A DNA stretch of 64,000 nt from Cucumibacter marinus DSM 18995 (lineage in GTDB: Bacteria > Pseudomonadota > Alphaproteobacteria > Rhizobiales > Devosiaceae), in NCBI RefSeq assembly GCF_000429865.1, contig NZ_KE386977.1:1-64000 (forward strand), in the 5' to 3' direction. Positions 1-64,000 of the stretch are shown in pieces. Below the pieces are notes generated by a model. The model made no database searches and was not told the origin of the DNA. It worked only from the letters and a program-made list of their open reading frames with translations. A program made the position numbers and the translations under genes. How positions within the stretch are numbered: the first letter of the stretch is position 1; each line of letters begins with the position of its first letter.

Positions 1-89
1 CGGATCAAGTCCGGGACAGCGCGAAGATTGCAGCTGTTCAACCCTTCGAGCGGCCTTTCGAGCATAGCTCTCAAGGCGTTCCTTCGCTT

Positions 90-212
90 CCAAAGGTCCA
101 CCGGACCTTTGGATCAGGCGTCGCCCGACCGCTCCTCACTCTCAGGGTGTTCGGGCGCTGCCAAGGCTCCACCGGAGCCTTGGCTTGGGCTTTGCCCAAC
201 CGCTTCTCACTC
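90..212. repeat. Two tandem copies of a 52-bp double-hairpin repeat
   Basis: Unit 1 is 90-141 and unit 2 is 161-212. Each opens with a perfect 10-bp stem and an ACC loop (CCAAAGGTCC/GGACCTTTGG at 90-112; CCAAGGCTCC/GGAGCCTTGG at 161-183). A shorter hairpin follows (centred on 121; TTGGGC/GCCCAA at 185-199), and both units end in CTCACTC. Where the units differ, both stem arms change together, so pairing is kept. This looks like a small interspersed hairpin element of REP type; the function is not visible from sequence. Confidence 0.7.
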
Positions 213-691
213 CCTCGCGCCGGCAGGCTGGACCGAGCATGACGAGAGTGGCGAGGCGACGTTCATCTCAATCCACAACCATCTTCCGTAGAGCGGAGTA
301 TCGCACCGGCGTCCTCAATCAATCGCTTGATGGAGAAGGTGTGCGGCGGTACAAGGGAACAGAAGCGATTGATTGACGAGGTGGATTGACCGGCTGGGCA
401 CCAGATTTCTCAGGGCACAGCCTGGCCAGGGACGGTCCGAGAGAGCGGCAAGCCTGGCGCTTTGCCCGGCCCTCTGCCTGGTCCTTTCCCTCGGTGCTCG
501 GGCCGCCGTCATCGATCGCCATTTGGTTTGGCAAGGGCAGGGCGGATCCAGTCTCCCCGCCGGTCCTTGCACATCGCGCGGATGGACCCGCCGGCAAGAG
601 GTTTGCCGGTCCCCTGCCGGCACCGCCGCGGGCCCATCCGGACCTTGCCAGCCCGATGCCTGGCTGCAACGCTCAACACGCTGGATCACCC
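213..691. other. Non-coding stretch upstream of the TetR gene
   Basis: No reading frame here has convincing protein character. The frame of the TetR gene stays open upstream to about 386, but it encodes Pro/Arg-rich sequence unlike any TetR N-terminus. The only clear structure is the inverted repeat at 315-376. The regulator's promoter presumably lies close to 692; I see no confident -35/-10 pair. Confidence 0.5.
315..376. repeat. 14-bp perfect inverted repeat
   Basis: TCAATCAATCGCTT at 315-328 is the exact reverse complement of AAGCGATTGATTGA at 363-376, with 34 bases between the arms. It could form a long-loop hairpin or mark the ends of a small element. No T-run follows it. Confidence 0.65.
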
Positions 692-1306
692 ATGTCGGAT
701 ATCGCGGCTCCCGTTGGACCGAAACGCCTTTCGAGCAAAGACCGCCGCAAGGAAATCGCCGAGGCCGCCCGTGCGCTCATCACCGAACACGGTTTTGAAG
801 GGCTCAAGACCCGCGCCATTGCCGAACGCGTCGGGATCAATATCGCCACGCTTCACTATCACGTCTCCACCAAGGCCGAATTGCTGACCCTGGTTGCCCA
901 GTCCCTGCGCGAGGAATTCGTGGCCCAGCGGTTGGCGCGGCCGCGTGATCTCGCCGATCCCGTCGACGCGCTCAGGGCCGAGTTCGAGGATTACCGCGAA
1001 AAATACGCGGAACGCCCGCAGACCATGGCGTTGCTCGACCGCATGCACGCCAAGGCCATGCGAGACCCCGCGGTCGATGCGATCATGGCCCCGCTGGTCG
1101 AGAACTGGTACGGCGCGGTGCGCGAAGTATTGGAAAAGGGCGTCGAGACCGGCGCCTTCCGTGCCGATCTGGATATTGAGGCCGCTGCCCGCATGATCGT
1201 TGGTGCGCTGCTGGGCTTTCGCCGCCTGCCGGGCGCCAATCCCGACATGCTCGATCGCGTGGAGGCTGAGATATGGCGCTCCATCCGGCCCGTTTCCGCC
1301 GACTGA
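692..1306 (+). CDS. TetR/AcrR family transcriptional regulator
   Basis: This 204-residue protein is a one-component repressor of TetR type. Residues ~15-60 form the DNA-binding domain (RKEIAEAARALITEHG, then TRAIAERVGINIATLHYH, the typical recognition-helix arrangement). The remainder is the helical ligand-binding and dimerisation domain. I start at ATG 692 (MSDIAAPVG); the longer open frame upstream has no family character. The efflux gene begins 36 bp after the stop on the same strand, so this regulator most likely controls that pump and itself. The ligand is unknown. Confidence 0.85.
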   Translation: MSDIAAPVGPKRLSSKDRRKEIAEAARALITEHGFEGLKTRAIAERVGINIATLHYHVSTKAELLTLVAQSLREEFVAQRLARPRDLADPVDALRAEFEDYREKYAERPQTMALLDRMHAKAMRDPAVDAIMAPLVENWYGAVREVLEKGVETGAFRADLDIEAAARMIVGALLGFRRLPGANPDMLDRVEAEIWRSIRPVSAD

Positions 1307-1342
1307 TCATTTGCTTGAAGAATTGCCGAATACGGATTTGAG

Positions 1343-2818
1343 ATGACCGATACCGCCGCAAAACCGATCACCCCGCGCGGCAATCGCTGGGTCGCGCTGG
1401 CGATCCTGCTGATCGCCTCCTTCATGAACCTCATCGATGTCACCATCGTCAACGTCGCCCTGCCCGCCATGCAGGAGGGGTTCGATGCGACAAGCGCCGC
1501 GATCCAGTGGGTTGTCGCCGGCTATATTTTTGCCTTTGCCCTGGGCCTCTTGCCCTTCGGCCGGCTGGGCGACCGCTTCGGGCGGCGCAAATTTTTCGTG
1601 TTCGGCATTGCCGGCTTCACCTTTGCCTCGGCGCTGTGCGGTGTCGCTCCGAATATGGAAGTGCTGATCGGCGCCCGGCTGACGCAGGGGCTGTTCGCCG
1701 CCATGATGATGCCCCAGGTGATGGCCCTGATGCAGGTCATGTATGCCCCCCATGAGCGCGGCATGGCCTTTGGCATGTTCGGGACGGTGGTGGGGCTGGC
1801 CGCGGTCACGGGACCCGTGATCGGTGGCATCCTGGTCAGCGCCGATCTGTTCGGCCTGTCCTGGCGGCCCGTCTTCCTGATCAACATTCCGATCGGTATC
1901 ACCGGCGCGATCCTGGGCTGGAAGATCCTGGCGAGCACCGGCGGCAACCCGGCGATGAAGGTCGATATCGCCGGGATCGCCCTTTCCATGCTGGCGCTGT
2001 TCCTGATCATCTTTCCGCTGATCGAGGGCAGGGAGATGGGCTGGCCGCTCTGGTCCTTCGTGATGCTCGGGCTCTCACCCTTAGGCTTTGCGGCGCTGCT
2101 TTACTGGACCCATCTGCGCCACAAGGCGGGGCGCTCTCAGCTCTTGCCGCATATCCTGGTTTCGAGCCGGGGGTTCCAGGTCGGCACCATCTTGTCGCTG
2201 GTCTTCTTCTCGATCATCCCGGGCTTTTTCATGATCATGGCCCTGTTCCTGCAATCGGGCTTCGGGCTCTCCCCGCTCGCCTCGGGGCTGACCAATATCC
2301 CGTTTCCCATCGGATTGATGATCGCCTCGACACTTCAGGGGCAGCTCGGCGACCGCTGGCTGCGTCAACGCCTGGTCGTCGGCATCGGCGTGATGTTCGT
2401 GGGCGTGATCCTTTTGCAAATGAGCATTGCCGGCATCGGGGACACCATCCCCGAACATGCGATCCTCGTGCCGCTGCTGATCATGGGTCTCGGATCGGGC
2501 ACCTCGATCGGGGTGATGTTCCAGACCATCCTGACCACGGTGCCGGCAGAAGATGCCGGGGCCGCCTCCGGCACGCTGCAGGCCATGCAGCAGGTCGGCG
2601 GGGCGCTTGGTGTCGCCATGCTGGGGCAGATCTTCTTCTCGATCCTCGGGGATGCCGGCCCGGGCGAACACGCCATCTATGTCGAGGCGGCAACCGCTTC
2701 GATTACCTATCAGCTGGTGGCGCTGGTGGTCGTGGCGCTCCTGGTGCTGGCGCTGCCCCGCGCCCGGCGAAACCATGCCGCAAAGGGAGCGGCGGCCCGG
2801 GCGGAGGCCGCCGGCTAA
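1343..2818 (+). CDS. MFS transporter, DHA2 (EmrB/QacA-like) drug:H+ antiporter
   Basis: This 491-residue inner-membrane protein has the length and hydrophobic pattern of 14-helix DHA2 exporters. Helix 1 carries the family signature around MNLIDVTIVNVALPAMQ (residues ~28-45), and the loop between helices 2 and 3 holds motif A (GRLGDRFGRRKFF, ~residues 73-85). Motif C-like glycine-rich sequence (TGPVIGG) lies in helix 5. DHA2 members expel lipophilic cations or other toxic compounds using the proton gradient. It is probably co-transcribed with the TetR gene just upstream. The substrate cannot be read from sequence. Confidence 0.88.
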   Translation: MTDTAAKPITPRGNRWVALAILLIASFMNLIDVTIVNVALPAMQEGFDATSAAIQWVVAGYIFAFALGLLPFGRLGDRFGRRKFFVFGIAGFTFASALCGVAPNMEVLIGARLTQGLFAAMMMPQVMALMQVMYAPHERGMAFGMFGTVVGLAAVTGPVIGGILVSADLFGLSWRPVFLINIPIGITGAILGWKILASTGGNPAMKVDIAGIALSMLALFLIIFPLIEGREMGWPLWSFVMLGLSPLGFAALLYWTHLRHKAGRSQLLPHILVSSRGFQVGTILSLVFFSIIPGFFMIMALFLQSGFGLSPLASGLTNIPFPIGLMIASTLQGQLGDRWLRQRLVVGIGVMFVGVILLQMSIAGIGDTIPEHAILVPLLIMGLGSGTSIGVMFQTILTTVPAEDAGAASGTLQAMQQVGGALGVAMLGQIFFSILGDAGPGEHAIYVEAATASITYQLVALVVVALLVLALPRARRNHAAKGAAARAEAAG

Positions 2819-2946
2819 CCTAGTCTTTAACCTGGGGGCAGCATCCAGACCCGGGCGGCGTCAGACGGAAATGCCGAACGGATCCTGGCTCTGGTTCTAT
2901 CGCGTTTCCGAGCGGTGAACCGGCATCCGTCTCAGCTGGCAGCGCG

Positions 2947-3861
2947 TTAAGCGCTGTCGTGACGGATCAGCGTGCCCGCGCCATGCTCGGTGAACAATTC
3001 GATCAACACCGAATGGGCGACCTTGCCATTGAGGATGACGACGGCCTGCACGCCACGCTTGAGGGCGGCGATGCAGGTCTCGACCTTGGGGATCATGCCG
3101 CCTGAAACGGTGCCGTCCCTGATCAGTGCCTCGGCCTCCGAAATCGTGAGCTCGGGAATGAGATTGCCCGATTTGTCGAGTACCCCCGGCACATCGGTCA
3201 GGAACAGCAGCCGCCGCGCGCTGAGCGAACCCGCGATGGCCCCGGCAAAGGTGTCGGCATTGATATTGTAGGTGTGTCCGTCGCGCCCCGGCGCCACCGG
3301 CGCGATCACCGGGATCATTTCGGACTTGGCCAGCAGGTCGAGGAGAGTGCGGTCGATCTCGACCGGCTCGCCGACATAGCCGAGATCGAGAATGCGCTCG
3401 ATATTGCTGTCGGGATCCATGACGGTTTTGCGGGCCTTTTCCGCAAACACCATGTTCCCGTCCTTGCCGCACAAGCCGATGGCCCATTCGCCCTCGGCAT
3501 TGATCATCGCCACGATTTCCTTGTTGATCGAGCCGGCCAGCACCATTTCGACGATCTCGACGGTCTTGGCATCGGTCACCCGGAGCCCGCCCTCGAACTT
3601 GGATTCGATCCCCATCTTTTCGAGCATCTGCCCGATCTGCGGCCCGCCGCCATGCACGACCACCGGGTTGACTCCCGACTGCTTCAAAAGCGCGACGTCC
3701 TGGGCAAAGGCGCGGCCGAGCTCGGGATCGCCCATGGCATGTCCGCCATACTTGATCACGATGGTCTTGTGCTCATAGCGCTGCATATAAGGCAGGGCCT
3801 GGGCGAGGATCGCGGCCTGGTTGGACTTGTCGTCATTATCGAGATTGGAGGGGTCAGACAT
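2947..3861 (-). CDS. argB: Acetylglutamate kinase
   Basis: ArgB phosphorylates N-acetyl-L-glutamate, the second step of arginine synthesis, in the cytoplasm. The 304-residue product shows the amino-acid kinase fold: KYGGHAMG near the N-terminus for phosphate binding, VVHGGGPQI with the glycine-rich loop, and the C-terminal nucleotide-binding part ([14 protein letters not shown]). I start at the ATG whose first base is 3861, preceded by GGAG at normal spacing; an upstream in-frame ATG at 3876 would add five residues but has no ribosome site. In related genomes argB directly follows engB; here about 3.8 kb of plus-strand genes lie between them. Confidence 0.93.
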
Positions 3862-4075
3862 GGCGGGCTCCGGCATTATTCATTGGAACTGATAGCGAAA
3901 TCGGGCACCAAAGTCTCGCCTTGCAATGATTGCGCAAATCCGTTTTCCCCGCTCGCCCGTAAAATCCCGTTGAAGGGGTAGTTTGGACAGACGCAGCACA
4001 TGGCCGATCGCCATGCGGTTGTGCTGTCGCTGCCTCCATGTCAGCATGACCACGGCAAGAGGGGCGCGGCAGAAT

Positions 4076-4615
4076 ATGTCCACCGAAGAGATTTCCGACC
4101 TCATTAAACGGGTGTCGCTGCGCGACCGCCGCGCCTTTTCCGCGCTTTATGACCGCACGAGCGCGAAACTCTTTGGCGTCTGTCTCCGTATTTTACGCAG
4201 TAGAGCCGAGGCGGAAGAAGCCATGCAGGAAGTTTACATCAAGATCTGGCAGCGCGCCGACCGCTATGTCCCCGGCCGCAACAGCCCGATCTCCTGGCTG
4301 GCCGCCATCGCCCGCAACCACGCGATCGACGTGGTGAGGGCCAGAAAGCCGGTCGCCGACGGCATCGATGCCGCGGTGGACCTGCCCGACGACGGTCCCG
4401 GCCCCGAACAGGCCGCGATCATGAGCGGCGAGGCCGGCAGACTGGGCGATTGCCTTGGCAAGCTCGATCAAAACAAGGCGGAGGCGGTCGTCTCTGCCTA
4501 TATGGAAGGATATAGTTATCAGGAACTGGCGGACCGCCATGCCATCCCGCTCAACACCATGCGGACCTGGCTGCGGCGCTCCCTGATCCAGCTACGGGAA
4601 TGTCTCGAACGATGA
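4076..4615 (+). CDS. ECF-type RNA polymerase sigma factor
   Basis: This 179-residue group 4 sigma factor has region 2 at ~residues 12-80 (RAFSALYDRTSAKLFGVCLR; EAEEAMQEVYIKIWQRA) and region 4 at ~125-175 (YQELADRHAIPLNTMRTWL, a helix-turn-helix for the -35 element). I use ATG 4076; ATG 4046 in the same frame would add ten residues. Its stop overlaps the anti-sigma start as ATGA, the usual arrangement of a sigma with its own inhibitor. It likely directs transcription of the surface and redox-repair genes that follow, and of itself. It is divergent from argB. Confidence 0.9.
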   Translation: MSTEEISDLIKRVSLRDRRAFSALYDRTSAKLFGVCLRILRSRAEAEEAMQEVYIKIWQRADRYVPGRNSPISWLAAIARNHAIDVVRARKPVADGIDAAVDLPDDGPGPEQAAIMSGEAGRLGDCLGKLDQNKAEAVVSAYMEGYSYQELADRHAIPLNTMRTWLRRSLIQLRECLER

Positions 4616-5337
4616 ACGGCGACGAAAACACCAAGGCGGGCAAAGGCGAAGACGACAACTTCGCGGCGGCCGAGCATGTGCTCGGTCTGGCCGATGCCGA
4701 GACCCGTGCGGCGTTTGCCCGCCGGCTCGAGACCGACCGGGCGCTTGCCGAGGAAGTGGCCGGCTGGGAAACCCGGCTTTCGCCGCTCGACGGCGGCTAT
4801 GAACCGGTGACCCCGCCCCCCGCGCTCAAGGCCGCGATCGAGGAGCGCCTGTTCGGTGCCGCCCCGGAAGAGACGACCGGCCTGGCGCGGCTGTGGAACT
4901 CTCTCGCCATCTGGCGTGGGCTGGCCGCCGCTACCTCCGCCGCGGCGCTGGTTGCGGTTTATCTGGCCGTCTTCCCCGCCACCACCCCGGCGCCGACCAC
5001 GGTGCAGCTCGTCGCCTCCCTTGAGGCCGAGGGCGCCGCCACCCAGTTGCTCGCCCTGTTTGACCCGGGCACGGGCCAGTTGAGGGTCACACCCTTGAGC
5101 GTGCAGCCGGTCGAGGACCGTGATTTCGAAGTGTGGTTCATCGAGGCGGATTCAGCGCCGATCTCCGTCGGCGTGATCTCCCAGCACGAACACAACACGG
5201 TCGATATCTCCGAGGCGCTGCAGCGTGCCATCCATGAAGGCACCACGATTGCCATCTCGCTCGAACCGCTGGGCGGTTCGCCCACCGGGCAGCCGACCGG
5301 GCCTGTGGTGGCCGCGGGTCAGGCTAACCTGATCTGA
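4612..5337 (+). CDS. Anti-sigma factor, RskA-like
   Basis: This 241-residue membrane protein has a cytoplasmic anti-sigma head (ADAETRAAFARRLETD, LAEEVAGWETRLSPL), one transmembrane helix at ~residues 107-124 (GLAAATSAAALVAVYLAVF), and a C-terminal RskA-type extracytoplasmic domain with the DFEVWFIEAD and ISLEPLGGSPTGQPTGPV segments. It should bind and hold the preceding sigma factor until a signal releases it. The start at ATG 4612 overlaps the sigma stop, giving translational coupling. No CHCC zinc motif is visible, so a redox zinc switch is unlikely. Confidence 0.87.
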   Translation: MNGDENTKAGKGEDDNFAAAEHVLGLADAETRAAFARRLETDRALAEEVAGWETRLSPLDGGYEPVTPPPALKAAIEERLFGAAPEETTGLARLWNSLAIWRGLAAATSAAALVAVYLAVFPATTPAPTTVQLVASLEAEGAATQLLALFDPGTGQLRVTPLSVQPVEDRDFEVWFIEADSAPISVGVISQHEHNTVDISEALQRAIHEGTTIAISLEPLGGSPTGQPTGPVVAAGQANLI

Positions 5338-5364
5338 TCGAGCTCATCTTTTTTGCATCGTTGC

Positions 5365-5395
5365 GGGCGGTTTCGGAAAAAATCTGAAACCGCCC
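5365..5395 (+). terminator. Hairpin after the anti-sigma gene
   Basis: GGGCGGTTTC at 5365-5374 pairs with GAAACCGCCC at 5386-5395 around an 11-base A-rich loop, followed by GAAACTTTT. It lies 27 bp after the anti-sigma stop and could end or attenuate transcription before the fasciclin gene. The T-run is weak. Confidence 0.5.
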
Positions 5396-5501
5396 GAAAC
5401 TTTTCTGAACCCGGCTCCGTAGCTCCAGCTGCATACCCGGAAACAGACCGGGAAAGCATTCAGAGACGCAAACAGAGACAAAGAACCAAGGAGCCCCCAT
5501 C

Positions 5502-6071
5502 ATGTTCATTCGTACTCTTGCGATCGCCTCCACCCTGGCCGTTGGCGCCACTGCCGGTGCCGCCTATGCCCAGGACAATCCCATGGTCGGCGGCGCGCCG
5601 ATGTATGCGGACAAGAACATCATCGAAAACGCCGTGAACTCGGCCGACCACACCACCCTGGTTGCCGCCGTCAAGGCTGCCGGCCTGGTCGAGACCCTTT
5701 CCGGCGAAGGCCCCTTCACCGTTTTCGCGCCGACCAATGCGGCCTTCGAAAAGCTGCCGGAAGGCACTGTCGAGAGCCTGCTGCAGCCTGAAAACAAGGA
5801 TCAGCTGGTCAAGATCCTGACCTGCCACGTGGTTGCTGCCGACGCCATGTCGGATGCCATTCGCGGCATGATTGACGATGATGGCGGCGCCCATCCGGTC
5901 CCCACCGTCGGTGGTTGTGAACTGACCGCCACCTATTCGGGTGACGACATCATGATCGAAGACGAGCAGGGCAATGTCGCCAATGTCACCATTGCCGACG
6001 TCGACCAGTCCAACGGCGTGATCCACGTGATCGACACCGTGCTGCTGCCGGCTGCCGACGACGCGATGTAA
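5502..6071 (+). CDS. Secreted fasciclin (FAS1) domain protein
   Basis: This 189-residue exported protein starts with a Sec signal peptide (residues 1-23, ending AAYA before QDNP). A single FAS1 domain follows at ~45-188, with conserved H1/H2-type segments (GPFTVFAPTNAAFEKLP; NGVIHVIDTVLLP). FAS1 domains mediate adhesion or surface interactions. Alphaproteobacteria often carry such a gene beside an ECF sigma/anti-sigma pair, so it is a likely target of the adjacent sigma factor. A ribosome site, AAGGAGCC, precedes the start. Confidence 0.88.
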   Translation: MFIRTLAIASTLAVGATAGAAYAQDNPMVGGAPMYADKNIIENAVNSADHTTLVAAVKAAGLVETLSGEGPFTVFAPTNAAFEKLPEGTVESLLQPENKDQLVKILTCHVVAADAMSDAIRGMIDDDGGAHPVPTVGGCELTATYSGDDIMIEDEQGNVANVTIADVDQSNGVIHVIDTVLLPAADDAM

Positions 6072-6093
6072 TCGGGTCGAATTCGAACCGACC

Positions 6094-6115
6094 GGCCGGG
6101 CGGTAACGCCCGGCC
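6094..6115 (+). terminator. GC-rich hairpin with GTAA loop
   Basis: GGCCGGGCG (6094-6102) and CGCCCGGCC (6107-6115) form a perfect 9-bp stem closed by a GNRA-type GTAA tetraloop, 22 bp after the fasciclin stop. No T-run follows, so it may be an RNA-stabilising 3' end rather than a classical terminator. Confidence 0.5.
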
Positions 6116-6325
6116 AACGCGACGGTGGGCCCGAGTACCCGCTTGTCGGACCCGCCGCAAAGGTCCCGTGTGCCCGCATTTCAACTGCCCCTCTGCCTGA
6201 AGACGGGGACACGGGGCCGCCCCTCAACACCAGATTCGATCACGAAACCGCTCGCGCCCTCGTGTTTTTCTGTTCATCGCCGTCTTTGCTAGAGCATTGA
6301 ACGAGCAATCCTACGGGAGACAGTT

Positions 6326-6817
6326 ATGAAACGCCGAAATCTACTCCTCGCTGGCAGCGCGTTCGCGACCCTGGGCATTGCCGGGCTTGGCCTGCGCATC
6401 GGGTCCTCCGGCGAAGCGCTTGCCGAGGAATTCGAGATCACCAAGACCCCCGAGGAATGGCGCGCCATCCTCACCGACTTCGAATATCGCGTGCTGCGCG
6501 AAGAGGCCACCGAGCGCCCCTACACCTCGGACCTGTTGAAGGAAAAGCGTGAAGGCACCTTCACCTGCGCCGGCTGCGACCTGCCGCTTTATGCCTCGAG
6601 CACCAAATATGACAGCGGCACCGGCTGGCCGAGCTTCTGGGAAGCACTCCCCAATGCCGTCGGCACCAAGGTCGACAACAAGCTCTTCATGACCCGCACC
6701 GAGGTGCATTGCCGCCGCTGCGGCGGACACCTGGGCCACATCTTCGACGATGGTCCCGAGCCGACCGGCAAACGCCACTGCATCAACGGCGTGTCGCTCG
6801 ACTTCGTGGCGGCCTGA
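6326..6817 (+). CDS. msrB: Exported peptide methionine-R-sulfoxide reductase
   Basis: MsrB reduces methionine-R-sulfoxide in damaged proteins. The 163-residue product has a complete MsrB domain at ~45-160: two zinc-binding CxxC pairs (CAGC and CRRC), the TGWPSF segment, and the catalytic cysteine in RHCINGVSLDF. Before it is a 35-residue export signal, MKRRNLLLAGSAFATLG..., whose RR plus hydrophobic stretch could be Tat or Sec. The enzyme is therefore probably periplasmic and repairs oxidised envelope proteins, consistent with its place in the ECF sigma cluster. No MsrA domain is fused. Confidence 0.92.
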   Translation: MKRRNLLLAGSAFATLGIAGLGLRIGSSGEALAEEFEITKTPEEWRAILTDFEYRVLREEATERPYTSDLLKEKREGTFTCAGCDLPLYASSTKYDSGTGWPSFWEALPNAVGTKVDNKLFMTRTEVHCRRCGGHLGHIFDDGPEPTGKRHCINGVSLDFVAA

Positions 6818-6859
6818 TCCGGATCAACCCTCCTCCTCCCTGACCCTCCACGACGTCGA

Positions 6860-6886
6860 AAGCGGGTGGCATCGCGCCACCCGCTT
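6860..6886 (+). terminator. Terminator-like hairpin after msrB
   Basis: AAGCGGGTGGC (6860-6870) pairs perfectly with GCCACCCGCTT (6876-6886) around ATCGC. It lies 43 bp after msrB and 41 bp before the amidotransferase gene. The 11-bp GC-rich stem ends in TTGGTT rather than a pure T-run. Confidence 0.6.
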
Positions 6887-6926
6887 GGTTACATAGCGCT
6901 CTGGCACTCTCAGCCACAGGGCAGAC

Positions 6927-7640
6927 ATGAAACTCACAATTCTTGAAACCGGCCATGTGCCCGAACCGCTCTTTTCCCGGTTCGGCGCCTATCCGAAAAT
7001 GTTCGAAACCATGTTCGAACGGGCCGGCCAATCCTTCGATATCGAGACTGTGCGCGTGATCGACGGCGCGCCGTTCCCCGAGCCCGATGAGGCCGGCGCC
7101 GTGATGCTGACCGGTTCGCCCGCCGGGGTCTATGAAGATCACCCCTGGCTGCCGCCATTGCGAGAATTCATCCGCAAGGCCTATGCCGGACGGACCCCCA
7201 TGGTCGGCATTTGTTTCGGCCACCAGATCATCGCCGATGCGCTGGGCGGGGATGTCCGCAAGTCGAAAAAGGGCTGGGGCATGGGCCGCCATGTCTATCG
7301 GCGGCGCGCCAGTCCCACCGCGCTGGGTGAACTGCCGGAAACGCTCGCCATCGCCGCCAGCCATCAGGACCAGGTTCTGACCCCGCCCGCGGAAGCGACC
7401 GTGATTTATGGATCCGACTTCGCGCCCAATGCCTGCCTTTTCTATGCCAATGGCCAGGTCCTGAGCCTGCAGCCGCACCCCGAATTCACCCCTGAATTCG
7501 CCATCGGCCTCGCCGAATTCCGGCGTGGCACGGTGGTGTCCGAGGAAATTGCCGACAAGGCCATCGCCTCATTCAGCGAGCCTCTCGACAATTCATGGGC
7601 AGCGAAGTGGATCGGCCGCTTCCTGAGCGAACGCGCCTGA
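6927..7640 (+). CDS. Class I glutamine amidotransferase domain protein (GMP synthase-like)
   Basis: This 237-residue protein consists of a class I glutamine amidotransferase domain only. The nucleophile lies in GICFGHQIIADALGG (~residue 96) and the catalytic His-Glu pair in LQPHPEFT (~residues 183-188). It would release ammonia from glutamine or act as a gamma-glutamyl hydrolase. No ATP-pyrophosphatase domain is present, so it is not GuaA itself. Stand-alone members are often annotated as GMP synthase homologues with unproven substrates. It converges with engB; the two stops are 7 bp apart. Confidence 0.85.
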   Translation: MKLTILETGHVPEPLFSRFGAYPKMFETMFERAGQSFDIETVRVIDGAPFPEPDEAGAVMLTGSPAGVYEDHPWLPPLREFIRKAYAGRTPMVGICFGHQIIADALGGDVRKSKKGWGMGRHVYRRRASPTALGELPETLAIAASHQDQVLTPPAEATVIYGSDFAPNACLFYANGQVLSLQPHPEFTPEFAIGLAEFRRGTVVSEEIADKAIASFSEPLDNSWAAKWIGRFLSERA

Positions 7641-7647
7641 CGTCAGG

Positions 7648-8286
7648 CTAGCCCATCTCGGCGATGGTGGCGCGCAGCTCTTCGAGCCCGTCGCCTTTCT
7701 CCGCGGAGGTGACAATCAGGCCGGGAAAGGCCGCAGGACGCTTTGACAGCGTCGCATCGGTCCGGGCGATGACGGTCTCGAGTTCGCCGGTCTTGAGCTT
7801 GTCGGCCTTGGTGAGAACGCCCTGATAGCTGACGGCGGCGCTGTCGAGCTCGTTCATGACGGTCGCGTCATTGGCCTTGATGCCATGGCGCGCATCGATC
7901 AGCACGAACACCCGGCGCAGCGAGGGGCGGCCCTTGAGGTAGGCGTGGATCAGCTTGTTCCACGCCGTAACTGCAGGCTGTGGCGCCTTGGCAAAGCCGT
8001 AACCGGGCATGTCGACGATCCGGAACGGTCCGCCTTCGGCCTCAAAGATATTGAGTTCCTGGGTGCGCCCCGGCGTATTCGATGTCCGCGCCAGGCCGGA
8101 CTGGCCTGTCAGCGCGTTGATCAGCGAGGATTTGCCGACATTCGAACGCCCGGCAAAGGCCACTTCCACCCGGTCGGCGGGCGGCAGGTCCTTGACCGAC
8201 ACGCAGCCCTTCACGAACACCCAGGGCCGGGCGAACAGCAATCGCCCGGTCTCAACCGTTTCAGGATCTTTCGGGGTGTCGTTCAT
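7648..8286 (-). CDS. engB: Ribosome biogenesis GTPase EngB (YihA/YsxC)
   Basis: EngB is an essential GTPase for late assembly of the 50S subunit. The 212-residue product shows G1 (GRSNVGKS), G2 (TPGRTQ), G3 (DMPGYG) and G4 (TKADKL) in order. I start at the ATG at 8286 (MNDTPKDPE), 34 bp after the yidC stop, with AAGG upstream. The in-frame ATG at 8337 lies inside yidC and encodes unrelated sequence. The gene follows yidC as in other Hyphomicrobiales. Confidence 0.93.
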
Positions 8287-8320
8287 GCGAACCGGCCTTG
8301 GAGAGAGGGCGCTCAGACCC

Positions 8321-10180
8321 TCAGCTCTTGGCACCACCCTCGTCAGGCTTCTTGCGCTTGAACGCGGAGGCGATGTTCCCCAGAAGGTTCACCTCGACAC
8401 CGTGCCGGCGCATGATCACATATTGCTGGATCACCGACAGGAAGTTGTTCCACGCCCAATAGATGACCAGACCCGCGGGGAAGCCGGCCAGCATGAAGGT
8501 GAACACCACCGGCATCCAGGTGAAGATCAGCTGCTGGGTTTCGGCATTCGGGCCACTCGGCGGCGGGTTAAGCCGCATCTGCACGAACATGGTGATACCC
8601 ATGATCAGCGGCCATACGCCCAGCGACAGGAAGCCGCCAATGACCGGCACAACGCTCGGATCATAGGGCAGCAGCCCGGCCAGGTTGAAGATCGAAGTCG
8701 GATCGGGCGCCGCCAGATCCTGAATCCAGCCGAAGAACGGAGCGTGCCTCATCTCGATGGTGATGAACAGGGTCTTGTAAAGTGCAAAGAACACCGGAAT
8801 CTGGATGAGGATCGGCCAGCAGCCGGCCAGCGGGTTGATCTTCTCCCGCTTGTAGAGCTCCATCATCGCCTTTTGCTGCTCGGCCCGGTCGTCCTTGAAG
8901 CGCTCCTGGATCGACTTCATCTCCGGCTGCACCTTCTTCATCGACGCCATCGAGGCGTAGGACTTGTTGGCGAACCAGAAGAACAGGATCTTGATGATGA
9001 CGGTCACGGCCAGGATCGACAGGCCGAAATTGCCAAGCACGCCGTAGAGCGCCTTGATCAGGTAGAACATCGGCTTGGTGATGAAGTGCAGCCAGCCCCA
9101 GTCGATCAGCAGTTCGAGCCGGTCGACACCGATCTCCTGCTGGTACTGGTCGAGAATTTCCTCGACCTTCGCCCCGGCGAACACGTAGCCAACCGATTTG
9201 GCTTCGCCGCCACCCGGCACAACCACAGGCGAACGACCGACATAGCTGGTCTGGTAATTGTCGCGCGCCCCGGTACCCGAATAGGAAAAACGTGCATTGA
9301 TCGCGGATTCGGGGTCGGGAAACACGGCGGTCGCCCAGTATTTATCGGTAATCCCGAGCCAGCCGCCCGTGGCCTCGACATCGATCTGGCTGTCATCCTT
9401 GACGTTGCCATAGGTCAACTCCATCAGGTTCTTGTCGCCAAGAACGCCGATGGGGCCTTCATGCAGGATGAAGAAGCCGGAGGTGCGCGGCGTTTCCTGC
9501 CGCATGACCAGCGAATAAGGGAACAGGGCGACATCGCCCCCGGTCGAATTCGCGACCGATTGCTCGATGGTGAACAGATAGTCCTCATCGACAGAAATCG
9601 TGCGCGAAAAGGTCAGCCCCTCGCCATTGTCCCAGGTCAGGGTCACCGGCGAAGAAGTGGTCAGCGTATCATTGCCCGAAACCGACCAGACCGTATCCGC
9701 GCCGGGCAGGCCGTCGCGCTTGCCGCCCGCACCGATCCAGCCCTGTTCGGCATAATAGCCATGCGGGGACCCGGCCGGCGACAGCAGCGTCACGGTCGGG
9801 CTGTCGTCCTCGATGGTCTGGCGGTACTTCTTGAGTTCGAGGTCGTCGATCCGTCCGCCGGTCAGATTGATCGAGCCGGACAGCGACGGCGTGTCGATCT
9901 TTACCCGGTCGCTCGCCGCGATCAATTCTTCGCGCGTGCCGGCGACAGCACTGACCGCACCCGGCTGGGCCGTGGTGGTGGCGTTGGACTGAGTGGACCC
10001 GTCAGGCGTCGGTAGAACAGATTCCCCGTTTGCCGCCGCTTCAGCCTCCGCCTGCGCCTGTTGCTGCTCGGCCTGCTGTTGCGCGCGCTCGAGCTGCGGG
10101 CCCGAAATGAAGAACTGCCATCCCAGAAGGACCGCCAGAGACAGGGCGAAGGCGAGGATGTAGTTGCGGGTTTCGTTCAT
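8321..10180 (-). CDS. yidC: Membrane protein insertase YidC
   Basis: YidC inserts and folds inner-membrane proteins alone or with SecYEG. The 619-residue protein has the Gram-negative layout: an N-terminal membrane helix (residues ~6-24), a large periplasmic domain to ~360, then a five-helix insertase core containing [19 protein letters not shown] and LPVVF-like helices, and a basic C-terminal tail ([10 protein letters not shown]). A Gln/Ala-rich linker follows helix 1. Its ATG overlaps the rnpA stop as ATGA, showing the coupled rnpA-yidC order. Confidence 0.96.
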
Positions 10181-10551
10181 GATCTGCCTGTCGGTTTACC
10201 GGATTTCCGGTTGGCGCGCGGCGCCGTGATCTCTGTGAGAGCGCCTGCAAGACCGTCAACCAGCCGCTCGAAGGGTTCATGTAGCGTTTCCCGCCGGCCG
10301 ATCAACACGAACTCGAAACCCTTGGGAAAATGGAGCGCATTGGCCGCAGCCGCTGCGCGAAGGCGCCTTTTGACCCGATTGCGTTGCGGCGCGTTGCCGA
10401 CCCGCTTGGAAGCGGTGAAGCCGAGCCCGGGCTCGATTTCGGCGCTCTCTGCTGCCGGCAATCTGACCGCCTGCAAGACAAAGCCGCGCCGGACGATTTT
10501 CCGTCCACGCGCGGCTCGAAGAAATTGTGCTCTGGCGGTCAGGCGGCGCAT
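10177..10551 (-). CDS. rnpA: Ribonuclease P protein component
   Basis: RnpA is the protein cofactor of RNase P, which matures tRNA 5' ends. The 124-residue basic product carries the family signature around ASKRVGNAPQRNRVKRRLR (residues ~46-64), matching the RNR box. I start at ATG 10551 (MRRLTARAQF) because AGGAG lies just upstream; a GTG at 10575 would add eight residues. It is placed between rpmH and yidC in the classic order, and the stop overlaps the yidC start. Confidence 0.92.
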   Translation of the reverse strand: MRRLTARAQFLRAARGRKIVRRGFVLQAVRLPAAESAEIEPGLGFTASKRVGNAPQRNRVKRRLRAAAAANALHFPKGFEFVLIGRRETLHEPFERLVDGLAGALTEITAPRANRKSGKPTGRS

Positions 10552-10596
10552 CGGCGTGTCTCCTCTGAGGAGCACCGGCCCGCTCGCTGCCAGGCC

Positions 10597-10731
10597 TTAA
10601 GCGGAGAGCCGCTTGCGGCCGCGCCGGCGGCGGGCATTGAGGACCTTGCGGCCATTCTTGGTGGCCATGCGGGCCCGGAAACCGTGACGCCGGCTGCGCA
10701 CCAGGCGGCTGGGCTGGAACGTACGCTTCAT
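10597..10731 (-). CDS. rpmH: 50S ribosomal protein L34
   Basis: L34 is the small basic protein of the large ribosomal subunit. The 44-residue product reads [20 protein letters not shown] onward to KRLSA, which is the full family length and sequence type. The ATG at 10731 is preceded by AAAGG six bases upstream. It is the first gene of the rpmH-rnpA-yidC-engB run; its promoter must lie in 10732-11010, shared with the divergent VTT-domain gene. I see no other gene in that gap. Confidence 0.96.
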
Positions 10732-11010
10732 CGTAAACCTTTCGCCGCCTCGATTGCGGCGCCTCTTAGAAATCTCAAAGGCGGTGGAGCCCGGCGACGG
10801 CACAATTCATGCACGCCTGGTGACCGGAGCCGTGCCAAGTTGGGCGGCTTATAGGCAATCGCGCATTTCAAGTCAACGCGTCCGGCGCCTCCGATCGCGG
10901 AATTTGCATCGGATTTCACGCCGCGTCACAACTGGGCGAGAGGGATATCGGATGCGCGGTCAGCCGACTATCGTTCTGCCGCAACATATTAACCGCGATC
11001 CGGACCTTTC

Positions 11011-11814
11011 ATGATCGAGAACGAAACCGTCAGCCAGCCCGATACCGGCACGCAAAAAGCCGGCCGGACGCCGCTTTGGAAGCGGCTTTTGCCTCTTGGC
11101 GTGCTGGTTGCCATTGTCGCTGTGGCGTTCTCGCTGGGCCTGCATCGCTACCTCTCGGTCGATGCACTGATCTCGAACTATCTCGATATCCGTGCCTTCG
11201 TCGCCGAACAGGGATTTGTCGCGCTCTTGATCTTCGGTGCCGTCTACGCCGTGGCCACGGCGTTGAGCTTCCCCGCCGGCTGGCTGCTCACGGTGATGGC
11301 GGGGCTGTTGTTTGGTTGGGTCGCCGGTACGCTGACGGTGATGGTGGGGGCGACGATCGGCGCCTGCGCCATCTATTGGGTGGCGCGCACCGCGCTGTCG
11401 GACTTCTTTCGCGCCCGGGCGGGCAAGACCCTCAACCGCCTGCGCGAAGGCTTCAAGGCGGACGAAGTCAGCTATATGCTGTTCTTGCGCCTTGTCGCTG
11501 CCTTTCCTTTTTCGGTCGTCAATTTCGCGCCGGGCGTGCTGGGTGTCAGTTTCTCGACCTATGCCTGGACGACATTTGTCGGCATCGCGCCGGGCACTGC
11601 CGCCTATGCCTTTGCCGGCGAAGGCCTGGCAAGCGTCATCGAGGCCCAGGCGCGCGCCAATGAAGGGTGTTTCGACCTCGGGCAATCGAGCTGCGATTTC
11701 TCGCTCGATCCCTCGAGCATCGTCACCCCGCAAATCCTGATTGCCTTCGCCGCGCTCGGGGTGGTGGCGCTGATCCCGGTTGCCATCAAGCGCCTGCGTG
11801 GGGCAGGAAAATAA
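11011..11814 (+). CDS. TVP38/TMEM64 family (VTT domain) membrane protein
   Basis: This 267-residue inner-membrane protein has about six hydrophobic helices. Residues ~65-190 match the VTT/DedA-like domain (ALSFPAGWLLTVMAGLLFGW; GATIGACAIYWVAR; LRLVAAFPFSVVNFAPG). Relatives are implicated in lipid scrambling and membrane homeostasis; the exact substrate is unknown. The reductase gene follows 55 bp downstream, and such VTT proteins often neighbour mercuric-reductase-like flavoproteins, so the two probably form one transcript. Confidence 0.85.
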   Translation: MIENETVSQPDTGTQKAGRTPLWKRLLPLGVLVAIVAVAFSLGLHRYLSVDALISNYLDIRAFVAEQGFVALLIFGAVYAVATALSFPAGWLLTVMAGLLFGWVAGTLTVMVGATIGACAIYWVARTALSDFFRARAGKTLNRLREGFKADEVSYMLFLRLVAAFPFSVVNFAPGVLGVSFSTYAWTTFVGIAPGTAAYAFAGEGLASVIEAQARANEGCFDLGQSSCDFSLDPSSIVTPQILIAFAALGVVALIPVAIKRLRGAGK

Positions 11815-11869
11815 CCGGGATCGAAACCGACCGTTTCAACCAACCGCGACCAAAATGGAGCCTGCCGGC

Positions 11870-13297
11870 ATGGCCGACCCCCTGACACCTGATATCTGCG
11901 TCATCGGCGGCGGGTCCGCCGGGTTGACCGTGGCGGCTGCGGCAAGCCAGCTCGGCGCCGATGTGGTGCTCGTTGAAAAGGCCAAGATGGGCGGCGATTG
12001 CCTCAATTATGGCTGCGTCCCCTCCAAGGCGCTGATCGCAGCGGCCAAGCATGCCCATACCTTCACGGCTTCCGAGGCCTTCGGCATCAAGTCCATGACC
12101 CCCGAAATCGATTTCGAGGCGGTCAATGCTCATATCAAGGGCGTCATCGGCCACATCGCGCCGCACGATTCCGTCGAGCGTTTCGAGGGGCTGGGCGTGA
12201 CGGTCATCGAGGACGAAGCGGTTTTCACAGGCAAGACGACATTGATGGCCGGGGAGACCGAGATTCATGCCCGCCGCTATGTGATCGCGACGGGGTCGCG
12301 TCCGGTCGTGCCGCCCATCGAGGGGCTGGGTGATGCGCCCTATCTCACCAACGAGACAATCTTCGATCTGACCGAAAAGCCCGAACACCTGGTGATCATC
12401 GGGGGCGGGCCGATCGGCATGGAAATGGCCCAGGCCTATCGCCGGCTCGGCTCGAAAGTAACGGTGCTCGAGGCCGAGAAGGCGCTCAGTCGGGAAGATC
12501 CTGAATTGCGCTCGATCGCCATCGACCGGGTGCTGGCCGAAGACATCGATCTGCGCGAGGGCGTCAAGGCGACCCGCGTTGCCCGCAAGGATGGCGGCAT
12601 TGCCGTCACCATTGCCGGGCTGGATACCGAGGAAACGGTGACCGGCAGCCATTTGCTGGTCGCGGTGGGCCGCGCGCCCAATGTCGAGGGGCTGGGACTC
12701 GAGGCGGCAAAGGTGAAGACCACCAAGGCCGGCATCAAGGTGAGCAGCGGTCTCAAGACCTCCAACCGCCGCATTTATGCGGTCGGCGACGTCAATGGCG
12801 GTCCGCAATTCACCCATTCGGCGGGCTATGAAGGCGGGCTCGTGGTGCGCAACGCGCTCTATCGCCTGCCGATCAGGCGCAATCCCGTGATCATTCCGCG
12901 CGCGACCTACACCGACCCCGAAATTGCCTGGGTCGGGCTCGACGAGGCCGCAGCCCGCCGCAAATACAACAATCGCTTCAAGGTGCTGCGCTGGGACTAT
13001 GGCGACAATGACCGCGCCGCTGCCGAACGGCGAACGGACGGACTTTTGAAGGTGTTGACCGACAGGGGTGGCACCATCATCGGCGCCGGAGCTGTGGGCC
13101 CGCTGGCCGGGGAGATGATTGCGCTCTATGCGCTGGCCGTGGCCAACCGCCTCAAGGTCGGGGCCTTTACCAGGATGGTCGCGCCCTATCCCACGATCAC
13201 CGAGGCGGCCAAGCGCATTGCGGTCGAATTCTACCGGGACAAGCTCGACAATCCCTGGCTGCTGCGGCTTCTCAAGCTTAACCGTTTGTTGGGCTGA
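11870..13297 (+). CDS. Pyridine nucleotide-disulfide oxidoreductase (mercuric reductase/lipoamide dehydrogenase-like)
   Basis: This 475-residue flavoprotein has an N-terminal FAD-binding motif (CVIGGGSAGLTVAAAA), the redox-active disulfide CLNYGC in GGDCLNYGCVPSKAL, a second dinucleotide motif (VIIGGGPIGMEMAQAY), the YAVGDVNGG FAD motif and a C-terminal dimerisation domain. It lacks the C-terminal vicinal cysteines and N-terminal metal-binding domain of true MerA, and no pyruvate-dehydrogenase genes are nearby, so the substrate is open. I start at ATG 11870 with GGAG ten bases upstream; the earlier frame overlaps the preceding gene. Confidence 0.87.
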   Translation: MADPLTPDICVIGGGSAGLTVAAAASQLGADVVLVEKAKMGGDCLNYGCVPSKALIAAAKHAHTFTASEAFGIKSMTPEIDFEAVNAHIKGVIGHIAPHDSVERFEGLGVTVIEDEAVFTGKTTLMAGETEIHARRYVIATGSRPVVPPIEGLGDAPYLTNETIFDLTEKPEHLVIIGGGPIGMEMAQAYRRLGSKVTVLEAEKALSREDPELRSIAIDRVLAEDIDLREGVKATRVARKDGGIAVTIAGLDTEETVTGSHLLVAVGRAPNVEGLGLEAAKVKTTKAGIKVSSGLKTSNRRIYAVGDVNGGPQFTHSAGYEGGLVVRNALYRLPIRRNPVIIPRATYTDPEIAWVGLDEAAARRKYNNRFKVLRWDYGDNDRAAAERRTDGLLKVLTDRGGTIIGAGAVGPLAGEMIALYALAVANRLKVGAFTRMVAPYPTITEAAKRIAVEFYRDKLDNPWLLRLLKLNRLLG

Positions 13298-13321
13298 GCA
13301 TTTCCGGCTAACACTAGCCCC

Positions 13322-14773
13322 ATGGATGAGAGAGCCGCGGTCACCGAGACTTTGCCGGCCGACGCGCCTGTGGCGCGGCGTGGCTTTGGCCTGTCCGTCA
13401 AGCTGATCGCCATGATCATCGTCACCATCCTGGCGGTGGAAGTGCTCATCTATCTGCCGTCGGCCGCCAATTTCCGCGCCAACTGGCTCGATGACAAGAT
13501 CCGCGTGGCCGGGGTCGCCGCCCGCGTGCTCGACATCGTGCCCGACGCCATGGACGTGCCCGAGGAACTGGCCGACGGGCTGCTGGCTTCCGCCGGGGCG
13601 GCGGCGTTGATCGTCAGGCGCGACGGACAGAGCCAGCTTGTCGAAAAGACCGACATGCCCATGCCCAAGACAGCGGTCGAGGCGGATATGCGCGATGCCG
13701 GGCCGATGAACCTGATCGGCGGCGCGCTGGACACGCTTTTCCGCGGCGGCGACCGCACCTTGCGCATCATCGGCACCCCGCCCGAAGACGCCGACGCCAT
13801 TGTCGAGATCCTGGTGCCCGAAGCGCCGCTGCGCGCCGAACTGCTCGACTATTCGCGCAACATCTTTCTTTTGTCGCTGATCGTCGCCGCCTTTACCGCG
13901 ATCGCGATCTTCCTGTTCCTCAACCGGCTGCTCGTGCGCCCGATCGGGCGCATGACCCAGAACATGGTCGCCTTCCGCCGCACCCCGGAAAATGCGACCC
14001 GCATCATCACGCCGTCATCCCGCAAGGACGAGATCGGCATTGCCGAACGCGAGTTGGCGGCCCTCGAGACCGATCTGTTCGAGATGCTGCACCAGCGCAA
14101 GCATCTGGCGGATCTGGGCCTGGCGGTGGCCAAGATCAATCACGATCTCAGGAACACGCTGACCTCGGCCCAGCTCCTCTCCGACCAGGTGGCAACGCTC
14201 GACGATCCCAAGGTGCAGCGGCTTGCACCGCGGCTGGTGCAGACCCTCGACAAGGCGATCAACTTCGCCCAGTCGGTGCTCGATTATGGCCGCACCGCCA
14301 CCGCCGCGCCCAAGCCCCAACCGGTCGATATGCGGGCGCTGATCATCGAGGCCGCTGCGGAGGCGGGCCTGTTCGGCCATCCCGAGATCACCTTCGAGAA
14401 CACGGTGCCCGACGATCTGATTCTCAGCCTCGACCCGGATCAGACGGCCCGCATCTTCGTCAACCTGATCAAGAACGCCCGCGAAGCGCTCGAAACCCGT
14501 CATGGCGAGGAGCCGGCCCGGATTGCCATCCGCCATCACGAGGCAGGGGATTGGGTCACGATCGAGATTGCGGACAATGGTCCCGGCCTGCCGCCGCGCG
14601 CCCGCGACAATCTGTTCCGCGCCTTTGAAGGCTCGGGCCGGGCAGGGGGCACGGGGCTAGGGCTCGTCATCGCCCGCGAACTGACAGAGGCGCATGGCGG
14701 GCGCCTGCGGCTTGTGGATACCGAAAAGGGCACGTGTTTCGCCATCGACCTGCCCGCTGACCGGCTGGTCTGA
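13322..14773 (+). CDS. Sensor histidine kinase
   Basis: This 483-residue membrane kinase has a first helix at ~23-44, a periplasmic sensor segment to ~180, a second helix (FLLSLIVAAFTAIAIFLFL), then HAMP, a phospho-acceptor domain with His274 in KINHDLRNTL, and a catalytic ATPase domain with N box (NLIKNARE), G1 (DNGPGL) and G2 (GGTGLGLVIA). The H-box uses N-H-D rather than the usual S-H-E/D. No response regulator lies beside it, so it is an orphan; the partner is unknown. The tRNA used by the genomic island follows 128 bp later. Confidence 0.9.
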   Translation: MDERAAVTETLPADAPVARRGFGLSVKLIAMIIVTILAVEVLIYLPSAANFRANWLDDKIRVAGVAARVLDIVPDAMDVPEELADGLLASAGAAALIVRRDGQSQLVEKTDMPMPKTAVEADMRDAGPMNLIGGALDTLFRGGDRTLRIIGTPPEDADAIVEILVPEAPLRAELLDYSRNIFLLSLIVAAFTAIAIFLFLNRLLVRPIGRMTQNMVAFRRTPENATRIITPSSRKDEIGIAERELAALETDLFEMLHQRKHLADLGLAVAKINHDLRNTLTSAQLLSDQVATLDDPKVQRLAPRLVQTLDKAINFAQSVLDYGRTATAAPKPQPVDMRALIIEAAAEAGLFGHPEITFENTVPDDLILSLDPDQTARIFVNLIKNAREALETRHGEEPARIAIRHHEAGDWVTIEIADNGPGLPPRARDNLFRAFEGSGRAGGTGLGLVIARELTEAHGGRLRLVDTEKGTCFAIDLPADRLV

Positions 14774-14901
14774 GGCCTCGTCCGGCCCTGGGCAAAAATC
14801 CTTCAGCCTCGCCCCTTGCATTCACCGCGCTGCCGGTATAAGCCTCATCGCCGCGAACCGGACCCGCACCCTTTCGGGCGTCAAACGGTCCATCGCACTG
14901 C

Positions 14902-14978
14902 GCGCTCGTAGCTCAGCTGGATAGAGCACCAGACTACGAATCTGGGGGTCGGGAGTTCGAATCTTCCCGAGCGCGCCA
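14902..14978 (+). tRNA. tRNA-Arg(ACG)
   Basis: A complete cloverleaf: acceptor GCGCTCG/CGAGCGC, D stem GCTC/GAGC, anticodon stem CCAGA/TCTGG with loop CTACGAA (anticodon ACG), T arm with GTTCGAATC, discriminator G and encoded CCA at 14976-14978. Its 3' 54 bases form the left copy of the island's direct repeat, so integration leaves the tRNA intact. Confidence 0.96.
14925..14978. repeat. attL core (54-bp direct repeat inside tRNA-Arg)
   Basis: This is the left copy of the attachment core, from AGCACCAGACTACGAATCTG through the encoded CCA. It covers the anticodon arm, variable loop, T arm and 3' acceptor strand. The bases just outside (G before, ATA after) differ from attR. It also encodes the last 14 codons of the integrase on the opposite strand. 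Confidence 0.95.
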
Positions 14979-16067
14979 ATACTTACCCGCTTCTGGCGTG
15001 TCGTGATTTGCAGCCCGTTTTGCAAAATCCGTTTCCAATACGTTCTCGTATTTGGCCATGGCGCTATCCGCCATCGTGCTGGTCCGCGCCAGATACTTGT
15101 CGAGGATTTCCTGCGCGCGGCGCAGGGAGTGGCCGGTCACAGCGACGATCTCGCCAAGGTTGCAACCCGCCTGAAAGAGCATCGTGACCGCGGTTCCGCG
15201 AAGATCATGAAAATTGAGACCGTCAATCCCGGCTGCCTTGCATGTCTCTTTCCACTGGCGGGCGAAATAACGTTTCTTGAAGGCGAGGCCCGTCTTGGTT
15301 GACAAGATGAGCGTCGACCGACGTTCCGCCTTATCAAGGGCAGACTTCAGGGCGTTAGTGCACTTGATGCGGACCTCCCGGCCGGGTTTGCCGTTGCGGG
15401 CCGTCTTCCCTTGCCGGAGTGTGATATGCGTGCCGCTGTAATTGCTCCAAGCCAACCGAAGCAGGTCGCCCTGGCGCTGGCCGGTGTGAAGAGCCAGCAT
15501 CATCGCGAGCTGCATTTCTGGTGATGCGACAGACGTGAATGCATCGACATGCTCGGGCAGCCAGATCTTGTCCGACCGGTCACCAGAATAAGCGCGATCA
15601 AAACTCTCAAGAACGTTTTTGCGAAGCGGTCCGTCCTTGGCGCCCCACGAAAGGACCCGGGCAAGGATGGTGAGGCGGTTGTCGGCCTCGCGCGGCTTGT
15701 CCTCCGAAAAGCTGTCATGCCAATTGAGAACATCGCGCCGGAACTCTTTCTCCTCGAGCGCCGGATAGGGAACGGATCCGTATTTGCCATCCCAAAAAGT
15801 CAGGACGCGCCGGTATTCCTTTTTTGTGCTGGTAGCGAGTTTCCGCCATTTGTTGGTCTTCTCAAACTCACGGATCAAGCCCGCGAGTGTGCCTGCCAAA
15901 CGATCGCGGTTCTTGGATTCAGCTGCTGCGATGCAGGTCAGGAACTCCGCGGAGCCGGGCTCGCCGTGCAGCCGCGTTCCGGTCGCGCGATGATAGTAGT
16001 AGGTTACGCTGCGACCGTCGGCGAGTTTGCGCGTTGTCCGGTTGATGCCCTTAAGCCTTGCCCGCAT
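14934..16067 (-). CDS. int: Tyrosine recombinase (site-specific integrase)
   Basis: This 377-residue phage-type integrase has a SAM-like core-binding domain (~70-170) and a catalytic domain with the first Arg in HTGQRQGDLLRLAW, a later HDLRGTAV box (H-x-x-R), GHS (third active-site His region) and the nucleophile Tyr in ILDKYLART. I start at the ATG at 16067 (MRARLKGINR) with GGAAGG upstream. The stop falls inside the tRNA: the last residues, REDSNSRPPDS, are antisense tRNA-Arg. It catalyses insertion into, and with the excisionase removal from, the tRNA gene. Confidence 0.93.
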   Translation of the reverse strand: MRARLKGINRTTRKLADGRSVTYYYHRATGTRLHGEPGSAEFLTCIAAAESKNRDRLAGTLAGLIREFEKTNKWRKLATSTKKEYRRVLTFWDGKYGSVPYPALEEKEFRRDVLNWHDSFSEDKPREADNRLTILARVLSWGAKDGPLRKNVLESFDRAYSGDRSDKIWLPEHVDAFTSVASPEMQLAMMLALHTGQRQGDLLRLAWSNYSGTHITLRQGKTARNGKPGREVRIKCTNALKSALDKAERRSTLILSTKTGLAFKKRYFARQWKETCKAAGIDGLNFHDLRGTAVTMLFQAGCNLGEIVAVTGHSLRRAQEILDKYLARTSTMADSAMAKYENVLETDFAKRAANHDTPEAGKYWRAREDSNSRPPDS

Positions 16068-16350
16068 GTTCCGCCTTCCACTTCTCGAAATTGGAAATAC
16101 CACTTTGATTGTTGTGAGCCGCAGTGCGGCTCGACAATCCACTGGACTGGTTGAGAGACTGGTCAATGGCGTGCTTGTCCCACCGACGAACCCGGCCATA
16201 ATCATCAATGGGCGACGGGAGCTTTCCCCGGTTGACCAACTGGCTGAAGTGGCCTGGGCTCACACCAACATAGCTGGCTGCTTCTTTGCGGTTCAGCACG
16301 CGGCGTAGCTCCGGGGGGAGCGCGTGAATGACCTTGGCGGTGATGAGCAT
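16051..16350 (-). CDS. Excisionase/AlpA-like helix-turn-helix protein
   Basis: This ~99-residue DNA-binding protein has a MerR/excisionase-type winged helix (LNRKEAASYVGVSPGHFSQL followed by VNRGKLPSP and RVRRWDKHAID). Its 3' end overlaps the integrase start by 17 bp, so the two are translationally linked. The pairing suggests a recombination directionality factor, or an AlpA-type activator of int. I start at the ATG at 16350; an upstream ATG at 16452 would add 34 Arg-rich residues and seems less likely. Confidence 0.8.
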   Translation of the reverse strand: MLITAKVIHALPPELRRVLNRKEAASYVGVSPGHFSQLVNRGKLPSPIDDYGRVRRWDKHAIDQSLNQSSGLSSRTAAHNNQSGISNFEKWKAEHAGKA

Positions 16351-16420
16351 GGGGCGGGTATCCTTCGCAATTCGACGTTCAATTGCGTTATAGCGTTCGC
16401 GCCACGGCATGCGCCGAAAA

Positions 16421-16579
16421 ATGAAAAATATTTTTCTACGACGGCAATTCATCGACCAAGATGCGACGGACTTCGTGCCGGGTCACAAGCAATTCTATGA
16501 GGTCATCAAGCAGCTCTACTCGGCTGGACGCAAAGCAACTTCCTGCTATGGTCCTCAAATCGCAGTCGATTGTGCCTGA
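16421..16579 (+). CDS. Short hypothetical ORF, possibly a gene remnant
   Basis: ATG 16421 opens a 52-codon frame with protein-like composition (QDATDFVPGHKQFYEVIKQL, then YSAGRKATSCYGPQIAVDCA). No clear ribosome site precedes it, and it lies between the divergent excisionase gene and hsdR. It may be a small real gene or the 3' end of a gene lost when the island was rearranged. I do not recognise a family. Confidence 0.25.
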   Translation: MKNIFLRRQFIDQDATDFVPGHKQFYEVIKQLYSAGRKATSCYGPQIAVDCA

Positions 16580-16581
16580 CC

Positions 16582-16734
16582 ATGCAAACGCCGGAACAAA
16601 AAGCGCGAGAGACAATAAACCAGGCGCTCGAGGCTGCCGGCAGGGTGGTCCGGTCGCCGCGCAGACCTGAATGCAGCTCAGTAGTTTGCGGCGCCTCTAG
16701 ATGCACCGGGGAGGCTACTGTTCAGCATGGATAA
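16582..16734 (+). pseudogene. Possible 5' remnant of a second hsdR-type gene
   Basis: Two bases after the preceding stop, ATG 16582 begins MQTPEQKARETINQALEAAG. This resembles, from memory, the N-terminus of EcoEI-type restriction subunits, where the motif is usually followed by a WxV stretch. After about 24 codons (AAGRVV) the resemblance ends and the frame closes at 16734, overlapping the real hsdR start. It could be the scar of an earlier restriction system replaced by the present one. Confidence 0.3.
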
Positions 16735-19177
16735 GCGAAGCCTCTCTGAACGCGATATCTGCACGAAGTTCATTACTCCGGCCCTTCGCAAGGCGGGCTG
16801 GGATGAGATGCTGCAGATCCGGGAGGAGGTGAGCTTCACCAAGGGCCGCCTCACAGTGCGCGGCAAGATGGTTTCCCGTGGCAAGGGAAAGCGTGCCGAC
16901 TACATCCTATACTACAAGCCCAACATCCCGATCGCGCTGATCGAGGCGAAGGACAACACCCACAGTGTGGGCGATGGCATCCAGCAAGCGCTTGACTATG
17001 CAGAGACGCTGGATATCCCGTTCGTATTCTCCTCGAACGGCGATGGTTTCGTCTTCCACGACAGGACAGGTGCCAGCGATCCACGCGAAACCACATTTTC
17101 GCTCGATGGCTTTCCCGCGCCAACGGACCTCTGGGCACGGTTCAGCAATTGGAAAGGCCTGGATAGCGAAGCCGAGGAAACCGTGCTTCAGGATTACTAC
17201 GACGACGGTAGCGGCAAGGCGCCTCGCTATTACCAGGTTAATGCGATCAACAGGACGATTGAGGCCATCGCAAAAGGGCAGGACCGTGTGCTGCTCGTCA
17301 TGGCGACAGGCACGGGCAAGACCTATACGGCATTTCAGATCATCTGGCGCCTTTGGAAAGCGGGCCGGAAGAAACGCATCCTGTTTCTCGCCGATCGCAA
17401 CGTTCTGATCGACCAGACCATGGTCAACGACTTCCGTCCTTTTGGCGGAACGATGGCCAAGCTGTCGACCAGTGCAAAGACCATCGAACGGCAGGACGGC
17501 AGCACCGAAGATGTGACCCTGGCTCTCGACAAGAAGCGGCGCATCGACACCGCCTACGAGGTCTATCTCGGACTCTATCAGGCCATTACCGGGCCGGAGG
17601 AGCGTCAGAAGCTTTTCCGCGAATTCTCGCCCGGTTTCTTCGATCTTATCGTGATTGACGAATGTCACCGCGGCAGCGCAGCAGAGGACTCTGCCTGGCG
17701 CGAGATTCTCGGATACTTCTCCTCGGCGACCCAAATCGGCCTGACGGCGACGCCGAAGGAAACAAAATACGCATCCAACATCGCCTATTTTGGTGATCCG
17801 GTGTTCTCCTACTCCCTCAAGGAGGGAATCCAGGATGGCTTCCTAGCACCTTACAAGGTGGTCAAGGTGCATATCGACCGGGATGTAGAAGGCTATCGTC
17901 CGGAGAAGGGCCAACTCGACCGCGACGGCTTGGAAGTTGAGGATCGCATCTACAACACCAGGGACTTCGATCGGACTCTCGTCATCGACGATCGAACAAG
18001 GCTTGTTGCCGAAAAGGTCACTCAGTTCCTCAAGGAGAGTGGCGACCGCTACCAGAAAACGATCGTGTTTTGTGTCGATCAGGAACACGCCGCTCGAATG
18101 CGACAGGCACTGATCAACGAAAATGCGGACCTGGTCGCCGAGAATCCGCGCTACATCATGCGCATCACCGGAAGTGATGCTGAAGGCCAGGCGCAATTGG
18201 GAAACTTCATCGACCCAGAATCCAGATGGCCGGTGATCGTCACCACGTCCCGGCTATTGTCGACGGGCGTGGATGCCCAGACTTGCCGTCTGATTGTGCT
18301 GGATCGAGAAGTCGGCTCAATGACAGAGTTCAAGCAGATTGTCGGCCGCGGCACGCGCGTGCATGAAGATACCCGGAAGTTCTATTTCACCCTTATCGAC
18401 TTTCGAGGTGCGACCACACATTTCGCGGATCCGGATTTTGACGGCGATCCGGTCCAGATCTACGAACCCAAACAAGGAGACCCGATCGACCCGCCGGATG
18501 ACGGTTTGGACGGCTTCGGTGAAGGCGACCAAGAGCCGTTTGAACCTGACGGCGATGAGGTCATCCTCGATCAGCCGGGCCTGCCACTTCCACCTACGGG
18601 CGGGCCGCAGAAGAAAGTCTATGTTGATGGGGTTGGCGCGACGATCGTTGCCGAGCGCGTGGAATATCTCGATGGAAACGGCAAGCTCGTCACGGAGTCA
18701 CTCCGGGACTTCACCAAGCGCGCCATCCGCAAGCACTTCGCCAGCCTCGACGACTTCCTGAGACGTTGGAACAGTGCCGAGCGCAAACAGGCCGTTCTGG
18801 AAGAACTCGAAGCCGAGGGCCTGCCGCTCGATCCTATCGTCGAGGAACTCGGCCGCGACCTCGACCCCTTCGACCTGATCTGTCACGTTGCCTTTGATGC
18901 CAAGCCATTGACCCGGCGCGAGCGTGCGGAGAACGTCAAGAAGCGGGATGTGTTCGCCAAACATGGCGATCAGGCCCGTGCCGTTCTCGACGCACTCCTG
19001 GCCAAATATGCTGACGAGGGCGTGTTGAACCTCGATGACACGAACGTCCTGCGCATCGCGCCCTTCTCCGCCATCGGCACACCGATCGAACTGGTCAAGG
19101 CATTCGGCGGGCGACCCGGCTTCGAGCAGGCCGTTCGTGAGATGCAATCGGAAATCTATCGGAGCACCGCAAGTTGA
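16727..19177 (+). CDS. hsdR: Type I restriction enzyme, R subunit (EcoEI-like)
   Basis: HsdR is the motor and nuclease of a type I restriction complex, translocating and cutting DNA that lacks the host methylation. The 816-residue product has an N-terminal PD-(D/E)XK nuclease (ADYILYYKPNIPIALIEAKD, residues ~53-72), a superfamily 2 helicase with Walker A ATGTGKT, the DECH box VIDECHRGSA, TATP, and helicase C motifs (RLLSTGVDAQT; QIVGRGTRVHED), then a C-terminal subunit-contact domain. It leads a six-gene run in which the next start overlaps its stop. Confidence 0.94.
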   Translation: MDKRSLSERDICTKFITPALRKAGWDEMLQIREEVSFTKGRLTVRGKMVSRGKGKRADYILYYKPNIPIALIEAKDNTHSVGDGIQQALDYAETLDIPFVFSSNGDGFVFHDRTGASDPRETTFSLDGFPAPTDLWARFSNWKGLDSEAEETVLQDYYDDGSGKAPRYYQVNAINRTIEAIAKGQDRVLLVMATGTGKTYTAFQIIWRLWKAGRKKRILFLADRNVLIDQTMVNDFRPFGGTMAKLSTSAKTIERQDGSTEDVTLALDKKRRIDTAYEVYLGLYQAITGPEERQKLFREFSPGFFDLIVIDECHRGSAAEDSAWREILGYFSSATQIGLTATPKETKYASNIAYFGDPVFSYSLKEGIQDGFLAPYKVVKVHIDRDVEGYRPEKGQLDRDGLEVEDRIYNTRDFDRTLVIDDRTRLVAEKVTQFLKESGDRYQKTIVFCVDQEHAARMRQALINENADLVAENPRYIMRITGSDAEGQAQLGNFIDPESRWPVIVTTSRLLSTGVDAQTCRLIVLDREVGSMTEFKQIVGRGTRVHEDTRKFYFTLIDFRGATTHFADPDFDGDPVQIYEPKQGDPIDPPDDGLDGFGEGDQEPFEPDGDEVILDQPGLPLPPTGGPQKKVYVDGVGATIVAERVEYLDGNGKLVTESLRDFTKRAIRKHFASLDDFLRRWNSAERKQAVLEELEAEGLPLDPIVEELGRDLDPFDLICHVAFDAKPLTRRERAENVKKRDVFAKHGDQARAVLDALLAKYADEGVLNLDDTNVLRIAPFSAIGTPIELVKAFGGRPGFEQAVREMQSEIYRSTAS

Positions 19178-20415
19178 CGTCAAGCTTGACCATGCCCGAA
19201 GCGCTATCGGCACTCGTCATGGATGATGAGGACCTGAGCGAACTCGAGGCGCTGGTTGCGAAGTTCAACATGTTCCGGGTCCTGAAAGCTGGGCAGAACG
19301 AGCTGCGTCACTCGAACATGCTGGTCTGGCTGTTTAAGCCGACCGAAAGCCACGGTCTGGACGAACAGTTTCTAAGGCGTTGGCTGATGGAGGTCATGCA
19401 TTCTGCCAATCAGAACAACGACGCAGTTCCTAAGTCACGATCTCCGGTTTGGATTGACGCGGCCACCATCTCAAATGTTGAGGTTCATAGAGAGTGGCAC
19501 AACATTGATATCATTTTGGAATTCTCTCTTTCGGTTCTGGGTAAGCAGACAGATTGGGTCATCGCCATCGAAAACAAGGTCAACGCAAAGCAGGGCAAAT
19601 CCCAGCTGCAGGGCTACCGAAGGAGGATTGATGAACACTTTCAGGGAGCAGACGAGCGCAGCTTCGTCTTCCTCACCAAGAATGAGGAGCCGCCGGCGGA
19701 TCCGGCCTGGCTCACATCGACCTATTCGGATGTCCTTCGTGCCCTGGAGCGAAGCGTCGCCGCGCAAAGGGACACGATCGGACGTGAGCCTCTATTTCTG
19801 ATCGAGCAATATATGGAACTTTTGAGGGAGGAATTCTTGGAAGACACCGAGGCCGTCGAACTTGCGCGTGCCATCTACAAGCGGCATGCCGCAGCAATCG
19901 ACTTCATTTTTGAATGCAAGGTTGACCCCATTTTCGAACTCTCCAATCGCTTGGAGGACCGGCTCAGAAACAATGAGGAACAGTTGGGCATCGCCATGTC
20001 CAAATCGGGTAAGGGCCGTGTTCGCCTCATTCCCAAGGCATGGGACACCATGGCAAACGCTGCAGGGCGGGCCTGGGGCGAAAACGGTCACTTTGTTGTC
20101 CTCGAGCTTGATTTCTACCCAAAGGTCGTTGAACTGAACATTGTCGCGGGGGACGGCCCAGAAGACTGGAGGGACAAGCTTTGGGAGCGTTGCGGCGAAC
20201 CGCCGCTGCAGAGATCGCAAAGGACGATACCCCGTCGTTTTCTGAAGGCATATCGCGGAAAGTCAAACATTCGCGTCAATGGCGTCGCCGACCTCGATCT
20301 GGATCTCGAATCCATTGAGGACGAGATATTCGAGTGGGTGAAGGCACATCTGAAGTCGCACAAATTTCAGGAAGCGCAGAATGTAATCACGGGTTTCATC
20401 AAGGAACTACCATAG
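19174..20415 (+). CDS. PD-(D/E)XK nuclease family protein inserted in the hsd operon
   Basis: This 413-residue protein carries the motif set of the PDDEXK_4-type nuclease domain: a leading RHSNMLVWLF segment, then EWHNIDIILEF with the catalytic Asp, and WVIAIENKVNAKQG giving E-x-K. It is not part of a canonical type I enzyme. The likely start is TTG 19174, 9 bases after GGAG and overlapping the hsdR stop by 4 bp; ATG 19192 is an alternative with no ribosome site. It ends 3 bp before hsdM. It may add a second defence activity or protect against escape phages. Confidence 0.82.
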   Translation: MTSSLTMPEALSALVMDDEDLSELEALVAKFNMFRVLKAGQNELRHSNMLVWLFKPTESHGLDEQFLRRWLMEVMHSANQNNDAVPKSRSPVWIDAATISNVEVHREWHNIDIILEFSLSVLGKQTDWVIAIENKVNAKQGKSQLQGYRRRIDEHFQGADERSFVFLTKNEEPPADPAWLTSTYSDVLRALERSVAAQRDTIGREPLFLIEQYMELLREEFLEDTEAVELARAIYKRHAAAIDFIFECKVDPIFELSNRLEDRLRNNEEQLGIAMSKSGKGRVRLIPKAWDTMANAAGRAWGENGHFVVLELDFYPKVVELNIVAGDGPEDWRDKLWERCGEPPLQRSQRTIPRRFLKAYRGKSNIRVNGVADLDLDLESIEDEIFEWVKAHLKSHKFQEAQNVITGFIKELP

Positions 20416-20418
20416 CCT

Positions 20419-21867
20419 ATGTCGGTCCGCACTCTCGTCAAATCCATCCAGGACATCATGCGCCAGGACACCGGCGTGGATGGCGACGCCCAGCGCATCA
20501 GCCAGCTGTGCTGGATGTTCTTCCTCAAGATCATGGACGACCAGGATCAGGAACTCGAACTCCTGAAGGACGACTACCGCTCGCCCATCCCCGACCGTCT
20601 ACAGTGGCGGTCCTGGGCGGCAGACCCGGAGGGCATCACTGGCGATGAGCTGCTGGATTTCATCAATGGCGATCTCTTTCCGACCCTCAAGGAATTGCCG
20701 ATCGCGAGACCTCGCGCGCGCACCGTCCGCGACGTATTCGAGGACGCATACAACTACATGAAATCCGGGCAGCTGATGCGCCAGGTGGTCAACAAGATCA
20801 ACGGTATCGACTTTAACAACCTGACCGAGCGTCAGCATTTCGGCGACATATACGAGCAGATCCTCAACGACCTGCAATCGGCCGGCAACGCCGGCGAATA
20901 CTACACCCCGCGTGCAGTGACTTCATTCATGGTCCAGATGACCGACCCGAAACCCGGTGAGACCTTGTTCGATCCGGCCTGCGGCACCGGCGGGTTCCTC
21001 ACCTGCGCCATCCGCCACATGCGCGAGGCATATGTCAAACGGCCGGAAGATGAGGCGGCGATGCAGGCGAGCCTCCGGGCCGTAGAAAAGAAACAGCTCC
21101 CGCACATGCTGGCAGTCACCAACATGTTGTTGCACGGGGTCGAGGACCCTTCTTTCCTGCGCCACGACAATACGCTCGCCCGGCCCTTCATCTCCTGGAG
21201 CGCGGACGAGCGAGTCGACGTCATCCTCACCAATCCGCCTTTCGGTGGGCGTGAGGAGGACGGGATCGAAAGCAACTTCCCGCCGCACTTCCGCACCCGC
21301 GAGACGGCGGATCTTTTCCTCGCACTGATCATCCGTCTGCTTAAAGCCGACGGTCGTGCGGCGGTGGTCCTGCCCGACGGCTCGCTTTTCGGCGAGGGCG
21401 TCAAGACCCGGCTCAAGGAGCACCTGATGGAGGAATGCAACCTCCACACCATCGTGCGCCTGCCGAACTCGGTGTTTCGGCCCTATGCCTCGATCGGAAC
21501 GAACCTGTTGTTCTTCGAAAAGGGCGCGCCCACACAGGACATCTGGTTCTGGGAGCACCAGGTGCCGGAGGGACAGAAAGCCTACTCCATGACCCGGCCC
21601 ATCCGGCTGGAGCACCTCGCCGACTGCGTCGCCTGGTGGGGAGGTGCCAAGCGGGAAGGGCGGCAGGAGACCGAGCGCGCCTGGAAGGTGAGCGCCGAGG
21701 AGGTGAAGGCCCGCGGCTACAACCTCGACATCAAGAACCCGCACAAGGTCGAGGAGGATCACGGCGACCCCGAGACACTGTTGAAAGACCTGACCAGCGC
21801 CGAGGCCGAGGTGGCGGCGCTCCGCGACCAGGTGAAGGCGATCCTGTCCGAGGCGCTCGCAAGATGA
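20419..21867 (+). CDS. hsdM: Type I restriction-modification methyltransferase, M subunit
   Basis: HsdM transfers a methyl group from SAM to adenine N6 at the site chosen by HsdS. The 482-residue product has the N-terminal helical HsdM domain (residues 1-~130), SAM motif I in LFDPACGTGGFL and catalytic motif IV NPPF, with the N6-adenine methylase fold through ~400 and a C-terminal helix that contacts HsdS. The AGEYYTPRAV signature is intact. Its TGA overlaps the hsdS ATG (ATGA). Confidence 0.95.
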   Translation: MSVRTLVKSIQDIMRQDTGVDGDAQRISQLCWMFFLKIMDDQDQELELLKDDYRSPIPDRLQWRSWAADPEGITGDELLDFINGDLFPTLKELPIARPRARTVRDVFEDAYNYMKSGQLMRQVVNKINGIDFNNLTERQHFGDIYEQILNDLQSAGNAGEYYTPRAVTSFMVQMTDPKPGETLFDPACGTGGFLTCAIRHMREAYVKRPEDEAAMQASLRAVEKKQLPHMLAVTNMLLHGVEDPSFLRHDNTLARPFISWSADERVDVILTNPPFGGREEDGIESNFPPHFRTRETADLFLALIIRLLKADGRAAVVLPDGSLFGEGVKTRLKEHLMEECNLHTIVRLPNSVFRPYASIGTNLLFFEKGAPTQDIWFWEHQVPEGQKAYSMTRPIRLEHLADCVAWWGGAKREGRQETERAWKVSAEEVKARGYNLDIKNPHKVEEDHGDPETLLKDLTSAEAEVAALRDQVKAILSEALAR

Positions 21868-23576
21868 ATGCGGAAAGGCTGCTTGCCCTCTACGAGAAGG
21901 TGGCCGAGGCGCCCGACGTGGTTCCCCGCCTGCGCCGCTTCGTGCTGGACCTCGCCGTGCGGGGGAAACTGGTGCCGCAGGAGCCGGGAGACGAACCGGC
22001 ATCTGAGTTGCTCAAGCGGATCGCGGCGGAAAAGGCGCGGTTGGTCAAGGCGGGGGAGATCAGGAAGCCAAAGGCGCTTCCCACGGTTGACGATCAGCCC
22101 TTCGCCCTGCCGCCGAATTGGCAGTGGGTCCGAATCCGTGAAGTCACCAGCGACCGAGGGCAGCGCGTTCCGGACGGGGACTTCACCTACATCGATGTGA
22201 CCGCCATCAACAAGGAAGCTGGCGTCGTCGCAGAACCAAACGTGCTGACCAAGGATGAGGCACCGAGCCGGGCGCGCAAGGTCGCTGCAAGAGGGGATGT
22301 GCTCTATTCCTGTGTTCGCCCTTACCTGCTGAACGTCGCGGTGCTGGATCAGGAATTCGATCCTGCTCCGATCGCTAGCACCGCATTTGCCGTTCTTAAC
22401 GGTCACGACTTGGTGTTGCCGTGGTATCTCTGGATCGCCCTACGCAGCCCTTTCATGATCGAATGCGTGGAGGAAAACCAGCGCGGCCAAGCCTATCCGG
22501 CGATCAATGACAAGGATTTCGCGCTGCTGCCGTTCCCTCTCCCACCCCTCGCCGAGCAGCGGCGGATCGTGGCGAAGGTGGACGAACTGATGGCGCTGCT
22601 GGACCGGCTGGAGGCGGCCCGCACCGCGCGCGAAGTCACCCGCGACCGGCTCACCGTCGCCAGCCTTGCCCGCCTGACCGAACCCGAGGTGGGTGCGGCC
22701 GATTTCCCGGCCAACGCCCGCTTCGCCCTCGCCACGCTCCCCGCCCACACCACCCGCCCCGACCAGATCAAACCCCTCCGCCAGACCATCCTCAACCTCG
22801 CCGTCCGCGGCAAACTGGTGAAGCAGGACCCGACCGACGAACCGGCGTCAGAGTTGTTGGAGCGGATCGCGCCGCAAATTGAGGGTCAAAAAGGTGGTCG
22901 CGGACGCAGAGCTAAACCGCTTCCCGCTCTCGATCTTGCCGATGCTCCGTTCGAACTGCCGGACGGGTGGGTCTGGGCGCGCTTCCCCGAACTCGGCAAG
23001 TTCGGCAGAGGAAAGTCCAAGCACCGCCCGCGCAACGATCCCGCGCTATACACGGACGGAACCCATCTGATGATCCAAACCGGCGATGTGGCTCGATCAG
23101 GCGGCAGGATCACGACCTACACGAACAAATACAACGATGTCGGTTTGGCGCAGAGCATGCTCTGGCCCAAAGGGACGCTCTGCGTCACCATTGCCGCCAA
23201 TATTGCAGACAGTGGCATCCTCAGTTTTGATGCTTGTTTCCCCGACAGCGTCGTTGGTTTTGTGCCGGCTTCGGTATTCGAGAACGCACGATATTTCGAA
23301 TACTTCGTGCGCACCGCGAAAGCGAACCTCTTGGAGTTCGCGCCATCGACGGCACAAAAGAACATCAATCTCGAAATCCTTACATCAGTCCTGATCCCCA
23401 TCCCACCCCTCGCCGAACAACACCGCATCGTGACCAAGGTCGATGCCCTCATGGCCCTCTGCGACCGGCTTGAGACTGCCCTCACCACCGCCGACACCAC
23501 ACGCGCCCACCTCCTCGAAGCCCTCCTTCACGAGGCGTTGGAACCCGCCGCATCACAACGCGAGGCAGCGGAATGA
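21864..23576 (+). CDS. hsdS: Type I restriction-modification specificity subunit
   Basis: HsdS recognises the bipartite target for both methylation and cleavage. The 570-residue product has two target-recognition domains (~residues 75-215 and ~360-510), each followed by a conserved helical spacer (PPLAEQRRIVAKVDELMALL and PPLAEQHRIVTKVDALMALC), plus an N-terminal segment repeated mid-protein (LAVRGKLV at ~33 and ~315). The start at ATG 21864 overlaps the hsdM stop. The two TRDs are unlike each other, implying an asymmetric recognition sequence. Its own stop overlaps the next start. Confidence 0.93.
   Translation: MNAERLLALYEKVAEAPDVVPRLRRFVLDLAVRGKLVPQEPGDEPASELLKRIAAEKARLVKAGEIRKPKALPTVDDQPFALPPNWQWVRIREVTSDRGQRVPDGDFTYIDVTAINKEAGVVAEPNVLTKDEAPSRARKVAARGDVLYSCVRPYLLNVAVLDQEFDPAPIASTAFAVLNGHDLVLPWYLWIALRSPFMIECVEENQRGQAYPAINDKDFALLPFPLPPLAEQRRIVAKVDELMALLDRLEAARTAREVTRDRLTVASLARLTEPEVGAADFPANARFALATLPAHTTRPDQIKPLRQTILNLAVRGKLVKQDPTDEPASELLERIAPQIEGQKGGRGRRAKPLPALDLADAPFELPDGWVWARFPELGKFGRGKSKHRPRNDPALYTDGTHLMIQTGDVARSGGRITTYTNKYNDVGLAQSMLWPKGTLCVTIAANIADSGILSFDACFPDSVVGFVPASVFENARYFEYFVRTAKANLLEFAPSTAQKNINLEILTSVLIPIPPLAEQHRIVTKVDALMALCDRLETALTTADTTRAHLLEALLHEALEPAASQREAAE
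21951..22028 (+). repeat. hsdS internal direct repeat, copy 1 (copy 2 at 22797-22874)
   Basis: The two 78-bp segments encode near-identical peptides (LAVRGKLV...DEPASELL..RIA) and are clearly alike at the DNA level. They mark the N-terminal and central conserved regions of HsdS, where recombination can swap target-recognition domains. Confidence 0.75.
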
Positions 23577-24289
23577 GTTCGACGACCGAGCGATTTCTCC
23601 GTTTGTTTGAGGAGATGGTAGGCGAGGTGAATACGCGTGCCGGGGACGAAGAGTCTCATTCGTTTCTGATCGAGCGCGCAGCCAGCCGCGATGGGGCAGT
23701 CAAGAAACACCAGGGCCTTCTCAAATACATCCGAGACGTCCGCAACGCTCTGCAACATCCCAAGCACCGGTCGGAGGGGCACGCGGTCCTGATCACCGAG
23801 CCATTTCTGGAAGAGGTCGCGTCCCTTCTGAACCACCTCCAAAATCCCGTCCGCTCCCGTTCTCTGGGGGTGCCGCGCAAGCAGATAAAGACCGCCCAAC
23901 TGTCGGACTGCCTTGGCGACCTGGCCGACGACATGAAGACGCGAGGCTTCAGCCATGTGCCAATTCTGGACGATAGCGATGTGCTAATCGGCGTTTTCAA
24001 TGAGGCCGCGGTGTTTGCGTATCTTTGGTCTGATGACGCGGTGATCATCGAGCGCAGCATGCGCATTGAGGAAATCCTTCCGCATTGTCGCCTCGATGCG
24101 CAACATACAGAAACGTTCCAGTTCGTCGGGCCCAACCGGCAGCTTGAAGACGTGATCGACATGTTCCTCGCGCTGAAATCCCCAACGACGCGAATAGGCG
24201 CGGTGTTCGTGACCGCATCCGGAAAGAGCACTGACAAACTGCAGGGTATGATCACCCCCTGGGATGTTCTTCATGGGGCCACATCGTGA
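23573..24289 (+). CDS. CBS-domain protein linked to the hsd operon
   Basis: This 238-residue protein has an N-terminal helical region (residues ~1-85) and a C-terminal CBS-like module (LADDMKTRGFSHVPILDDSDVLIGVF; ITPWDVLHG). CBS pairs bind adenosine nucleotides, so a regulatory role in sensing ATP/AMP or related nucleotides is conceivable. The start overlaps the hsdS stop (ATGA) and its stop overlaps the next start (GTGA), so it is firmly part of the restriction operon. No catalytic motif is visible. Its function with HsdRMS is unknown. Confidence 0.75.
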   Translation: MSSTTERFLRLFEEMVGEVNTRAGDEESHSFLIERAASRDGAVKKHQGLLKYIRDVRNALQHPKHRSEGHAVLITEPFLEEVASLLNHLQNPVRSRSLGVPRKQIKTAQLSDCLGDLADDMKTRGFSHVPILDDSDVLIGVFNEAAVFAYLWSDDAVIIERSMRIEEILPHCRLDAQHTETFQFVGPNRQLEDVIDMFLALKSPTTRIGAVFVTASGKSTDKLQGMITPWDVLHGATS

Positions 24290-24756
24290 GCGACAACGTG
24301 GATTGGGAACAGGTCGCTCGCTACCTCGATGACCTATACATTGCCACCGACGGACTAGAGCGGATGTTCCCCGGCCGCAGATTCACGCTGGATGGCCATC
24401 TTGTCGGCAGCATTAGGGAGGTGGTCGCGGCCTATGTGTTCGACCTCGAACTTTGCCCTGCCTCCTCTCGCGGTCATGACGCCAGGTCGCGCGATGGCAG
24501 GATGGTCGAGATCAAGTTGACTCAAGGGAAGGCAATAGCAATGCGGCACGAACCGGAGCACTTGATCGTCCTTCACCGTTCAAAGGGCGGACCAATACGG
24601 ATCGTGTTCAATGGACCGGGCGCACTTCCGTGGGCCAAGGCCGGAAACATGCAGTCGAATGGCCAGCGGCGGATTTTGCTGTCGCGCCTGACCGATATGG
24701 CAACAAAGGTTTCGGCCAGTCAGCAATTGCTTGAGATACGAAGACCTCCTGTGTGA
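24286..24756 (+). CDS. DUF6998-like putative PD-(D/E)XK nuclease
   Basis: This 156-residue protein resembles the DUF6998 family: FPGRRFTLDGHLVGSIREVV near the N-terminus, then GHDARSRDGRMVEIKLTQG, where Asp and E-x-K fit a restriction-like nuclease core, and NGQRRILLSRL near the end. It starts at GTG 24286, overlapping the CBS gene's stop, and is the last gene of the coupled run. The family often accompanies restriction systems; its substrate is not established. Confidence 0.72.
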   Translation: MSDNVDWEQVARYLDDLYIATDGLERMFPGRRFTLDGHLVGSIREVVAAYVFDLELCPASSRGHDARSRDGRMVEIKLTQGKAIAMRHEPEHLIVLHRSKGGPIRIVFNGPGALPWAKAGNMQSNGQRRILLSRLTDMATKVSASQQLLEIRRPPV

Positions 24757-24815
24757 TCAGGTCGCGCCTCTAAGAACCCAACCCGCCTGGCAGTCCCGAA
24801 CATGGAGGTCAGCAA

Positions 24816-25073
24816 ATGAGTAAATCCGGAAAAGACTCCCCCGAAGTCGTGGAGTTCATGGCTCTGTTCGCGCGCTTGAAGCTCTACTCCGACGACATGC
24901 CTGACGACCTTGCTGAACAGGCTGCCTCTGACACAAGTGTGAGAGAATTGTGCATACAGCTTTCGATGGCGGCACGTTCTCTCAAGATGAACGAGCGCAG
25001 GGCGCGCGTGCTGTTCGCCGCACCGGTCGATCCGGCATTCCTGGCCGCATGGCGCGACTATGAAGAACGCTAA
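24816..25073 (+). CDS. Small hypothetical protein (or N-terminal half of an interrupted gene)
   Basis: ATG 24816 has a good ribosome site (GGAGGT) and encodes 85 residues, acidic then basic, with no membrane segment or recognised family. It ends at an in-frame TAA (25071-25073). The same frame then stays open for another 231 codons with coding-like sequence, so this may be the first part of a ~317-residue protein broken by the TAA. Confidence 0.55.
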   Translation: MSKSGKDSPEVVEFMALFARLKLYSDDMPDDLAEQAASDTSVRELCIQLSMAARSLKMNERRARVLFAAPVDPAFLAAWRDYEER

Positions 25074-25316
25074 GAAAGTATCCTGTCAGGCATTTGGCTG
25101 TCCGACCTGCTTCCTGAACTTGGCAGGTCCGAGCCTTCCCGCGTTCCGAAGGCGGATCTTCAATGGGAGAACGCCGATGAGGAAGCGGAAGAGCAGGCGA
25201 GAGGCATTGAGGAGTCGATCAACTTCGCGCAGTTCAACATCGATCAGGAAGAGCGATGGGTTGATCAACCGGAATTCAGCGAACGGATTCAGGAGGGGAT
25301 CTCCGCCTGGGAGAGA

Positions 25317-25769
25317 TTGAGTCAGGATACGGAGTTTGATCTTCGGAGCGTTTTTCGAAGGCGGGCCCTTGTTCCCTTCGTGCTCGTCCCTCGGCACGTC
25401 GCAGCCAAGACCGGAAGCGCGGATAAGCTGTCGATGCTGACGAACCTGCAACAGGCACACGACGCTTTCGTTTTCGGTGCGCCCCACGCCGCCATTGCTC
25501 TCATGCGGTCCATCTTGGAGGCCGTGCTGCGTGATCACTACGCAGCAAAGGGGAAGGATCTGGAGGAACGCATCCGAAATGCGCGTAGACGACTTCCTCC
25601 CGGCGCGAACGAGGGTGCTCTGCATCGACTGCGAAAGCTCGCAAACGTGATCCTGCACCTTGATCGCCAGAAGGATGAGGGTCTGATCAAGATGGACGAG
25701 GTGCGGCTGGAAAAGGAGGTCGTATCACTGCTCTTCGTGCTGCGCGCCCTCATCGAAGGGGTAAAGTGA
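25317..25769 (+). CDS. DUF4145-like helical protein, start uncertain
   Basis: TTG 25317 is the only canonical start codon in this frame after the TAA at 25071. It would give 150 residues, with a helical block, NLQQAHDAFVFGAPHAAIAL then MRSILEAVLRDHYA, that recalls DUF4145-type proteins found near restriction systems. The 240 bases before it, 25074-25316, are in the same frame, lack a stop and encode acidic protein-like sequence (SDLLPELG, EERWVDQPEFSERIQEGISA). The gene may really begin upstream with a rare start or be the 3' half of a broken gene. Confidence 0.5.
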   Translation: MSQDTEFDLRSVFRRRALVPFVLVPRHVAAKTGSADKLSMLTNLQQAHDAFVFGAPHAAIALMRSILEAVLRDHYAAKGKDLEERIRNARRRLPPGANEGALHRLRKLANVILHLDRQKDEGLIKMDEVRLEKEVVSLLFVLRALIEGVK

Positions 25770-25936
25770 TCGTTGACCCGGTGGAACCGTGGGATGTTTG
25801 AGAAACGCTTGGAAGTCCGAACCAAGTCGTCCCTTCAGGTTCCTGCCATTTGACAATAGCGTTTCGACAGGAGGCGTGGCCCACCTCAAAGGTAAACAAG
25901 AGATGGCAGATGAACTCAAACACTCCCGGGCAGTGA
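25766..25936 (+). pseudogene. Short frame with an in-frame TGA, probable gene remnant
   Basis: GTG 25766 overlaps the previous stop as GTGA and reads VIVDPVEPWDV before a TGA at 25799-25801. The same frame then continues (ETLGSPNQVVPSGSCHLTIA, then FRQEAWPTSK) to a second stop ending at 25936. The coupled start and continued frame suggest a short downstream cistron inactivated by a point mutation. The alternative is chance open frame. Confidence 0.35.
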
Positions 25937-25955
25937 CAGCAGAACTGGAGAGCGA

Positions 25956-26591
25956 ATGAAACGTCCGAATTCGGTGAAGGCGCTGGAGGACCTGGGGCGG
26001 GTCCGGCTGTCGAAATCCTTCTTCATGCGCGACATGCTCTATTCCGAGGTGGGCAACTTCTTCGGCGTTCCCAACATCCCGGACGATCCGGACTTGGCGA
26101 TTGAGGCTGCATCCAGGCTGTGCACGGAGCTGCTGGAGCCACTTCAGGATCGCTTCGGACGTATTTCCATCCGTTCTGCCTTCAGATCCTGCGAGGTCAA
26201 CCAGCTCTGCAACGAAAAGCAGCTGGGCTGCTCGCGGAACGAAGCCAACTACGCGGCCCATATCTATGACCGCCGGGACGCGGATGGCTTCATGGGGGCC
26301 ACAGCATCAATCGTCGTCAACGGCTTCATCGACTACTATGAACGCACCGGACACTGGCAGGCCCTGGCGTGGTGGATCCATGATCACCTTCCACCCTGCA
26401 ATACCTATTTCTTCCCCAAGCTTGCGGCCTTCAACATCCGTTGGCATGAAAGGCCAGGCCGCACGATCAAGAGCTATGTGCCACCCAAGGGTGTCCTCAC
26501 CCAACCGGGAATGGACAACTTCGATGGTTCTCACGCCAGTGAGTATGCAGACTTCATTGCGGAGTTTGAGAAGGGTTCGAGTTCTATCTAG
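25956..26591 (+). CDS. M15-like putative metallohydrolase, conserved hypothetical
   Basis: This 211-residue protein shows the layout of M15 (VanY/Hedgehog-fold) zinc peptidases: IRSAFRSCEVN (72-82, like the SGYRS..VN segment), H102 and D108/D110 in AHIYDRRDADG, and a final W-H pair in FNIRWHE (163-164). It has no signal peptide or membrane helix, so a role on peptidoglycan is doubtful unless it is released by lysis. I recognise the overall sequence type as a conserved uncharacterised protein of accessory regions. GGAGAG precedes the ATG. A cytoplasmic hydrolase acting in defence is one possibility. Confidence 0.65.
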   Translation: MKRPNSVKALEDLGRVRLSKSFFMRDMLYSEVGNFFGVPNIPDDPDLAIEAASRLCTELLEPLQDRFGRISIRSAFRSCEVNQLCNEKQLGCSRNEANYAAHIYDRRDADGFMGATASIVVNGFIDYYERTGHWQALAWWIHDHLPPCNTYFFPKLAAFNIRWHERPGRTIKSYVPPKGVLTQPGMDNFDGSHASEYADFIAEFEKGSSSI

Positions 26592-26657
26592 CTAGAAGCC
26601 TGCCGGCATCAGTAGTGAACACTCGCTTCGCTCGTCTGCGCGGCCTTCGGCCTTGCG

Positions 26658-26674
26658 GGGCGCCTGCGGCGCCC
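26658..26674. terminator. GC hairpin between convergent genes
   Basis: GGGCGCC (26658-26664) and GGCGCCC (26668-26674) pair around TGC. It sits between the M15-like gene and the convergent HUH gene, within a stretch of CTTCGCTCG/GGCCTTCGGCC repeats. It probably separates the two transcripts; no T-run is present. Confidence 0.4.
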
Positions 26675-26818
26675 GCCGACTTGGTTGCTATTTCGAATAT
26701 GTCTGCAGCCATATCTTTCAACTGCCGCCTGAAACAGGCAGCATTGAAACGACTCAAATCCACCCATAGGTTACTAGCCGCCCCCGCTTGGCGGGCGACA
26801 GCATCGCGGTCCCTAGGA

Positions 26819-27343
26819 CTATCCCCGAACAAAGGCATCCGGAAGAATATAGTTCTCGAAGTTTAGCTTAACGCCAAGTGATTTTGCAAGGTAACCTATT
26901 GCATCTTCTTGATTGATTATGGGCCTGACATCGACATTGCCGCTCGGCACCAGCGTTTGCCAATTTGTGTTAGCGAGTGTATCGAACAGTCTGGCTTGTC
27001 GTTCCAGCTCATCGCCTTCCGCCTGATAGAATCGAATGAGTCCATGCCAATGTGGATTGGTTGACGCCTTTTCCAAGGTGTAGACGTAGAATAGCCGGCG
27101 ATGGTGAAGATTTGCCCACTCCCTGCCAAAAATCCGGCGGTTCATACGAGCGTCCCATTTCCGGAGCTCACGTTTTTGCCGACTGATCTCGTTGTCGGAG
27201 TAGTGGCCGGTTGATTGTCCATCGCCAGGTTGGTTGAAAGCTAGCGTAACGGAACGGTCCCATTTCCATTGGCCGATGAATTCCTTCCAGGCGTCAATGG
27301 TATCGTCGGATGGTGCCGTGCTGGGCGTATGTGTGTTTGCCAT
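26819..27343 (-). CDS. Small HUH endonuclease, rolling-circle Rep-like
   Basis: This 174-residue protein carries the three motifs of rolling-circle replication initiators in order: motif 1 SVTLAFN (31-37), motif 2 HWH in PHWHGLIRF (97-105), the metal-binding HUH, and motif 3 with Tyr151 and Lys154 in AIGYLAKSL. Such enzymes nick one strand at a hairpin or iteron origin and stay covalently attached through the tyrosine. No helicase domain is attached, so it would rely on a host helicase. It could be a replication initiator, a mobilisation nickase or a domesticated relative. A long inverted repeat lies 176-244 bp upstream of its start. Confidence 0.72.
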   Translation of the reverse strand: MANTHTPSTAPSDDTIDAWKEFIGQWKWDRSVTLAFNQPGDGQSTGHYSDNEISRQKRELRKWDARMNRRIFGREWANLHHRRLFYVYTLEKASTNPHWHGLIRFYQAEGDELERQARLFDTLANTNWQTLVPSGNVDVRPIINQEDAIGYLAKSLGVKLNFENYILPDAFVRG

Positions 27344-27518
27344 GCGCTCTACATACGGCGATAGGCCGGCATTTCAAGAAATTTGTTTAATTTTCACAAG
27401 AGGTTGGTCAGGGCCGTGGGTAAGCCGAAGCAGGAGGTGGCTTGCGGGATGTGTAGGGTCGGTGAACCTTCGGATATGGCTCCGGGACCGGATCATGAGA
27501 TCCGTTCCTAGTATCTTC

Positions 27519-27587
27519 CCGTTCCGTCTCTCTACCTTATTTGTATATTTTCTTAAGAGTAGTAATAAAGGTAACGAGACGGAACGG
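27519..27587. repeat. Long inverted repeat upstream of the HUH gene
   Basis: CCGTTCCGTCTC (27519-27530) is the exact reverse complement of GAGACGGAACGG (27576-27587). After a 2-bp mismatch the pairing continues with TACCTT (27533-27538) and AAGGTA (27568-27573), plus flanking ATT/AAT. The AT-rich loop contains TTAAGAGTAGTAAT. It would extrude as a cruciform or single-strand hairpin, the kind of structure HUH enzymes bind. Confidence 0.75.
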
Positions 27588-28149
27588 ATGAGAGGTCGGA
27601 CGCTCCGGATTCGATTTCCATCTCCCGGGACCAGATCTAAGCATACCGGTTCAAACCGGCTTACCCCAAAGAGTCGTGATTGGCGGAGGCCGGGCGATAG
27701 GTTCCGGTCAGATCGTTTGCTCGGTTGTCCGCCGATGATTTCCCGAAACGCAGATTGTGCAACATAGGAGGCCGCCGGGCGGGGGATTTGAACCGTTGTG
27801 ATCCATGGCGCGCCCCATCCAATCGACCAGCCCTTCTAACCCTCTATCCTTTCACTCACCAACTCACACACTCACCTGTCTACGCTCTCTATGCCTGGCA
27901 CATGATAATGCGTCTCTCACCAGTTTTCAGTATCCATACCCATTATGAGTTAGATGCTCATTCCCGGGTCTATGCGAATATCTATCGGTGTAGCTGTGGC
28001 CTTGCGATTGCGCTCAGATGCTCAGGGGTGCTCGCTGGCGAGAAGGGATAGTGCGTCAAGTCTATCTGCTCTTCGAACGCTGCGGGCGCTCTCTGTGCGC
28101 TTCTATGTTGTTTGGGTGTGCCCGAGCCAGGCCTGTCTCGGGACCTTTT

Positions 28150-28360
28150 GAGTTTGACACTTTCCCGAAAAACGCGAATTCGGGCGCTTTTGTCAACTTA
28201 GTGTAAAACTCTGTCAAACTCGGTGCCGGGAATCCGGGCCTTTGTCGCCTTTCTGGTTGGCATCATGTCAAACGAGATAGGCTCAAATTTCGGCTGAGTT
28301 TTACACTTTTGGCGTCCGAGTTTGACACAATGTAAAACTCACGTTGACACAATGTAAAAC
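28150..28360. repeat. Iteron-like cluster of GAGTTT(G/T)ACAC motifs
   Basis: At least eight copies or near-copies of GAGTTT(G/T)ACAC in both orientations: 28150-28160, 28201-28211 (reverse), 28212-28221 (reverse), 28266-28276 (reverse, partial), 28296-28306, 28318-28328, 28331-28340 (reverse), 28343-28350 and 28353-28360 (partial). Positions 28318-28340 form a 23-bp near-perfect palindrome, and a second similar one follows at 28343-28360. Irregular spacing rules out CRISPR; origin iterons or an operator array fit. Confidence 0.7.
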
Positions 28361-28611
28361 TGATAGGGGAGGATAGGGCGCCGGGTGCCGGCTTACACTC
28401 GACTGATCCCCATCAGTGATGAAACCCGCCCTAGGACTTCGCTTCGGCAGGCTGGAGGGCGTATCCTGGTCGCTTTCGATCGCACCCATTGCAGTTTGTG
28501 TTGGGTGTGGGGAAACCTGTGGCGGTCAGTATCTCGACCGAGACACGGCATCCGATTCGTGGCGGTCGATCCCTTGGAAGTGAGCCATTCCTAATTGGCG
28601 CGGTATCGCGT

Positions 28612-29148
28612 TCAGTTGCCGTCCTTGTGCCTGAGGTCACTGATCTGGGTGAAGGCATTGAATGCGCTCCTCAGGGTCTTTGGCGTCGCGTTATGGCCAT
28701 ATCCGTGGACGGTGGCTCCATCTTCTTTCAGTCGAAGCACGAGTGGTGTGAAGTCTGCATCGTTGGTCAGGATGGCATAGTTGGGTTGCGGACGCGTCAG
28801 GTGAAGCTCCATCGCATCGATGGCGAGACTAATGTCGGCCGCGTTTTTTCCCTGCACCAGTTTGGGCAAATGACGAAAGAAGACGCCGCGCTCCTTCGCA
28901 ACGTGAGACCAGGAACCAACGGATTTGCCATTCAGGTTCCCGTGCACGCGCACCGCGCAGATCCGATGCGTTGCCTGAATTGACCGCAACACCCGGTCCG
29001 CGTGGTTCGGACCGATGCTGTCTCCGTCAACGAAAATCGCGATGTCGGTTGCGGACCTTCTCCCAAGAGCGAGCGAGCCTTGGTTCCATTTCAACCGCGA
29101 AGGAATCGACCTGCTCATTGACTTCAGCCCGTGTGTTTTCGGTGCCAT
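28612..29148 (-). CDS. NYN domain (LabA/DUF88-type) putative ribonuclease
   Basis: This 178-residue protein is built on the PIN-like NYN fold: IFVDGDSI with acidic D41 and D43, GKNAADISLAIDAMEL, and AILTNDADFTPLVLRL, giving the four conserved acidic residues expected for metal-dependent RNA cleavage. I start at the ATG at 29148 (MAPKTHGLK), seven bases after the XRE stop. The N-terminal ~30 residues are basic and may bind nucleic acid. With the XRE gene it resembles a toxin-antitoxin or regulator-effector pair, but this is inference. Confidence 0.82.
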   Translation of the reverse strand: MAPKTHGLKSMSRSIPSRLKWNQGSLALGRRSATDIAIFVDGDSIGPNHADRVLRSIQATHRICAVRVHGNLNGKSVGSWSHVAKERGVFFRHLPKLVQGKNAADISLAIDAMELHLTRPQPNYAILTNDADFTPLVLRLKEDGATVHGYGHNATPKTLRSAFNAFTQISDLRHKDGN

Positions 29149-29155
29149 GCGCTTC

Positions 29156-29560
29156 TCACTTTCCAAACAGACCACGGATAAGGGACCTGCCCCTTGTCGT
29201 CACGGCCGGATCGGAATGATCCGAGGCATCGCGGATCTCGTGAATCCACATGGCTTCATTGCGTGACACGACAGTGTGGAAGATTTCCCCGAATACGCGC
29301 GATGCAGCAGAGCCATCCCATTGTTCGAGGGTGAGCTGGAGCAACCTGGCCGGATCGACATCGAGGGCCTTCGCGAGCGCGGGCACCCGGTCAAGGGGAA
29401 GGCGGGTCGCGCCCGACTTGATCATCGAAAGCATGTTCGAATTGATGAAGCCCGCTTGGCCGGCGATCTCCGCCTGACTCTTGGTGTGCCTCAGTTCCAG
29501 GATCCGCTTCTCAAGGAAGCGGGTCAATCGGGTGTTCGAGTAGGGCTTTTTGGCCGGCAT
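29156..29560 (-). CDS. XRE-like helix-turn-helix regulator
   Basis: This 134-residue protein has a Cro/C1-type helix-turn-helix at ~residues 25-70 (KSQAEIAGQAGFINSNMLSM, then IKSGATRLPLDRVPALAKAL). The C-terminal half contains a short helical region with no recognised domain. It precedes the NYN gene by seven bases on the same strand, so one transcript is likely and autoregulation is plausible. The ribosome site is weak (AAAGAC). Confidence 0.82.
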   Translation of the reverse strand: MPAKKPYSNTRLTRFLEKRILELRHTKSQAEIAGQAGFINSNMLSMIKSGATRLPLDRVPALAKALDVDPARLLQLTLEQWDGSAASRVFGEIFHTVVSRNEAMWIHEIRDASDHSDPAVTTRGRSLIRGLFGK

Positions 29561-29863
29561 ATTCGGTCTTTCAGTTCGCTCAGTTCAAATGATGACACTT
29601 CATTTGTAGCGTTCTGATAGTCGGGATGATCTGGGGAAGCGACACAACCTGTATGACCTCCTCCGGCGGTCGTCGTATGGATCATTTGTCAGTGCCCTAC
29701 TGCCATACTTAACGGTTTCTCGTGTAGGTTTTCGATTTTATCGCCATATTTGAATCGATTTTCGATGACGATGATGGATTTTCGACATGGGTTCGATTAG
29801 GGTGTTTTTCGACTTTGAGCTTCAGATTGCTCTGATCATCGACTCTAATGAAGGGTTTTCGAC
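29561..29863. promoter_or_regulatory. Divergent control region with five TTTTCGA(C/T) repeats
   Basis: The 303-bp gap between the XRE-NYN pair and the Fic gene carries TTTTCGA(C/T) at 29729, 29759, 29779, 29806 and 29856 (first base of each), all on the plus strand. The last copy ends exactly at the Fic start codon. Five copies in 135 bp is far above chance for an 8-mer. A repressor array is likely; the XRE protein encoded divergently is the obvious candidate. Confidence 0.6.
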
Positions 29864-31414
29864 GTGGAAGACGATGCCAGAGATGCCGCTTATTTCCAGG
29901 GGAAGGCATTGTCCGCCGGACACAAACTGGCCGGTTGGGCGGCGTTGGTGCAGAGACTGAACCTGAAGGCTCCGGTGCGCGCACCGAGTTGTATATCCGC
30001 AAAACACGTCAGCGGGAGTGTGCGCCAGGATGGAGACTGGCACATCTACGACAAGCGCTATGATGCCGGCGACAACGTCACAGATCACCTGGCTTTTGCA
30101 TTGCGCCATGAGAGCATCGATCTGCTCGTCCTGAAGCGCGCTCTCGATGCCGTTCCGGGACGGGAAATCGAGCAATACGTTCGCGCAGCGCCCACGGGCA
30201 AGACCGCTCGTCGTCTCTGGTTCTTCCATGAGTTGCTGACCGGTCGGGAACTGCAGCTCGAAGATGCACCAAACGTCACCGCCGTCGATGCGTTGGATCC
30301 CGATCACTATTTCACTTCCGAACCCAAGCTCTCTCAACGTCACCGGGTCAGGGACAACCTTCTTGGCAATGCCGGTTTCTGCCCTACGGTTCGCAAGAGC
30401 GATTCAATTCTCGACTATCTCAAGCTCGATCTCGGGAACAAGGCGCGGGAGACAATCGGCAAAATCGGTGCAAGTCTGACTGCACGGGCGGCCAGTTTCA
30501 TGCTGTTGGCAGACAGTCGCGCCAGCTTCGAGATCGAAGGCGAGCGACCGCCGCAAAGCCGTATAGAACGTTGGGGAAGGGCCGTGCTGGAAGCCGGGAA
30601 GCGCCCGCTCAACCAGACCGAAATCGTTCGGTTGCATCACGTTCTCATTGGCGATGACCGGTTCACCAAAATCGGCTATCGCCAAGACGGCGTATTTCTG
30701 GGGGAGCGAGATCACAACAATGATCCGATCCCAGAGTTCATCGGCGCGCGGCCCGGCGACTTGATCGACCTCATGACTGCATTCAATGAATGCAACAACC
30801 GCATGCGGTCCGCCGACCTGGATGCAGTCGTTCAGGCAGCGGCAATCGCCTTCGGCTTCGTCTACATTCACCCCCTGGCAGACGGGAACGGACGGCTGCA
30901 CCGTTGCCTGGTCCACCACGTGCTGGCTGAGCGGGGGTTCACGCCACCAGGAATGGTGTTTCCCGTGTCTTCGGTCATGCTGGAAGAAATCGAGGAATAT
31001 CGCGATACGTTGCAGACTCAAACCTCACCCCTGATGCCCTTCATCGAGTGGAAAGCCACGAAGGACCACAACGTTGAAGTCACCAACGATACGGCAGATC
31101 TCTATCGCTTTTTCGATTGCACTGCCGAGGCGGAGTTCCTTTACGAATGTGTTCGCCGCACCGTCGAGCACGATCTGCCTCGAGAAATAGATTACCTACA
31201 GCGTCACGATGCGGCGATGCGCCGGATCATGAACGAGATCGAGATGCCGGATCGATTGGCGCAAAGCCTGATCATGTTCATCCGTCAGAACGACTTCCAA
31301 CTGGGCCGACGGCGGCGGGAGAATGAGTTCGCGAAACTGACGGACGCTGAAGTGACGATCGTAGAGACGATCGTGGGTGAAGAATTCGAGGGTCTTGAAG
31401 GGGCAACGCCGTAG
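29864..31414 (+). CDS. Fic domain enzyme with built-in inhibitory helix
   Basis: Fic proteins usually transfer AMP from ATP to target hydroxyls. This 516-residue product has the full motif HPLADGNGRLHR (from His336; HPFxDGNGRxxR consensus) and, before it, S221-x-x-x-E225-G226 in SFEIEG, matching the (S/T)xxxE(G/N) inhibitory motif. It is thus a class II, self-inhibited Fic that needs no separate antitoxin. About 180 N-terminal and 130 C-terminal residues lie outside the core. The start is GTG 29864; an in-frame TGA closes the frame just upstream. Confidence 0.88.
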   Translation: MEDDARDAAYFQGKALSAGHKLAGWAALVQRLNLKAPVRAPSCISAKHVSGSVRQDGDWHIYDKRYDAGDNVTDHLAFALRHESIDLLVLKRALDAVPGREIEQYVRAAPTGKTARRLWFFHELLTGRELQLEDAPNVTAVDALDPDHYFTSEPKLSQRHRVRDNLLGNAGFCPTVRKSDSILDYLKLDLGNKARETIGKIGASLTARAASFMLLADSRASFEIEGERPPQSRIERWGRAVLEAGKRPLNQTEIVRLHHVLIGDDRFTKIGYRQDGVFLGERDHNNDPIPEFIGARPGDLIDLMTAFNECNNRMRSADLDAVVQAAAIAFGFVYIHPLADGNGRLHRCLVHHVLAERGFTPPGMVFPVSSVMLEEIEEYRDTLQTQTSPLMPFIEWKATKDHNVEVTNDTADLYRFFDCTAEAEFLYECVRRTVEHDLPREIDYLQRHDAAMRRIMNEIEMPDRLAQSLIMFIRQNDFQLGRRRRENEFAKLTDAEVTIVETIVGEEFEGLEGATP

Positions 31415-31568
31415 CTACCGCGTTTTTGCCTGAAGCGATCCACAAAGGCCACGTGGGCGATCAAACACCGCCGGGGTTGTATATTCTAGCTGCAAAGCAG
31501 CGCAGCATCCTTGCTGACTTCTCTGAATGCCGTCAGTCTTGCACAGGAAATCCTGTGGGAGAGTGGCC

Positions 31569-32375
31569 ATGGAAACCATCCGCGAAGGACAAGTGGGCAA
31601 AGCTATTGTTCGGTTGCTGAGAACCAAGGATGGATACGCAACCACCGTATTCGTAAACGGCGAGCGGAAGTTCTTGGAGTTCGGTGCTGACAGCGAAGAC
31701 ATCTGGAGGCGGGGACATGACGCAGCGGCCCGGCTCAATCCGGTTTTCGTCGGCTATGATGGAGCGCGTCGGCGGTTCCTCAGTTTCTTCCCACGTGGCT
31801 TTCGGGATGACGACTACATCAAGCAGGAGCGCTCCAAGAAACTGGTCGCCAAGGCGTTCCTGGATTCCGCGGCACCGCTAGATCGAGCACGGCAGCATCC
31901 GGGTTGTGCCAAGGCCGCGCTAAAGGCCTACCAAAAAACAGAAATTGTGGCTGCCCAGGACAGAATTAAGCTGACATCAGTGCTTTCGGGCTCCAATGCT
32001 GACAATTTCGTTCAAGCCGCTGCCGCCTTTGCTGAGAATGATTGGAAGCCTGCACTTGCGGCGCTGAATGCCATTCTGAAGCCAGAAGGGTGTGCTAGCT
32101 GGTCGGTGGTGACCTATCTGCCATTTCTTTGGAAGCCCGAGACGCATGCGTTCTTGAAGCCCAACATGACTTGTGAGTTCGCCGAACGGGTGGGGCATGC
32201 ATTCGCCGACAGATATGAATCGGCACTCAATTCCGCTGTCTACGATGCTTTTCTGGAGCTTGCGGAAGAGGTGAAGGCGAAAACGCTCGACCTCGGAATC
32301 GAGGACATGATTGATGTCCAGAGCTTCATGTATACGGCGGTCAACTACACGGAAGACGATCGTCCCGACCGGTGA
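31569..32375 (+). CDS. Hypothetical protein at the attR end of the island
   Basis: This 268-residue soluble protein is not one I recognise. The N-terminal ~45 residues look beta-rich (GKAIVRLLRTKDGYATTVFV), followed by an Arg-rich stretch (YDGARRRFLSFFPRGFRDD) and a helical C-terminal half. There are no membrane segments or catalytic motifs. I start at ATG 31569 with GGGAGAG upstream; ATG 31527 would add 14 residues. It is the last gene before attR and separate from the Fic gene by 154 bp. Confidence 0.7.
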   Translation: METIREGQVGKAIVRLLRTKDGYATTVFVNGERKFLEFGADSEDIWRRGHDAAARLNPVFVGYDGARRRFLSFFPRGFRDDDYIKQERSKKLVAKAFLDSAAPLDRARQHPGCAKAALKAYQKTEIVAAQDRIKLTSVLSGSNADNFVQAAAAFAENDWKPALAALNAILKPEGCASWSVVTYLPFLWKPETHAFLKPNMTCEFAERVGHAFADRYESALNSAVYDAFLELAEEVKAKTLDLGIEDMIDVQSFMYTAVNYTEDDRPDR

Positions 32376-32509
32376 ATGCCACCGGCCGGATTGGGACTAC
32401 GCTGCTGTTCGGCGTCCAAAAATCAGTTGGCAATTTGCCTGTAAGTCATTGATTCATAACACCCCATAATGACCGCAGTTTGCAAATTTCTCCTTATATT
32501 TCAACGAAA

Positions 32510-32563
32510 AGCACCAGACTACGAATCTGGGGGTCGGGAGTTCGAATCTTCCCGAGCGCGCCA
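32510..32563. repeat. attR core (54-bp direct repeat of tRNA-Arg 3' part)
   Basis: This is an exact copy of 14925-14978, ending in GCGCGCCA. The 5' part of a tRNA is missing upstream, so it is not a functional tRNA. It marks the right boundary of the island; about 165 bp of sequence with CTTCGCTCG repeats separates it from the cupin gene. Confidence 0.95.
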
Positions 32564-32727
32564 CTTCTTCTCGCTCACGGCAATTTCGCTTCGCTCAATG
32601 CCTCCGCGGGGGCGGCCTGACCGGCCGGCTCGCGCTTCGCTCGCTGGCGCGATCAAGTTGCACGCCGTGGCGCGCCATTTTCCCTCATGATGATTTCGAT
32701 GGGTCCACGGCGCTCGCCGCACCGCCC

Positions 32728-33123
32728 CTATTCCGTGGTGCGGCCGTCGAAATGCTCATGGGCGGCGTCGGCATCCGCCTTGGTGGCGTGGACCGTACCT
32801 TCGATATGCTCGGGCGGGCCATAGATCGTGTAAAGGCGCAGCGGTTCGGATCCGGTATTGATGACATTGTGGTTCGCACCCGCGGGCACGACCACGCCGT
32901 CATCGGCCTTGACCGGGTTGACATTCCCGTCGATCAGCACCTCGCCGGTTCCCGTTTCGAAGCGGAAGAACTGGTCGCGGTCGTGATGGACTTCCTCACC
33001 AATCTCTTCCCCTGGTTGCAGCGCCATCAGCACCAGTTGGAGGTTGTGGCCGGTATAGAGCACCCGTCGGAAATCATTATTCTGTTCGGTGAGCTTCTCG
33101 ATATTGTCGGCGAAGCCTTTCAT
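32728..33123 (-). CDS. Cupin domain protein
   Basis: This 131-residue protein is a single cupin barrel. The metal-binding motif EEVHHDRDQFFRFETGTGE (residues ~43-61) gives the two histidines and glutamate, and VVVPAGANHNVINTG supplies the third histidine. Small cupins of this kind include isomerases and dioxygenase-like enzymes; the substrate here is unknown. It is the first chromosomal gene to the right of the island and is transcribed on its own. Confidence 0.82.
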   Translation of the reverse strand: MKGFADNIEKLTEQNNDFRRVLYTGHNLQLVLMALQPGEEIGEEVHHDRDQFFRFETGTGEVLIDGNVNPVKADDGVVVPAGANHNVINTGSEPLRLYTIYGPPEHIEGTVHATKADADAAHEHFDGRTTE

Positions 33124-33232
33124 GGCGGCGGTCTCCTGTTTTCTGGTGCGCCCCGCAAGGGATGCGGGTTCACAACAAGCTAACAGTTGACCGCGCCACA
33201 GACCTTGATGCCGATCAAGGAGCGCATCGGTG

Positions 33233-33721
33233 CTAATGGTCGAGCGGCTTGCCCAGGTTCTGCTTGATCTTGAGGAGCCCCTCGAGAAGGCCGACGACTT
33301 CGTCGCCCGGCAGATTGCCGAGCAGGTCTGAGAACAGTACCCGGGCCTCGATGGTCATGGCCTCAAAGACCGGTGTGGCCCCTTCGGCGAGATAGATGCG
33401 GCGCACGCGATTATCCGCTGCATCGGACCGTCTTTCGATCCAGCCCTTTTGTTCCAGCCGCTCGAGAAGCTTGCCCGCCGGTGCCCGACCCATCTGCATC
33501 AGATTCGCGAATTCGCTTTGGGTGGCGCCTTCGTTTTCCCCGATATGCATCATCGCCCACCACTGCACATGGGTAATGCGGTGGCGCACCATCGACTGGT
33601 CGAAACGGGTACTGATCAGCCGGGAGACCTCGTGAATCACATAAAGCAGGCTCGATTGCGCATTGAGGGAGGTGTCGTCCCGCACCTGGTCGAATAGCTC
33701 CTGAACTCTATCTGATTTCAA
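33233..33721 (-). CDS. MarR family transcriptional regulator
   Basis: This 162-residue protein has the winged-helix MarR fold: SEFANLMQMGRAPAGKLLERL as recognition helix region and GWIERRSDAADNRVRRIYL as the wing. It is divergent from the flavoprotein operon with a 186-bp gap holding palindromic sites, which suggests it controls that operon and itself. MarR members typically respond to phenolic or related small molecules. Confidence 0.87.
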   Translation of the reverse strand: MKSDRVQELFDQVRDDTSLNAQSSLLYVIHEVSRLISTRFDQSMVRHRITHVQWWAMMHIGENEGATQSEFANLMQMGRAPAGKLLERLEQKGWIERRSDAADNRVRRIYLAEGATPVFEAMTIEARVLFSDLLGNLPGDEVVGLLEGLLKIKQNLGKPLDH

Positions 33722-33832
33722 TGTCGGATCCCCCGGAATGCACGGTCCTATAACGCGTCAACGCCGCAAGGGAAACGGTCAGAGCGATGTTCTCCCCTGC
33801 ACGCGCGGGGTGAAAGGCCGTTTGCATGCGAG

Positions 33833-33850
33833 ATTTATGTATGCATAAAT
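33833..33850. promoter_or_regulatory. Probable MarR operator
   Basis: ATTTATGTATGCATAAAT is an imperfect 18-bp palindrome (outer arms ATTTATG/CATAAAT) in an AT-rich island between the divergent marR-type gene and the flavoprotein gene. A related TGTATGTATAATTACA lies at about 33861-33876. Both fit the size of MarR sites. Confidence 0.55.
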
Positions 33851-33907
33851 ACTATTAGATTGTATGTATAATTACAGTCTCAAATCGGGAGCCGGGAGGA
33901 GGAACCC

Positions 33908-35644
33908 ATGGCGAGGAGTTCGTTGGATATCGAGCGGGACACGCCCGCTGAAACCGGGTCGCGCATTTCGCGTCGCGACTTTTTCAAGGCAGCAACCGCA
34001 GGCGCCGCCACGGTGACCGTCGGCGTCGCCACGGTCAGCAGTGCCCAGGCACAGGAGTGGGACGAGGAAACCGACATTGTGGTTGTCGGCTCCGGTTGCG
34101 CGGCGCTCTCTGCCGCTGCGGCCGCACTGCAGAATGGCGCTAGCGTCAAGATCTTCGAAAAGGGACCGGTTGCCGGCGGCACCACCGGCAAGTCGGGCGG
34201 GGCCTTCTGGATCCCCAACAGCCCCTACATGCAGGAACAGGGCATGGACGATCCGCGCGATGATGCGATTCGTTATATGTGCCGGCTGTCCTTCCCCCAT
34301 CTCTATCGTCCGGACGATGAGCATTTCGGCATGGACCAGCACACCTATGACATGCTGGCTGCCTTTTACGACAATGGCGCCCGGGTAACCAAGACGCTTA
34401 ACGATACCGGGGCCATGACCTCGCTGATGAGCATGTCCTGGGATGGCGGGCCGACGCCCGACTATTTTGCCCATCTGCCCGAGAACAAGGCCAATCACGG
34501 CCGTACCACCAATCCCAAGAATGCCGAGGGCGGCTCCGGCTTCGGCTTCGATATGGTACGCCAGCTCTCCGCCTATACGGAGGCCAATGGCGCACCGGTG
34601 ACCACCGAAACCCAGGTGACCAAGATCGTCAGAGATGACGAAGGTCGCGTGGTCGGCGTGGAAATCTCCGATCCCGACGGCACCCGGATGGTGCGTGCGA
34701 ACAAGGGTGTGATCTTCGGCTCGGGCGGCTTCACCCAGAATACCGAGATGCGCAACAACTACCTCCGCGTGCCGGTGCGTGGCGGTTGCGCGGTGCCCAC
34801 CAACCAGGGTGACCTGGTGAATATGGCCATCGAGATCGGGGCCAAGCTGGGCAATATGAACGAGGCCTGGCACCAGCAGGAAGTGCTCGAGGAAGTGCTC
34901 GAATTCTCCAGCGTGCCGTCCGGCACCTGGTTCCTGGGCGGAGACAGCATGGTCGCGGTCAACCGCTATGGACACCGGCTCTATGACGAGAAATTCGTCT
35001 ACAACGAGCGCACCCGGACCCATCTGACCTGGGATGCCGTGAAGGCCGAGTACCCGAACCTCTACCAGTTCATGATCTTCGACGATCATGCCATCGGCTA
35101 TGGCGGCATGCTGATGCCGCCAGCAGGTTCGGACATGCCCTCCCACATCATCAAGGGCGACACTTGGGAAGAACTGGCTGCCAATATCGATGCACGTCTG
35201 GCTTCGCTGGAAGACAAGATCGGCAAGCACAGCCTCGACAGCACCTTCCTCGAGACGCTGGCGAAAACGATCGAACGGTTCAACTCCTATGCCGAAACCG
35301 GCAAGGATCTGGAGTTCAACCGCGGCGAACAGCCCATCGACAAGCATTTCCACAAACCGGGCGACAACAATGACAAGCCCAACCCGTGGATGTATCCGAT
35401 CTCGGATACCGGTCCCTATTACGCCATCATCCTGTCCGCGGGTACGCTCGACACCAAGGGCGGCCCGGTGACGACCACCCATGGTCAGGTCGTCGATATT
35501 TCGGATGAACCGATCGAAGGTCTCTACGCGGCGGGTAACTGCATGGCCTCACCGACGGGACAGGCCTATTTCGGGGCCGGCGGTACGCTGGGACCTGCAC
35601 TCACCTTCGGCTTCATGGCCGGCGAACACGCCGCAAAGGCCTGA
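33908..35644 (+). CDS. Tat-exported FAD-dependent oxidoreductase (fumarate reductase/flavocytochrome-like)
   Basis: This 578-residue flavoprotein begins with a twin-arginine signal (ISRRDFFKAATAGAA) cleaved near AQAQ, so it acts in the periplasm. The FAD-binding motif is VVVGSGCAALSAAAAAL (~58-74), with a GGAFW substrate segment and a C-terminal GLYAAGNCMASPTGQAYFGA motif. It belongs to the FAD_binding_2 family with fumarate reductases and 3-ketosteroid dehydrogenases. A c-type cytochrome gene follows, probably its electron acceptor. GGAGGAGG precedes the ATG. The substrate is unknown. Confidence 0.87.
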   Translation: MARSSLDIERDTPAETGSRISRRDFFKAATAGAATVTVGVATVSSAQAQEWDEETDIVVVGSGCAALSAAAAALQNGASVKIFEKGPVAGGTTGKSGGAFWIPNSPYMQEQGMDDPRDDAIRYMCRLSFPHLYRPDDEHFGMDQHTYDMLAAFYDNGARVTKTLNDTGAMTSLMSMSWDGGPTPDYFAHLPENKANHGRTTNPKNAEGGSGFGFDMVRQLSAYTEANGAPVTTETQVTKIVRDDEGRVVGVEISDPDGTRMVRANKGVIFGSGGFTQNTEMRNNYLRVPVRGGCAVPTNQGDLVNMAIEIGAKLGNMNEAWHQQEVLEEVLEFSSVPSGTWFLGGDSMVAVNRYGHRLYDEKFVYNERTRTHLTWDAVKAEYPNLYQFMIFDDHAIGYGGMLMPPAGSDMPSHIIKGDTWEELAANIDARLASLEDKIGKHSLDSTFLETLAKTIERFNSYAETGKDLEFNRGEQPIDKHFHKPGDNNDKPNPWMYPISDTGPYYAIILSAGTLDTKGGPVTTTHGQVVDISDEPIEGLYAAGNCMASPTGQAYFGAGGTLGPALTFGFMAGEHAAKA

Positions 35645-35697
35645 GTTCTGCGGCGGGCGCAGCGCGCCCGCCGTGTCATCCATGAAGGACGACCTAT

Positions 35698-36111
35698 ATG
35701 AACAGACTGACTGCCGCCGGCTTTGCCGGCCTTCTCGCCCTGTGCGCCCCCGGCATTGCCCTGGCCAGTGAATCCTGCGTCGAAACCTGGGACAGCGACC
35801 TGCAGCCACTGGTCAATTCGCGTTGCGTTGCCTGCCACCAGAATGCGTCTCCCGCCGGCAAACTCACCCTTCAGCGTGGTGGGCCACCCGAAAACCTCAT
35901 CGGTATCCAGGGGGAGCAGACCGACATGGCCTATGTGACCCCGGGGGCCCCCGAAGAAAGCTATCTTTACCGCAAGCTCGAAGGCACCCATGTCGATGCC
36001 GGCGGTACCGGCGAGCGCATGCCACTCGGCGGTGCGCTGACGGATGCAGACCTGACCGTGTTCAGGGAATGGATTCTGGGCTGCGAGGATCATCCGGGGG
36101 AGAAAGGATGA
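35698..36111 (+). CDS. Periplasmic c-type cytochrome
   Basis: This 137-residue protein has a Sec signal (residues 1-24, ending ALA) and one haem-binding CVACH (43-47); a methionine in ERMPLGG (~107-112) is a candidate axial ligand. The fold type resembles small cytochromes with a long loop after the haem site. It is 53 bp after the flavoprotein gene and probably carries electrons from it to the respiratory chain. Its stop overlaps the hydrolase start by ATGA. Confidence 0.85.
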   Translation: MNRLTAAGFAGLLALCAPGIALASESCVETWDSDLQPLVNSRCVACHQNASPAGKLTLQRGGPPENLIGIQGEQTDMAYVTPGAPEESYLYRKLEGTHVDAGGTGERMPLGGALTDADLTVFREWILGCEDHPGEKG

Positions 36112-36701
36112 CCGACGCCTATCGCGGGCCGCTGATCACCTGGACCGAAGGGCCGGCGGATACCACGCCGGTCCTGCTGCTGCACGACCGCTACAAGGAC
36201 CAGGATGAACTGCAGGCCCTCGGCGACACGCTCAAGGCCGCCCGGCGGGTGATCAGGGTTCGCGGCGCACGCACCCAGATGGAAGACACCTATATCAAGG
36301 GTTATTACTGGTTTTACGGGCCGATCGAACGGCCAGAGCTCTCGACGCTGGGCGATGCCCTCTATCATCTGCAGAACCTGGTGTTGCACCTCTCCAGCAC
36401 CGCACCCGAAGGCCGGATTTCCCTGGTCGGAAAGGGCGAGGGAGGGGTGGTTGCGCTGCTGCTGGCGATGGTCTGGCCCGACCGGATCCATCGCCTCGTT
36501 TCGATTGACGGTGTTCTGCCGGATAATCGCGACAGTTTCCCCCTCGATATCCGCCAGGCGACGGGCCTGCCGGCCCTGCTCATCGGCGAGCCGGCGCAAT
36601 TTGCCGACACCACCACTTTTCTTGACGATCACGGCTGGTCCGTCGAGACTGACGAGAAGGTCGATGCTGTCGCGCCCTGGCTGCTTTCGGATCAGCTCTG
36701 A
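36108..36701 (+). CDS. Alpha/beta hydrolase fold protein
   Basis: This 197-residue protein resembles a compact alpha/beta hydrolase: VLLLHDRYKDQDEL near the N-terminus, the nucleophile-elbow region SLVGKGEGGVVALLLAM, and RLVSIDGVLPD. The elbow reads G-K-G-E-G, with no Ser, Cys or Asp where the nucleophile should be, so catalysis is doubtful. Translational coupling to the cytochrome gene places it in the flavoprotein operon. It may bind rather than cleave a ligand. Confidence 0.72.
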   Translation: MTDAYRGPLITWTEGPADTTPVLLLHDRYKDQDELQALGDTLKAARRVIRVRGARTQMEDTYIKGYYWFYGPIERPELSTLGDALYHLQNLVLHLSSTAPEGRISLVGKGEGGVVALLLAMVWPDRIHRLVSIDGVLPDNRDSFPLDIRQATGLPALLIGEPAQFADTTTFLDDHGWSVETDEKVDAVAPWLLSDQL

Positions 36702-36794
36702 ACAGGCTGAGTGCGCGTCAAGACATCGCCCCCGGCAGTGGACGTCATGGTCCGCTTCCGTCCCGTTCGATTAGGGCATCGAGAACCGACCGGC

Positions 36795-37445
36795 ATGCAT
36801 GACGACGAGCGAGCTTCGAGCGGCGATCAGGACGCACACGGCGCCAGCGGCGGGATCGATCCGCTGGCCTGGGAGGAGGCTTCGGCCTTTCGCAATGCCG
36901 AACGCGAGCGGCTCTATGCCGAGCGCCGGGCGCTCGATGGCAAGGCGCGCCAGACCATCTCCGCGCAGATTGCCGAAAACCTCGAGAGCCTTCTCAAGCT
37001 GCCGGATGCACGGACGATCGCCCTTTACTGGCCCATCCGGGGAGAGCCCAATCTCACCGGCTTCATGCGCAAGGTCCATGAGAGCGGACATCGTGTGGTC
37101 CTTCCGGTTGTGTTGGAAAAGCGCAGCCCTCTGGCATTCCATCTCTGGGCGCCCGACGCTGAAATGGAGCGCGGCATCTGGAACATTCCCGTGCCCCGGG
37201 ACACGGCACGCGCCGTGCCCGATATCGTGATCGCGCCCGTCGTCGGATTTGACGACCACGGCTACAGGCTCGGCAATGGTGGCGGCTATTATGACCGCAC
37301 CCTTGCCGGAATATCGGCCGACACGCTGGTCATCGGCGTCGGATATGCCTTCTCCCGTCTCCCCACCATCCATCCCATGCCCTGGGATGTGCCGATGGAT
37401 GTGATGGTGCTCGAAGACAAAATCATCGACCACCGGGTAGACTGA
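36795..37445 (+). CDS. 5-formyltetrahydrofolate cyclo-ligase
   Basis: The enzyme converts 5-formyl-THF to 5,10-methenyl-THF with ATP, returning folate to the one-carbon pool. The 216-residue product has the family signature GNGGGYYDRTLA (~residues 159-170), preceded by DIVIAPVVGFDDHGYRLG, and a basic N-terminal region (AERERLYAERRALDGKARQ). I start at ATG 36795 (MHDDERASS); a longer frame from 36711 has no ribosome site. It is a housekeeping gene, monocistronic by position. Confidence 0.88.
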   Translation: MHDDERASSGDQDAHGASGGIDPLAWEEASAFRNAERERLYAERRALDGKARQTISAQIAENLESLLKLPDARTIALYWPIRGEPNLTGFMRKVHESGHRVVLPVVLEKRSPLAFHLWAPDAEMERGIWNIPVPRDTARAVPDIVIAPVVGFDDHGYRLGNGGGYYDRTLAGISADTLVIGVGYAFSRLPTIHPMPWDVPMDVMVLEDKIIDHRVD

Positions 37446-37452
37446 CACCTAA

Positions 37453-37480
37453 AAGGCGGATGGCTTGCGCCACCCGCCTT
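37453..37480. terminator. Bidirectional terminator
   Basis: AAGGCGGATGGC (37453-37464) pairs with GCCACCCGCCTT (37469-37480) around TTGC, with one mismatch. It lies between convergent genes, with AAAA on the left and T-rich sequence on the right, so it can serve both strands. Confidence 0.7.
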
Positions 37481-37504
37481 CGATTGTGGAGGTCTTTTGG
37501 CTCG

Positions 37505-38242
37505 TTACGCAGCCTGGGCGGCAAGGCCAGCAGCCGATGCGGCGCTGTCTCGCGGGCCGCGGATGATCAGCCAGAGCGCGAAGCCGACTTCGGCCAGGGT
37601 GACGATCACGAGCAGACCGATCCTTGTGTAGCCGAGCAGGGTGAAATCCGGGGCGGCGAAGGAAAAGATGCTGTCGGCGAGGTAACCGAAGGCGCCGAGC
37701 GTCATGGCGTAGCCGAAGAGCTTGGGGAACCGGCCGGAGGCGGCGACAAGCCAACCGAGCAGGGCAAGGTGCAGGAAGAAGAACAACTGCCAGATCCAGA
37801 CCCCGGCATCGTGCATATGCAGCATCACCCCGGCGAGATCGATGCGCTGTTCGGCAGTGAAGCCGGAAAGGGTAACGCCCGGATCCGCGAGCATCAGCGC
37901 TCCGGCATGGAAGAACAGCATCGCCGCCATGATCGCGACCATGGTCAGCCGCGCCAGTGCGGCGGATGCCGACAGGGTGACGTTGACCGGCTTGAACATG
38001 AAGAACAGCATCGCGGTGGCGAAAATCTCGGCCAGCATGACAATGGCGTCAGCGCCGATGCCGGCATTGAACAGGCCGCGCCGGGTCAGAATATTATCGA
38101 AGGTTGCCGCCATATCCCCGGCGACATGAAGCTGGGACGGCACGAAGCCGATGGCAAAAGCGCCGGCCACGGCGATGGTGAAATAGGCAATGCCGGTCAT
38201 CCGGGCGTAACCGCGGGATTGGGGATTGTCGAGAAGAGCCAT
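37505..38242 (-). CDS. DUF4386 family membrane protein
   Basis: This 245-residue protein has about seven hydrophobic segments, beginning MTGIAYFTIAVAGAFAIGF, and matches the general layout of DUF4386 proteins (small multi-pass membrane proteins of unknown function). I start at the ATG at 38242 (MALLDNPQ) with AAGGAC upstream; the longer frame from 38557 is not membrane-like. It is transcribed alone. Confidence 0.8.
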   Translation of the reverse strand: MALLDNPQSRGYARMTGIAYFTIAVAGAFAIGFVPSQLHVAGDMAATFDNILTRRGLFNAGIGADAIVMLAEIFATAMLFFMFKPVNVTLSASAALARLTMVAIMAAMLFFHAGALMLADPGVTLSGFTAEQRIDLAGVMLHMHDAGVWIWQLFFFLHLALLGWLVAASGRFPKLFGYAMTLGAFGYLADSIFSFAAPDFTLLGYTRIGLLVIVTLAEVGFALWLIIRGPRDSAASAAGLAAQAA

Positions 38243-38522
38243 GATGCGTCCTTTCAGGCAATAAGGGGTGGCCCCGCAAAAACACTGCGGGCCGGAAAAG
38301 GTGTTGTTTCGGGTTCGGTTGCCGCGTTCCGTGCGGCGCAGGATTGGTTCTACCCCTGGCTCCGTCCAAAGAAAATTGACGAATACCGTTATCGAAATAT
38401 GCAAATTCGCATGGATTGGTTCGGCGCGGGCCGGTGCGGCGTTGCGGGCCAAGATTTGACGGGCGATAAATACGGGCGGCGACTGGCGCCGTTTGCGGAT
38501 AACCAGGGAAGGAATATCCACC

Positions 38523-38975
38523 ATGGGACTGTTTGATTTTGTCGGAGACGTCGGCAAGGCCCTGTTCGGCGGCGGTGAGCCGGAGACGCCCGAAGATCAC
38601 GCCAAGGCGCTCAAGAAGGAACTCGATTCCATGGAGCTGGGCACAGAAGAGGTCGACGTCGAAGTGGAAGGCGACACCGTCGTGCTCAAGGGTAATGTGG
38701 CCGACCAGTCAATATTCGAAAAGGCGGTACTGGCGGTCGGCAACACACTCGGGATCTCCCATGTGAAGACCGACGATGTGAAAGTGGCCGCAGCCGATGC
38801 CCCCGAAGCGCGCATGCACACGGTCCAGAAGGGCGAGACCCTTTGGGGCATTGCCCAGGAAGCCTATGGCAATGGCGCCAAATACAACGAGATCTTCGAG
38901 GCCAACCGCCCCATGCTCAGCCATCCCGACAAAATCTATCCCGGACAGATGCTGAGGCTGCCGCCCCTCGACTGA
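38523..38975 (+). CDS. BON-LysM domain protein (Kbp/YgaU-like)
   Basis: This 150-residue protein has a BON domain at ~residues 25-80 (VDVEVEGDTVVLKGNVADQ) and a C-terminal LysM domain at ~97-147 (HTVQKGETLWGIAQEAYGNG ... PGQMLRLPPL). The combination matches E. coli Kbp (YgaU), a cytoplasmic potassium-binding protein; no signal peptide is present here either. The ATG follows GGAAGGAA at good spacing. Confidence 0.88.
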   Translation: MGLFDFVGDVGKALFGGGEPETPEDHAKALKKELDSMELGTEEVDVEVEGDTVVLKGNVADQSIFEKAVLAVGNTLGISHVKTDDVKVAAADAPEARMHTVQKGETLWGIAQEAYGNGAKYNEIFEANRPMLSHPDKIYPGQMLRLPPLD

Positions 38976-39001
38976 CCGGCTTCACTCCCGAACATGATTT
39001 G

Positions 39002-39029
39002 AGCGCCGGCGTGAAGCAGCGCCGGCGCT
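39002..39029 (+). terminator. Hairpin after the BON-LysM gene
   Basis: AGCGCCGGCG (39002-39011) and CGCCGGCGCT (39020-39029) form a perfect 10-bp stem with loop TGAAGCAG, 26 bp after the stop codon. No T-run follows. Confidence 0.55.
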
Positions 39030-39176
39030 GCCCGTTTGGCGCCATTCCGGCCGGATTTGCGCTGCGGCGATGTCTGTGCAACCACCTGTAGGGTGGCCCG
39101 TTCTGTCCCCCTGAACGGATCCTTCCCGGCCCGCCAGCCCCGGCGGGCACTCGCATCGCTCAACAGGAGGCCCCCC

Positions 39177-39983
39177 ATGCAACCCCTAATCGACCAGTTC
39201 GGCGCCTTTGCGCCGCTGATCGTCAGCGCTGTTCAGGCGCTCATCTTCCTGATCATTGGCTGGATCGTGGCCAATGCCGTTAGCGCCTATGTGAAAGCGC
39301 GCGTCACCAAGTCCGAACGCATCGACCAGACCTTGGGGGCCTTTTTCTCCTCCATCGTCAAATGGCTGATTCTCATCGCGGTCTTCATCGCCGTGCTGCA
39401 GCTCTTCGGCTTCGAAGCCACGAGCCTTGTCGCCGTGCTCGGCGCCGCCACCCTCGCCATCGGCCTGGCCCTGCAGGGCACGCTGGCGGATCTCGCCGCG
39501 GGCGTGATGCTGATCATCTTCCGCCCTTACAAGCTCGGCCAGTATGTCGATATCGGCGGTACCTCCGGCACGGTGAAAGACCTCAACCTGTTCATCACCG
39601 AACTGGCGACCCCCGACAATGTGCAGATCGTGGTGCCCAACGGGCAGGCCTGGGGCCAGATCATCACCAATTATTCGACCCACAAGACCCGCCGGTGCGA
39701 CCTGACCTTCGGGATCGATTATGGCGACAGCGCCGACAAGGCGATCGACATCATCCTCAAGACCGCCAATGCCGACGAGCGCGTGCACAAGGACCCCGAA
39801 CCCTGGGTCCGGGTCGTCAATCTCGGGGATTCCTCGGTCGATCTCGGTGTCCGGCTGTGGTGCAACGCGGCCGACTACTGGGAGCTGAAATGGCACATGA
39901 CCAAGACAGTCAAGGAAGCCTTTGACGCCGAAGGCATCTCGATCCCCTATCCGCATTCGGTGGAAATCCAGAAGGCGGGCTGA
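39177..39983 (+). CDS. Small-conductance mechanosensitive channel, MscS family
   Basis: This 268-residue protein is a minimal MscS: three membrane helices in residues 1-~110, the pore-lining helix GAATLAIGLALQGTLADLAAG, then the beta domain (VDIGGTSGTVKDLNLFIT; VVPNGQAWGQIITNYS) and a C-terminal alpha/beta domain. It releases solutes on sudden osmotic downshift. The ATG 39177 lies seven bases after AGGAGG; the longer frame is rejected on that basis. Confidence 0.92.
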   Translation: MQPLIDQFGAFAPLIVSAVQALIFLIIGWIVANAVSAYVKARVTKSERIDQTLGAFFSSIVKWLILIAVFIAVLQLFGFEATSLVAVLGAATLAIGLALQGTLADLAAGVMLIIFRPYKLGQYVDIGGTSGTVKDLNLFITELATPDNVQIVVPNGQAWGQIITNYSTHKTRRCDLTFGIDYGDSADKAIDIILKTANADERVHKDPEPWVRVVNLGDSSVDLGVRLWCNAADYWELKWHMTKTVKEAFDAEGISIPYPHSVEIQKAG

Positions 39984-39989
39984 CCGCCA

Positions 39990-40020
39990 ACGCCCCGGGG
40001 CGCCAGCCGTTCCGGGGCGT
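39990..40020 (+). terminator. Hairpin after the MscS gene
   Basis: ACGCCCCGG (39990-39998) pairs with CCGGGGCGT (40012-40020) around a 13-base loop, 7 bp after the stop codon. The following bases, CATCCCC, give no T-run. Confidence 0.55.
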
Positions 40021-40056
40021 CATCCCCACGCTTTTGCCCTGTCGGGAGAACTGGCC

Positions 40057-41544
40057 ATGGCTTTGTTGGCCCAGTTGGGGCAAGTCATAGCGATGCGGGG
40101 AGCAATCAACAAAAACGGCGAAGCACGAAGAATGGGGGCCAGCTGGCTGAAGCCGGCGGTCTTCCTCGTCCTTTTCCTTGTGTCGGCCTGGATGAATTTC
40201 AACTTCATCCACCACACCTTCGAGGTGCGGGGCTACCTGCTCGACATCGGGTGGTTTGCCACCCTGTTCGAGCGAACGGGCTTCGATCTGGCCAACCCCC
40301 GGGCGATCAATGATCTGAGCTATTTCACGGTTCATCTCTCGCCTTACATGCTGGTCTTTTCCAATCTCCTGCATGGCGGGTTGGGCTTGTCGGGAGTCAG
40401 TGTTTTCGCGCTGCACCAGGCGCTGTCGGCCGGGGTCATCTCGGTCTCCTTGCTGGCGCTGGTCGCCAGCGCGCGGCCGGCCGGCAGCCGCCGCGTCTGG
40501 CCGCTGGTCCCCGCCGCCATCCTCATCCTGCTCAACAATGTCGTGCTTGCCGCTTTCGGCTATCCGCATTTCGAAGTGGTGCAATATGCCGTGTTGCTGG
40601 CTGCTCTGGCCCTTGCGGCCCGCCAGCATTGGCGCTGGGTTGCCATGCTGATGGTGCTCTCCTGGGTCATCCGGGAGGATAGCGGCCTGCTATGCGCAGC
40701 CCTCGTCACAGCCCTGGCGCTGGAAGGCTGGCTGCGGCGGGACAAGGCCGTGCCGGCCAAGGGGCTGTTGGCATTGGCGGGACTGTCGCTCATCGTTGCG
40801 GCAGCGGCGATCACGATCAAATCGACCTATTTTTCCGAGGTCTCTCCGCTCGCCGATAATTTTCTCGGCCATCCCGCCTTTGCGCATCTCAATGCCGGCT
40901 TCGTGGCTGAACGCCTGGCGGGACTGTCCCGCCGGATCGACCTGATGGCGCCGCTGGCGGCCTGCCTCATGGCTGCAATCATCTGGCGGCGCCCGGGCAC
41001 CCTGCTGGTGCCGCTCGGCCTGTCGCCCCTGATCGCACTCTATCTGATCGCGGTACGGGAAGAATTGGGCGCATTCACGCTCTATTACGCGCTGCCATTT
41101 GTCCTGATAACTGCCTGGCCATTCTACATGCTGGCAAAATTGCCGAACCGTCGGTGGCGGTCATTCATCGCCATGACGGTCATGCTGTTCGCGATGACGG
41201 CGCCTGTCGTGTCCTTGACCGATGTGCGTGCGACCTATTTCCCGCTGATCGGAATCATTCCGGCCCAGTATGATTCCGCGCAAGCCCGCGCCGCGCTCGA
41301 GGAGCGGTTGGACCAGCTGCGAAGCGAGGACCCGGGGGCCGATATTTGTGCCAGCCAGGGTGTTGCCGCCCTGTCACCGGACAGCTTTGCGAACCGGGAA
41401 GTGTTGCGGTTCCGCGGTGCAGAGCCGTGTGATTTTGTTCTTTATTTCCAAAGTGAGTGGCTTGGTGCTGACTACCAACTACCTGACGGTGCCGCTCCGC
41501 CCGAACAAATCTATGACGGCCGCATTCGGCTCTACCGCCCCTAG
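40057..41544 (+). CDS. Multi-pass membrane protein, DUF2079-like
   Basis: This ~495-residue protein has about ten hydrophobic helices. The first extracytoplasmic loop carries LSYFTVHLSPYMLVFSNLL, in the position of the conserved HFSP-type motif of DUF2079 proteins, which are related to GT-C glycosyltransferases. The C-terminal ~90 residues are a small soluble domain (DICASQGVAALSPDSFANRE). I start at ATG 40057, with GGGAGAA upstream; ATG 40093 is another option. The substrate is unknown. Confidence 0.75.
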   Translation: MALLAQLGQVIAMRGAINKNGEARRMGASWLKPAVFLVLFLVSAWMNFNFIHHTFEVRGYLLDIGWFATLFERTGFDLANPRAINDLSYFTVHLSPYMLVFSNLLHGGLGLSGVSVFALHQALSAGVISVSLLALVASARPAGSRRVWPLVPAAILILLNNVVLAAFGYPHFEVVQYAVLLAALALAARQHWRWVAMLMVLSWVIREDSGLLCAALVTALALEGWLRRDKAVPAKGLLALAGLSLIVAAAAITIKSTYFSEVSPLADNFLGHPAFAHLNAGFVAERLAGLSRRIDLMAPLAACLMAAIIWRRPGTLLVPLGLSPLIALYLIAVREELGAFTLYYALPFVLITAWPFYMLAKLPNRRWRSFIAMTVMLFAMTAPVVSLTDVRATYFPLIGIIPAQYDSAQARAALEERLDQLRSEDPGADICASQGVAALSPDSFANREVLRFRGAEPCDFVLYFQSEWLGADYQLPDGAAPPEQIYDGRIRLYRP

Positions 41545-42167
41545 AAGCGCGGCTCGATGCGGGCGCCGCCCTTGGTCTGCTTGGGCGCTTTGACCTTTTT
41601 CTGCTTCTCCGGCTTTTTGGCCTGCTCGGGAATGGCCCACGCAAACTGCTCGGCCTGACGCTTTGCTTCTGCGATGTCGCCAATATTCACAAACGGCAAC
41701 AGCCGCCTCAGATAGTCGAGATTGCGTTCGATATAGGCGAAGGGGTCGGTGTCGAAATCGATCTGCGGGGTCTTGTAGCCATGCCGCCCGAGACGCGCCT
41801 CGATCGCGGTCATGTTGCGCCTGAGCATCTCCAGTTCCCCTCGCGTCGGCAGCAATTTGCCGGTCTCGATCGCCTCCGACATGAAGGAGAGCTGGTCGGC
41901 CATGGCTTGGATGTCTTCGGTCAGCGGAAGCTTGGGGCCATTATCGCGTGCCGGGCGCTGTTTGGGTCGCGTCAGGCGCGCATAGATGATCGCGATCGTG
42001 AGGCCGGCAAAAAAGGCGGTGAAGAGCCCGGGGTAATAGTAGCTGTCGACAAGCGTAGCCAGGTCCGCCGGCAGCAGTCCCTGCTCGGCGGGCAGATGTC
42101 CGAAACGCGGCGCGAGATAGAACTCGACCGCAACGGAGACCAGCAATGCTCCGATCGCCCTCAACAT
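41541..42167 (-). CDS. Hypothetical membrane-anchored protein
   Basis: This 208-residue protein has two N-terminal membrane segments (AIGALLVSVAVEFYL; YPGLFTAFFAGLTIAIIYA), a cytoplasmic acidic-to-helical domain (LPLTEDIQAMADQLSFMSEA), and a Lys-rich tail (KKPEKQKKVKAPKQTKGG). I do not recognise a family. Its stop overlaps the convergent DUF2079-like gene by 4 bp. The start at 42167 (MLRAIGALL) is chosen because it opens directly into the first helix. Confidence 0.7.
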   Translation of the reverse strand: MLRAIGALLVSVAVEFYLAPRFGHLPAEQGLLPADLATLVDSYYYPGLFTAFFAGLTIAIIYARLTRPKQRPARDNGPKLPLTEDIQAMADQLSFMSEAIETGKLLPTRGELEMLRRNMTAIEARLGRHGYKTPQIDFDTDPFAYIERNLDYLRRLLPFVNIGDIAEAKRQAEQFAWAIPEQAKKPEKQKKVKAPKQTKGGARIEPRF

Positions 42168-42370
42168 GTCTTCGATGTGCGTCCTCGAATTTCGTGCCGT
42201 TAGACCAGAAAACAGCACTGATTTCCAAGGTTTTCGATCAAAATGGTGGATGCGGATGGCTAACGGCCGTTCGCCGCCAGGACAAATACGGGTCGCCAGT
42301 TCAACCGGGAATCAATAGAAATGGCGCAGCGGGCCGGCGTGGGGCTGTTCGCCGTAAATCGAGGAATTCG

Positions 42371-43198
42371 ATGATGACCGACAAACCTGCCGGGCGAATC
42401 CGCATTGGCATCGGGGGCTGGAACTTCCCCGAATGGCGCCAGACCTTCTACCCCAAGGGCTTGAGTCAGAAGAAGGAATTGGCCTACGCCTCCGAACGGC
42501 TGACCGCAACTGAGGTCAACGCCACCTTCTATCGCGGCCAGAAACCGGCAACGGTCCAGACCTGGCATGACGAAGCCAGCGACGATTTCGTCTTTGCTCT
42601 CAAGGGCAACCGGTTCGTCTCGAACCGCAAGGATCTGGCTGATGCAAGCGTGATGACGACGTCAATCGGCAAGTTCTTCGATTGCGAGTTTCAACGGCTT
42701 GGCGCCAAGCTTGGTCCGATCAACTGGCAGCTCGCCGGCACCAAGAAATTCGTGCCCGCGGAAATCGACGGCTTTTTCAAATTGCTGCCGCGCGAGGTCG
42801 ACGGGGTTGCAATGCGCCACGCCATCGAACCGCGTCATGAGAGTTTTTCAGATCCCGAATTCGTCTCCATCTGCCGCGCCCATGGCGTGGCGATCGTATG
42901 CGGCGCGGATGCAGCCGAATACCCCCAGGTCTCCGATGTGACGGCGCCTTTCGTTTATTGCCGGATCCAGGGCACGCGGGCGGAGGAACCGCTCGGCTAT
43001 TCCGAGGCAGAGCTCGACCAGTGGGCCGGCCGGCTGAAGGCCTGGGCAGCGGGCGGCCAGCCTGAGGATTTCGCCCTGACCGATGGTGCGGACCCGGCCC
43101 CTCGGGAGCCGCGCGATGTGTTCGCCTTCTTCATCGCCGGGCACAAACGGGTCAACCCGCTCGCCGCCCAGGCGCTGATCGAGCGCCTGAAGGATTGA
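42371..43198 (+). CDS. DUF72 domain protein
   Basis: This 275-residue protein is of the DUF72 (YecE-like) TIM-barrel family: IRIGIGGWNFPEWRQTFYP at the N-terminus, YASERLTATEVNATFYRG and WHDEASDDFVFALKGNRF, then VDGVAMRHAIEPRHESF. The family is widespread and its biochemical role unknown. Two adjacent ATGs occur (42371 and 42374). The FhuF-like gene starts 5 bp after its stop, so the two are probably co-transcribed. Confidence 0.87.
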   Translation: MMTDKPAGRIRIGIGGWNFPEWRQTFYPKGLSQKKELAYASERLTATEVNATFYRGQKPATVQTWHDEASDDFVFALKGNRFVSNRKDLADASVMTTSIGKFFDCEFQRLGAKLGPINWQLAGTKKFVPAEIDGFFKLLPREVDGVAMRHAIEPRHESFSDPEFVSICRAHGVAIVCGADAAEYPQVSDVTAPFVYCRIQGTRAEEPLGYSEAELDQWAGRLKAWAAGGQPEDFALTDGADPAPREPRDVFAFFIAGHKRVNPLAAQALIERLKD

Positions 43199-43203
43199 AC
43201 GCC

Positions 43204-43968
43204 ATGCATCCGACCCCGTTCAGCGCGTTGGCCGACGGACCGACCCTGGGCGTGTGGCTGGCCGAGGATCAGTCGCGGACCGAAGGGCTCGATCCCAAGA
43301 CCGGCTGTGCCTTTCTGGCGATCCGACTTGCGGGTGCCGTGGGCGCGGAGATCGGCGCCCTGGCGCTTGCCGGTCGGCCCGTGCCGGCGATCGGACCTGA
43401 ATCCGTGGCCGTGTCGGGGGACATGCGACGCTGGAGCGCCGGCGGGCAGAACGGTGAGTCGCGCCGCTACCAGCTGCATTGGCTCACGCAGGATCAGCTT
43501 GAACGCGAGGAAGAAGGTGTTTTCCCCAATCTCGCCTGCGCGCTTGGGCGGCTCTTTGTTCCGCCCGTCGAGGGATTGGCGCGGCTGGGTCCGTTCTCAC
43601 CGCGTGGGCTGTGGCGGCTGATCGCCGATGCGTTGGCCGATGCCATGCTGCTGGCCGGGGAGAGCCTTGGTGATGCCCGGGCCGGTATGGCCTTTGCGCA
43701 ACGCATCCTCACCGATCCGCGCACCCCGCTCGCCAACGGTTTGACCGGGTTTCGGGAGGTTTCGGCGCCGTTGGAAGACGGCACCAGCCGGGCGCGCTGG
43801 TTTCGGGTTCGCGCCGCGTGTTGCCGCTACTATCTGCTGCCCGGTGGCACGCTCTGCGACACGTGCGTGCTGCATCCTGAAGAAGAGCAGATTCGCCTTC
43901 TGTGCGAGCATCTCAAGGCGAACGAGACACCGGCGGATGCAACCCGGACGGGAATAGCGGGCAACTGA
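43204..43968 (+). CDS. FhuF-like siderophore-iron reductase
   Basis: This 254-residue protein resembles FhuF: a mostly helical N-terminal domain and a C-terminal cysteine cluster CC-x9-C-x2-type in RAACCRYYLLPGGTLCDTCV, which in FhuF ligates a [2Fe-2S] cluster used to reduce ferric siderophores in the cytoplasm. I prefer ATG 43204, ten bases after AAGGA; a TTG at 43195 would overlap the preceding stop. No siderophore transport gene is adjacent. Confidence 0.78.
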   Translation: MHPTPFSALADGPTLGVWLAEDQSRTEGLDPKTGCAFLAIRLAGAVGAEIGALALAGRPVPAIGPESVAVSGDMRRWSAGGQNGESRRYQLHWLTQDQLEREEEGVFPNLACALGRLFVPPVEGLARLGPFSPRGLWRLIADALADAMLLAGESLGDARAGMAFAQRILTDPRTPLANGLTGFREVSAPLEDGTSRARWFRVRAACCRYYLLPGGTLCDTCVLHPEEEQIRLLCEHLKANETPADATRTGIAGN

Positions 43969-43984
43969 CCCGCCCATATTCCTG

Positions 43985-44132
43985 TTGACAGGGCCACCGG
44001 CTGGTTACAGTCTACACCTGCCCAAAAAACGGGGCATCGCCGGCGATAGCGTCGGCAAATGACATGATGGCGAAGAAGCCTCCAAAGGAACTCGGCACAG
44101 TGCCGGGCTCTTTTGGAGGCTTCTTCGTTTTT
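43985..44132 (+). promoter_or_regulatory. Candidate riboswitch leader of the NCS1 permease
   Basis: TTGACA (43985-43990) could be a -35 box. The following RNA can form P1 CCGGC/GCCGG (43997-44001/44039-44043) enclosing P2 TGCCC/GGGCA (44019-44023/44032-44036), with a 17-base internal loop on the 5' side and two bases on the 3' side. A strong terminator follows at 44071-44132. A compact aptamer-like fold plus terminator before a nucleobase permease is typical of riboswitches. The alphaproteobacterial NMT1 (xanthine) class is a possible identity that I cannot confirm without a covariance model. Confidence 0.45.
44071..44132 (+). terminator. Very long intrinsic terminator or attenuator
   Basis: Arms 44071-44098 and 44100-44127 pair over 28 positions with one A-C mismatch and two G-U wobbles, then TTTTT (44128-44132). 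The outer 16 bp (from CGAAGAAGCCTCC) are perfect. It lies 102 bp after the FhuF-like stop and 137 bp before the permease start, so it could end the first transcript or attenuate the second. Confidence 0.85.
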
Positions 44133-44269
44133 GCGTTGGGGGCTGAAGGCAGCGGGGCGGATCTCGAAACGCGGCGTGAGGCACTGGTCCACAGAACCCT
44201 TGTTTTTCAAGGGCTTGGGCTGGGCTGTGTTCAAGGCCACCAACCGGGTTTCAACGGGGAGGTTGGAAA

Positions 44270-45577
44270 TTGTCTGAAGTAGCAAAGAATGTGGAGGCCA
44301 TCGAAGAGGAGGCCGACCACCTTTTGGGAGCGGAATACGAGCATGAGCCCGTGCCGCTTGCCGCGCGCCGCTCGATGTTCTCGGTGATCACGATCTGGAT
44401 CGGGTTCCCGATGATCATCACCGGCGCGATGACCGGCTCGATCCTGGTTCTGGGCATGGGCTTCACCAATGCCGTCTGGGCCATGGTGATCGGCAATCTG
44501 ATCATGTTCGCCTATGTCGGCGCGCTCGGCGTGCTCGGCACCGACAAGGGCATGAACTTCGCCCTGCTCGCGAGCATCGTGTTCGGCCGCAAGGGCTACA
44601 TGCTGGCCTCCGGTCTGCTCTCGACGCTCTTGTTGGGGTGGTATGCGGTGCAAACCGGGATCACCGGGGCGCTCGTCTCGACGGCCTATGACCTCAACTA
44701 CGTGGTCATGACGGTGATCGCCGGCGCGCTTTATATCGGCATCACCTTTGTCGGGGTGAGGGGGCTCCATTATATCGGCCTCATCTCGGTGCCCCTGTTC
44801 GTCGTTCTCGGCCTCTGGGTCGCATTCGACGCCGCCGGCACCACGTCCTGGGAGGCGATCTGGGCCTATCCCGGCAATAATGGCGTGGCCACCATGTCCA
44901 TGGGTGTGGGGCTGACGGTCGTCATTGCCCTGTTCATCGATGCGGGCACCGTGTCCGCGGACTTCAACCGCTGGGCGAAAGACCGGACGAGTTCACTGCT
45001 GGCGACGGCCAGCGCCTTCCCGCTCGCCAACCTCGTGGCGATGCTGGTCGGCGGCATCATGACGGCCGCACTGGCCGTGCCGGACGCCAACCCGTTCGGG
45101 GCCGACAACATGTTCGGCTACATGAACTCCAAGCAGCTCATCTTCCTTTCGATCCTGGCCGCGCTGTTCCTGTACTGCAATCTCGGTTCGGTCTGCGCCC
45201 ACTGCCTCTATAACGCCGCCACCGGCTGGTCCCGCATTCTGGGCAGCCATATGCGGCTGTTTGCGGTGATCCTGGGTGCTATTGGCATCATCATCGCCGC
45301 CACCGAGGTCTGGGGCCTGTTCGTGCAGTGGTTGACCCTGCTGGGCATTCTGGTGCCGCCCATCGGCGCCATCATCCTGGTCGATCAGTACATGTATCGC
45401 CGGAATTCGGAGGTCACCTCTGACTGGCGGGCCAATGCCTTTATCGCCTGGGCCATCGGCTCGGCGGTCGCCCTCCTGGTCGAATTCTACGCACCGCAAT
45501 TCTCAACCGCCATTTCTGCCGGCCTGGCAGGCGGTATTGCCTATGCGGCGATCTCGAGTTTGCGCCAGGAAAGCTGA
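44270..45577 (+). CDS. NCS1 family purine/cytosine permease
   Basis: This 435-residue membrane protein has ~12 helices and the NCS1 layout: an N-terminal ARRSMFSVITIWIGFPMI segment, GFTNAVWAMVIGNLIMFAYV, and DFNRWAKDRTSSLLAT, the loop conserved in CodB-like carriers. Members import cytosine, purines, allantoin or hydantoins with Na+ or H+. The start is TTG 44270, seven bases after GGGGAGG; no ATG precedes it. No nucleobase-catabolic gene is adjacent, so the substrate is open. A strong terminator follows. Confidence 0.87.
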   Translation: MSEVAKNVEAIEEEADHLLGAEYEHEPVPLAARRSMFSVITIWIGFPMIITGAMTGSILVLGMGFTNAVWAMVIGNLIMFAYVGALGVLGTDKGMNFALLASIVFGRKGYMLASGLLSTLLLGWYAVQTGITGALVSTAYDLNYVVMTVIAGALYIGITFVGVRGLHYIGLISVPLFVVLGLWVAFDAAGTTSWEAIWAYPGNNGVATMSMGVGLTVVIALFIDAGTVSADFNRWAKDRTSSLLATASAFPLANLVAMLVGGIMTAALAVPDANPFGADNMFGYMNSKQLIFLSILAALFLYCNLGSVCAHCLYNAATGWSRILGSHMRLFAVILGAIGIIIAATEVWGLFVQWLTLLGILVPPIGAIILVDQYMYRRNSEVTSDWRANAFIAWAIGSAVALLVEFYAPQFSTAISAGLAGGIAYAAISSLRQES

Positions 45578-45635
45578 GCCCAACGTTCCCAGCGGCCGTC
45601 TCGCAGCAACGCGCCGCATCTGATGCTCAGCCTTG

Positions 45636-45668
45636 GGGGGTGAGACCTGACGGTCTCGCCCCCTTTTT
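45636..45668 (+). terminator. Intrinsic terminator after the permease
   Basis: GGGGGTGAGACC (45636-45647) pairs with GGTCTCGCCCCC (45652-45663) around TGAC, with one T-G wobble, and is followed by TTTTT. A textbook Rho-independent terminator. Confidence 0.93.
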
Positions 45669-45758
45669 CATTTTTCGGAATCTCATCAAAAGCCCGAAAA
45701 TGAAGGCAGATTCACCCATTGTGGTGATTTCGGCGCGTTTTGTGCAAAAAATCATGTT

Positions 45759-45772
45759 TGCAATCGATTACA
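45759..45772. promoter_or_regulatory. LacI-family operator
   Basis: TGCAATCGATTACA fits the LacI-family consensus TGNAANCGNTTNCA exactly. It lies 40 bp before the start of the sugar-binding protein gene, where it would overlap or follow the promoter. The LacI-type gene at 50451 is the likely binder. Confidence 0.8.
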
Positions 45773-45811
45773 ATCGTGATTACGCTCTCTTCAGTTTCTA
45801 GGGAGGAAATC

Positions 45812-46837
45812 ATGAAACATCGTCTAACCGCCGTTGCCGCGGCGGCCACCTTCATCGTCGCGGGCGCCACCGGTGCCTTCGCCCAGAGCTACAAGATCGG
45901 CCTCTCCAATGGTTGGATCGGCTCCGAATGGCGCACTCAGATGATCGAGGAAGCCGAAGCCGCAGCCGCTGCCTGGAAAGAACGTGGCGTCGACGTCGAA
46001 GTCGTCGTTCAGTCGGCCAATGTCGACGTGCCGGGCCAGATCGCCCATGTGCGCAACTTCATGAACCAGGGCGTCGATGCGATCATCATCAACCCCAACA
46101 GCCCGACCGCCTTCGACCCGGTGTTCCGCCAGGCCGCGGCGCAGGGCATTCTGGTGATCTCGACAGACGCTGAGGTCTCCTCGTCCGACGCGATCTATGT
46201 CGGCATCGACCAGACCGACTGGGCCGCAAAGTCCGCCCAGTGGCTCGCCGACACCCTTGGCGGTGAAGGCAAGGTCGTCGCCATCAATGGCGTCGCCGGC
46301 CACCCGGCCAACCAGATGCGCGTCGAAGGCTACACCTCGGTGTTCGACAATTATGACGGCATTGAAGTCCTCAACGAGGTCAACGCCAACTGGGATCAGG
46401 CCCAGGGCCAGCAGGCCATGCAGAACCTGCTTGCGACCTATCCCGATATCGACGGCGTCTGGGTTCAGGACGGCATGGCCGCCGGTGCCTGGCGCGCCAT
46501 CATGGATGCCGACAAGACCGCGGATATCGCGGCCACCGGCGAGATCCGCAAGGACTTCCTCGACATCTGGGCAGAAAACGATCTGACCTCGGGCGCCTCC
46601 GTGAACCCCCCGGGTGTCATGGCCTCCGCGCTCAATGTCGCTGTCTTCATGCTCGAAGGCCGTGAACTGAAAGAGCCCGCGGATGCCGGTCAGTATGGCA
46701 ATGCGCTGTACCTGCCGATCCCGTTCATCGACGGATCGAATTTCGAGGAAGTGCACGAGGCTGTCGAAGGCAAGCCGGGCTACTATTCCTACACCAGCGC
46801 CCTTTCGATCGACGACGCCGAAGCGCTGTTCAACTGA
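45812..46837 (+). CDS. Sugar ABC transporter, periplasmic substrate-binding protein
   Basis: This 341-residue protein is of the RbsB/type 1 periplasmic-binding family. A Sec signal (residues 1-24, ending AFAQ) precedes YKIGLSNGWIGSEWRTQM, then GVDAIIINPNSPTAFDPV and AIYVGIDQTDWAAKSAQWL. It captures a sugar or related polyol for the permease genes below. ATG 45812 follows GGGAGGAA. A hairpin separates it from the ATPase gene, favouring higher expression of the binding protein. The ligand is unknown. Confidence 0.9.
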   Translation: MKHRLTAVAAAATFIVAGATGAFAQSYKIGLSNGWIGSEWRTQMIEEAEAAAAAWKERGVDVEVVVQSANVDVPGQIAHVRNFMNQGVDAIIINPNSPTAFDPVFRQAAAQGILVISTDAEVSSSDAIYVGIDQTDWAAKSAQWLADTLGGEGKVVAINGVAGHPANQMRVEGYTSVFDNYDGIEVLNEVNANWDQAQGQQAMQNLLATYPDIDGVWVQDGMAAGAWRAIMDADKTADIAATGEIRKDFLDIWAENDLTSGASVNPPGVMASALNVAVFMLEGRELKEPADAGQYGNALYLPIPFIDGSNFEEVHEAVEGKPGYYSYTSALSIDDAEALFN

Positions 46838-46887
46838 TCGAGCACGTCCTCCGGGTGTGATGCCCCTCTGAGCACCCGGACTCCCGC

Positions 46888-46920
46888 GAGCGGGCGGCGC
46901 CTCATGCCCGCCGCCCGCTC
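46888..46920 (+). terminator. Intercistronic hairpin after the binding-protein gene
   Basis: GAGCGGGCGGCG (46888-46899) and CGCCGCCCGCTC (46909-46920) form a perfect 12-bp stem with a 9-base loop. Located between binding protein and ATPase genes, it probably protects the upstream mRNA or partly attenuates downstream transcription; it has no T-run. Confidence 0.7.
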
Positions 46921-46936
46921 TCCCGGAGACAGGATC

Positions 46937-48454
46937 ATGACCGCCATGCCCAAGCTACAGCTCAATGGTGTCCGCAAGAGCTACGGCGCCACCAAGGCCC
47001 TGCGCCACGGCGACCTCAGCCTCGATGCCGGCGAAGTCCATGTGTTGATCGGCTCGAATGGCTCGGGCAAATCCACTCTTTGCAAGATCGTCGCCGGCTC
47101 CGTACGCCCTGATGGCGGCGAGGTCATTCTCGATGGCCAGCCCGTCGAGATCGGTGGCCCGCAAGATGCCAAGGCCAAGAGTATCGGCATCTTCTACCAG
47201 GAACTCAGCCTTGCCGCGCATCGCACGGTCGAGGAGAATATCTGCCTGCCGAGCCTGCCGCTTTCCGGACCGTTTGCGGATCGCCGCGCCATCACCGAGC
47301 GCGCCAGCCGTTACCTCAAGCTGTTCGAAGGGGTGACCGGCGAAGGCTTTGCGCTCGATACCCCGGTCGGGCATCTGCGCGAGGATCAGCGCCAGCTCGT
47401 CGAGATCATGAAGACGCTCGCGACCGAGGCCGCGATCCTGATCTTCGACGAACCCACATCATCCCTCGACCGCTCGCAGGTCGAACGCTTTTTCGCGGTC
47501 CTCAAACAACTCAAGACCGAAGGCCGCTCGGTCGTGTTCATTTCCCACCGCATGGACGAGATCTTCGAGATCGGCGACCGCGTCACCGTGATCCGCGACG
47601 GTGAGACCGTTGGCACGCTCAAGATCGGCGATACCGACCAGGCAAAAGTCATCGCCCTGATGGTCGGGGAGGGGGCAACCCCCCGCTCCGGGGCCGAGGC
47701 CAAGAATCCTGCCACCACGATCCGGTCCGACATCACGCCGCGTCTCTCGGTGTCGGGACTTTCCGGCAAGGGCTTCCGTGATATCGGCTTCGACGTCGCA
47801 CCCGGCGAGATCGTCGGCTTTGGCGGCCTGCACGGCCAGGGCCAGTCCTCGGTGCTGCGGGCCCTGTTCGGGGCGGCCGAGGTCGCCGCCGGTTCGATCG
47901 CCCTCAATGGCAATTCCGTCACGCCCGCCGATCCGCGCGCCGCGATCCGGCTCGGCTTTGCCTATGTTTCGGGCGACCGGGGCCGCGATGGCGTGATCCG
48001 CGGGCGCTCGATCCTCGAAAACGTTACCCCCGTGCACCTGCTGCGCGCCGGACAACGCTTGCTCGATCCCGCCGATCTCAAGCAGAAGGCCCGCCCCGCG
48101 CTCGAGGCCCTGAAGACGGTTTTTGCCGGCTACGATCAGCCTGTCACCGCGCTGTCCGGTGGCAATCAGCAAAAGATCGTCATTGCCCGCTGGTTAGTCG
48201 ACGCGCCCCAGGTGTTGCTGCTCGACGACCCCACCAAGGGTATCGATCTCGGTGCCAAGGCGGACCTGTTCGCCCTCATCCGCAAGCTCGCGGAAGACGG
48301 GCTGGGGATCGTGCTCTATTCGTCCGAAGACAATGAGCTTTTGCAGAATGCCGATCGCATTCTGGTCTTCAATGGTGGCCGCATCGCGCGCGAGCTCGCC
48401 GGCGACGAGCGTACACCCTACAATCTCTATCACGCTGCATATGAGGCTGCCTGA
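46937..48454 (+). CDS. Sugar ABC transporter, duplicated ATP-binding protein
   Basis: This 505-residue ATPase has two ABC domains, as in RbsA/XylG. The first (residues 1-~240) has Walker A GSNGSGKST and Walker B LIFDEPTSSLD; the second (~255-505) has the degenerate loop GGLHGQGQSSV and the intact signature LSGGNQQKIVIARWL with LLLDDPTKGIDLGAK. The asymmetry is normal for this family. I start at ATG 46937; ATG 46946 is an alternative. It energises the two permeases encoded next. Confidence 0.93.
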   Translation: MTAMPKLQLNGVRKSYGATKALRHGDLSLDAGEVHVLIGSNGSGKSTLCKIVAGSVRPDGGEVILDGQPVEIGGPQDAKAKSIGIFYQELSLAAHRTVEENICLPSLPLSGPFADRRAITERASRYLKLFEGVTGEGFALDTPVGHLREDQRQLVEIMKTLATEAAILIFDEPTSSLDRSQVERFFAVLKQLKTEGRSVVFISHRMDEIFEIGDRVTVIRDGETVGTLKIGDTDQAKVIALMVGEGATPRSGAEAKNPATTIRSDITPRLSVSGLSGKGFRDIGFDVAPGEIVGFGGLHGQGQSSVLRALFGAAEVAAGSIALNGNSVTPADPRAAIRLGFAYVSGDRGRDGVIRGRSILENVTPVHLLRAGQRLLDPADLKQKARPALEALKTVFAGYDQPVTALSGGNQQKIVIARWLVDAPQVLLLDDPTKGIDLGAKADLFALIRKLAEDGLGIVLYSSEDNELLQNADRILVFNGGRIARELAGDERTPYNLYHAAYEAA

Positions 48455-48455
48455 G

Positions 48456-49442
48456 ATGACGGACCAGACCGCCTCCAACTCCCTTTCCGTCGCCGGTCAG
48501 CGGCTCATCGCCCGCTTCCCCTTCGTGCCGGCGGCGATCATCCTGGTCGTTCTGCTGGCGCTCAATGGCTGGTTCGAGCCGCGCAGCCTGTCATTCGGCG
48601 CACTCAGAGGTCTCGTCAGCACCTATCTGGCGCTGATGCTGCTCGCCATGGCGCAATCCTATGTGGTCTTCGCATCCGACCTCGACCTGTCCGTTGGTGC
48701 CATCGTTTCACTGGTCAATGTGGTGATGGTCACCGTGATGCAGAGCCTGGGCGGCGACCCCCTGATGGTGCTCTTCGCCTGTGTTGTCGGCATCGCGGTC
48801 GGAGTTGCTTGCGGACTGTTCAACGGTTTCGTGGTCGCCGCGCTGAGGCTGCAGGCGATCGTGGCGACCTTCGCCACCTCGATCTTTTTCACCGGTATCG
48901 CGCTTTACGTGCTGCCGGTTGCCGGTGCGCCGGTGCCCGAGGCCTTCTGGCTCACCTATGCCTCGAGTTATTTCGGCATCCCCTTTGTCTTTTATGTGCT
49001 GGCGCTTGTGTTGGTGATCCTGACGCTGCTGGCGCGCTCCGGCCTGGTGATACGCATTCTCACCGTTGGTGACGATGCCATGGGCGCCTTCCATTCCGGT
49101 CTGCCGGTCACCGCGATCCGCATCAAGGGCTATGCGCTGTGCGGCTTGTTTGCCGCTCTGGCCGCCATGTGCCTGACCGGTGACACGGCCAGCGGCGACC
49201 CGCTGGTCGGCGGACAGATGACCCTCAATTCGGTCGCGGCCGTCGTGCTTGGCGGCACCGCGCTGTCGGGCGGCAAGGGCAGCGTACTCGGCGCCGTCAT
49301 CGGGGCGCTGATCATCGGCCTGATCAATTCCCTCGTCTTCTTCGTGGGCACCCCGTCCGAATGGCAGAACCTCGTTCAGGGGCTTGCCATCCTCGGTGCG
49401 CTGATGATCGGCGTGCTGGTGAGCCGGAGGGCGCAGAAATGA
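48456..49442 (+). CDS. Sugar ABC transporter permease (first)
   Basis: This 328-residue membrane protein is of the RbsC type with ~9-10 helices. DLDLSVGAIVSLVNVVMV matches the family's conserved D-L-S-V-G segment and SGDPLVGGQMTLNSVAAVVL the later conserved loop. It starts one base after the ATPase stop and its TGA overlaps the next gene's ATG. It pairs with the second permease to form a heterodimeric channel. Confidence 0.9.
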   Translation: MTDQTASNSLSVAGQRLIARFPFVPAAIILVVLLALNGWFEPRSLSFGALRGLVSTYLALMLLAMAQSYVVFASDLDLSVGAIVSLVNVVMVTVMQSLGGDPLMVLFACVVGIAVGVACGLFNGFVVAALRLQAIVATFATSIFFTGIALYVLPVAGAPVPEAFWLTYASSYFGIPFVFYVLALVLVILTLLARSGLVIRILTVGDDAMGAFHSGLPVTAIRIKGYALCGLFAALAAMCLTGDTASGDPLVGGQMTLNSVAAVVLGGTALSGGKGSVLGAVIGALIIGLINSLVFFVGTPSEWQNLVQGLAILGALMIGVLVSRRAQK

Positions 49443-50446
49443 GCGAGGTGACCCGCACCGGCACTGAGACCGGCAACGCCAACCCCACCCTCGGGCGCGC
49501 CCTGGCGCTCATCCGCCAGCCGATCGTGGTTGCGCTTGTGCTGATCGTCATCTTGCTGGCGCTGGGTGAGACTCTCTCACCCGGCTTCGCCTCGGGGCAG
49601 CAAATCATGCGCCTGCTGATCGTCGCCGCTCTGCTCGGCATTGTCGCCGCGGGGCAAAACCTCGTTATCCTCGGGGGGCGCGAAGGCATCGACCTATCGG
49701 TCGGTGGCGTGGTGTCACTGGCCGCGGTGCTCGCCGGCAATGTCATGAACGGCGCCGATATCGGCATCATCCCAGCGCTGTTGGTGGCACTGGCAGTGGG
49801 CGGCTTCTTCGGCGCCTGCAACGGCATCGGGGTGACCCTGTTGCGCATCCCGCCGCTGGTCATGACCCTCGGCATGCTCGGGGTCATGCAGGGTCTCCTG
49901 GTCGTGATCCGCAATGGCATTCCCTCGGGCAGCGCCGCACCGCTGCTTTCGACCTTTGTCTCCAAACCCTTCCTGTTCGGTATTCCCGGCATTCTCTGGC
50001 TCTGGGTTGCGGTCGGGCTGTTGATGGCGTTCATGCTGCGCCGGACCGTCTTCGGTTACCGTGTCTATGCCGTGGGTTCGAACGAACAGGCCGCCTATAT
50101 GGCCGGTGCGCCGGTCAAGCGCATCCGCGTCGCGCTGTTCACCCTGTCGGGCATGTTCGCCGCGCTTACCGGGGTCTGCCTGCTGGGTTATTCCGGCACC
50201 AGCTTCTCCGGGGTGGGCGAGCAATATATGCTGCCCTCGATTATCGCGGTGGTTCTGGGGGGAACACCATTGTCAGGGGGCAAGGGCGGCTATACCGGCA
50301 CCATGGCGGGCGCGGTGCTGCTCGTGATCCTGCAATCCATCCTCGTGACCATCAATATCGACGAATCCGGTCGCCAGATGGTGTTCGGGGCGACCCTGCT
50401 CGTCCTGATGCTGTTCTATGGCCGCGGCCGGACCATGCGGGGATAG
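49439..50446 (+). CDS. Sugar ABC transporter permease (second)
   Basis: This 335-residue RbsC-type permease has GREGIDLSVGGVVSLAAVLA and GVGEQYMLPSIIAVVLGGTP, the conserved segments of the family. Its start at ATG 49439 overlaps the first permease's stop. The lac-type regulator starts 4 bp after its stop, so the whole set is one transcript. Two different permeases rather than a homodimer suggest a specialised substrate. Confidence 0.9.
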   Translation: MSEVTRTGTETGNANPTLGRALALIRQPIVVALVLIVILLALGETLSPGFASGQQIMRLLIVAALLGIVAAGQNLVILGGREGIDLSVGGVVSLAAVLAGNVMNGADIGIIPALLVALAVGGFFGACNGIGVTLLRIPPLVMTLGMLGVMQGLLVVIRNGIPSGSAAPLLSTFVSKPFLFGIPGILWLWVAVGLLMAFMLRRTVFGYRVYAVGSNEQAAYMAGAPVKRIRVALFTLSGMFAALTGVCLLGYSGTSFSGVGEQYMLPSIIAVVLGGTPLSGGKGGYTGTMAGAVLLVILQSILVTINIDESGRQMVFGATLLVLMLFYGRGRTMRG

Positions 50447-50450
50447 GCCA

Positions 50451-51470
50451 ATGGCATCGCGGGCGCGCATCAGGGACATAGCGGAGCGGGCGGGGGTTTC
50501 GACCGCCACGGTCTCGCGTGCACTGTCAGATTCTTCGCTGGTTGCTAAAGCCACCCGCGACATGATCAAGAAAACCGCCGAGGCGCTCGACTACCGCCCG
50601 AATGTGACGGCGCGCAATCTCCGGATCCAACGTTCCATGTCGGTGCTTCTGGTTGTGCGCGACATGTCCAACCCCTTCTATCTCGAAGTCTTCAAGGGCG
50701 TGGAAGCCACGGCCCGCGCCGCCGGCTATTCGGTCTTGATGGGCAATACCGAGAACGACGCCGAGCGCGAACGCGACTATTTCAACATGCTGCAGGACGG
50801 TCACGCCGACGGCATGATCCTGATGACCGGCAAGCTCCCCGCCGACAACGAACCCTGGGAAGCGGGCAGCCCGCATCCGCCCATCGTCGTGGCGCTCGAA
50901 ATGATCGAAGGCGCCGGCCTGCCCCATGTGCAGATCGACAATGTCTCGGCCTCGCGCCGCGCCACCGAGCATCTGATCGAGCTCGGGCATACGCGCATCG
51001 CGCATATCGCCGGGCCGATCCCCGAACAGATGAGTGTTCGCCGCCGCAAGGGCTATCGCGAGGCGATGAAGGCGGCGGGGCTTGCTATTCCCAAGGGTTT
51101 CGAGGTGAAAGGTGACTTCTCCCTCGCCTCAGGCCGCGCGGCCTGCAAGACGCTGTTTTCCGGCGCTGAAACCCCGACCGCGATTTTTTGCGCCAACGAT
51201 GAGATGGCCTTTGGCGCCATCAACGAACTGCGCCAGATGGGTCGCTCGGTGCCCGAAGACGTATCTGTCGTCGGGTTCGACGACATCATGTTTGCCGAAG
51301 CGTTTTATCCGCCGCTGACGACCGTCAGCCAGCCCCGCGCCGAAATCGGGGCGCGGGCCATGGCCGAATTGCTGACGGTGATGAATGGCGAGGCGATGCC
51401 CCCCCGCACCATCGAAGTACCGGCGACACTGACAATTCGCGGCTCGACCGCTGCACCTGGCGGCGCCTGA
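50451..51470 (+). CDS. LacI family transcriptional regulator
   Basis: This 339-residue repressor has the N-terminal LacI helix-turn-helix (IRDIAERAGVSTATVSRAL) with the hinge helix NVTARNLRI, and a periplasmic-binding-like sensor domain (SMSVLLVVRDMSNPFYLEVF; PTAIFCANDEMAFGAINEL). It likely binds the operator at 45759-45772 and is released by the transported sugar or its derivative. It is encoded last in the transport genes and just before the dehydrogenase. Confidence 0.92.
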   Translation: MASRARIRDIAERAGVSTATVSRALSDSSLVAKATRDMIKKTAEALDYRPNVTARNLRIQRSMSVLLVVRDMSNPFYLEVFKGVEATARAAGYSVLMGNTENDAERERDYFNMLQDGHADGMILMTGKLPADNEPWEAGSPHPPIVVALEMIEGAGLPHVQIDNVSASRRATEHLIELGHTRIAHIAGPIPEQMSVRRRKGYREAMKAAGLAIPKGFEVKGDFSLASGRAACKTLFSGAETPTAIFCANDEMAFGAINELRQMGRSVPEDVSVVGFDDIMFAEAFYPPLTTVSQPRAEIGARAMAELLTVMNGEAMPPRTIEVPATLTIRGSTAAPGGA

Positions 51471-51512
51471 GCCGCGCCCGAAACAAGAGACAAGATTTCA
51501 AAGGAGAGGCCC

Positions 51513-52754
51513 ATGCCCGATCTGCCTGTCAAAACCCTGCGTATCGGCTTTGTCGGTTCCGGCTTCATCGCCAAGTTTCACCTGCAATCCCTGATCGGGG
51601 TCCGCAATTGCGAGGTCACAGGCGTCTATTCGCGCTCTGCCGATAATCGCCAGAGTTTCGTCGACCTCGCCCATGATCTCGGCTTCGGGCCCTGCGAGAG
51701 CTTTGCAAGTCTCGAGGAGATGGTGCGTTCGGACACTGTCGATGCGGTCTGGATCCTGTCGCCGAACCACACCCGTCTCGGCATCATGCAGGTGATCCAT
51801 GACGAGGTGAAAGAGGGCCGCTCCAAGGTCTTCGCGGTTGCCTGCGAAAAGCCGCTCGCCCGCACGATCGGGGAAGCGCGCAAGATGGTCGAGCTCGCCA
51901 AGGATGCCGGGCTCAATCATGGCTATCTCGAAAACCAGGTGTTTGCGACACCGGTTATCCGCGGCAAGGAAATCATCTGGCGGCGCGCGGCCTCGACCAC
52001 CGGCCGGCCCTATCTGGCCCGCGCCGCGGAGGAGCATTCCGGCCCGCACGAAGCCTGGTTCTGGCAGGGCGACAAGCAGGGCGGCGGTGTTCTGTCGGAC
52101 ATGATGTGCCATTCGGTCGAAGTGGCCCGGCATCTGTTGACGGCACCCGATGCGGATCGGAACTCGCTGACCGTCAAACAGGTCAACGGCACGGTCGCCA
52201 ATCTCAAATGGACCCAACCGAAATATGCCGACAAGCTGCGCGATACCTATGGGCCCGAAGTCGATTATCGCAATCACCCATCGGAGGATTTCGCCCGCGC
52301 CGTGGTCTCGCTCGAAGACGAGAACGGCCAGACCGTGATGATCGAAGCGACGACCTCATGGGCCTATGTCGGGGCGGGGCTGCGCATTCAGCTCGAACTG
52401 CTGGGGCCGGAATACGCCATGGAGTTCAATTCGCTCAATACCGGGCTCAAGGTCTTCATGTCCCGCGAGGTGACGGGGTCGGAAGGCGAGGACCTGGTTG
52501 AAAAGCAGAACGCCGAACAGGGCCTTATGCCGGTGCTTGAGGATGAGGCCGGTGTCTATGGCTATACCGACGAAAACCGCCACATGGTCGAGTGCTTCCG
52601 CAAGGGCGAGACCCCGATCGAGACCTTCGATGATGGCCTTGCCGTCGTCGAGATGCTGATCGGGCTCTACTATTCCGCCGAGACCGGCAAGGTGGTGAAC
52701 TTCCCCGCGCCGGAACTGGAAGACTACGTCCCATTGGTCGCCCGCCCGCGATAG
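51513..52754 (+). CDS. Gfo/Idh/MocA family oxidoreductase
   Basis: This 413-residue NAD(P)-dependent dehydrogenase has the Rossmann motif GFVGSGFIAKFHLQSL at the N-terminus, the family E-K-P motif in CEKPLARTIG (~residues 111-120), and a C-terminal alpha/beta domain with GGGVLSDMMCHSVEVARHLL. Family members oxidise sugars or inositols. Its place 42 bp after the LacI gene suggests it handles the sugar imported by the ABC transporter, probably in the same transcript. AAGGAGAGG precedes the ATG. Confidence 0.9.
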   Translation: MPDLPVKTLRIGFVGSGFIAKFHLQSLIGVRNCEVTGVYSRSADNRQSFVDLAHDLGFGPCESFASLEEMVRSDTVDAVWILSPNHTRLGIMQVIHDEVKEGRSKVFAVACEKPLARTIGEARKMVELAKDAGLNHGYLENQVFATPVIRGKEIIWRRAASTTGRPYLARAAEEHSGPHEAWFWQGDKQGGGVLSDMMCHSVEVARHLLTAPDADRNSLTVKQVNGTVANLKWTQPKYADKLRDTYGPEVDYRNHPSEDFARAVVSLEDENGQTVMIEATTSWAYVGAGLRIQLELLGPEYAMEFNSLNTGLKVFMSREVTGSEGEDLVEKQNAEQGLMPVLEDEAGVYGYTDENRHMVECFRKGETPIETFDDGLAVVEMLIGLYYSAETGKVVNFPAPELEDYVPLVARPR

Positions 52755-52786
52755 GGGGCGATGGGCGCTCTTGCCCCCACCATCGT

Positions 52787-52807
52787 CGCCACCCGGTTTA
52801 TCCGGGT
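52787..52807 (+). terminator. Hairpin after the dehydrogenase gene
   Basis: CCACCCGG (52787-52794) and CCGGGTGG (52800-52807) pair around TTTAT, 32 bp after the stop. It lies between convergent transcripts and may serve both. Confidence 0.6.
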
Positions 52808-52877
52808 GGTCCGGACCGGGTCGCCCGACAAGCCGGGTGATGACGAATGAGTGTGGGGCAGGCCCCTTCAATCACTG

Positions 52878-53444
52878 TCACCCTTCGAACGCCGGTGCAG
52901 CGAGGCTGCGGGCATAGTCGCGGATGTCCGCCGGCCAGCCCGCGCTGCGTGCCTCGAAACCTGCCTTGTCCCGCGCATAAAGCGCCCGCGAGGCGTCTTC
53001 ATAGCCGGGCCGATCGCCGGCCATGAGCTGCATGAAGCGGTCCGCGGCAGCCTGGGCATTGCGGATGCGGTCGACATCGCCTGACTGTTTGCGCGCCGCA
53101 TCAACCAGCCGCCGCAACGTGCCGGATGCGCCACCGGGCTGGGTCGCCAGCCACTCCCAGTGTCGGGGCAACAGGGTTACCTCCTTGGCGACTACCCCGA
53201 GCTTGGGGCGGCCGCGCGACGGCTTGGTGGCAGGGGATGAGGGACGGGCAGGGGCATCGAAATAGCCGCCATCGTCCCGGGTGAGGTCAAGGAGTTGGAC
53301 CCGACCGTCGCTGTCCTCGAAGATCAGGATTTCGGCATCCGGGTCTTCGGCCTGGGCCGCGCGGACGGCCAGAACCACCTCGGAAATGGCGCCGCGGGCG
53401 AGCAAAACCTCGCCGGAAAAGGCCGTAAATCGCGGGTCGGACAT
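52878..53444 (-). CDS. DUF2239 family protein
   Basis: This 188-residue protein matches the DUF2239 layout: ILIFEDSDGRVQLLDL near residue 40-55, a Pro/Ser/Arg-rich linker (PSRGRPKLGVVAKEVTLLPR), then a helical block with HWEWLATQPGGASGTLRRLV. The GRPKLGVVAKEVTLLPRHWEW segment recalls ribbon-helix-helix proteins that act on growth or DNA; the function is unknown. It is transcribed from the twin-operator promoter just upstream. Confidence 0.83.
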   Translation of the reverse strand: MSDPRFTAFSGEVLLARGAISEVVLAVRAAQAEDPDAEILIFEDSDGRVQLLDLTRDDGGYFDAPARPSSPATKPSRGRPKLGVVAKEVTLLPRHWEWLATQPGGASGTLRRLVDAARKQSGDVDRIRNAQAAADRFMQLMAGDRPGYEDASRALYARDKAGFEARSAGWPADIRDYARSLAAPAFEG

Positions 53445-53463
53445 TTGTCGCTCCTCAGGGTGA

Positions 53464-53513
53464 AGAGCGCTATTTATACCCGGGTAAAAACAAAGTCAAT
53501 ATTACCCGGGTAA
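53464..53513 (-). promoter_or_regulatory. DUF2239 promoter with two TACCCGGGTA operators
   Basis: Two copies of TACCCGGGTA (53477-53486 and 53503-53512) lie 26 bp apart. On the minus strand a -35 TTGACT (53499-53494) and -10 TAAATA (53476-53471) are separated by 17 bp. One operator fills the spacer and abuts the -10; the other sits just upstream of the -35. A dimer pair on one DNA face would block polymerase. Confidence 0.75.
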
Positions 53514-53516
53514 AAA

Positions 53517-54284
53517 CTAGTGTTCACGCCCCGCGTTAAACGCGGCGATTGCAGCGGTGAAGCGTTCGGCCTCATTGGTACCCGGATCGAACCGGCCCGG
53601 CTCGGTTGTCACAAGGGTCAGGCTGCAGGCCAGCGATCCGTCAATCTCGGTGATCGCCCCGCTGATTGCGGCAAGGCCCGGCACCAGCGCGCCTTCGATA
53701 TGCGCCACCCGTGTTTCGCGGATCGGGGCCAGGATGGCTTCGCGCTCCGAAGCGCTTATCGCCTTGTCGGTCTTCTCCTGCGCGACGAGTTCGGCAGTCG
53801 CGCCTTCGGGCATCAGCGCAACGAACACCCGGCCGGTCGCTGAACGCAGAAGCGGCACGCTGGCCCCGATGCCGAGGCTTGAAACCACCGGCGTGCCCCC
53901 ATGGGCGAGCTTGATGATCACCGGTCCCCTATCGCCCCACACGGCCAGATGCCCGGTGGTCCCGAATTCGGCGGCCAGCTTTTCCAGCAGCACCCCGGCG
54001 CGCTCGACCAGCATGTCGCGGGCGATTGCCGCGACCCCCAGCCGGCGGGCCAGGGGGCCGAGATCATAGTGACCGGTCGCGGGGTTCTGGGACGCCAGCC
54101 CGATGCGCACAAGGCTCGCCATATAGCGATGCACCTTGGCCGCGGGCATGCCCGCCTCGGCAGCGATATCCTTGAGCGGTGCGGCACGGCCGAGCGTGCA
54201 CAGCGCCTCGAGAATGACCCCGCTCATATCGACTGATTGCACGCCCTTGGCGCGGGCGGGGGTGTCGTTGGCGGGGTCGGTCAT
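53517..54284 (-). CDS. IclR family transcriptional regulator
   Basis: This 255-residue regulator has an N-terminal winged helix (PLKDIAAEAGMPAAKVHRYM; VRIGLASQNPATGHYDLG) and a C-terminal IclR ligand-binding domain (GHLAVWGDRGPVIIKLAHGG). It is divergent from the gentisate pathway genes and probably controls them in response to an aromatic acid or pathway intermediate. I start at the ATG at 54284 (MTDPANDTP); the longer frame from 54434 overlaps the divergent gene's promoter. Confidence 0.87.
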   Translation of the reverse strand: MTDPANDTPARAKGVQSVDMSGVILEALCTLGRAAPLKDIAAEAGMPAAKVHRYMASLVRIGLASQNPATGHYDLGPLARRLGVAAIARDMLVERAGVLLEKLAAEFGTTGHLAVWGDRGPVIIKLAHGGTPVVSSLGIGASVPLLRSATGRVFVALMPEGATAELVAQEKTDKAISASEREAILAPIRETRVAHIEGALVPGLAAISGAITEIDGSLACSLTLVTTEPGRFDPGTNEAERFTAAIAAFNAGREH

Positions 54285-54306
54285 CACATTTCCCAAAATT
54301 ATGTAT

Positions 54307-54317
54307 TGCATGATGCA
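54307..54317. promoter_or_regulatory. Palindrome in the IclR-gentisate divergent region
   Basis: TGCATGATGCA is an 11-bp palindrome in the 70-bp AT-rich gap between the iclR-type gene and the dioxygenase gene. The location and symmetry fit an IclR binding site controlling both directions. Confidence 0.5.
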
Positions 54318-54354
54318 TATCATATAACGTAACACGGGGCCACAGGAGGAGCCG

Positions 54355-55368
54355 ATGACAACCGAGGATTTCAACAACTCGCTCGCCGCCGCGGATGTGT
54401 CGCCGCTGTGGAACGTGATGGCGAATCTGGTCACCGAGACCCCGCGGCCCGCGGCCCGGCCCCATCTCTGGCGCTATGCGGATATGCGGCCATTACTGGT
54501 GGCGGCAGGGGAGGCGATCACCGCTGAACAGGCCGAGCGCCGCGTGCTGATCCTCGAAAATCCCGGCATTCCCGGCGGCCACCGCACCACCGATTCGCTT
54601 TATGCCGGTTTGCAGCTCGTCCTGCCCGGCGAAGTCGCACCCGCCCATCGCCACACCCAGTCCGCCATGCGCTTCGTGTTCGAAAGCGAGGGGGCCTGGA
54701 CCGCGGTCGATGGCGACAAGGTCGTGATGCACCCCTTCGATCTGGTGCTGACCCCCAATTGGCGCTGGCACGAGCATGGCGGGGAAGGGGCGCCGGCCAT
54801 CTGGCTCGACGGGCTCGACATTCCGATCATCTCCCATTTCAGCGCCGGCTTCGCCGAGCGCGAGGGCAATGCGCCGGCGCCGGATAGTGTGCCGCCTGGC
54901 ATCTCGGCCGCACGTTGGGGATCGAACCTGAAACCGATCCACCCGGTCGGCGTCAAATCCGACCACCCGCTCTTTCATTATCCCTTTGCGCAATGGCGCC
55001 AGGCGCTGACGGCTCATGCCGGGGCATCAGACCCGGATACTCATTGCGGCCACGTCATGGAGTTCGTCAATCCGGTGACCGGCGGCGCGGTCATGTCGAC
55101 CCTTTCGGCTTTCGCCCATCACTTGCCCGCCGGCATGAAGACGCGGCCCTATCGGCAAAGCGCCGGGGCGGTGTTCACCCTTGTCGAAGGCAGTGCGACG
55201 CTCACCATCGATGGCACCGCCTATGCTCTCGAACCGCGCGATGTCATCGCCGTGCCGTCCTGGGCAGCGCTTGAAATCCATGCCGGAAGCGAACCGGCCG
55301 TCCTGTTTTCCTATTCCGACCGAACCTGCCACGAAAAGCTCGGCCTCTGGCGCGAGCAAAGAGACTGA
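54355..55368 (+). CDS. Gentisate 1,2-dioxygenase
   Basis: The enzyme opens the ring of gentisate (2,5-dihydroxybenzoate) to maleylpyruvate using Fe(II) and O2. The 337-residue product is a bicupin: the N-terminal metal site APAHRHTQSAMRFVFES (~residues 96-112), RWHEHGGE with a further His, and a degenerate second cupin near residue 260-300. Length and sequence match bacterial gentisate dioxygenases. The next gene's ATG overlaps its stop by one base. Confidence 0.9.
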   Translation: MTTEDFNNSLAAADVSPLWNVMANLVTETPRPAARPHLWRYADMRPLLVAAGEAITAEQAERRVLILENPGIPGGHRTTDSLYAGLQLVLPGEVAPAHRHTQSAMRFVFESEGAWTAVDGDKVVMHPFDLVLTPNWRWHEHGGEGAPAIWLDGLDIPIISHFSAGFAEREGNAPAPDSVPPGISAARWGSNLKPIHPVGVKSDHPLFHYPFAQWRQALTAHAGASDPDTHCGHVMEFVNPVTGGAVMSTLSAFAHHLPAGMKTRPYRQSAGAVFTLVEGSATLTIDGTAYALEPRDVIAVPSWAALEIHAGSEPAVLFSYSDRTCHEKLGLWREQRD

Positions 55369-56075
55369 TGATGCCCATCTTCCCCGTCACCGCCCCGACC
55401 TTTCTCAAAACCACGACCGGAGAAGATTTCCCGGTCGCCCGGGTCTTCTGCGTCGGGCGCAATTATGCCGCCCATGCCCGCGAAATGGGTCACGATCCCG
55501 ACCGCGAGCCACCCTTCTTCTTCACCAAGTGGGCGGAGACGGTGATCAATGCCGATCCTTCGGATGAGGCGGTGATCGCCTATCCGTCCGAGACTGGGAA
55601 CTATCATCACGAGGCCGAATTGGTCGTTGCCATCGGCAAGCCGGGCTTCCGCATCCCGGTCGATGAGGCGGCGGGGTATGTCTATGGGCTTGCGACGGGA
55701 CTCGATATGACCCGGCGGGACCTGCAGGCTCAGGCCCGCGAAAAGGGCCGGCCCTGGGATACCGGCAAGAATGTCGAACAGTCCTGCCCCACCGGCCGGC
55801 TGATGCCGATTGGCGAGAACGGGCTGATCGAAAGCGGTGAAATCAAGCTGACCGTCAATGGCGAAACGCGCCAGCAGGCCGATCTTGATGAGCTCATCTG
55901 GTCTGTGCCCGAGGTGATCGCCGATCTCTCCCGCTTCTATCATCTGCGGCCCGGCGATCTCATCTATACCGGCACGCCCGCCGGCGTGGGACCCGTTCAG
56001 CCCGGAGACACCGTTTTTGTAACAATTGCAGGCCTGCCTTCGCTTGCGGTAGCCATTGGTGACCACACCCGATAA
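55368..56075 (+). CDS. Fumarylpyruvate hydrolase (FAH family)
   Basis: This 235-residue enzyme is of the fumarylacetoacetate hydrolase family: VFCVGRNYAAHAREMG near the N-terminus, then HHEAELVVAIGK with the metal-binding Glu residues, YGLATGLDMTRRDLQ, and GDLIYTGTPAGVGPVQPGD. In the gentisate pathway it cleaves fumarylpyruvate to fumarate and pyruvate. It lies between the dioxygenase and the isomerase genes, completing the route to central metabolism. Confidence 0.9.
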   Translation: MMPIFPVTAPTFLKTTTGEDFPVARVFCVGRNYAAHAREMGHDPDREPPFFFTKWAETVINADPSDEAVIAYPSETGNYHHEAELVVAIGKPGFRIPVDEAAGYVYGLATGLDMTRRDLQAQAREKGRPWDTGKNVEQSCPTGRLMPIGENGLIESGEIKLTVNGETRQQADLDELIWSVPEVIADLSRFYHLRPGDLIYTGTPAGVGPVQPGDTVFVTIAGLPSLAVAIGDHTR

Positions 56076-56093
56076 TCGCGAAGGGCAGAAACC

Positions 56094-56750
56094 GTGCTGA
56101 GCCTGAAAGACGCCGTCTTTTACAACTATTTCCGCTCATCCGCCGCCTACCGGATGCGCATCGTCATGGCGCTCAAGGGGCTGACCCCCCGTGAGACGGT
56201 CGATGTCGATCTGCGCAACGGGGCGCAACGCGGCGAGGACTATCTCAAGATCGCGCCGTCGGGTCTCGTGCCGTCCCTCGATTTCGGCGATCACCCGCAT
56301 GGCCAGTCGCTGGCCCTGATCGAATGGATCGACGCCACCTATCCCGAGCCCCGCATCATCCCGGCCGATCCCCATGACGCGCTGGCGGCCCGCGAGATCG
56401 CCTTCTCGATCGCCTGCGACATTCATCCTGTCGACAATCTGAGGGTCCTCAACCGGCTCACCGAACAGTTCGGGGCCGACAACGATGCCCGTACGGCCTG
56501 GTATCATCACTGGCTGAAACTCGGTTTCGATGCCGTCGAGACCCTTTTGAAGCGGCAAAAGGATCATGGCGGCGAAGGACCTTTTGCCCTCGGTGATACG
56601 GTCAGCATCGCCGATGTCTGCCTGATCCCGCAGGTCTACAACGCCGAACGCTTCAATTTCGATCTGACGCCCTATCCGTTGATCAGGGCGGTCAATGACC
56701 ATTGTCTCGGCCTGCCGGCCTTCTCGGACACATCGCCCGACGCCGGCTGA
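56094..56750 (+). CDS. Maleylpyruvate/maleylacetoacetate isomerase (zeta-class GST)
   Basis: This 218-residue glutathione S-transferase has the zeta-class N-terminus NYFRSSAAYRMRIVMALKGL, where SSAAYR occupies the place of the SSCSWR active-site motif, and a helical C-terminal domain. It would isomerise maleylpyruvate to fumarylpyruvate with glutathione. The start is GTG 56094. Together with the two genes before it, it makes a complete gentisate lower pathway. Confidence 0.88.
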   Translation: MLSLKDAVFYNYFRSSAAYRMRIVMALKGLTPRETVDVDLRNGAQRGEDYLKIAPSGLVPSLDFGDHPHGQSLALIEWIDATYPEPRIIPADPHDALAAREIAFSIACDIHPVDNLRVLNRLTEQFGADNDARTAWYHHWLKLGFDAVETLLKRQKDHGGEGPFALGDTVSIADVCLIPQVYNAERFNFDLTPYPLIRAVNDHCLGLPAFSDTSPDAG

Positions 56751-56777
56751 CCGGACACAACAGGGAGGAAATACACC

Positions 56778-57821
56778 ATGAAGACCATGAAACGCCTGAT
56801 CCTCGGCGCGACCGCGCTTGCGGGCCTGATGGCCGCAACGACAGCCGGTCACGCCCAGGAAATCACACTCAAGATCAGCCAGTATCTGCCTGCCGTTCAC
56901 GGCTTCCAGGCCGACTTTCTCGAACCCTGGGCCGCCGAGCTCGAAGAGCGCAGCGAAGGCCGGGTCGCGGTCGAGATCTTCGACGCCTCGTCCGCCTTCG
57001 GCAAGGTCGAGCGTCAGGCCGACCAGGTCCGCGCCGGGGTGATGGACATCGCCATCGGCCTCAACGGCATTCCGCGCGACCGTTACCCGTCTGCCGCCAT
57101 CATCGAAATGCCATTCCTTGTCGACCATGCCGACAGCGGCAGCCGTACCCTGTGGCAGCTCTACAAGGAAGGTGCGCTCGGCTCCGATTATGAAGGCTTC
57201 AAGGTGCTGGCGCTGTTCACCCATCATGGCGGGCTGTTCCACACCGTCGACAAGCCGGTGCGCGATCTCGGCGATCTGCAGGGGCTGCGCATGCGCACAC
57301 CGAGCCCGGCGGTCTCCGCCATGCTCGAATATCTCGGCGCCTCGCCGGTCGGCATGCCCCCGGCAAATATCTATGAGAACCTCGAAAAGGGTGTCCTCGA
57401 CGGCGTGGTCACCACCTGGGATCTGGTCGGCGCCATCAAGGCCAACGAAGTCCTCAAATACCACACCGATGCCGGGGCCTATGTTGCCGGGTTCCATGTC
57501 CTGATGAACCAGGCCAAATACGATTCCCTGCCCGACGATATCAAGGCGATCATCGACGACATGTCGGGCGACAATCTCGTCGCCAAGTTCGGCGACTGGT
57601 GGGACAAGTGGGAAGCACGTGGCTATGAGGACGCGGTTGCCCGCGGCAATGAGATCATCGAGATCGATGATGAAACCCGCGCCGCCTGGGAAGAGGCACT
57701 GCAGCCCATGATCGAGGCCTATCTCGACTCAATGGCCGAGCAGGGCGTTGAAAACCCGCCCGCGCTTTATGCCCGCGCCAAGGAACTGGTGGCGCAGTAT
57801 GACGCCGAACGCGAAGAATAG
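56778..57821 (+). CDS. TRAP transporter solute-binding protein (DctP family)
   Basis: This 347-residue periplasmic protein begins with a Sec signal (residues 1-~27, ending GHAQ) and has the DctP layout, including LRMRTPSPAVSAMLEYLGAS with the conserved Arg that binds a carboxylate and GVLDGVVTTWDLVG. It captures an organic acid for the DctQ/M permease next to it. Being in the gentisate operon, gentisate or a related aromatic acid is the likely ligand. GGGAGGAA precedes the ATG. Confidence 0.9.
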   Translation: MKTMKRLILGATALAGLMAATTAGHAQEITLKISQYLPAVHGFQADFLEPWAAELEERSEGRVAVEIFDASSAFGKVERQADQVRAGVMDIAIGLNGIPRDRYPSAAIIEMPFLVDHADSGSRTLWQLYKEGALGSDYEGFKVLALFTHHGGLFHTVDKPVRDLGDLQGLRMRTPSPAVSAMLEYLGASPVGMPPANIYENLEKGVLDGVVTTWDLVGAIKANEVLKYHTDAGAYVAGFHVLMNQAKYDSLPDDIKAIIDDMSGDNLVAKFGDWWDKWEARGYEDAVARGNEIIEIDDETRAAWEEALQPMIEAYLDSMAEQGVENPPALYARAKELVAQYDAEREE

Positions 57822-57827
57822 GCGCTG

Positions 57828-58370
57828 ATGACGCCTGCTTCCGCCAATGATCATGACGCATCGCCGCTGCGCGCAGCGGTGCGTCGGTTTGCCCGCTGGG
57901 TCAACCGGCTCACAGAGGCGCTGGCGCTGTTGGGGATCACCGCCCTGGTCGGCGCCATTGTGGTCGTCGTGCTCGATATCGTCTTGCGGCGGCTGGGCGG
58001 GCGTTCCTTCATCGGCACCGTCGATCTGACGCAGCTTTGCCTTGTCGCGGCCGCTTCCTGGTCGATCCCCTACGCCTTCTCGCGCGGGGCCCATGTGACC
58101 GTCGACCTGATCTCCGGCTGGTTGCCTCGTGGTATGCCGCAGGTACTCGATGCTATTGCGCTGGTGACGGGCGCCGCCCTCCTTGCCTTCCTTTTCTATC
58201 TTTCCTGGGGCCGCGCCATGGAACAGCTCGCCTATGGCGACGTCTCCCAGGATCTTGCCATCCCGATGATCTGGTACTGGGTGTTTCTGCTCAGCGGATT
58301 GGCTGTTTCCGTGCTCGCCGCGCTGACCGTGGCTTTCGAACACGCCACGGGTCTGAGGCACGAACCATGA
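57828..58370 (+). CDS. TRAP transporter small permease (DctQ family)
   Basis: This 180-residue protein has four membrane helices, including ALALLGITALVGAIVVVVLD and VFLLSGLAVSVLAALTVAF, as in DctQ proteins. It scaffolds the large permease. It starts 6 bp after the binding-protein gene and ends 10 bp before DctM. The N-terminal ~25 residues are cytoplasmic and polar. Confidence 0.87.
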   Translation: MTPASANDHDASPLRAAVRRFARWVNRLTEALALLGITALVGAIVVVVLDIVLRRLGGRSFIGTVDLTQLCLVAAASWSIPYAFSRGAHVTVDLISGWLPRGMPQVLDAIALVTGAALLAFLFYLSWGRAMEQLAYGDVSQDLAIPMIWYWVFLLSGLAVSVLAALTVAFEHATGLRHEP

Positions 58371-58380
58371 GCCACCCATC

Positions 58381-59691
58381 ATGAGTCTTGAATGGGCCGG
58401 GGTTGCCGGCTTCCTCGTCACACTGGTGCTGGCGCTGTTGCGCGTGCCGGTTGCCCTCGCCATGGCGCTGGTTGGCACTGTGGGAACATTGCTGATCATG
58501 GACTGGACCTCGGCAACCTATGTCATGGCCAGCCTGCCCTTCGAGGCGATCTATCCCTATTCGCTGTCGGTGGTGCCGCTCTTCATCTTCATGGGCGTCT
58601 TCGCCGCCCATTCCGGCCTGTCGGGCAATCTCTATCGCGGCATTGTCGCCTTTGCCGGGCATCGGCCAGGCGGGCTGGCTGTCGCCACCGTCGGCGCCTG
58701 CGCCGTGTTCGGCGCGATTTCGGGCTCATCGCTGGCAACGGCCGCTACCATGGGCCGGGTCTCCCTGCCCGAAATGCAGTCGCGCGGCTATGCCCCGAGC
58801 CTTGCCGGCGCGTCGGTCGCGGCCGGGGGCACGCTCGGTGTGCTGATCCCGCCCTCGATCATGCTGGTCATCTACGGGCTGATGACCGAGCAATCGATCG
58901 GCGCCCTGTTCGCCGGGGCCATGCTGCCCGGCCTTTTGGCGACGGCCCTTTATGTGCTCGCTATCGTCATCCAGGTGGTGCGCAAGCCCGACCTTGCCCC
59001 GCCTTCCGACCGGGTGCCCTGGCGCGAGCGGCTGGTCGCGCTCGGCGGCATGTGGGACGCCGCATTGCTGATCATTCTGGTGATTGGCGGCATCTATGCC
59101 GGCATCTTCTCGCCCACCGAGGCGGCGGCGGTCGGGGCAGGGGCCTCGATCCTGTTCACGGCCCTGCGCGGCAAGCTGAGCTTCAAGGTACTGCGCTCGG
59201 GCATGACCGAAACCGCCTCGATGACCGGAATGATCTTCCTCATCCTGATCGGCGCGGCGCTGTTCAATTTCTTCATCGAGGCCAGCGGTCTGACCCAGGC
59301 GCTCGTCGCCATGATTACCGAGGCGAACCTGTCGCCCCTGATGGTGATCGTGGTCTTGCTGATTTTCTATCTGGTGCTGGGTTGCTTCATGGACAGCCTG
59401 TCGATGATCCTTTTGACGGTGACCCCCGCCTTCGGCATCGTCACCGGGCTGGGCTATGATCCGATCTGGTTCGGCGTGCTGCTGGTCTCGGTTGCTGAAA
59501 TCGGACTGATCACCCCGCCCATCGGCATGAATCTGTTCGTCATCCAGGGCGTATCGAAGGGGCTGACATTGGGCACGATTTCGCGCGGCATCCTGCCCTT
59601 CATGGCCGCCGATATCGTGCGCATCGTCATCCTCGTCGCCGCCCCGGCGCTGGTGCTGTGGCTGCCCGGCGTGCTCGGCCTCGGGCAATAG
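58381..59691 (+). CDS. TRAP transporter large permease (DctM family)
   Basis: This 436-residue membrane protein has the 11-12 helix DctM layout with ISGSSLATAATMGRVSLPEM and AGGTLGVLIPPSIMLVIYG, the conserved re-entrant segments, and LGCFMDSLSMILLTVTPAF plus LITPPIGMNLFVIQG in the second half. It carries the Na+-coupled transport step. It closes the gentisate-TRAP operon. Confidence 0.92.
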   Translation: MSLEWAGVAGFLVTLVLALLRVPVALAMALVGTVGTLLIMDWTSATYVMASLPFEAIYPYSLSVVPLFIFMGVFAAHSGLSGNLYRGIVAFAGHRPGGLAVATVGACAVFGAISGSSLATAATMGRVSLPEMQSRGYAPSLAGASVAAGGTLGVLIPPSIMLVIYGLMTEQSIGALFAGAMLPGLLATALYVLAIVIQVVRKPDLAPPSDRVPWRERLVALGGMWDAALLIILVIGGIYAGIFSPTEAAAVGAGASILFTALRGKLSFKVLRSGMTETASMTGMIFLILIGAALFNFFIEASGLTQALVAMITEANLSPLMVIVVLLIFYLVLGCFMDSLSMILLTVTPAFGIVTGLGYDPIWFGVLLVSVAEIGLITPPIGMNLFVIQGVSKGLTLGTISRGILPFMAADIVRIVILVAAPALVLWLPGVLGLGQ

Positions 59692-59744
59692 GACACCGAT
59701 AAAGCCCTTGTGCCGATTGCCGAATCCCCGCTTATTGGCGGGCG

Positions 59745-59932
59745 ATGGTTCCCGCTTGTCCGAAAAGGGCTGCGGGATGAAAAGGGAACACGGTGAGGCG
59801 TACCCAAAAGGGACCGAAACCGTGGCTGCCCCCGCAACTGTGAGCGGAGAGCCAACCCCGTTTTGACCACTGGCCGAAAGGCCGGGAAGGTCGGGCAAGG
59901 CGACGACCCGCAAGCCAGGAGACCTGCCATCG
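59745..59932 (+). ncRNA. Cobalamin riboswitch
   Basis: The leader has the hallmarks of the adenosylcobalamin aptamer: a 5' GGTTCCC stem region, GGCTGCCCCCGCAACTGTGAGC with the conserved core, CCACTGGCCGAAAGGCCGGGAAGG (CACTG and GGGAAGG elements), and the B12 box AGCCAGGAGACCTGCC at 59913-59928. When it binds cobalamin it should shut off the importer genes downstream. I see no clear terminator, so control is probably at translation initiation. Confidence 0.93.
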
Positions 59933-59973
59933 CATTTCAACTCAACCGGCCGGGGTGTGCCGAGGAGACGACG

Positions 59974-60096
59974 ATGGCATTGATCCATTTCGGGTCACAT
60001 ACGACCGACATCGCTGTTCCATGCCTGTCCCGCCAAACGGGGGACGGACGCCATGGATATGGCCCTTTCGGCAGGCACAGCGCAGACCGGACTTGA
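59974..60096 (+). CDS. Small leader ORF between riboswitch and importer
   Basis: ATG 59974 has a strong ribosome site (GAGGAGACGACG) and reads MALIHFGSHTTDIAVPCLSR, 40 codons in all, ending inside the ATPase gene (44-bp overlap). The ATPase ATG at 60053 has a weaker site of its own. It could be a translated leader that couples riboswitch control to the ATPase gene. No family recognised. Confidence 0.4.
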   Translation: MALIHFGSHTTDIAVPCLSRQTGDGRHGYGPFGRHSADRT

Positions 60097-60886
60097 AGAC
60101 CTGACGGGATCGCGCCCGGCCGCCCTGACCATCGACAGCCTTGACTGGGGACCCGCACGGGACCGGCTGCTGCTGCGCGGCATCGGCGTCGATGTGAAAC
60201 CCGGCGAGATGCTGGCGATCGTCGGCCCCAATGGCGCGGGCAAATCGAGCCTGTTGCGCTGCCTTTACCGGTTCCAGCGCCCGCTCTCCGGCCGGGTCTG
60301 TCTCGATGGCGAGGACATCTGGGGTCTGAACCCGCGCGCCTGCGCCAAACGCATCGCAACGGTTGTGCAGGAACCGGCCTCGGATATGGGGCTGAGCGTT
60401 GCCGAAGTCGTCGAGATGGGTCTCACCCCGCATGCGGAACGCTGGGGCAGCCGGCCCGATGACTATCGCCGGATCGAGCAGGCCCTCGATCTGATGGGGC
60501 TTGAGGTGCTGGCGCCGCGCAATTTCGCTTCGCTTTCGGGGGGCGAGAAACAGCGCGTGTTGATCGCAAGAGCACTGGCGCAAAAGCCGGACCTGTTGAT
60601 CCTCGATGAGCCCACCAACCACCTCGACATCCGCCATCAGCTCGAACTGCTCGAAATGCTGTCGGCCCTGCCCGCAACCGTGATCGTCACTCTTCACGAC
60701 CTCGCACTTGCCACCGCTCATGCTGACCGGGTGCTGCTGCTCGATGGCGGCGAGGCGGTGGCCCTTGGCTCGCCGAAAGAGGTGCTGACCGCCGCCCGCA
60801 TCCGTCAAAGCTTTGCTGTCGAGACCACCACCGACTGCCATCCGGTCACCGGGCGGCCCCGTTTTTCATTCCACCTATCGCGCTAA
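60053..60886 (+). CDS. Cobalamin/iron-siderophore ABC transporter ATP-binding protein (BtuD/FecE-like)
   Basis: This 277-residue ATPase has Walker A GPNGAGKSS, signature LSGGEKQRVLIARAL and Walker B LLILDEPTNHLD, in the family that serves vitamin B12 and ferric siderophore importers. The cobalamin riboswitch upstream points to corrinoid import. Gene order is ATPase, binding protein, permease. The first ~25 residues before the ABC domain are extra. Confidence 0.9.
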   Translation: MDMALSAGTAQTGLEDLTGSRPAALTIDSLDWGPARDRLLLRGIGVDVKPGEMLAIVGPNGAGKSSLLRCLYRFQRPLSGRVCLDGEDIWGLNPRACAKRIATVVQEPASDMGLSVAEVVEMGLTPHAERWGSRPDDYRRIEQALDLMGLEVLAPRNFASLSGGEKQRVLIARALAQKPDLLILDEPTNHLDIRHQLELLEMLSALPATVIVTLHDLALATAHADRVLLLDGGEAVALGSPKEVLTAARIRQSFAVETTTDCHPVTGRPRFSFHLSR

Positions 60887-60904
60887 TCCAAAAAGGACTC
60901 CGCC

Positions 60905-61879
60905 ATGCGACACCTTTCAATTGCCGCCATTCTTCTGGCTGCCAGTACCGCCGCTGCCGCCGGCCATGAGAGCGGCGAACATGAGAACGCCGACCACTAC
61001 CCGGTCACCGTCACGAGCTGCGACCGCGAGGTCACGTTCGATGCGGCGCCGGGCCGAGCCGTCTCCAATGACGTCAATCTGACCGAGATGATGCTGGCGC
61101 TCGGTCTTGCCGACCACATGGTTGGCTATACCGGGATCTCCGACAGGCGGTCGATCGATCCGACGCTTCGCGATGCGCTCGGAGATTTGCCTGACCTCTC
61201 TCCGGACTATCCCGGCAAGGAAGTGCTGCTGGGCGCCGACGCCGATTTCTATTTCGCCGGCTGGAATTACGGCCTGCGCGTGGGTGGGGACGTCACCCCC
61301 GAGACCCTCGGTGAATTCGGCATCGCGGTCTATGAACTGACCGAGAGCTGCATCCACATCATGGAGAAGTCGAAATCCACCATCGACGACATGTATGCGG
61401 ATCTTTTCAATCTCGGCGCCATCTTCGGCGTACCCGAGCGGGCCGAGGAACTCGTCGCGGGCTACAAGGCGGACCTCGCCGATTTCCAGGCGACGCTGCC
61501 GGCGCGCGAGGAGCCGGTAAAAGTCTTTGTCTATGATTCCGGCGACCAACAGCCCTATACCGCGGGCCGCTATGCCATGCCGACCGCGATGATAGAGGCC
61601 GCAGGCGGCAACAACATTCTCGACGATGTCGCGTCAAGCTGGGTGCAAATCGGCTGGGAGCCGGTCATTGAGCGCAACCCGGAAGTGATCGTCATCGTCA
61701 ATTATGGCGAGGTCACCGCCGAGCAGAAGGCGGACTTCATGCGCAACAACCCCGCCTTCGCCGATATCCCGGCGGTCAAGAACAACCGTTTCGTGACCCT
61801 TCAATATGTCGAGGCCACCCCCGGTCCACGCAATATTGCGGCCATCAAGCGGCTCGCCGCTGCCTTCGCAGCCGAATAG
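60905..61879 (+). CDS. Corrinoid ABC transporter substrate-binding protein (BtuF-like)
   Basis: This 324-residue periplasmic protein starts with a Sec signal ending near AAAA, then HESGEHENADHYP, a His-rich stretch that may bind metal or cobalt. The rest is a type 3 binding protein with GRAVSNDVNLTEMMLALGL and conserved WEPVIERNPEVIVIVNYG. Under the cobalamin riboswitch, vitamin B12 or a precursor is the expected ligand; cobalt or iron-siderophore uptake is a weaker option. AAAAAGGA lies before the ATG. Confidence 0.87.
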   Translation: MRHLSIAAILLAASTAAAAGHESGEHENADHYPVTVTSCDREVTFDAAPGRAVSNDVNLTEMMLALGLADHMVGYTGISDRRSIDPTLRDALGDLPDLSPDYPGKEVLLGADADFYFAGWNYGLRVGGDVTPETLGEFGIAVYELTESCIHIMEKSKSTIDDMYADLFNLGAIFGVPERAEELVAGYKADLADFQATLPAREEPVKVFVYDSGDQQPYTAGRYAMPTAMIEAAGGNNILDDVASSWVQIGWEPVIERNPEVIVIVNYGEVTAEQKADFMRNNPAFADIPAVKNNRFVTLQYVEATPGPRNIAAIKRLAAAFAAE

Positions 61880-61894
61880 ACAGGATCAGACCGC

Positions 61895-62959
61895 ATGTCG
61901 CACCGGCATCTCGTTTCCGGCCCCCAGCACATCATCCTGCATCACATGCCTGCCGTGATGGCGGGGCTTGGACTGGTGCTCGGTGCGGTCATGCTGATCT
62001 CGGTGGGGGTGGGCGCCGTTGCCATCCCCATCGACACGGTCTGGGGCGTCATCCAGTCAAAACTCTTGCCCGGCAGCATCGAAGGTGACTGGTCCGCCGG
62101 GCGGGAGAACATCGTCTGGGAGGTGCGCGCGCCACGCATCATCCTTGGGGCGCTGGTCGGCGCCAGTCTCGCCATTGTCGGCGCGGCCCTTCAATCGGTC
62201 ACCCGCAACCCGCTTGCCGACCCCCACCTACTCGGGGTTTCGGCTGGCGCCGCCTTTGGTGCCATTCTGGCGCTCCTGCATGTGGGCATGGTGCTCGGCC
62301 CGCTTACCCTGCCGGTCTTCGCCTTTGCCGGTGCGCTCGGGGCGACAGCGCTTGTGTTGATGGCAGCCAACCTCACCCGCGCTCAATCCGCCGACCGGCT
62401 GATCCTTGCCGGCGTCGCTGTCGGCTTCATCATCACCGCGCTCGGCAATCTCTTCATCTTCCTCGGCGATCCACGCGCAACCCATACGGTCATCTTCTGG
62501 ATGCTCGGCGGGCTCGGGCTGGCGAGCTGGGACCAGCTCATCTTCCCCCTCCTGGCGCTGGGGGTCGGCTCGGCTTATCTGATCGTGCGGGCGCGGGCCT
62601 TCAACGCCATGATCCTTGGTGATGAAAGCGCCACGGCCATGGGCATTCCCGCCCGCCGGTTCCGTCTCGCGGTCTTCATCGTCTGCGCGCTGCTGACCGG
62701 CTGCGCCGTCGCCTTTTCCGGCGTTATCGGCTTTGTCGGGCTGATGATCCCGCACATCGTGCGGCTGGTCGTCGGCGGCGATTATCGTCGGGTGCTGCCG
62801 CTTTCTGCCATTGGGGGCGCATTGTTCCTCGTTTTGACCGATATGGCGGCTCGCTCGCTGATGCCGCCTCAGGACATGCCGCTCGGCATCCTGACCGGGC
62901 TGATCGGCGGCGGCGCGTTCATTGTGCTGATGCGCAGGCGGGCTGGCGCGGGATCGTGA
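61895..62959 (+). CDS. Corrinoid ABC transporter permease (BtuC/FecCD family)
   Basis: This 354-residue membrane protein has the ten-helix FecCD/BtuC layout: VRAPRIILGALVGASLAIVG and SVTRNPLADPHLLGVSAGAA, both highly conserved, and GFVGLMIPHIVRLVVGGDYR near the coupling helix. With the ATPase and binding protein it forms the importer. Its stop is adjacent to the convergent receiver-PAS gene with no gap. Confidence 0.92.
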   Translation: MSHRHLVSGPQHIILHHMPAVMAGLGLVLGAVMLISVGVGAVAIPIDTVWGVIQSKLLPGSIEGDWSAGRENIVWEVRAPRIILGALVGASLAIVGAALQSVTRNPLADPHLLGVSAGAAFGAILALLHVGMVLGPLTLPVFAFAGALGATALVLMAANLTRAQSADRLILAGVAVGFIITALGNLFIFLGDPRATHTVIFWMLGGLGLASWDQLIFPLLALGVGSAYLIVRARAFNAMILGDESATAMGIPARRFRLAVFIVCALLTGCAVAFSGVIGFVGLMIPHIVRLVVGGDYRRVLPLSAIGGALFLVLTDMAARSLMPPQDMPLGILTGLIGGGAFIVLMRRRAGAGS

Positions 62960-64000
62960 TCAGGCGGTGCCGGTCTCGAGCCATTTCGCCACCCCGTCGC
63001 GCACCATTTCGCGCAGCCGGGTAAGCTTGTCGGCGAGCGCGTCACGGTCTCCGGCATCCCCGTCATCCTCGCCGGTTTCCGCCAGCACGAACTCGCCGGT
63101 GCGGATCACATCGCGCCAGCGCGGGTTGGCGGGCAAGGTGTCGACCAGCATGTATTTGTCGAGCGTGCGGGTCTGTAGCGAAGACCGGTCGAGACTGACC
63201 CGCCAGACCCCGGAGCGTTCTGCGAGATCGAACTTGTTCTTGCCCTTGGCGTGCCGCCAGATTTCGAGCGAGAGATTGACCACATCGACAACTGTCTGGC
63301 GATAGGCCTCGCGGTCGTCGCCGCTGGGCATGTCGTCGGTCAGCACGTCTGCGTCGCCCGTCTCGGGTTCGGAAAGCGGCCCGACACTGTCGAGTGCCCC
63401 GCGCACCGATTGAACCAGCTGCTCACCCTGTCCAGTAGCCTCGAGTTCCGCCCCGGCGATGATGACGGCGATGCCGCCCCCTGCCTCCGGCTCGAGTTCG
63501 AAAGCCGACAGGCTCACCTCCGGCAGACCCTCGCCAAGCGATAGCCGTTCGCCGTGATAATCGCCATCCGCCTCACAGGCTGCCAGCATCCGCTTGAACA
63601 GATCGCCCGGCAGCAGGGTGGCGATGGCCTGACCGGTTTCGACCGGCTGGCCCAGTACGGTTTCTGCCTGTTTGTTGGCGTAGCTCACCCGGCCCGAAGG
63701 CTGGACACACACAAGGCCGACCGCCAGCGTGTCGAGGAGGCTGGCCATACGGCGCTGGGACAGCCGCAAGGCATCCTCGATCTGGATGCGGCGGTCGATC
63801 TCTTCCTGCAATTCGGTGTTCTCGATGGCCTGTCGGCGCCCGCGCGCGGCTTCCAACAGCGTGGAGATGCGCGCCAGCAATTCGTCCTTGATGAAGGGTT
63901 TGACCACATAGTCGTTTGCCCCCGCCTCGAGCCCGGCGATCACGTCTCGGGTGCGCGAGCGCGCGGTGACCATGACGATCGGGAGGGAGAGCCGGTCGTG
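62960..64000 (-). CDS. Receiver and PAS domain protein, 5' end cut by the window
   Basis: The visible 346 codons run off the right edge. The first part is the C-terminal half of a response-regulator receiver domain (LPIVMVTARS, GANDYVVKPFIKDELLARIS, with the conserved Lys), then a helical linker (IENTELQEEIDRRIQIEDAL), a PAS domain (RMASLLDTLAVGLVCVQPSG), and an unrecognised C-terminal region (~residues 190-346) rich in acidic residues. The phospho-acceptor Asp would be outside the window. No output domain such as GGDEF or a helix-turn-helix is visible. Confidence 0.8.
   Translation of the reverse strand, partial: HDRLSLPIVMVTARSRTRDVIAGLEAGANDYVVKPFIKDELLARISTLLEAARGRRQAIENTELQEEIDRRIQIEDALRLSQRRMASLLDTLAVGLVCVQPSGRVSYANKQAETVLGQPVETGQAIATLLPGDLFKRMLAACEADGDYHGERLSLGEGLPEVSLSAFELEPEAGGGIAVIIAGAELEATGQGEQLVQSVRGALDSVGPLSEPETGDADVLTDDMPSGDDREAYRQTVVDVVNLSLEIWRHAKGKNKFDLAERSGVWRVSLDRSSLQTRTLDKYMLVDTLPANPRWRDVIRTGEFVLAETGEDDGDAGDRDALADKLTRLREMVRDGVAKWLETGTA

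Follow-up and report, generated by a model that had tools for sequence, protein, structure and literature searches.

The question raised by this locus is what a small putative endonuclease of the rolling-circle kind does in a chromosomal island of Cucumibacter marinus, and on which piece of DNA it would act. The gene lies in the window, the stretch of 64,000 nucleotides analysed here, and the features discussed below are collected in Table 1. A first-pass annotation had placed three rolling-circle motifs in order in a 174-residue protein, had taken 1.27 kb of repeat-rich non-coding DNA upstream of the gene to be origin-like, and had read the two together as a replication module within the island.

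Table 1. Features of the island and of the HUH module in the window.
Feature	Position	Strand	Remarks
tRNA-Arg(acg), island target	14902-14978	+	
att repeat, integrase end	14925-14978	+	
Tyrosine integrase	14934-16208	-	PF00589
HTH_17 protein, probable excisionase	16051-16452	-	PF12728
Defence-type cargo	16727-25769 and 29864-31414		Type I RM, PDC-S26, Fic/PDC-S24
Domain B (hairpins H3, H4 and H5)	26622-26674	-	Varies more among relatives than the core does
Domain B hairpins	H3 26674-26658; H4 26652-26642; H5 26634-26622	-	H4 is GGCC-GAA-GGCC
Structured element core (model R1)	26705-26818	-	Begins directly 3' of the HUH stop codon
Unpaired ATATGG after H2	26709-26714	-	Candidate nick site; reads CTATGG in 7 of 10 sequences (by eye)
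Hairpin H2	26722-26743	-	Covarying
Enclosing helix P1	26767-26815	-	26815-26812 pairs with 26770-26767 in all 10 sequences
Unpaired TAGTA after H1	26772-26776	-	Candidate nick site; present by eye in 8 of 10 sequences
Hairpin H1	26777-26802	-	Loop CAA in the window, GAA in 6 of 10 sequences
HUH/Rep-like endonuclease gene	26819-27343	-	174 aa
Upstream non-coding region	27344-28611	.	Not conserved; GAGTTTKACA cluster and one long hairpin
NYN-domain protein	28612-29175	-	PF01936; same strand as HUH
XRE-type HTH protein	29156-29560	-	In 8/9 genomes with HUH and 16/127 without
att repeat, distal end (displaced tRNA 3' end)	32510-32563	+	

The reading frame of the HUH gene is intact and the three motifs lie in its product where they had been reported, SVTLAFN at residues 31-37, HWH at 98-100 and Y151-x2-K154. 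Across an alignment of 11 sequences, in which the relatives share 29-45% identity with the window protein, E91, H98, H100 and Y151 never vary, while T33, L34, N96 and K154 reach at least 90% conservation. The order TLxF, HUH, YxxK of Rep (Y1)-type proteins is present and conserved and, as far as the alignment goes, the motifs exceed chance. Six of nine relatives match the Pfam family REP_ORF2-G2P (PF23343) at E ≤ 1, every score shown being below the 27.8-bit cut-off (best relative 23.9 bits), and the match covers motifs 1 to 3 in four of eight rescanned proteins; the window protein, unlike these relatives, has no match to this family at E ≤ 1.

An AlphaFold model of the protein (five sequences) was of moderate confidence, with a pLDDT of 69 and a pTM of 0.71. 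In it motifs 1 and 2 lie on strands and Y151 on a helix (145-154), and the order of strands and helices fits an HUH fold. A Foldseek search of viral models (BFVD) gave 47 matches at E ≤ 0.001, 40 of them nameless; the seven named ones comprise five Rep, replication initiator, ORF2 or G2P proteins, one parvovirus nonstructural protein and one uncharacterised protein of a single-stranded DNA molecule. Against the PDB no match reached E ≤ 0.001 and the top row was DapE, an unrelated protein; the weak matches included AAV Rep and parvovirus NS1 chains (E about 0.02-0.1) and the RAYT structure 4er8. VIA-align gave a Z of 7.6 for SIRV1 ORF119 (2x3g), a Rep protein, and of 6.8 for AAV5 Rep, with unrelated ferredoxin-like proteins tying. 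The modelled fold thus has fair support from viral models and weak support from solved structures. An HUH fold is likely rather than proved, given that the weak PDB hits rank level with unrelated folds, and a model of such moderate confidence does not settle whether the fold is present.

Relatives of the protein are uncommon. A homologue was present in 9 of 136 genomes of the family at E ≤ 0.001, and profile searches found relatives in 7 of 397 sampled genomes of the order (E ≤ 1e-4) and in 4 of 385 genomes of the class (E ≤ 1e-10), the own genome being counted each time. None was found in plasmids by tblastn with two queries, in phages by tblastn with one query or in IMG/VR by peptide patterns, which is odd for a replicon.

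The island itself is a 17.6 kb integrant in tRNA-Arg(acg), bordered by a direct repeat of the tRNA 3' end (60 nt, 97%, at 14925 and 32510), with the integrase and the HTH_17 protein at its tRNA end. It has both a site-specific integrase and att direct repeats, as an integrative element should. In 1-kb windows its G+C content is 0.53-0.65, against 0.65-0.66 on its left flank and 0.57-0.61 immediately beyond its right end. Both att copies were also found for islands in three other genomes, G082 (19.5 kb, tRNA-Arg), G040 (58.5 kb, tRNA-Arg) and G099 (24.5 kb, tRNA-Gln); in the stretches fetched for G049, G087, G010 and G125 a second copy was not found. All four delimited islands hold the HUH gene, the structured element described below and the HTH protein. 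In the window, G082 and G040 the integrases are related and end at or beside att, and the HUH gene lies 5.2, 1.7 and 3.0 kb, respectively, from the distal att, so placed that across attP it runs in the same direction as the integrase. The order predicted for the circle is xis-int-attP-...-HUH-element. Co-orientation in three of three islands is a one-in-eight event and statistically weak. Compared with G082, G040 has a 1.3-kb insertion between the HUH gene and the distal att, with IS3-like ORFs by eye. G099 and G087 have another type of integrase (DUF6538 with PF00589), which in G099 points the opposite way. The comparison of gene order does not include G074, because the integrase is internal to its candidate island and a 17-nt repeat is the sole border mark. 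In G001, from another genus of the family, a tRNA-Arg, a related integrase and an HTH protein occur with no HUH gene in the 20 kb fetched, and the HUH module is therefore optional.

Around the module the island carries cargo of a defence type, with type I restriction and methyltransferase genes, PDC-S26 between them and a Fic protein matching PDC-S24 in PADLOC. At locus L021 the HUH and HTH-NYN blocks are about 7 kb apart, with cargo between them (10256-17080; transporter- and flavoprotein-like by eye), unlike L023, where the two blocks adjoin. No conjugation gene was recognised among 12 island ORFs scanned with Pfam and three more scanned with PADLOC only, a scan that left out the HsdS-like ORF at 21435-23576. 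The XRE-type HTH gene is enriched in genomes with the HUH gene (counts in Table 1; Fisher 2.5e-6, relatedness uncorrected). An obligate link between the HTH-NYN pair and the HUH protein was considered and rejected, as the pair recurs in the family without HUH. Because NYN follows HTH in 7 of 11 HTH loci with no HUH gene nearby (including L091-L096 and L100), the pair was treated as a separate module, and on gene order it is probably a module of its own; these 11 loci come from 25 HTH matches, some ending at contig ends. A single-sequence structure model of the NYN protein had a pLDDT of 38.

The upstream gap is real, with 1,268 bp to the next gene and a longest stop-free stretch of 153 codons. 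Its description as repeat-rich is borne out in part, by one cluster and one inverted repeat. GAGTTTKACA, with at most one mismatch, occurs seven times in both orientations at 28150-28362, where there is also an exact 18-nt direct repeat (28322 and 28344); 48 of 49 tiling windows of the same size hold at most one copy, and the 49th overlaps the cluster. Two of the 136 family genomes contain the paired pattern AGTTTGACACNNTGTAAAACT, the second as a single site with two mismatches, and its backward control likewise matched two genomes, once each. The cluster is possibly a regulator site or a transposon end; an IS21-type end was suspected and nothing was found to support it. The inverted repeat (20 bp, 90%, 27519-27587) forms a long hairpin of which no second copy was found in the own genome.

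It is the lack of conservation that speaks against an origin here. The upstream DNA had no match at E ≤ 0.001 in the other 135 genomes of the family; in its own genome it matched itself, its own inverted repeat (E 0.09) and one further place weakly (E 0.63), and 28130-28400 reached at best E 0.8 against plasmids. The flanks of HUH genes were also compared as z-scores against shuffled controls, for every pairing of seven loci except the close one of L022 with L024, which makes 20 of 21 pairs. Over about 290 nt 5' of the genes z was at most 2.2 in 19 of 20 pairs, the exception being L021-L023 with 4.2. On these results, from the own genome, the 136 family genomes and plasmids, the upstream region is unsupported as the origin, and the covariation lies on the other side of the gene.

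On that side, the first 120 nt 3' of the HUH stop codon gave z-scores of 3.6-15.1 in all 20 pairs. Likeness fades again at 250-400 nt, where z is at most 1.5 in 19 of 20 pairs and reaches 5.0 for L025-L026, at which the HTH gene starts. When the flanks of nine homologous HUH genes were compared, downstream likeness was seen in eight and was absent in the distant L030. The conserved stretch forms a structured element. In a first alignment of eight sequences (A7), covering P1, H1 and H2, 12 of 24 pairs had changed on both sides, which none of 500 shuffles equalled, and 94.2% of cells were paired, against 27.9-53.2% when the structure was slid; the number of further pair types was reached by 11 of 500 shuffles. 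With two more sequences (n = 10) both-sided change rose to 14 of 24 pairs and 32 cells, again with none of 500 shuffles as high, and 93.7% of cells were paired, although this alignment leans towards the structure model because it was fitted to it. In P1 two of the four pairs are altered on both sides.

Which strand folds can be read from the pairs themselves. The pair cells include 27 G.U, 5 A.C and 10 other mispairs, and this excess of G.U (12% of 222 standard pairs) over A.C identifies the gene-sense strand as the folding strand. Folding of the window element against 200 shuffles gave a z of -2.18 as sense RNA (3 shuffles as good), -2.99 as sense DNA (none) and -1.45 as antisense DNA (14). 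Beyond the core, domain B consists of a row of short hairpins in which GNA triloops, a motif also used in aptamer papers, are frequent; the domain is cut off or altered at some loci, and the similarity of L021 and L023 stops at about its end. Just outside the distal att, at 32573-32660, GC-rich short hairpins with CGCTTCGC-like stretches resemble domain B by eye. At gathering score Rfam 15 finds only the tRNA and a cobalamin riboswitch (RF00174, 59729-59945, 148 bits) in the whole window, and sub-threshold matches alone in 26500-28700. A literature search, covering top-ranked matches with few subscription papers, turned up neither this element nor any covarying element at the stop codon of an HUH rep gene.

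The element and the gene go together. A covariance model of the core, R1, had a single match in each of nine of the 136 family genomes and no match in the other 127, in a search with stricter filters that lose weak matches; the nine are the same nine that have the HUH gene. Two of them, G010 (5.4e-14) and G125 (3.4e-6), lie outside the set from which the model was built. In 9 of 10 loci (the nine family genomes and G402 of another family) the match starts at most 2 nt from the HUH stop codon. In the case of G125 (L028, 13799-13854) the HUH ORF lacks its usual stop and overlaps the element by 56 nt, and the element still scores 40 bits, while G010 retains the element despite an N-terminally truncated HUH gene. 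Among the 397 genomes of the order R1 matched four, the own genome, G049, G402 and G270. The last (E 0.003) was judged to be chance, because its 3.1-kb locus has no visible HUH gene and the match is antisense in an ORF that looks by eye like cytochrome oxidase. Distant HUH relatives (G447, G155, G350, G042, G747, G812 and G574) had no R1 match better than E 0.68 in loci of roughly 3 kb. A pattern for domain B, allowing up to three mismatches, has one site in the own genome; on this, and on the single R1 match per genome, a dispersed REP-like repeat was rejected. Within the family, then, the structured element is associated one-to-one and in cis with the HUH gene.

What survives of the proposed replication module is a HUH/Rep-type protein (by its motifs, the viral Rep models and the sub-threshold PF23343 matches) next to a candidate cis site in an integrated island, with the origin-like part moved from 5' to 3' of the gene. 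The reading we lean towards, at slightly better than an even chance, is that the product is an HUH nickase with one domain, belonging with the rolling-circle initiators, and the 3' element its cognate site, similar to a double-strand origin and acting after excision. Origins of rolling-circle replication combine a binding site with a nick site, as passages of PMC5714925 describe. Here the element starting at the stop codon, folded from the gene-sense strand, would be both: the protein would dock at H1, H2 or domain B, and Y151 would cut an unpaired stretch beside a hairpin, for which TAGTA after H1 and YTATGR after H2 are the candidates. The nick would then start strand displacement on the excised circle. 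Since excision is predicted to set the HUH gene downstream of xis-int across attP and co-oriented with it in the window, G082 and G040, circularisation could switch the module on.

The same nicking chemistry would serve transfer, and the present data do not separate the two. The HUH protein may be a Rep-derived relaxase and the element an oriT, the island being mobilised by a resident conjugative element. We give this a modest chance; it is a close rival because Rep-type proteins of integrative and mobilizable elements (IMEs) serve as relaxases and/or initiators, according to PMC5704250 and PMC7563843. The island has an integrase and no recognised conjugation gene among the ORFs scanned, as a mobilised element might, but a coupling protein was not recognised among them either. 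The protein, at 174 residues, is moreover small for a relaxase. A different possibility is that the element acts as RNA, whether as a stable 3' non-coding RNA derived from the HUH transcript, as an RNA partner of the HUH protein or as a transfer or regulatory RNA. The share of G.U pairs and the position of the element against the stop codon would suit RNA equally well, but HUH enzymes act on single-stranded DNA, the sense strand folds better against shuffles as DNA than as RNA, and many of the loops are C-(GNA)-G triloops, which are exceptionally stable in DNA. There is a precedent in the sgm-sRNA of SGI1, which is encoded by the island, arises from a primary transcript at its 3' end and is needed for transfer (in passages of PMC9299015). 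On balance an RNA element seems doubtful to us, and a ribonucleoprotein in which a structured RNA from the tail of the HUH mRNA joins the small nickase in nicking or tethering the excised island would be rather improbable. Were the element to work as RNA, it would be a new kind of partner for an HUH protein.

The hairpins beside the HUH gene and the weak match to 4er8 might also recall a single-strand transposase or a RAYT-like system, with the 3' element as a transposon end or a REP-type hairpin. This reading is already contradicted and highly improbable. A RAYT/REP system should come with many dispersed palindromes, whereas there is one R1 match per genome in nine of nine and one domain B site in the own genome; an IS200/IS605 transposon is rejected on the upstream side, where 19 of 20 pairs have no conserved opposite end, and by the single copy of both element and gene. 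The Rep-type order of the motifs (TLxF, HUH, YxxK) argues against it too. We likewise see only a very slight chance that the gene is a relic or has another use, for example in defence, with the structure as an element of mRNA stability. The defence-rich cargo and the truncated copy in G010 would fit, but the catalytic motifs are retained at about 40% identity, none of the HUH, NYN and HTH proteins matches a PADLOC model at E ≤ 0.001, and no U-run follows the hairpins by eye. The nickase with its cognate 3' site remains the reading under which the conserved folded stretch after the HUH gene is possibly the place where the protein starts copying or moving the island.

The statement that such a module had not been described for this kind of element was too strong, as Rep-derived initiators and relaxases are known from integrated elements in passages of PMC5704250. 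The streptococcal IMEs and the MobT ICEs (ICEBs1, Tn916) treated there, with relaxases of the rolling-circle-initiator type, are similar in being integrase-borne and in using Rep-type proteins for transfer and/or maintenance, but differ from the window module in that these proteins belong to other Rep families and occur in Firmicutes; those passages mention no covarying multi-helix element at the rep stop codon. SGI1 is likewise a mobile genomic island with a functional non-coding part beside a mobilisation gene, but its MpsA is a tyrosine recombinase rather than an HUH protein, and the RNA nature of the non-coding part was tested there by experiment (in passages of PMC9299015). The closest parallel in layout may be the betapleolipovirus SNJ2, for which passages of PMC13107129 describe a conserved hairpin downstream of rep as the likely origin and a replication operon that is restored only after excision. 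It shares with the window an integrated element, a hairpin-forming element just 3' of rep and an operon formed by joining of the ends. As described in those passages, SNJ2 is an archaeal virus whose system was tested functionally, whereas the window module is known from sequence, and its Rep-Arvir stands apart from the HUH superfamily and has a distant relationship to Rep_trans. The comparison suggests that the arrangement published for an archaeal virus, a hairpin origin downstream of rep, may also occur with HUH enzymes in bacterial islands that carry defence genes.
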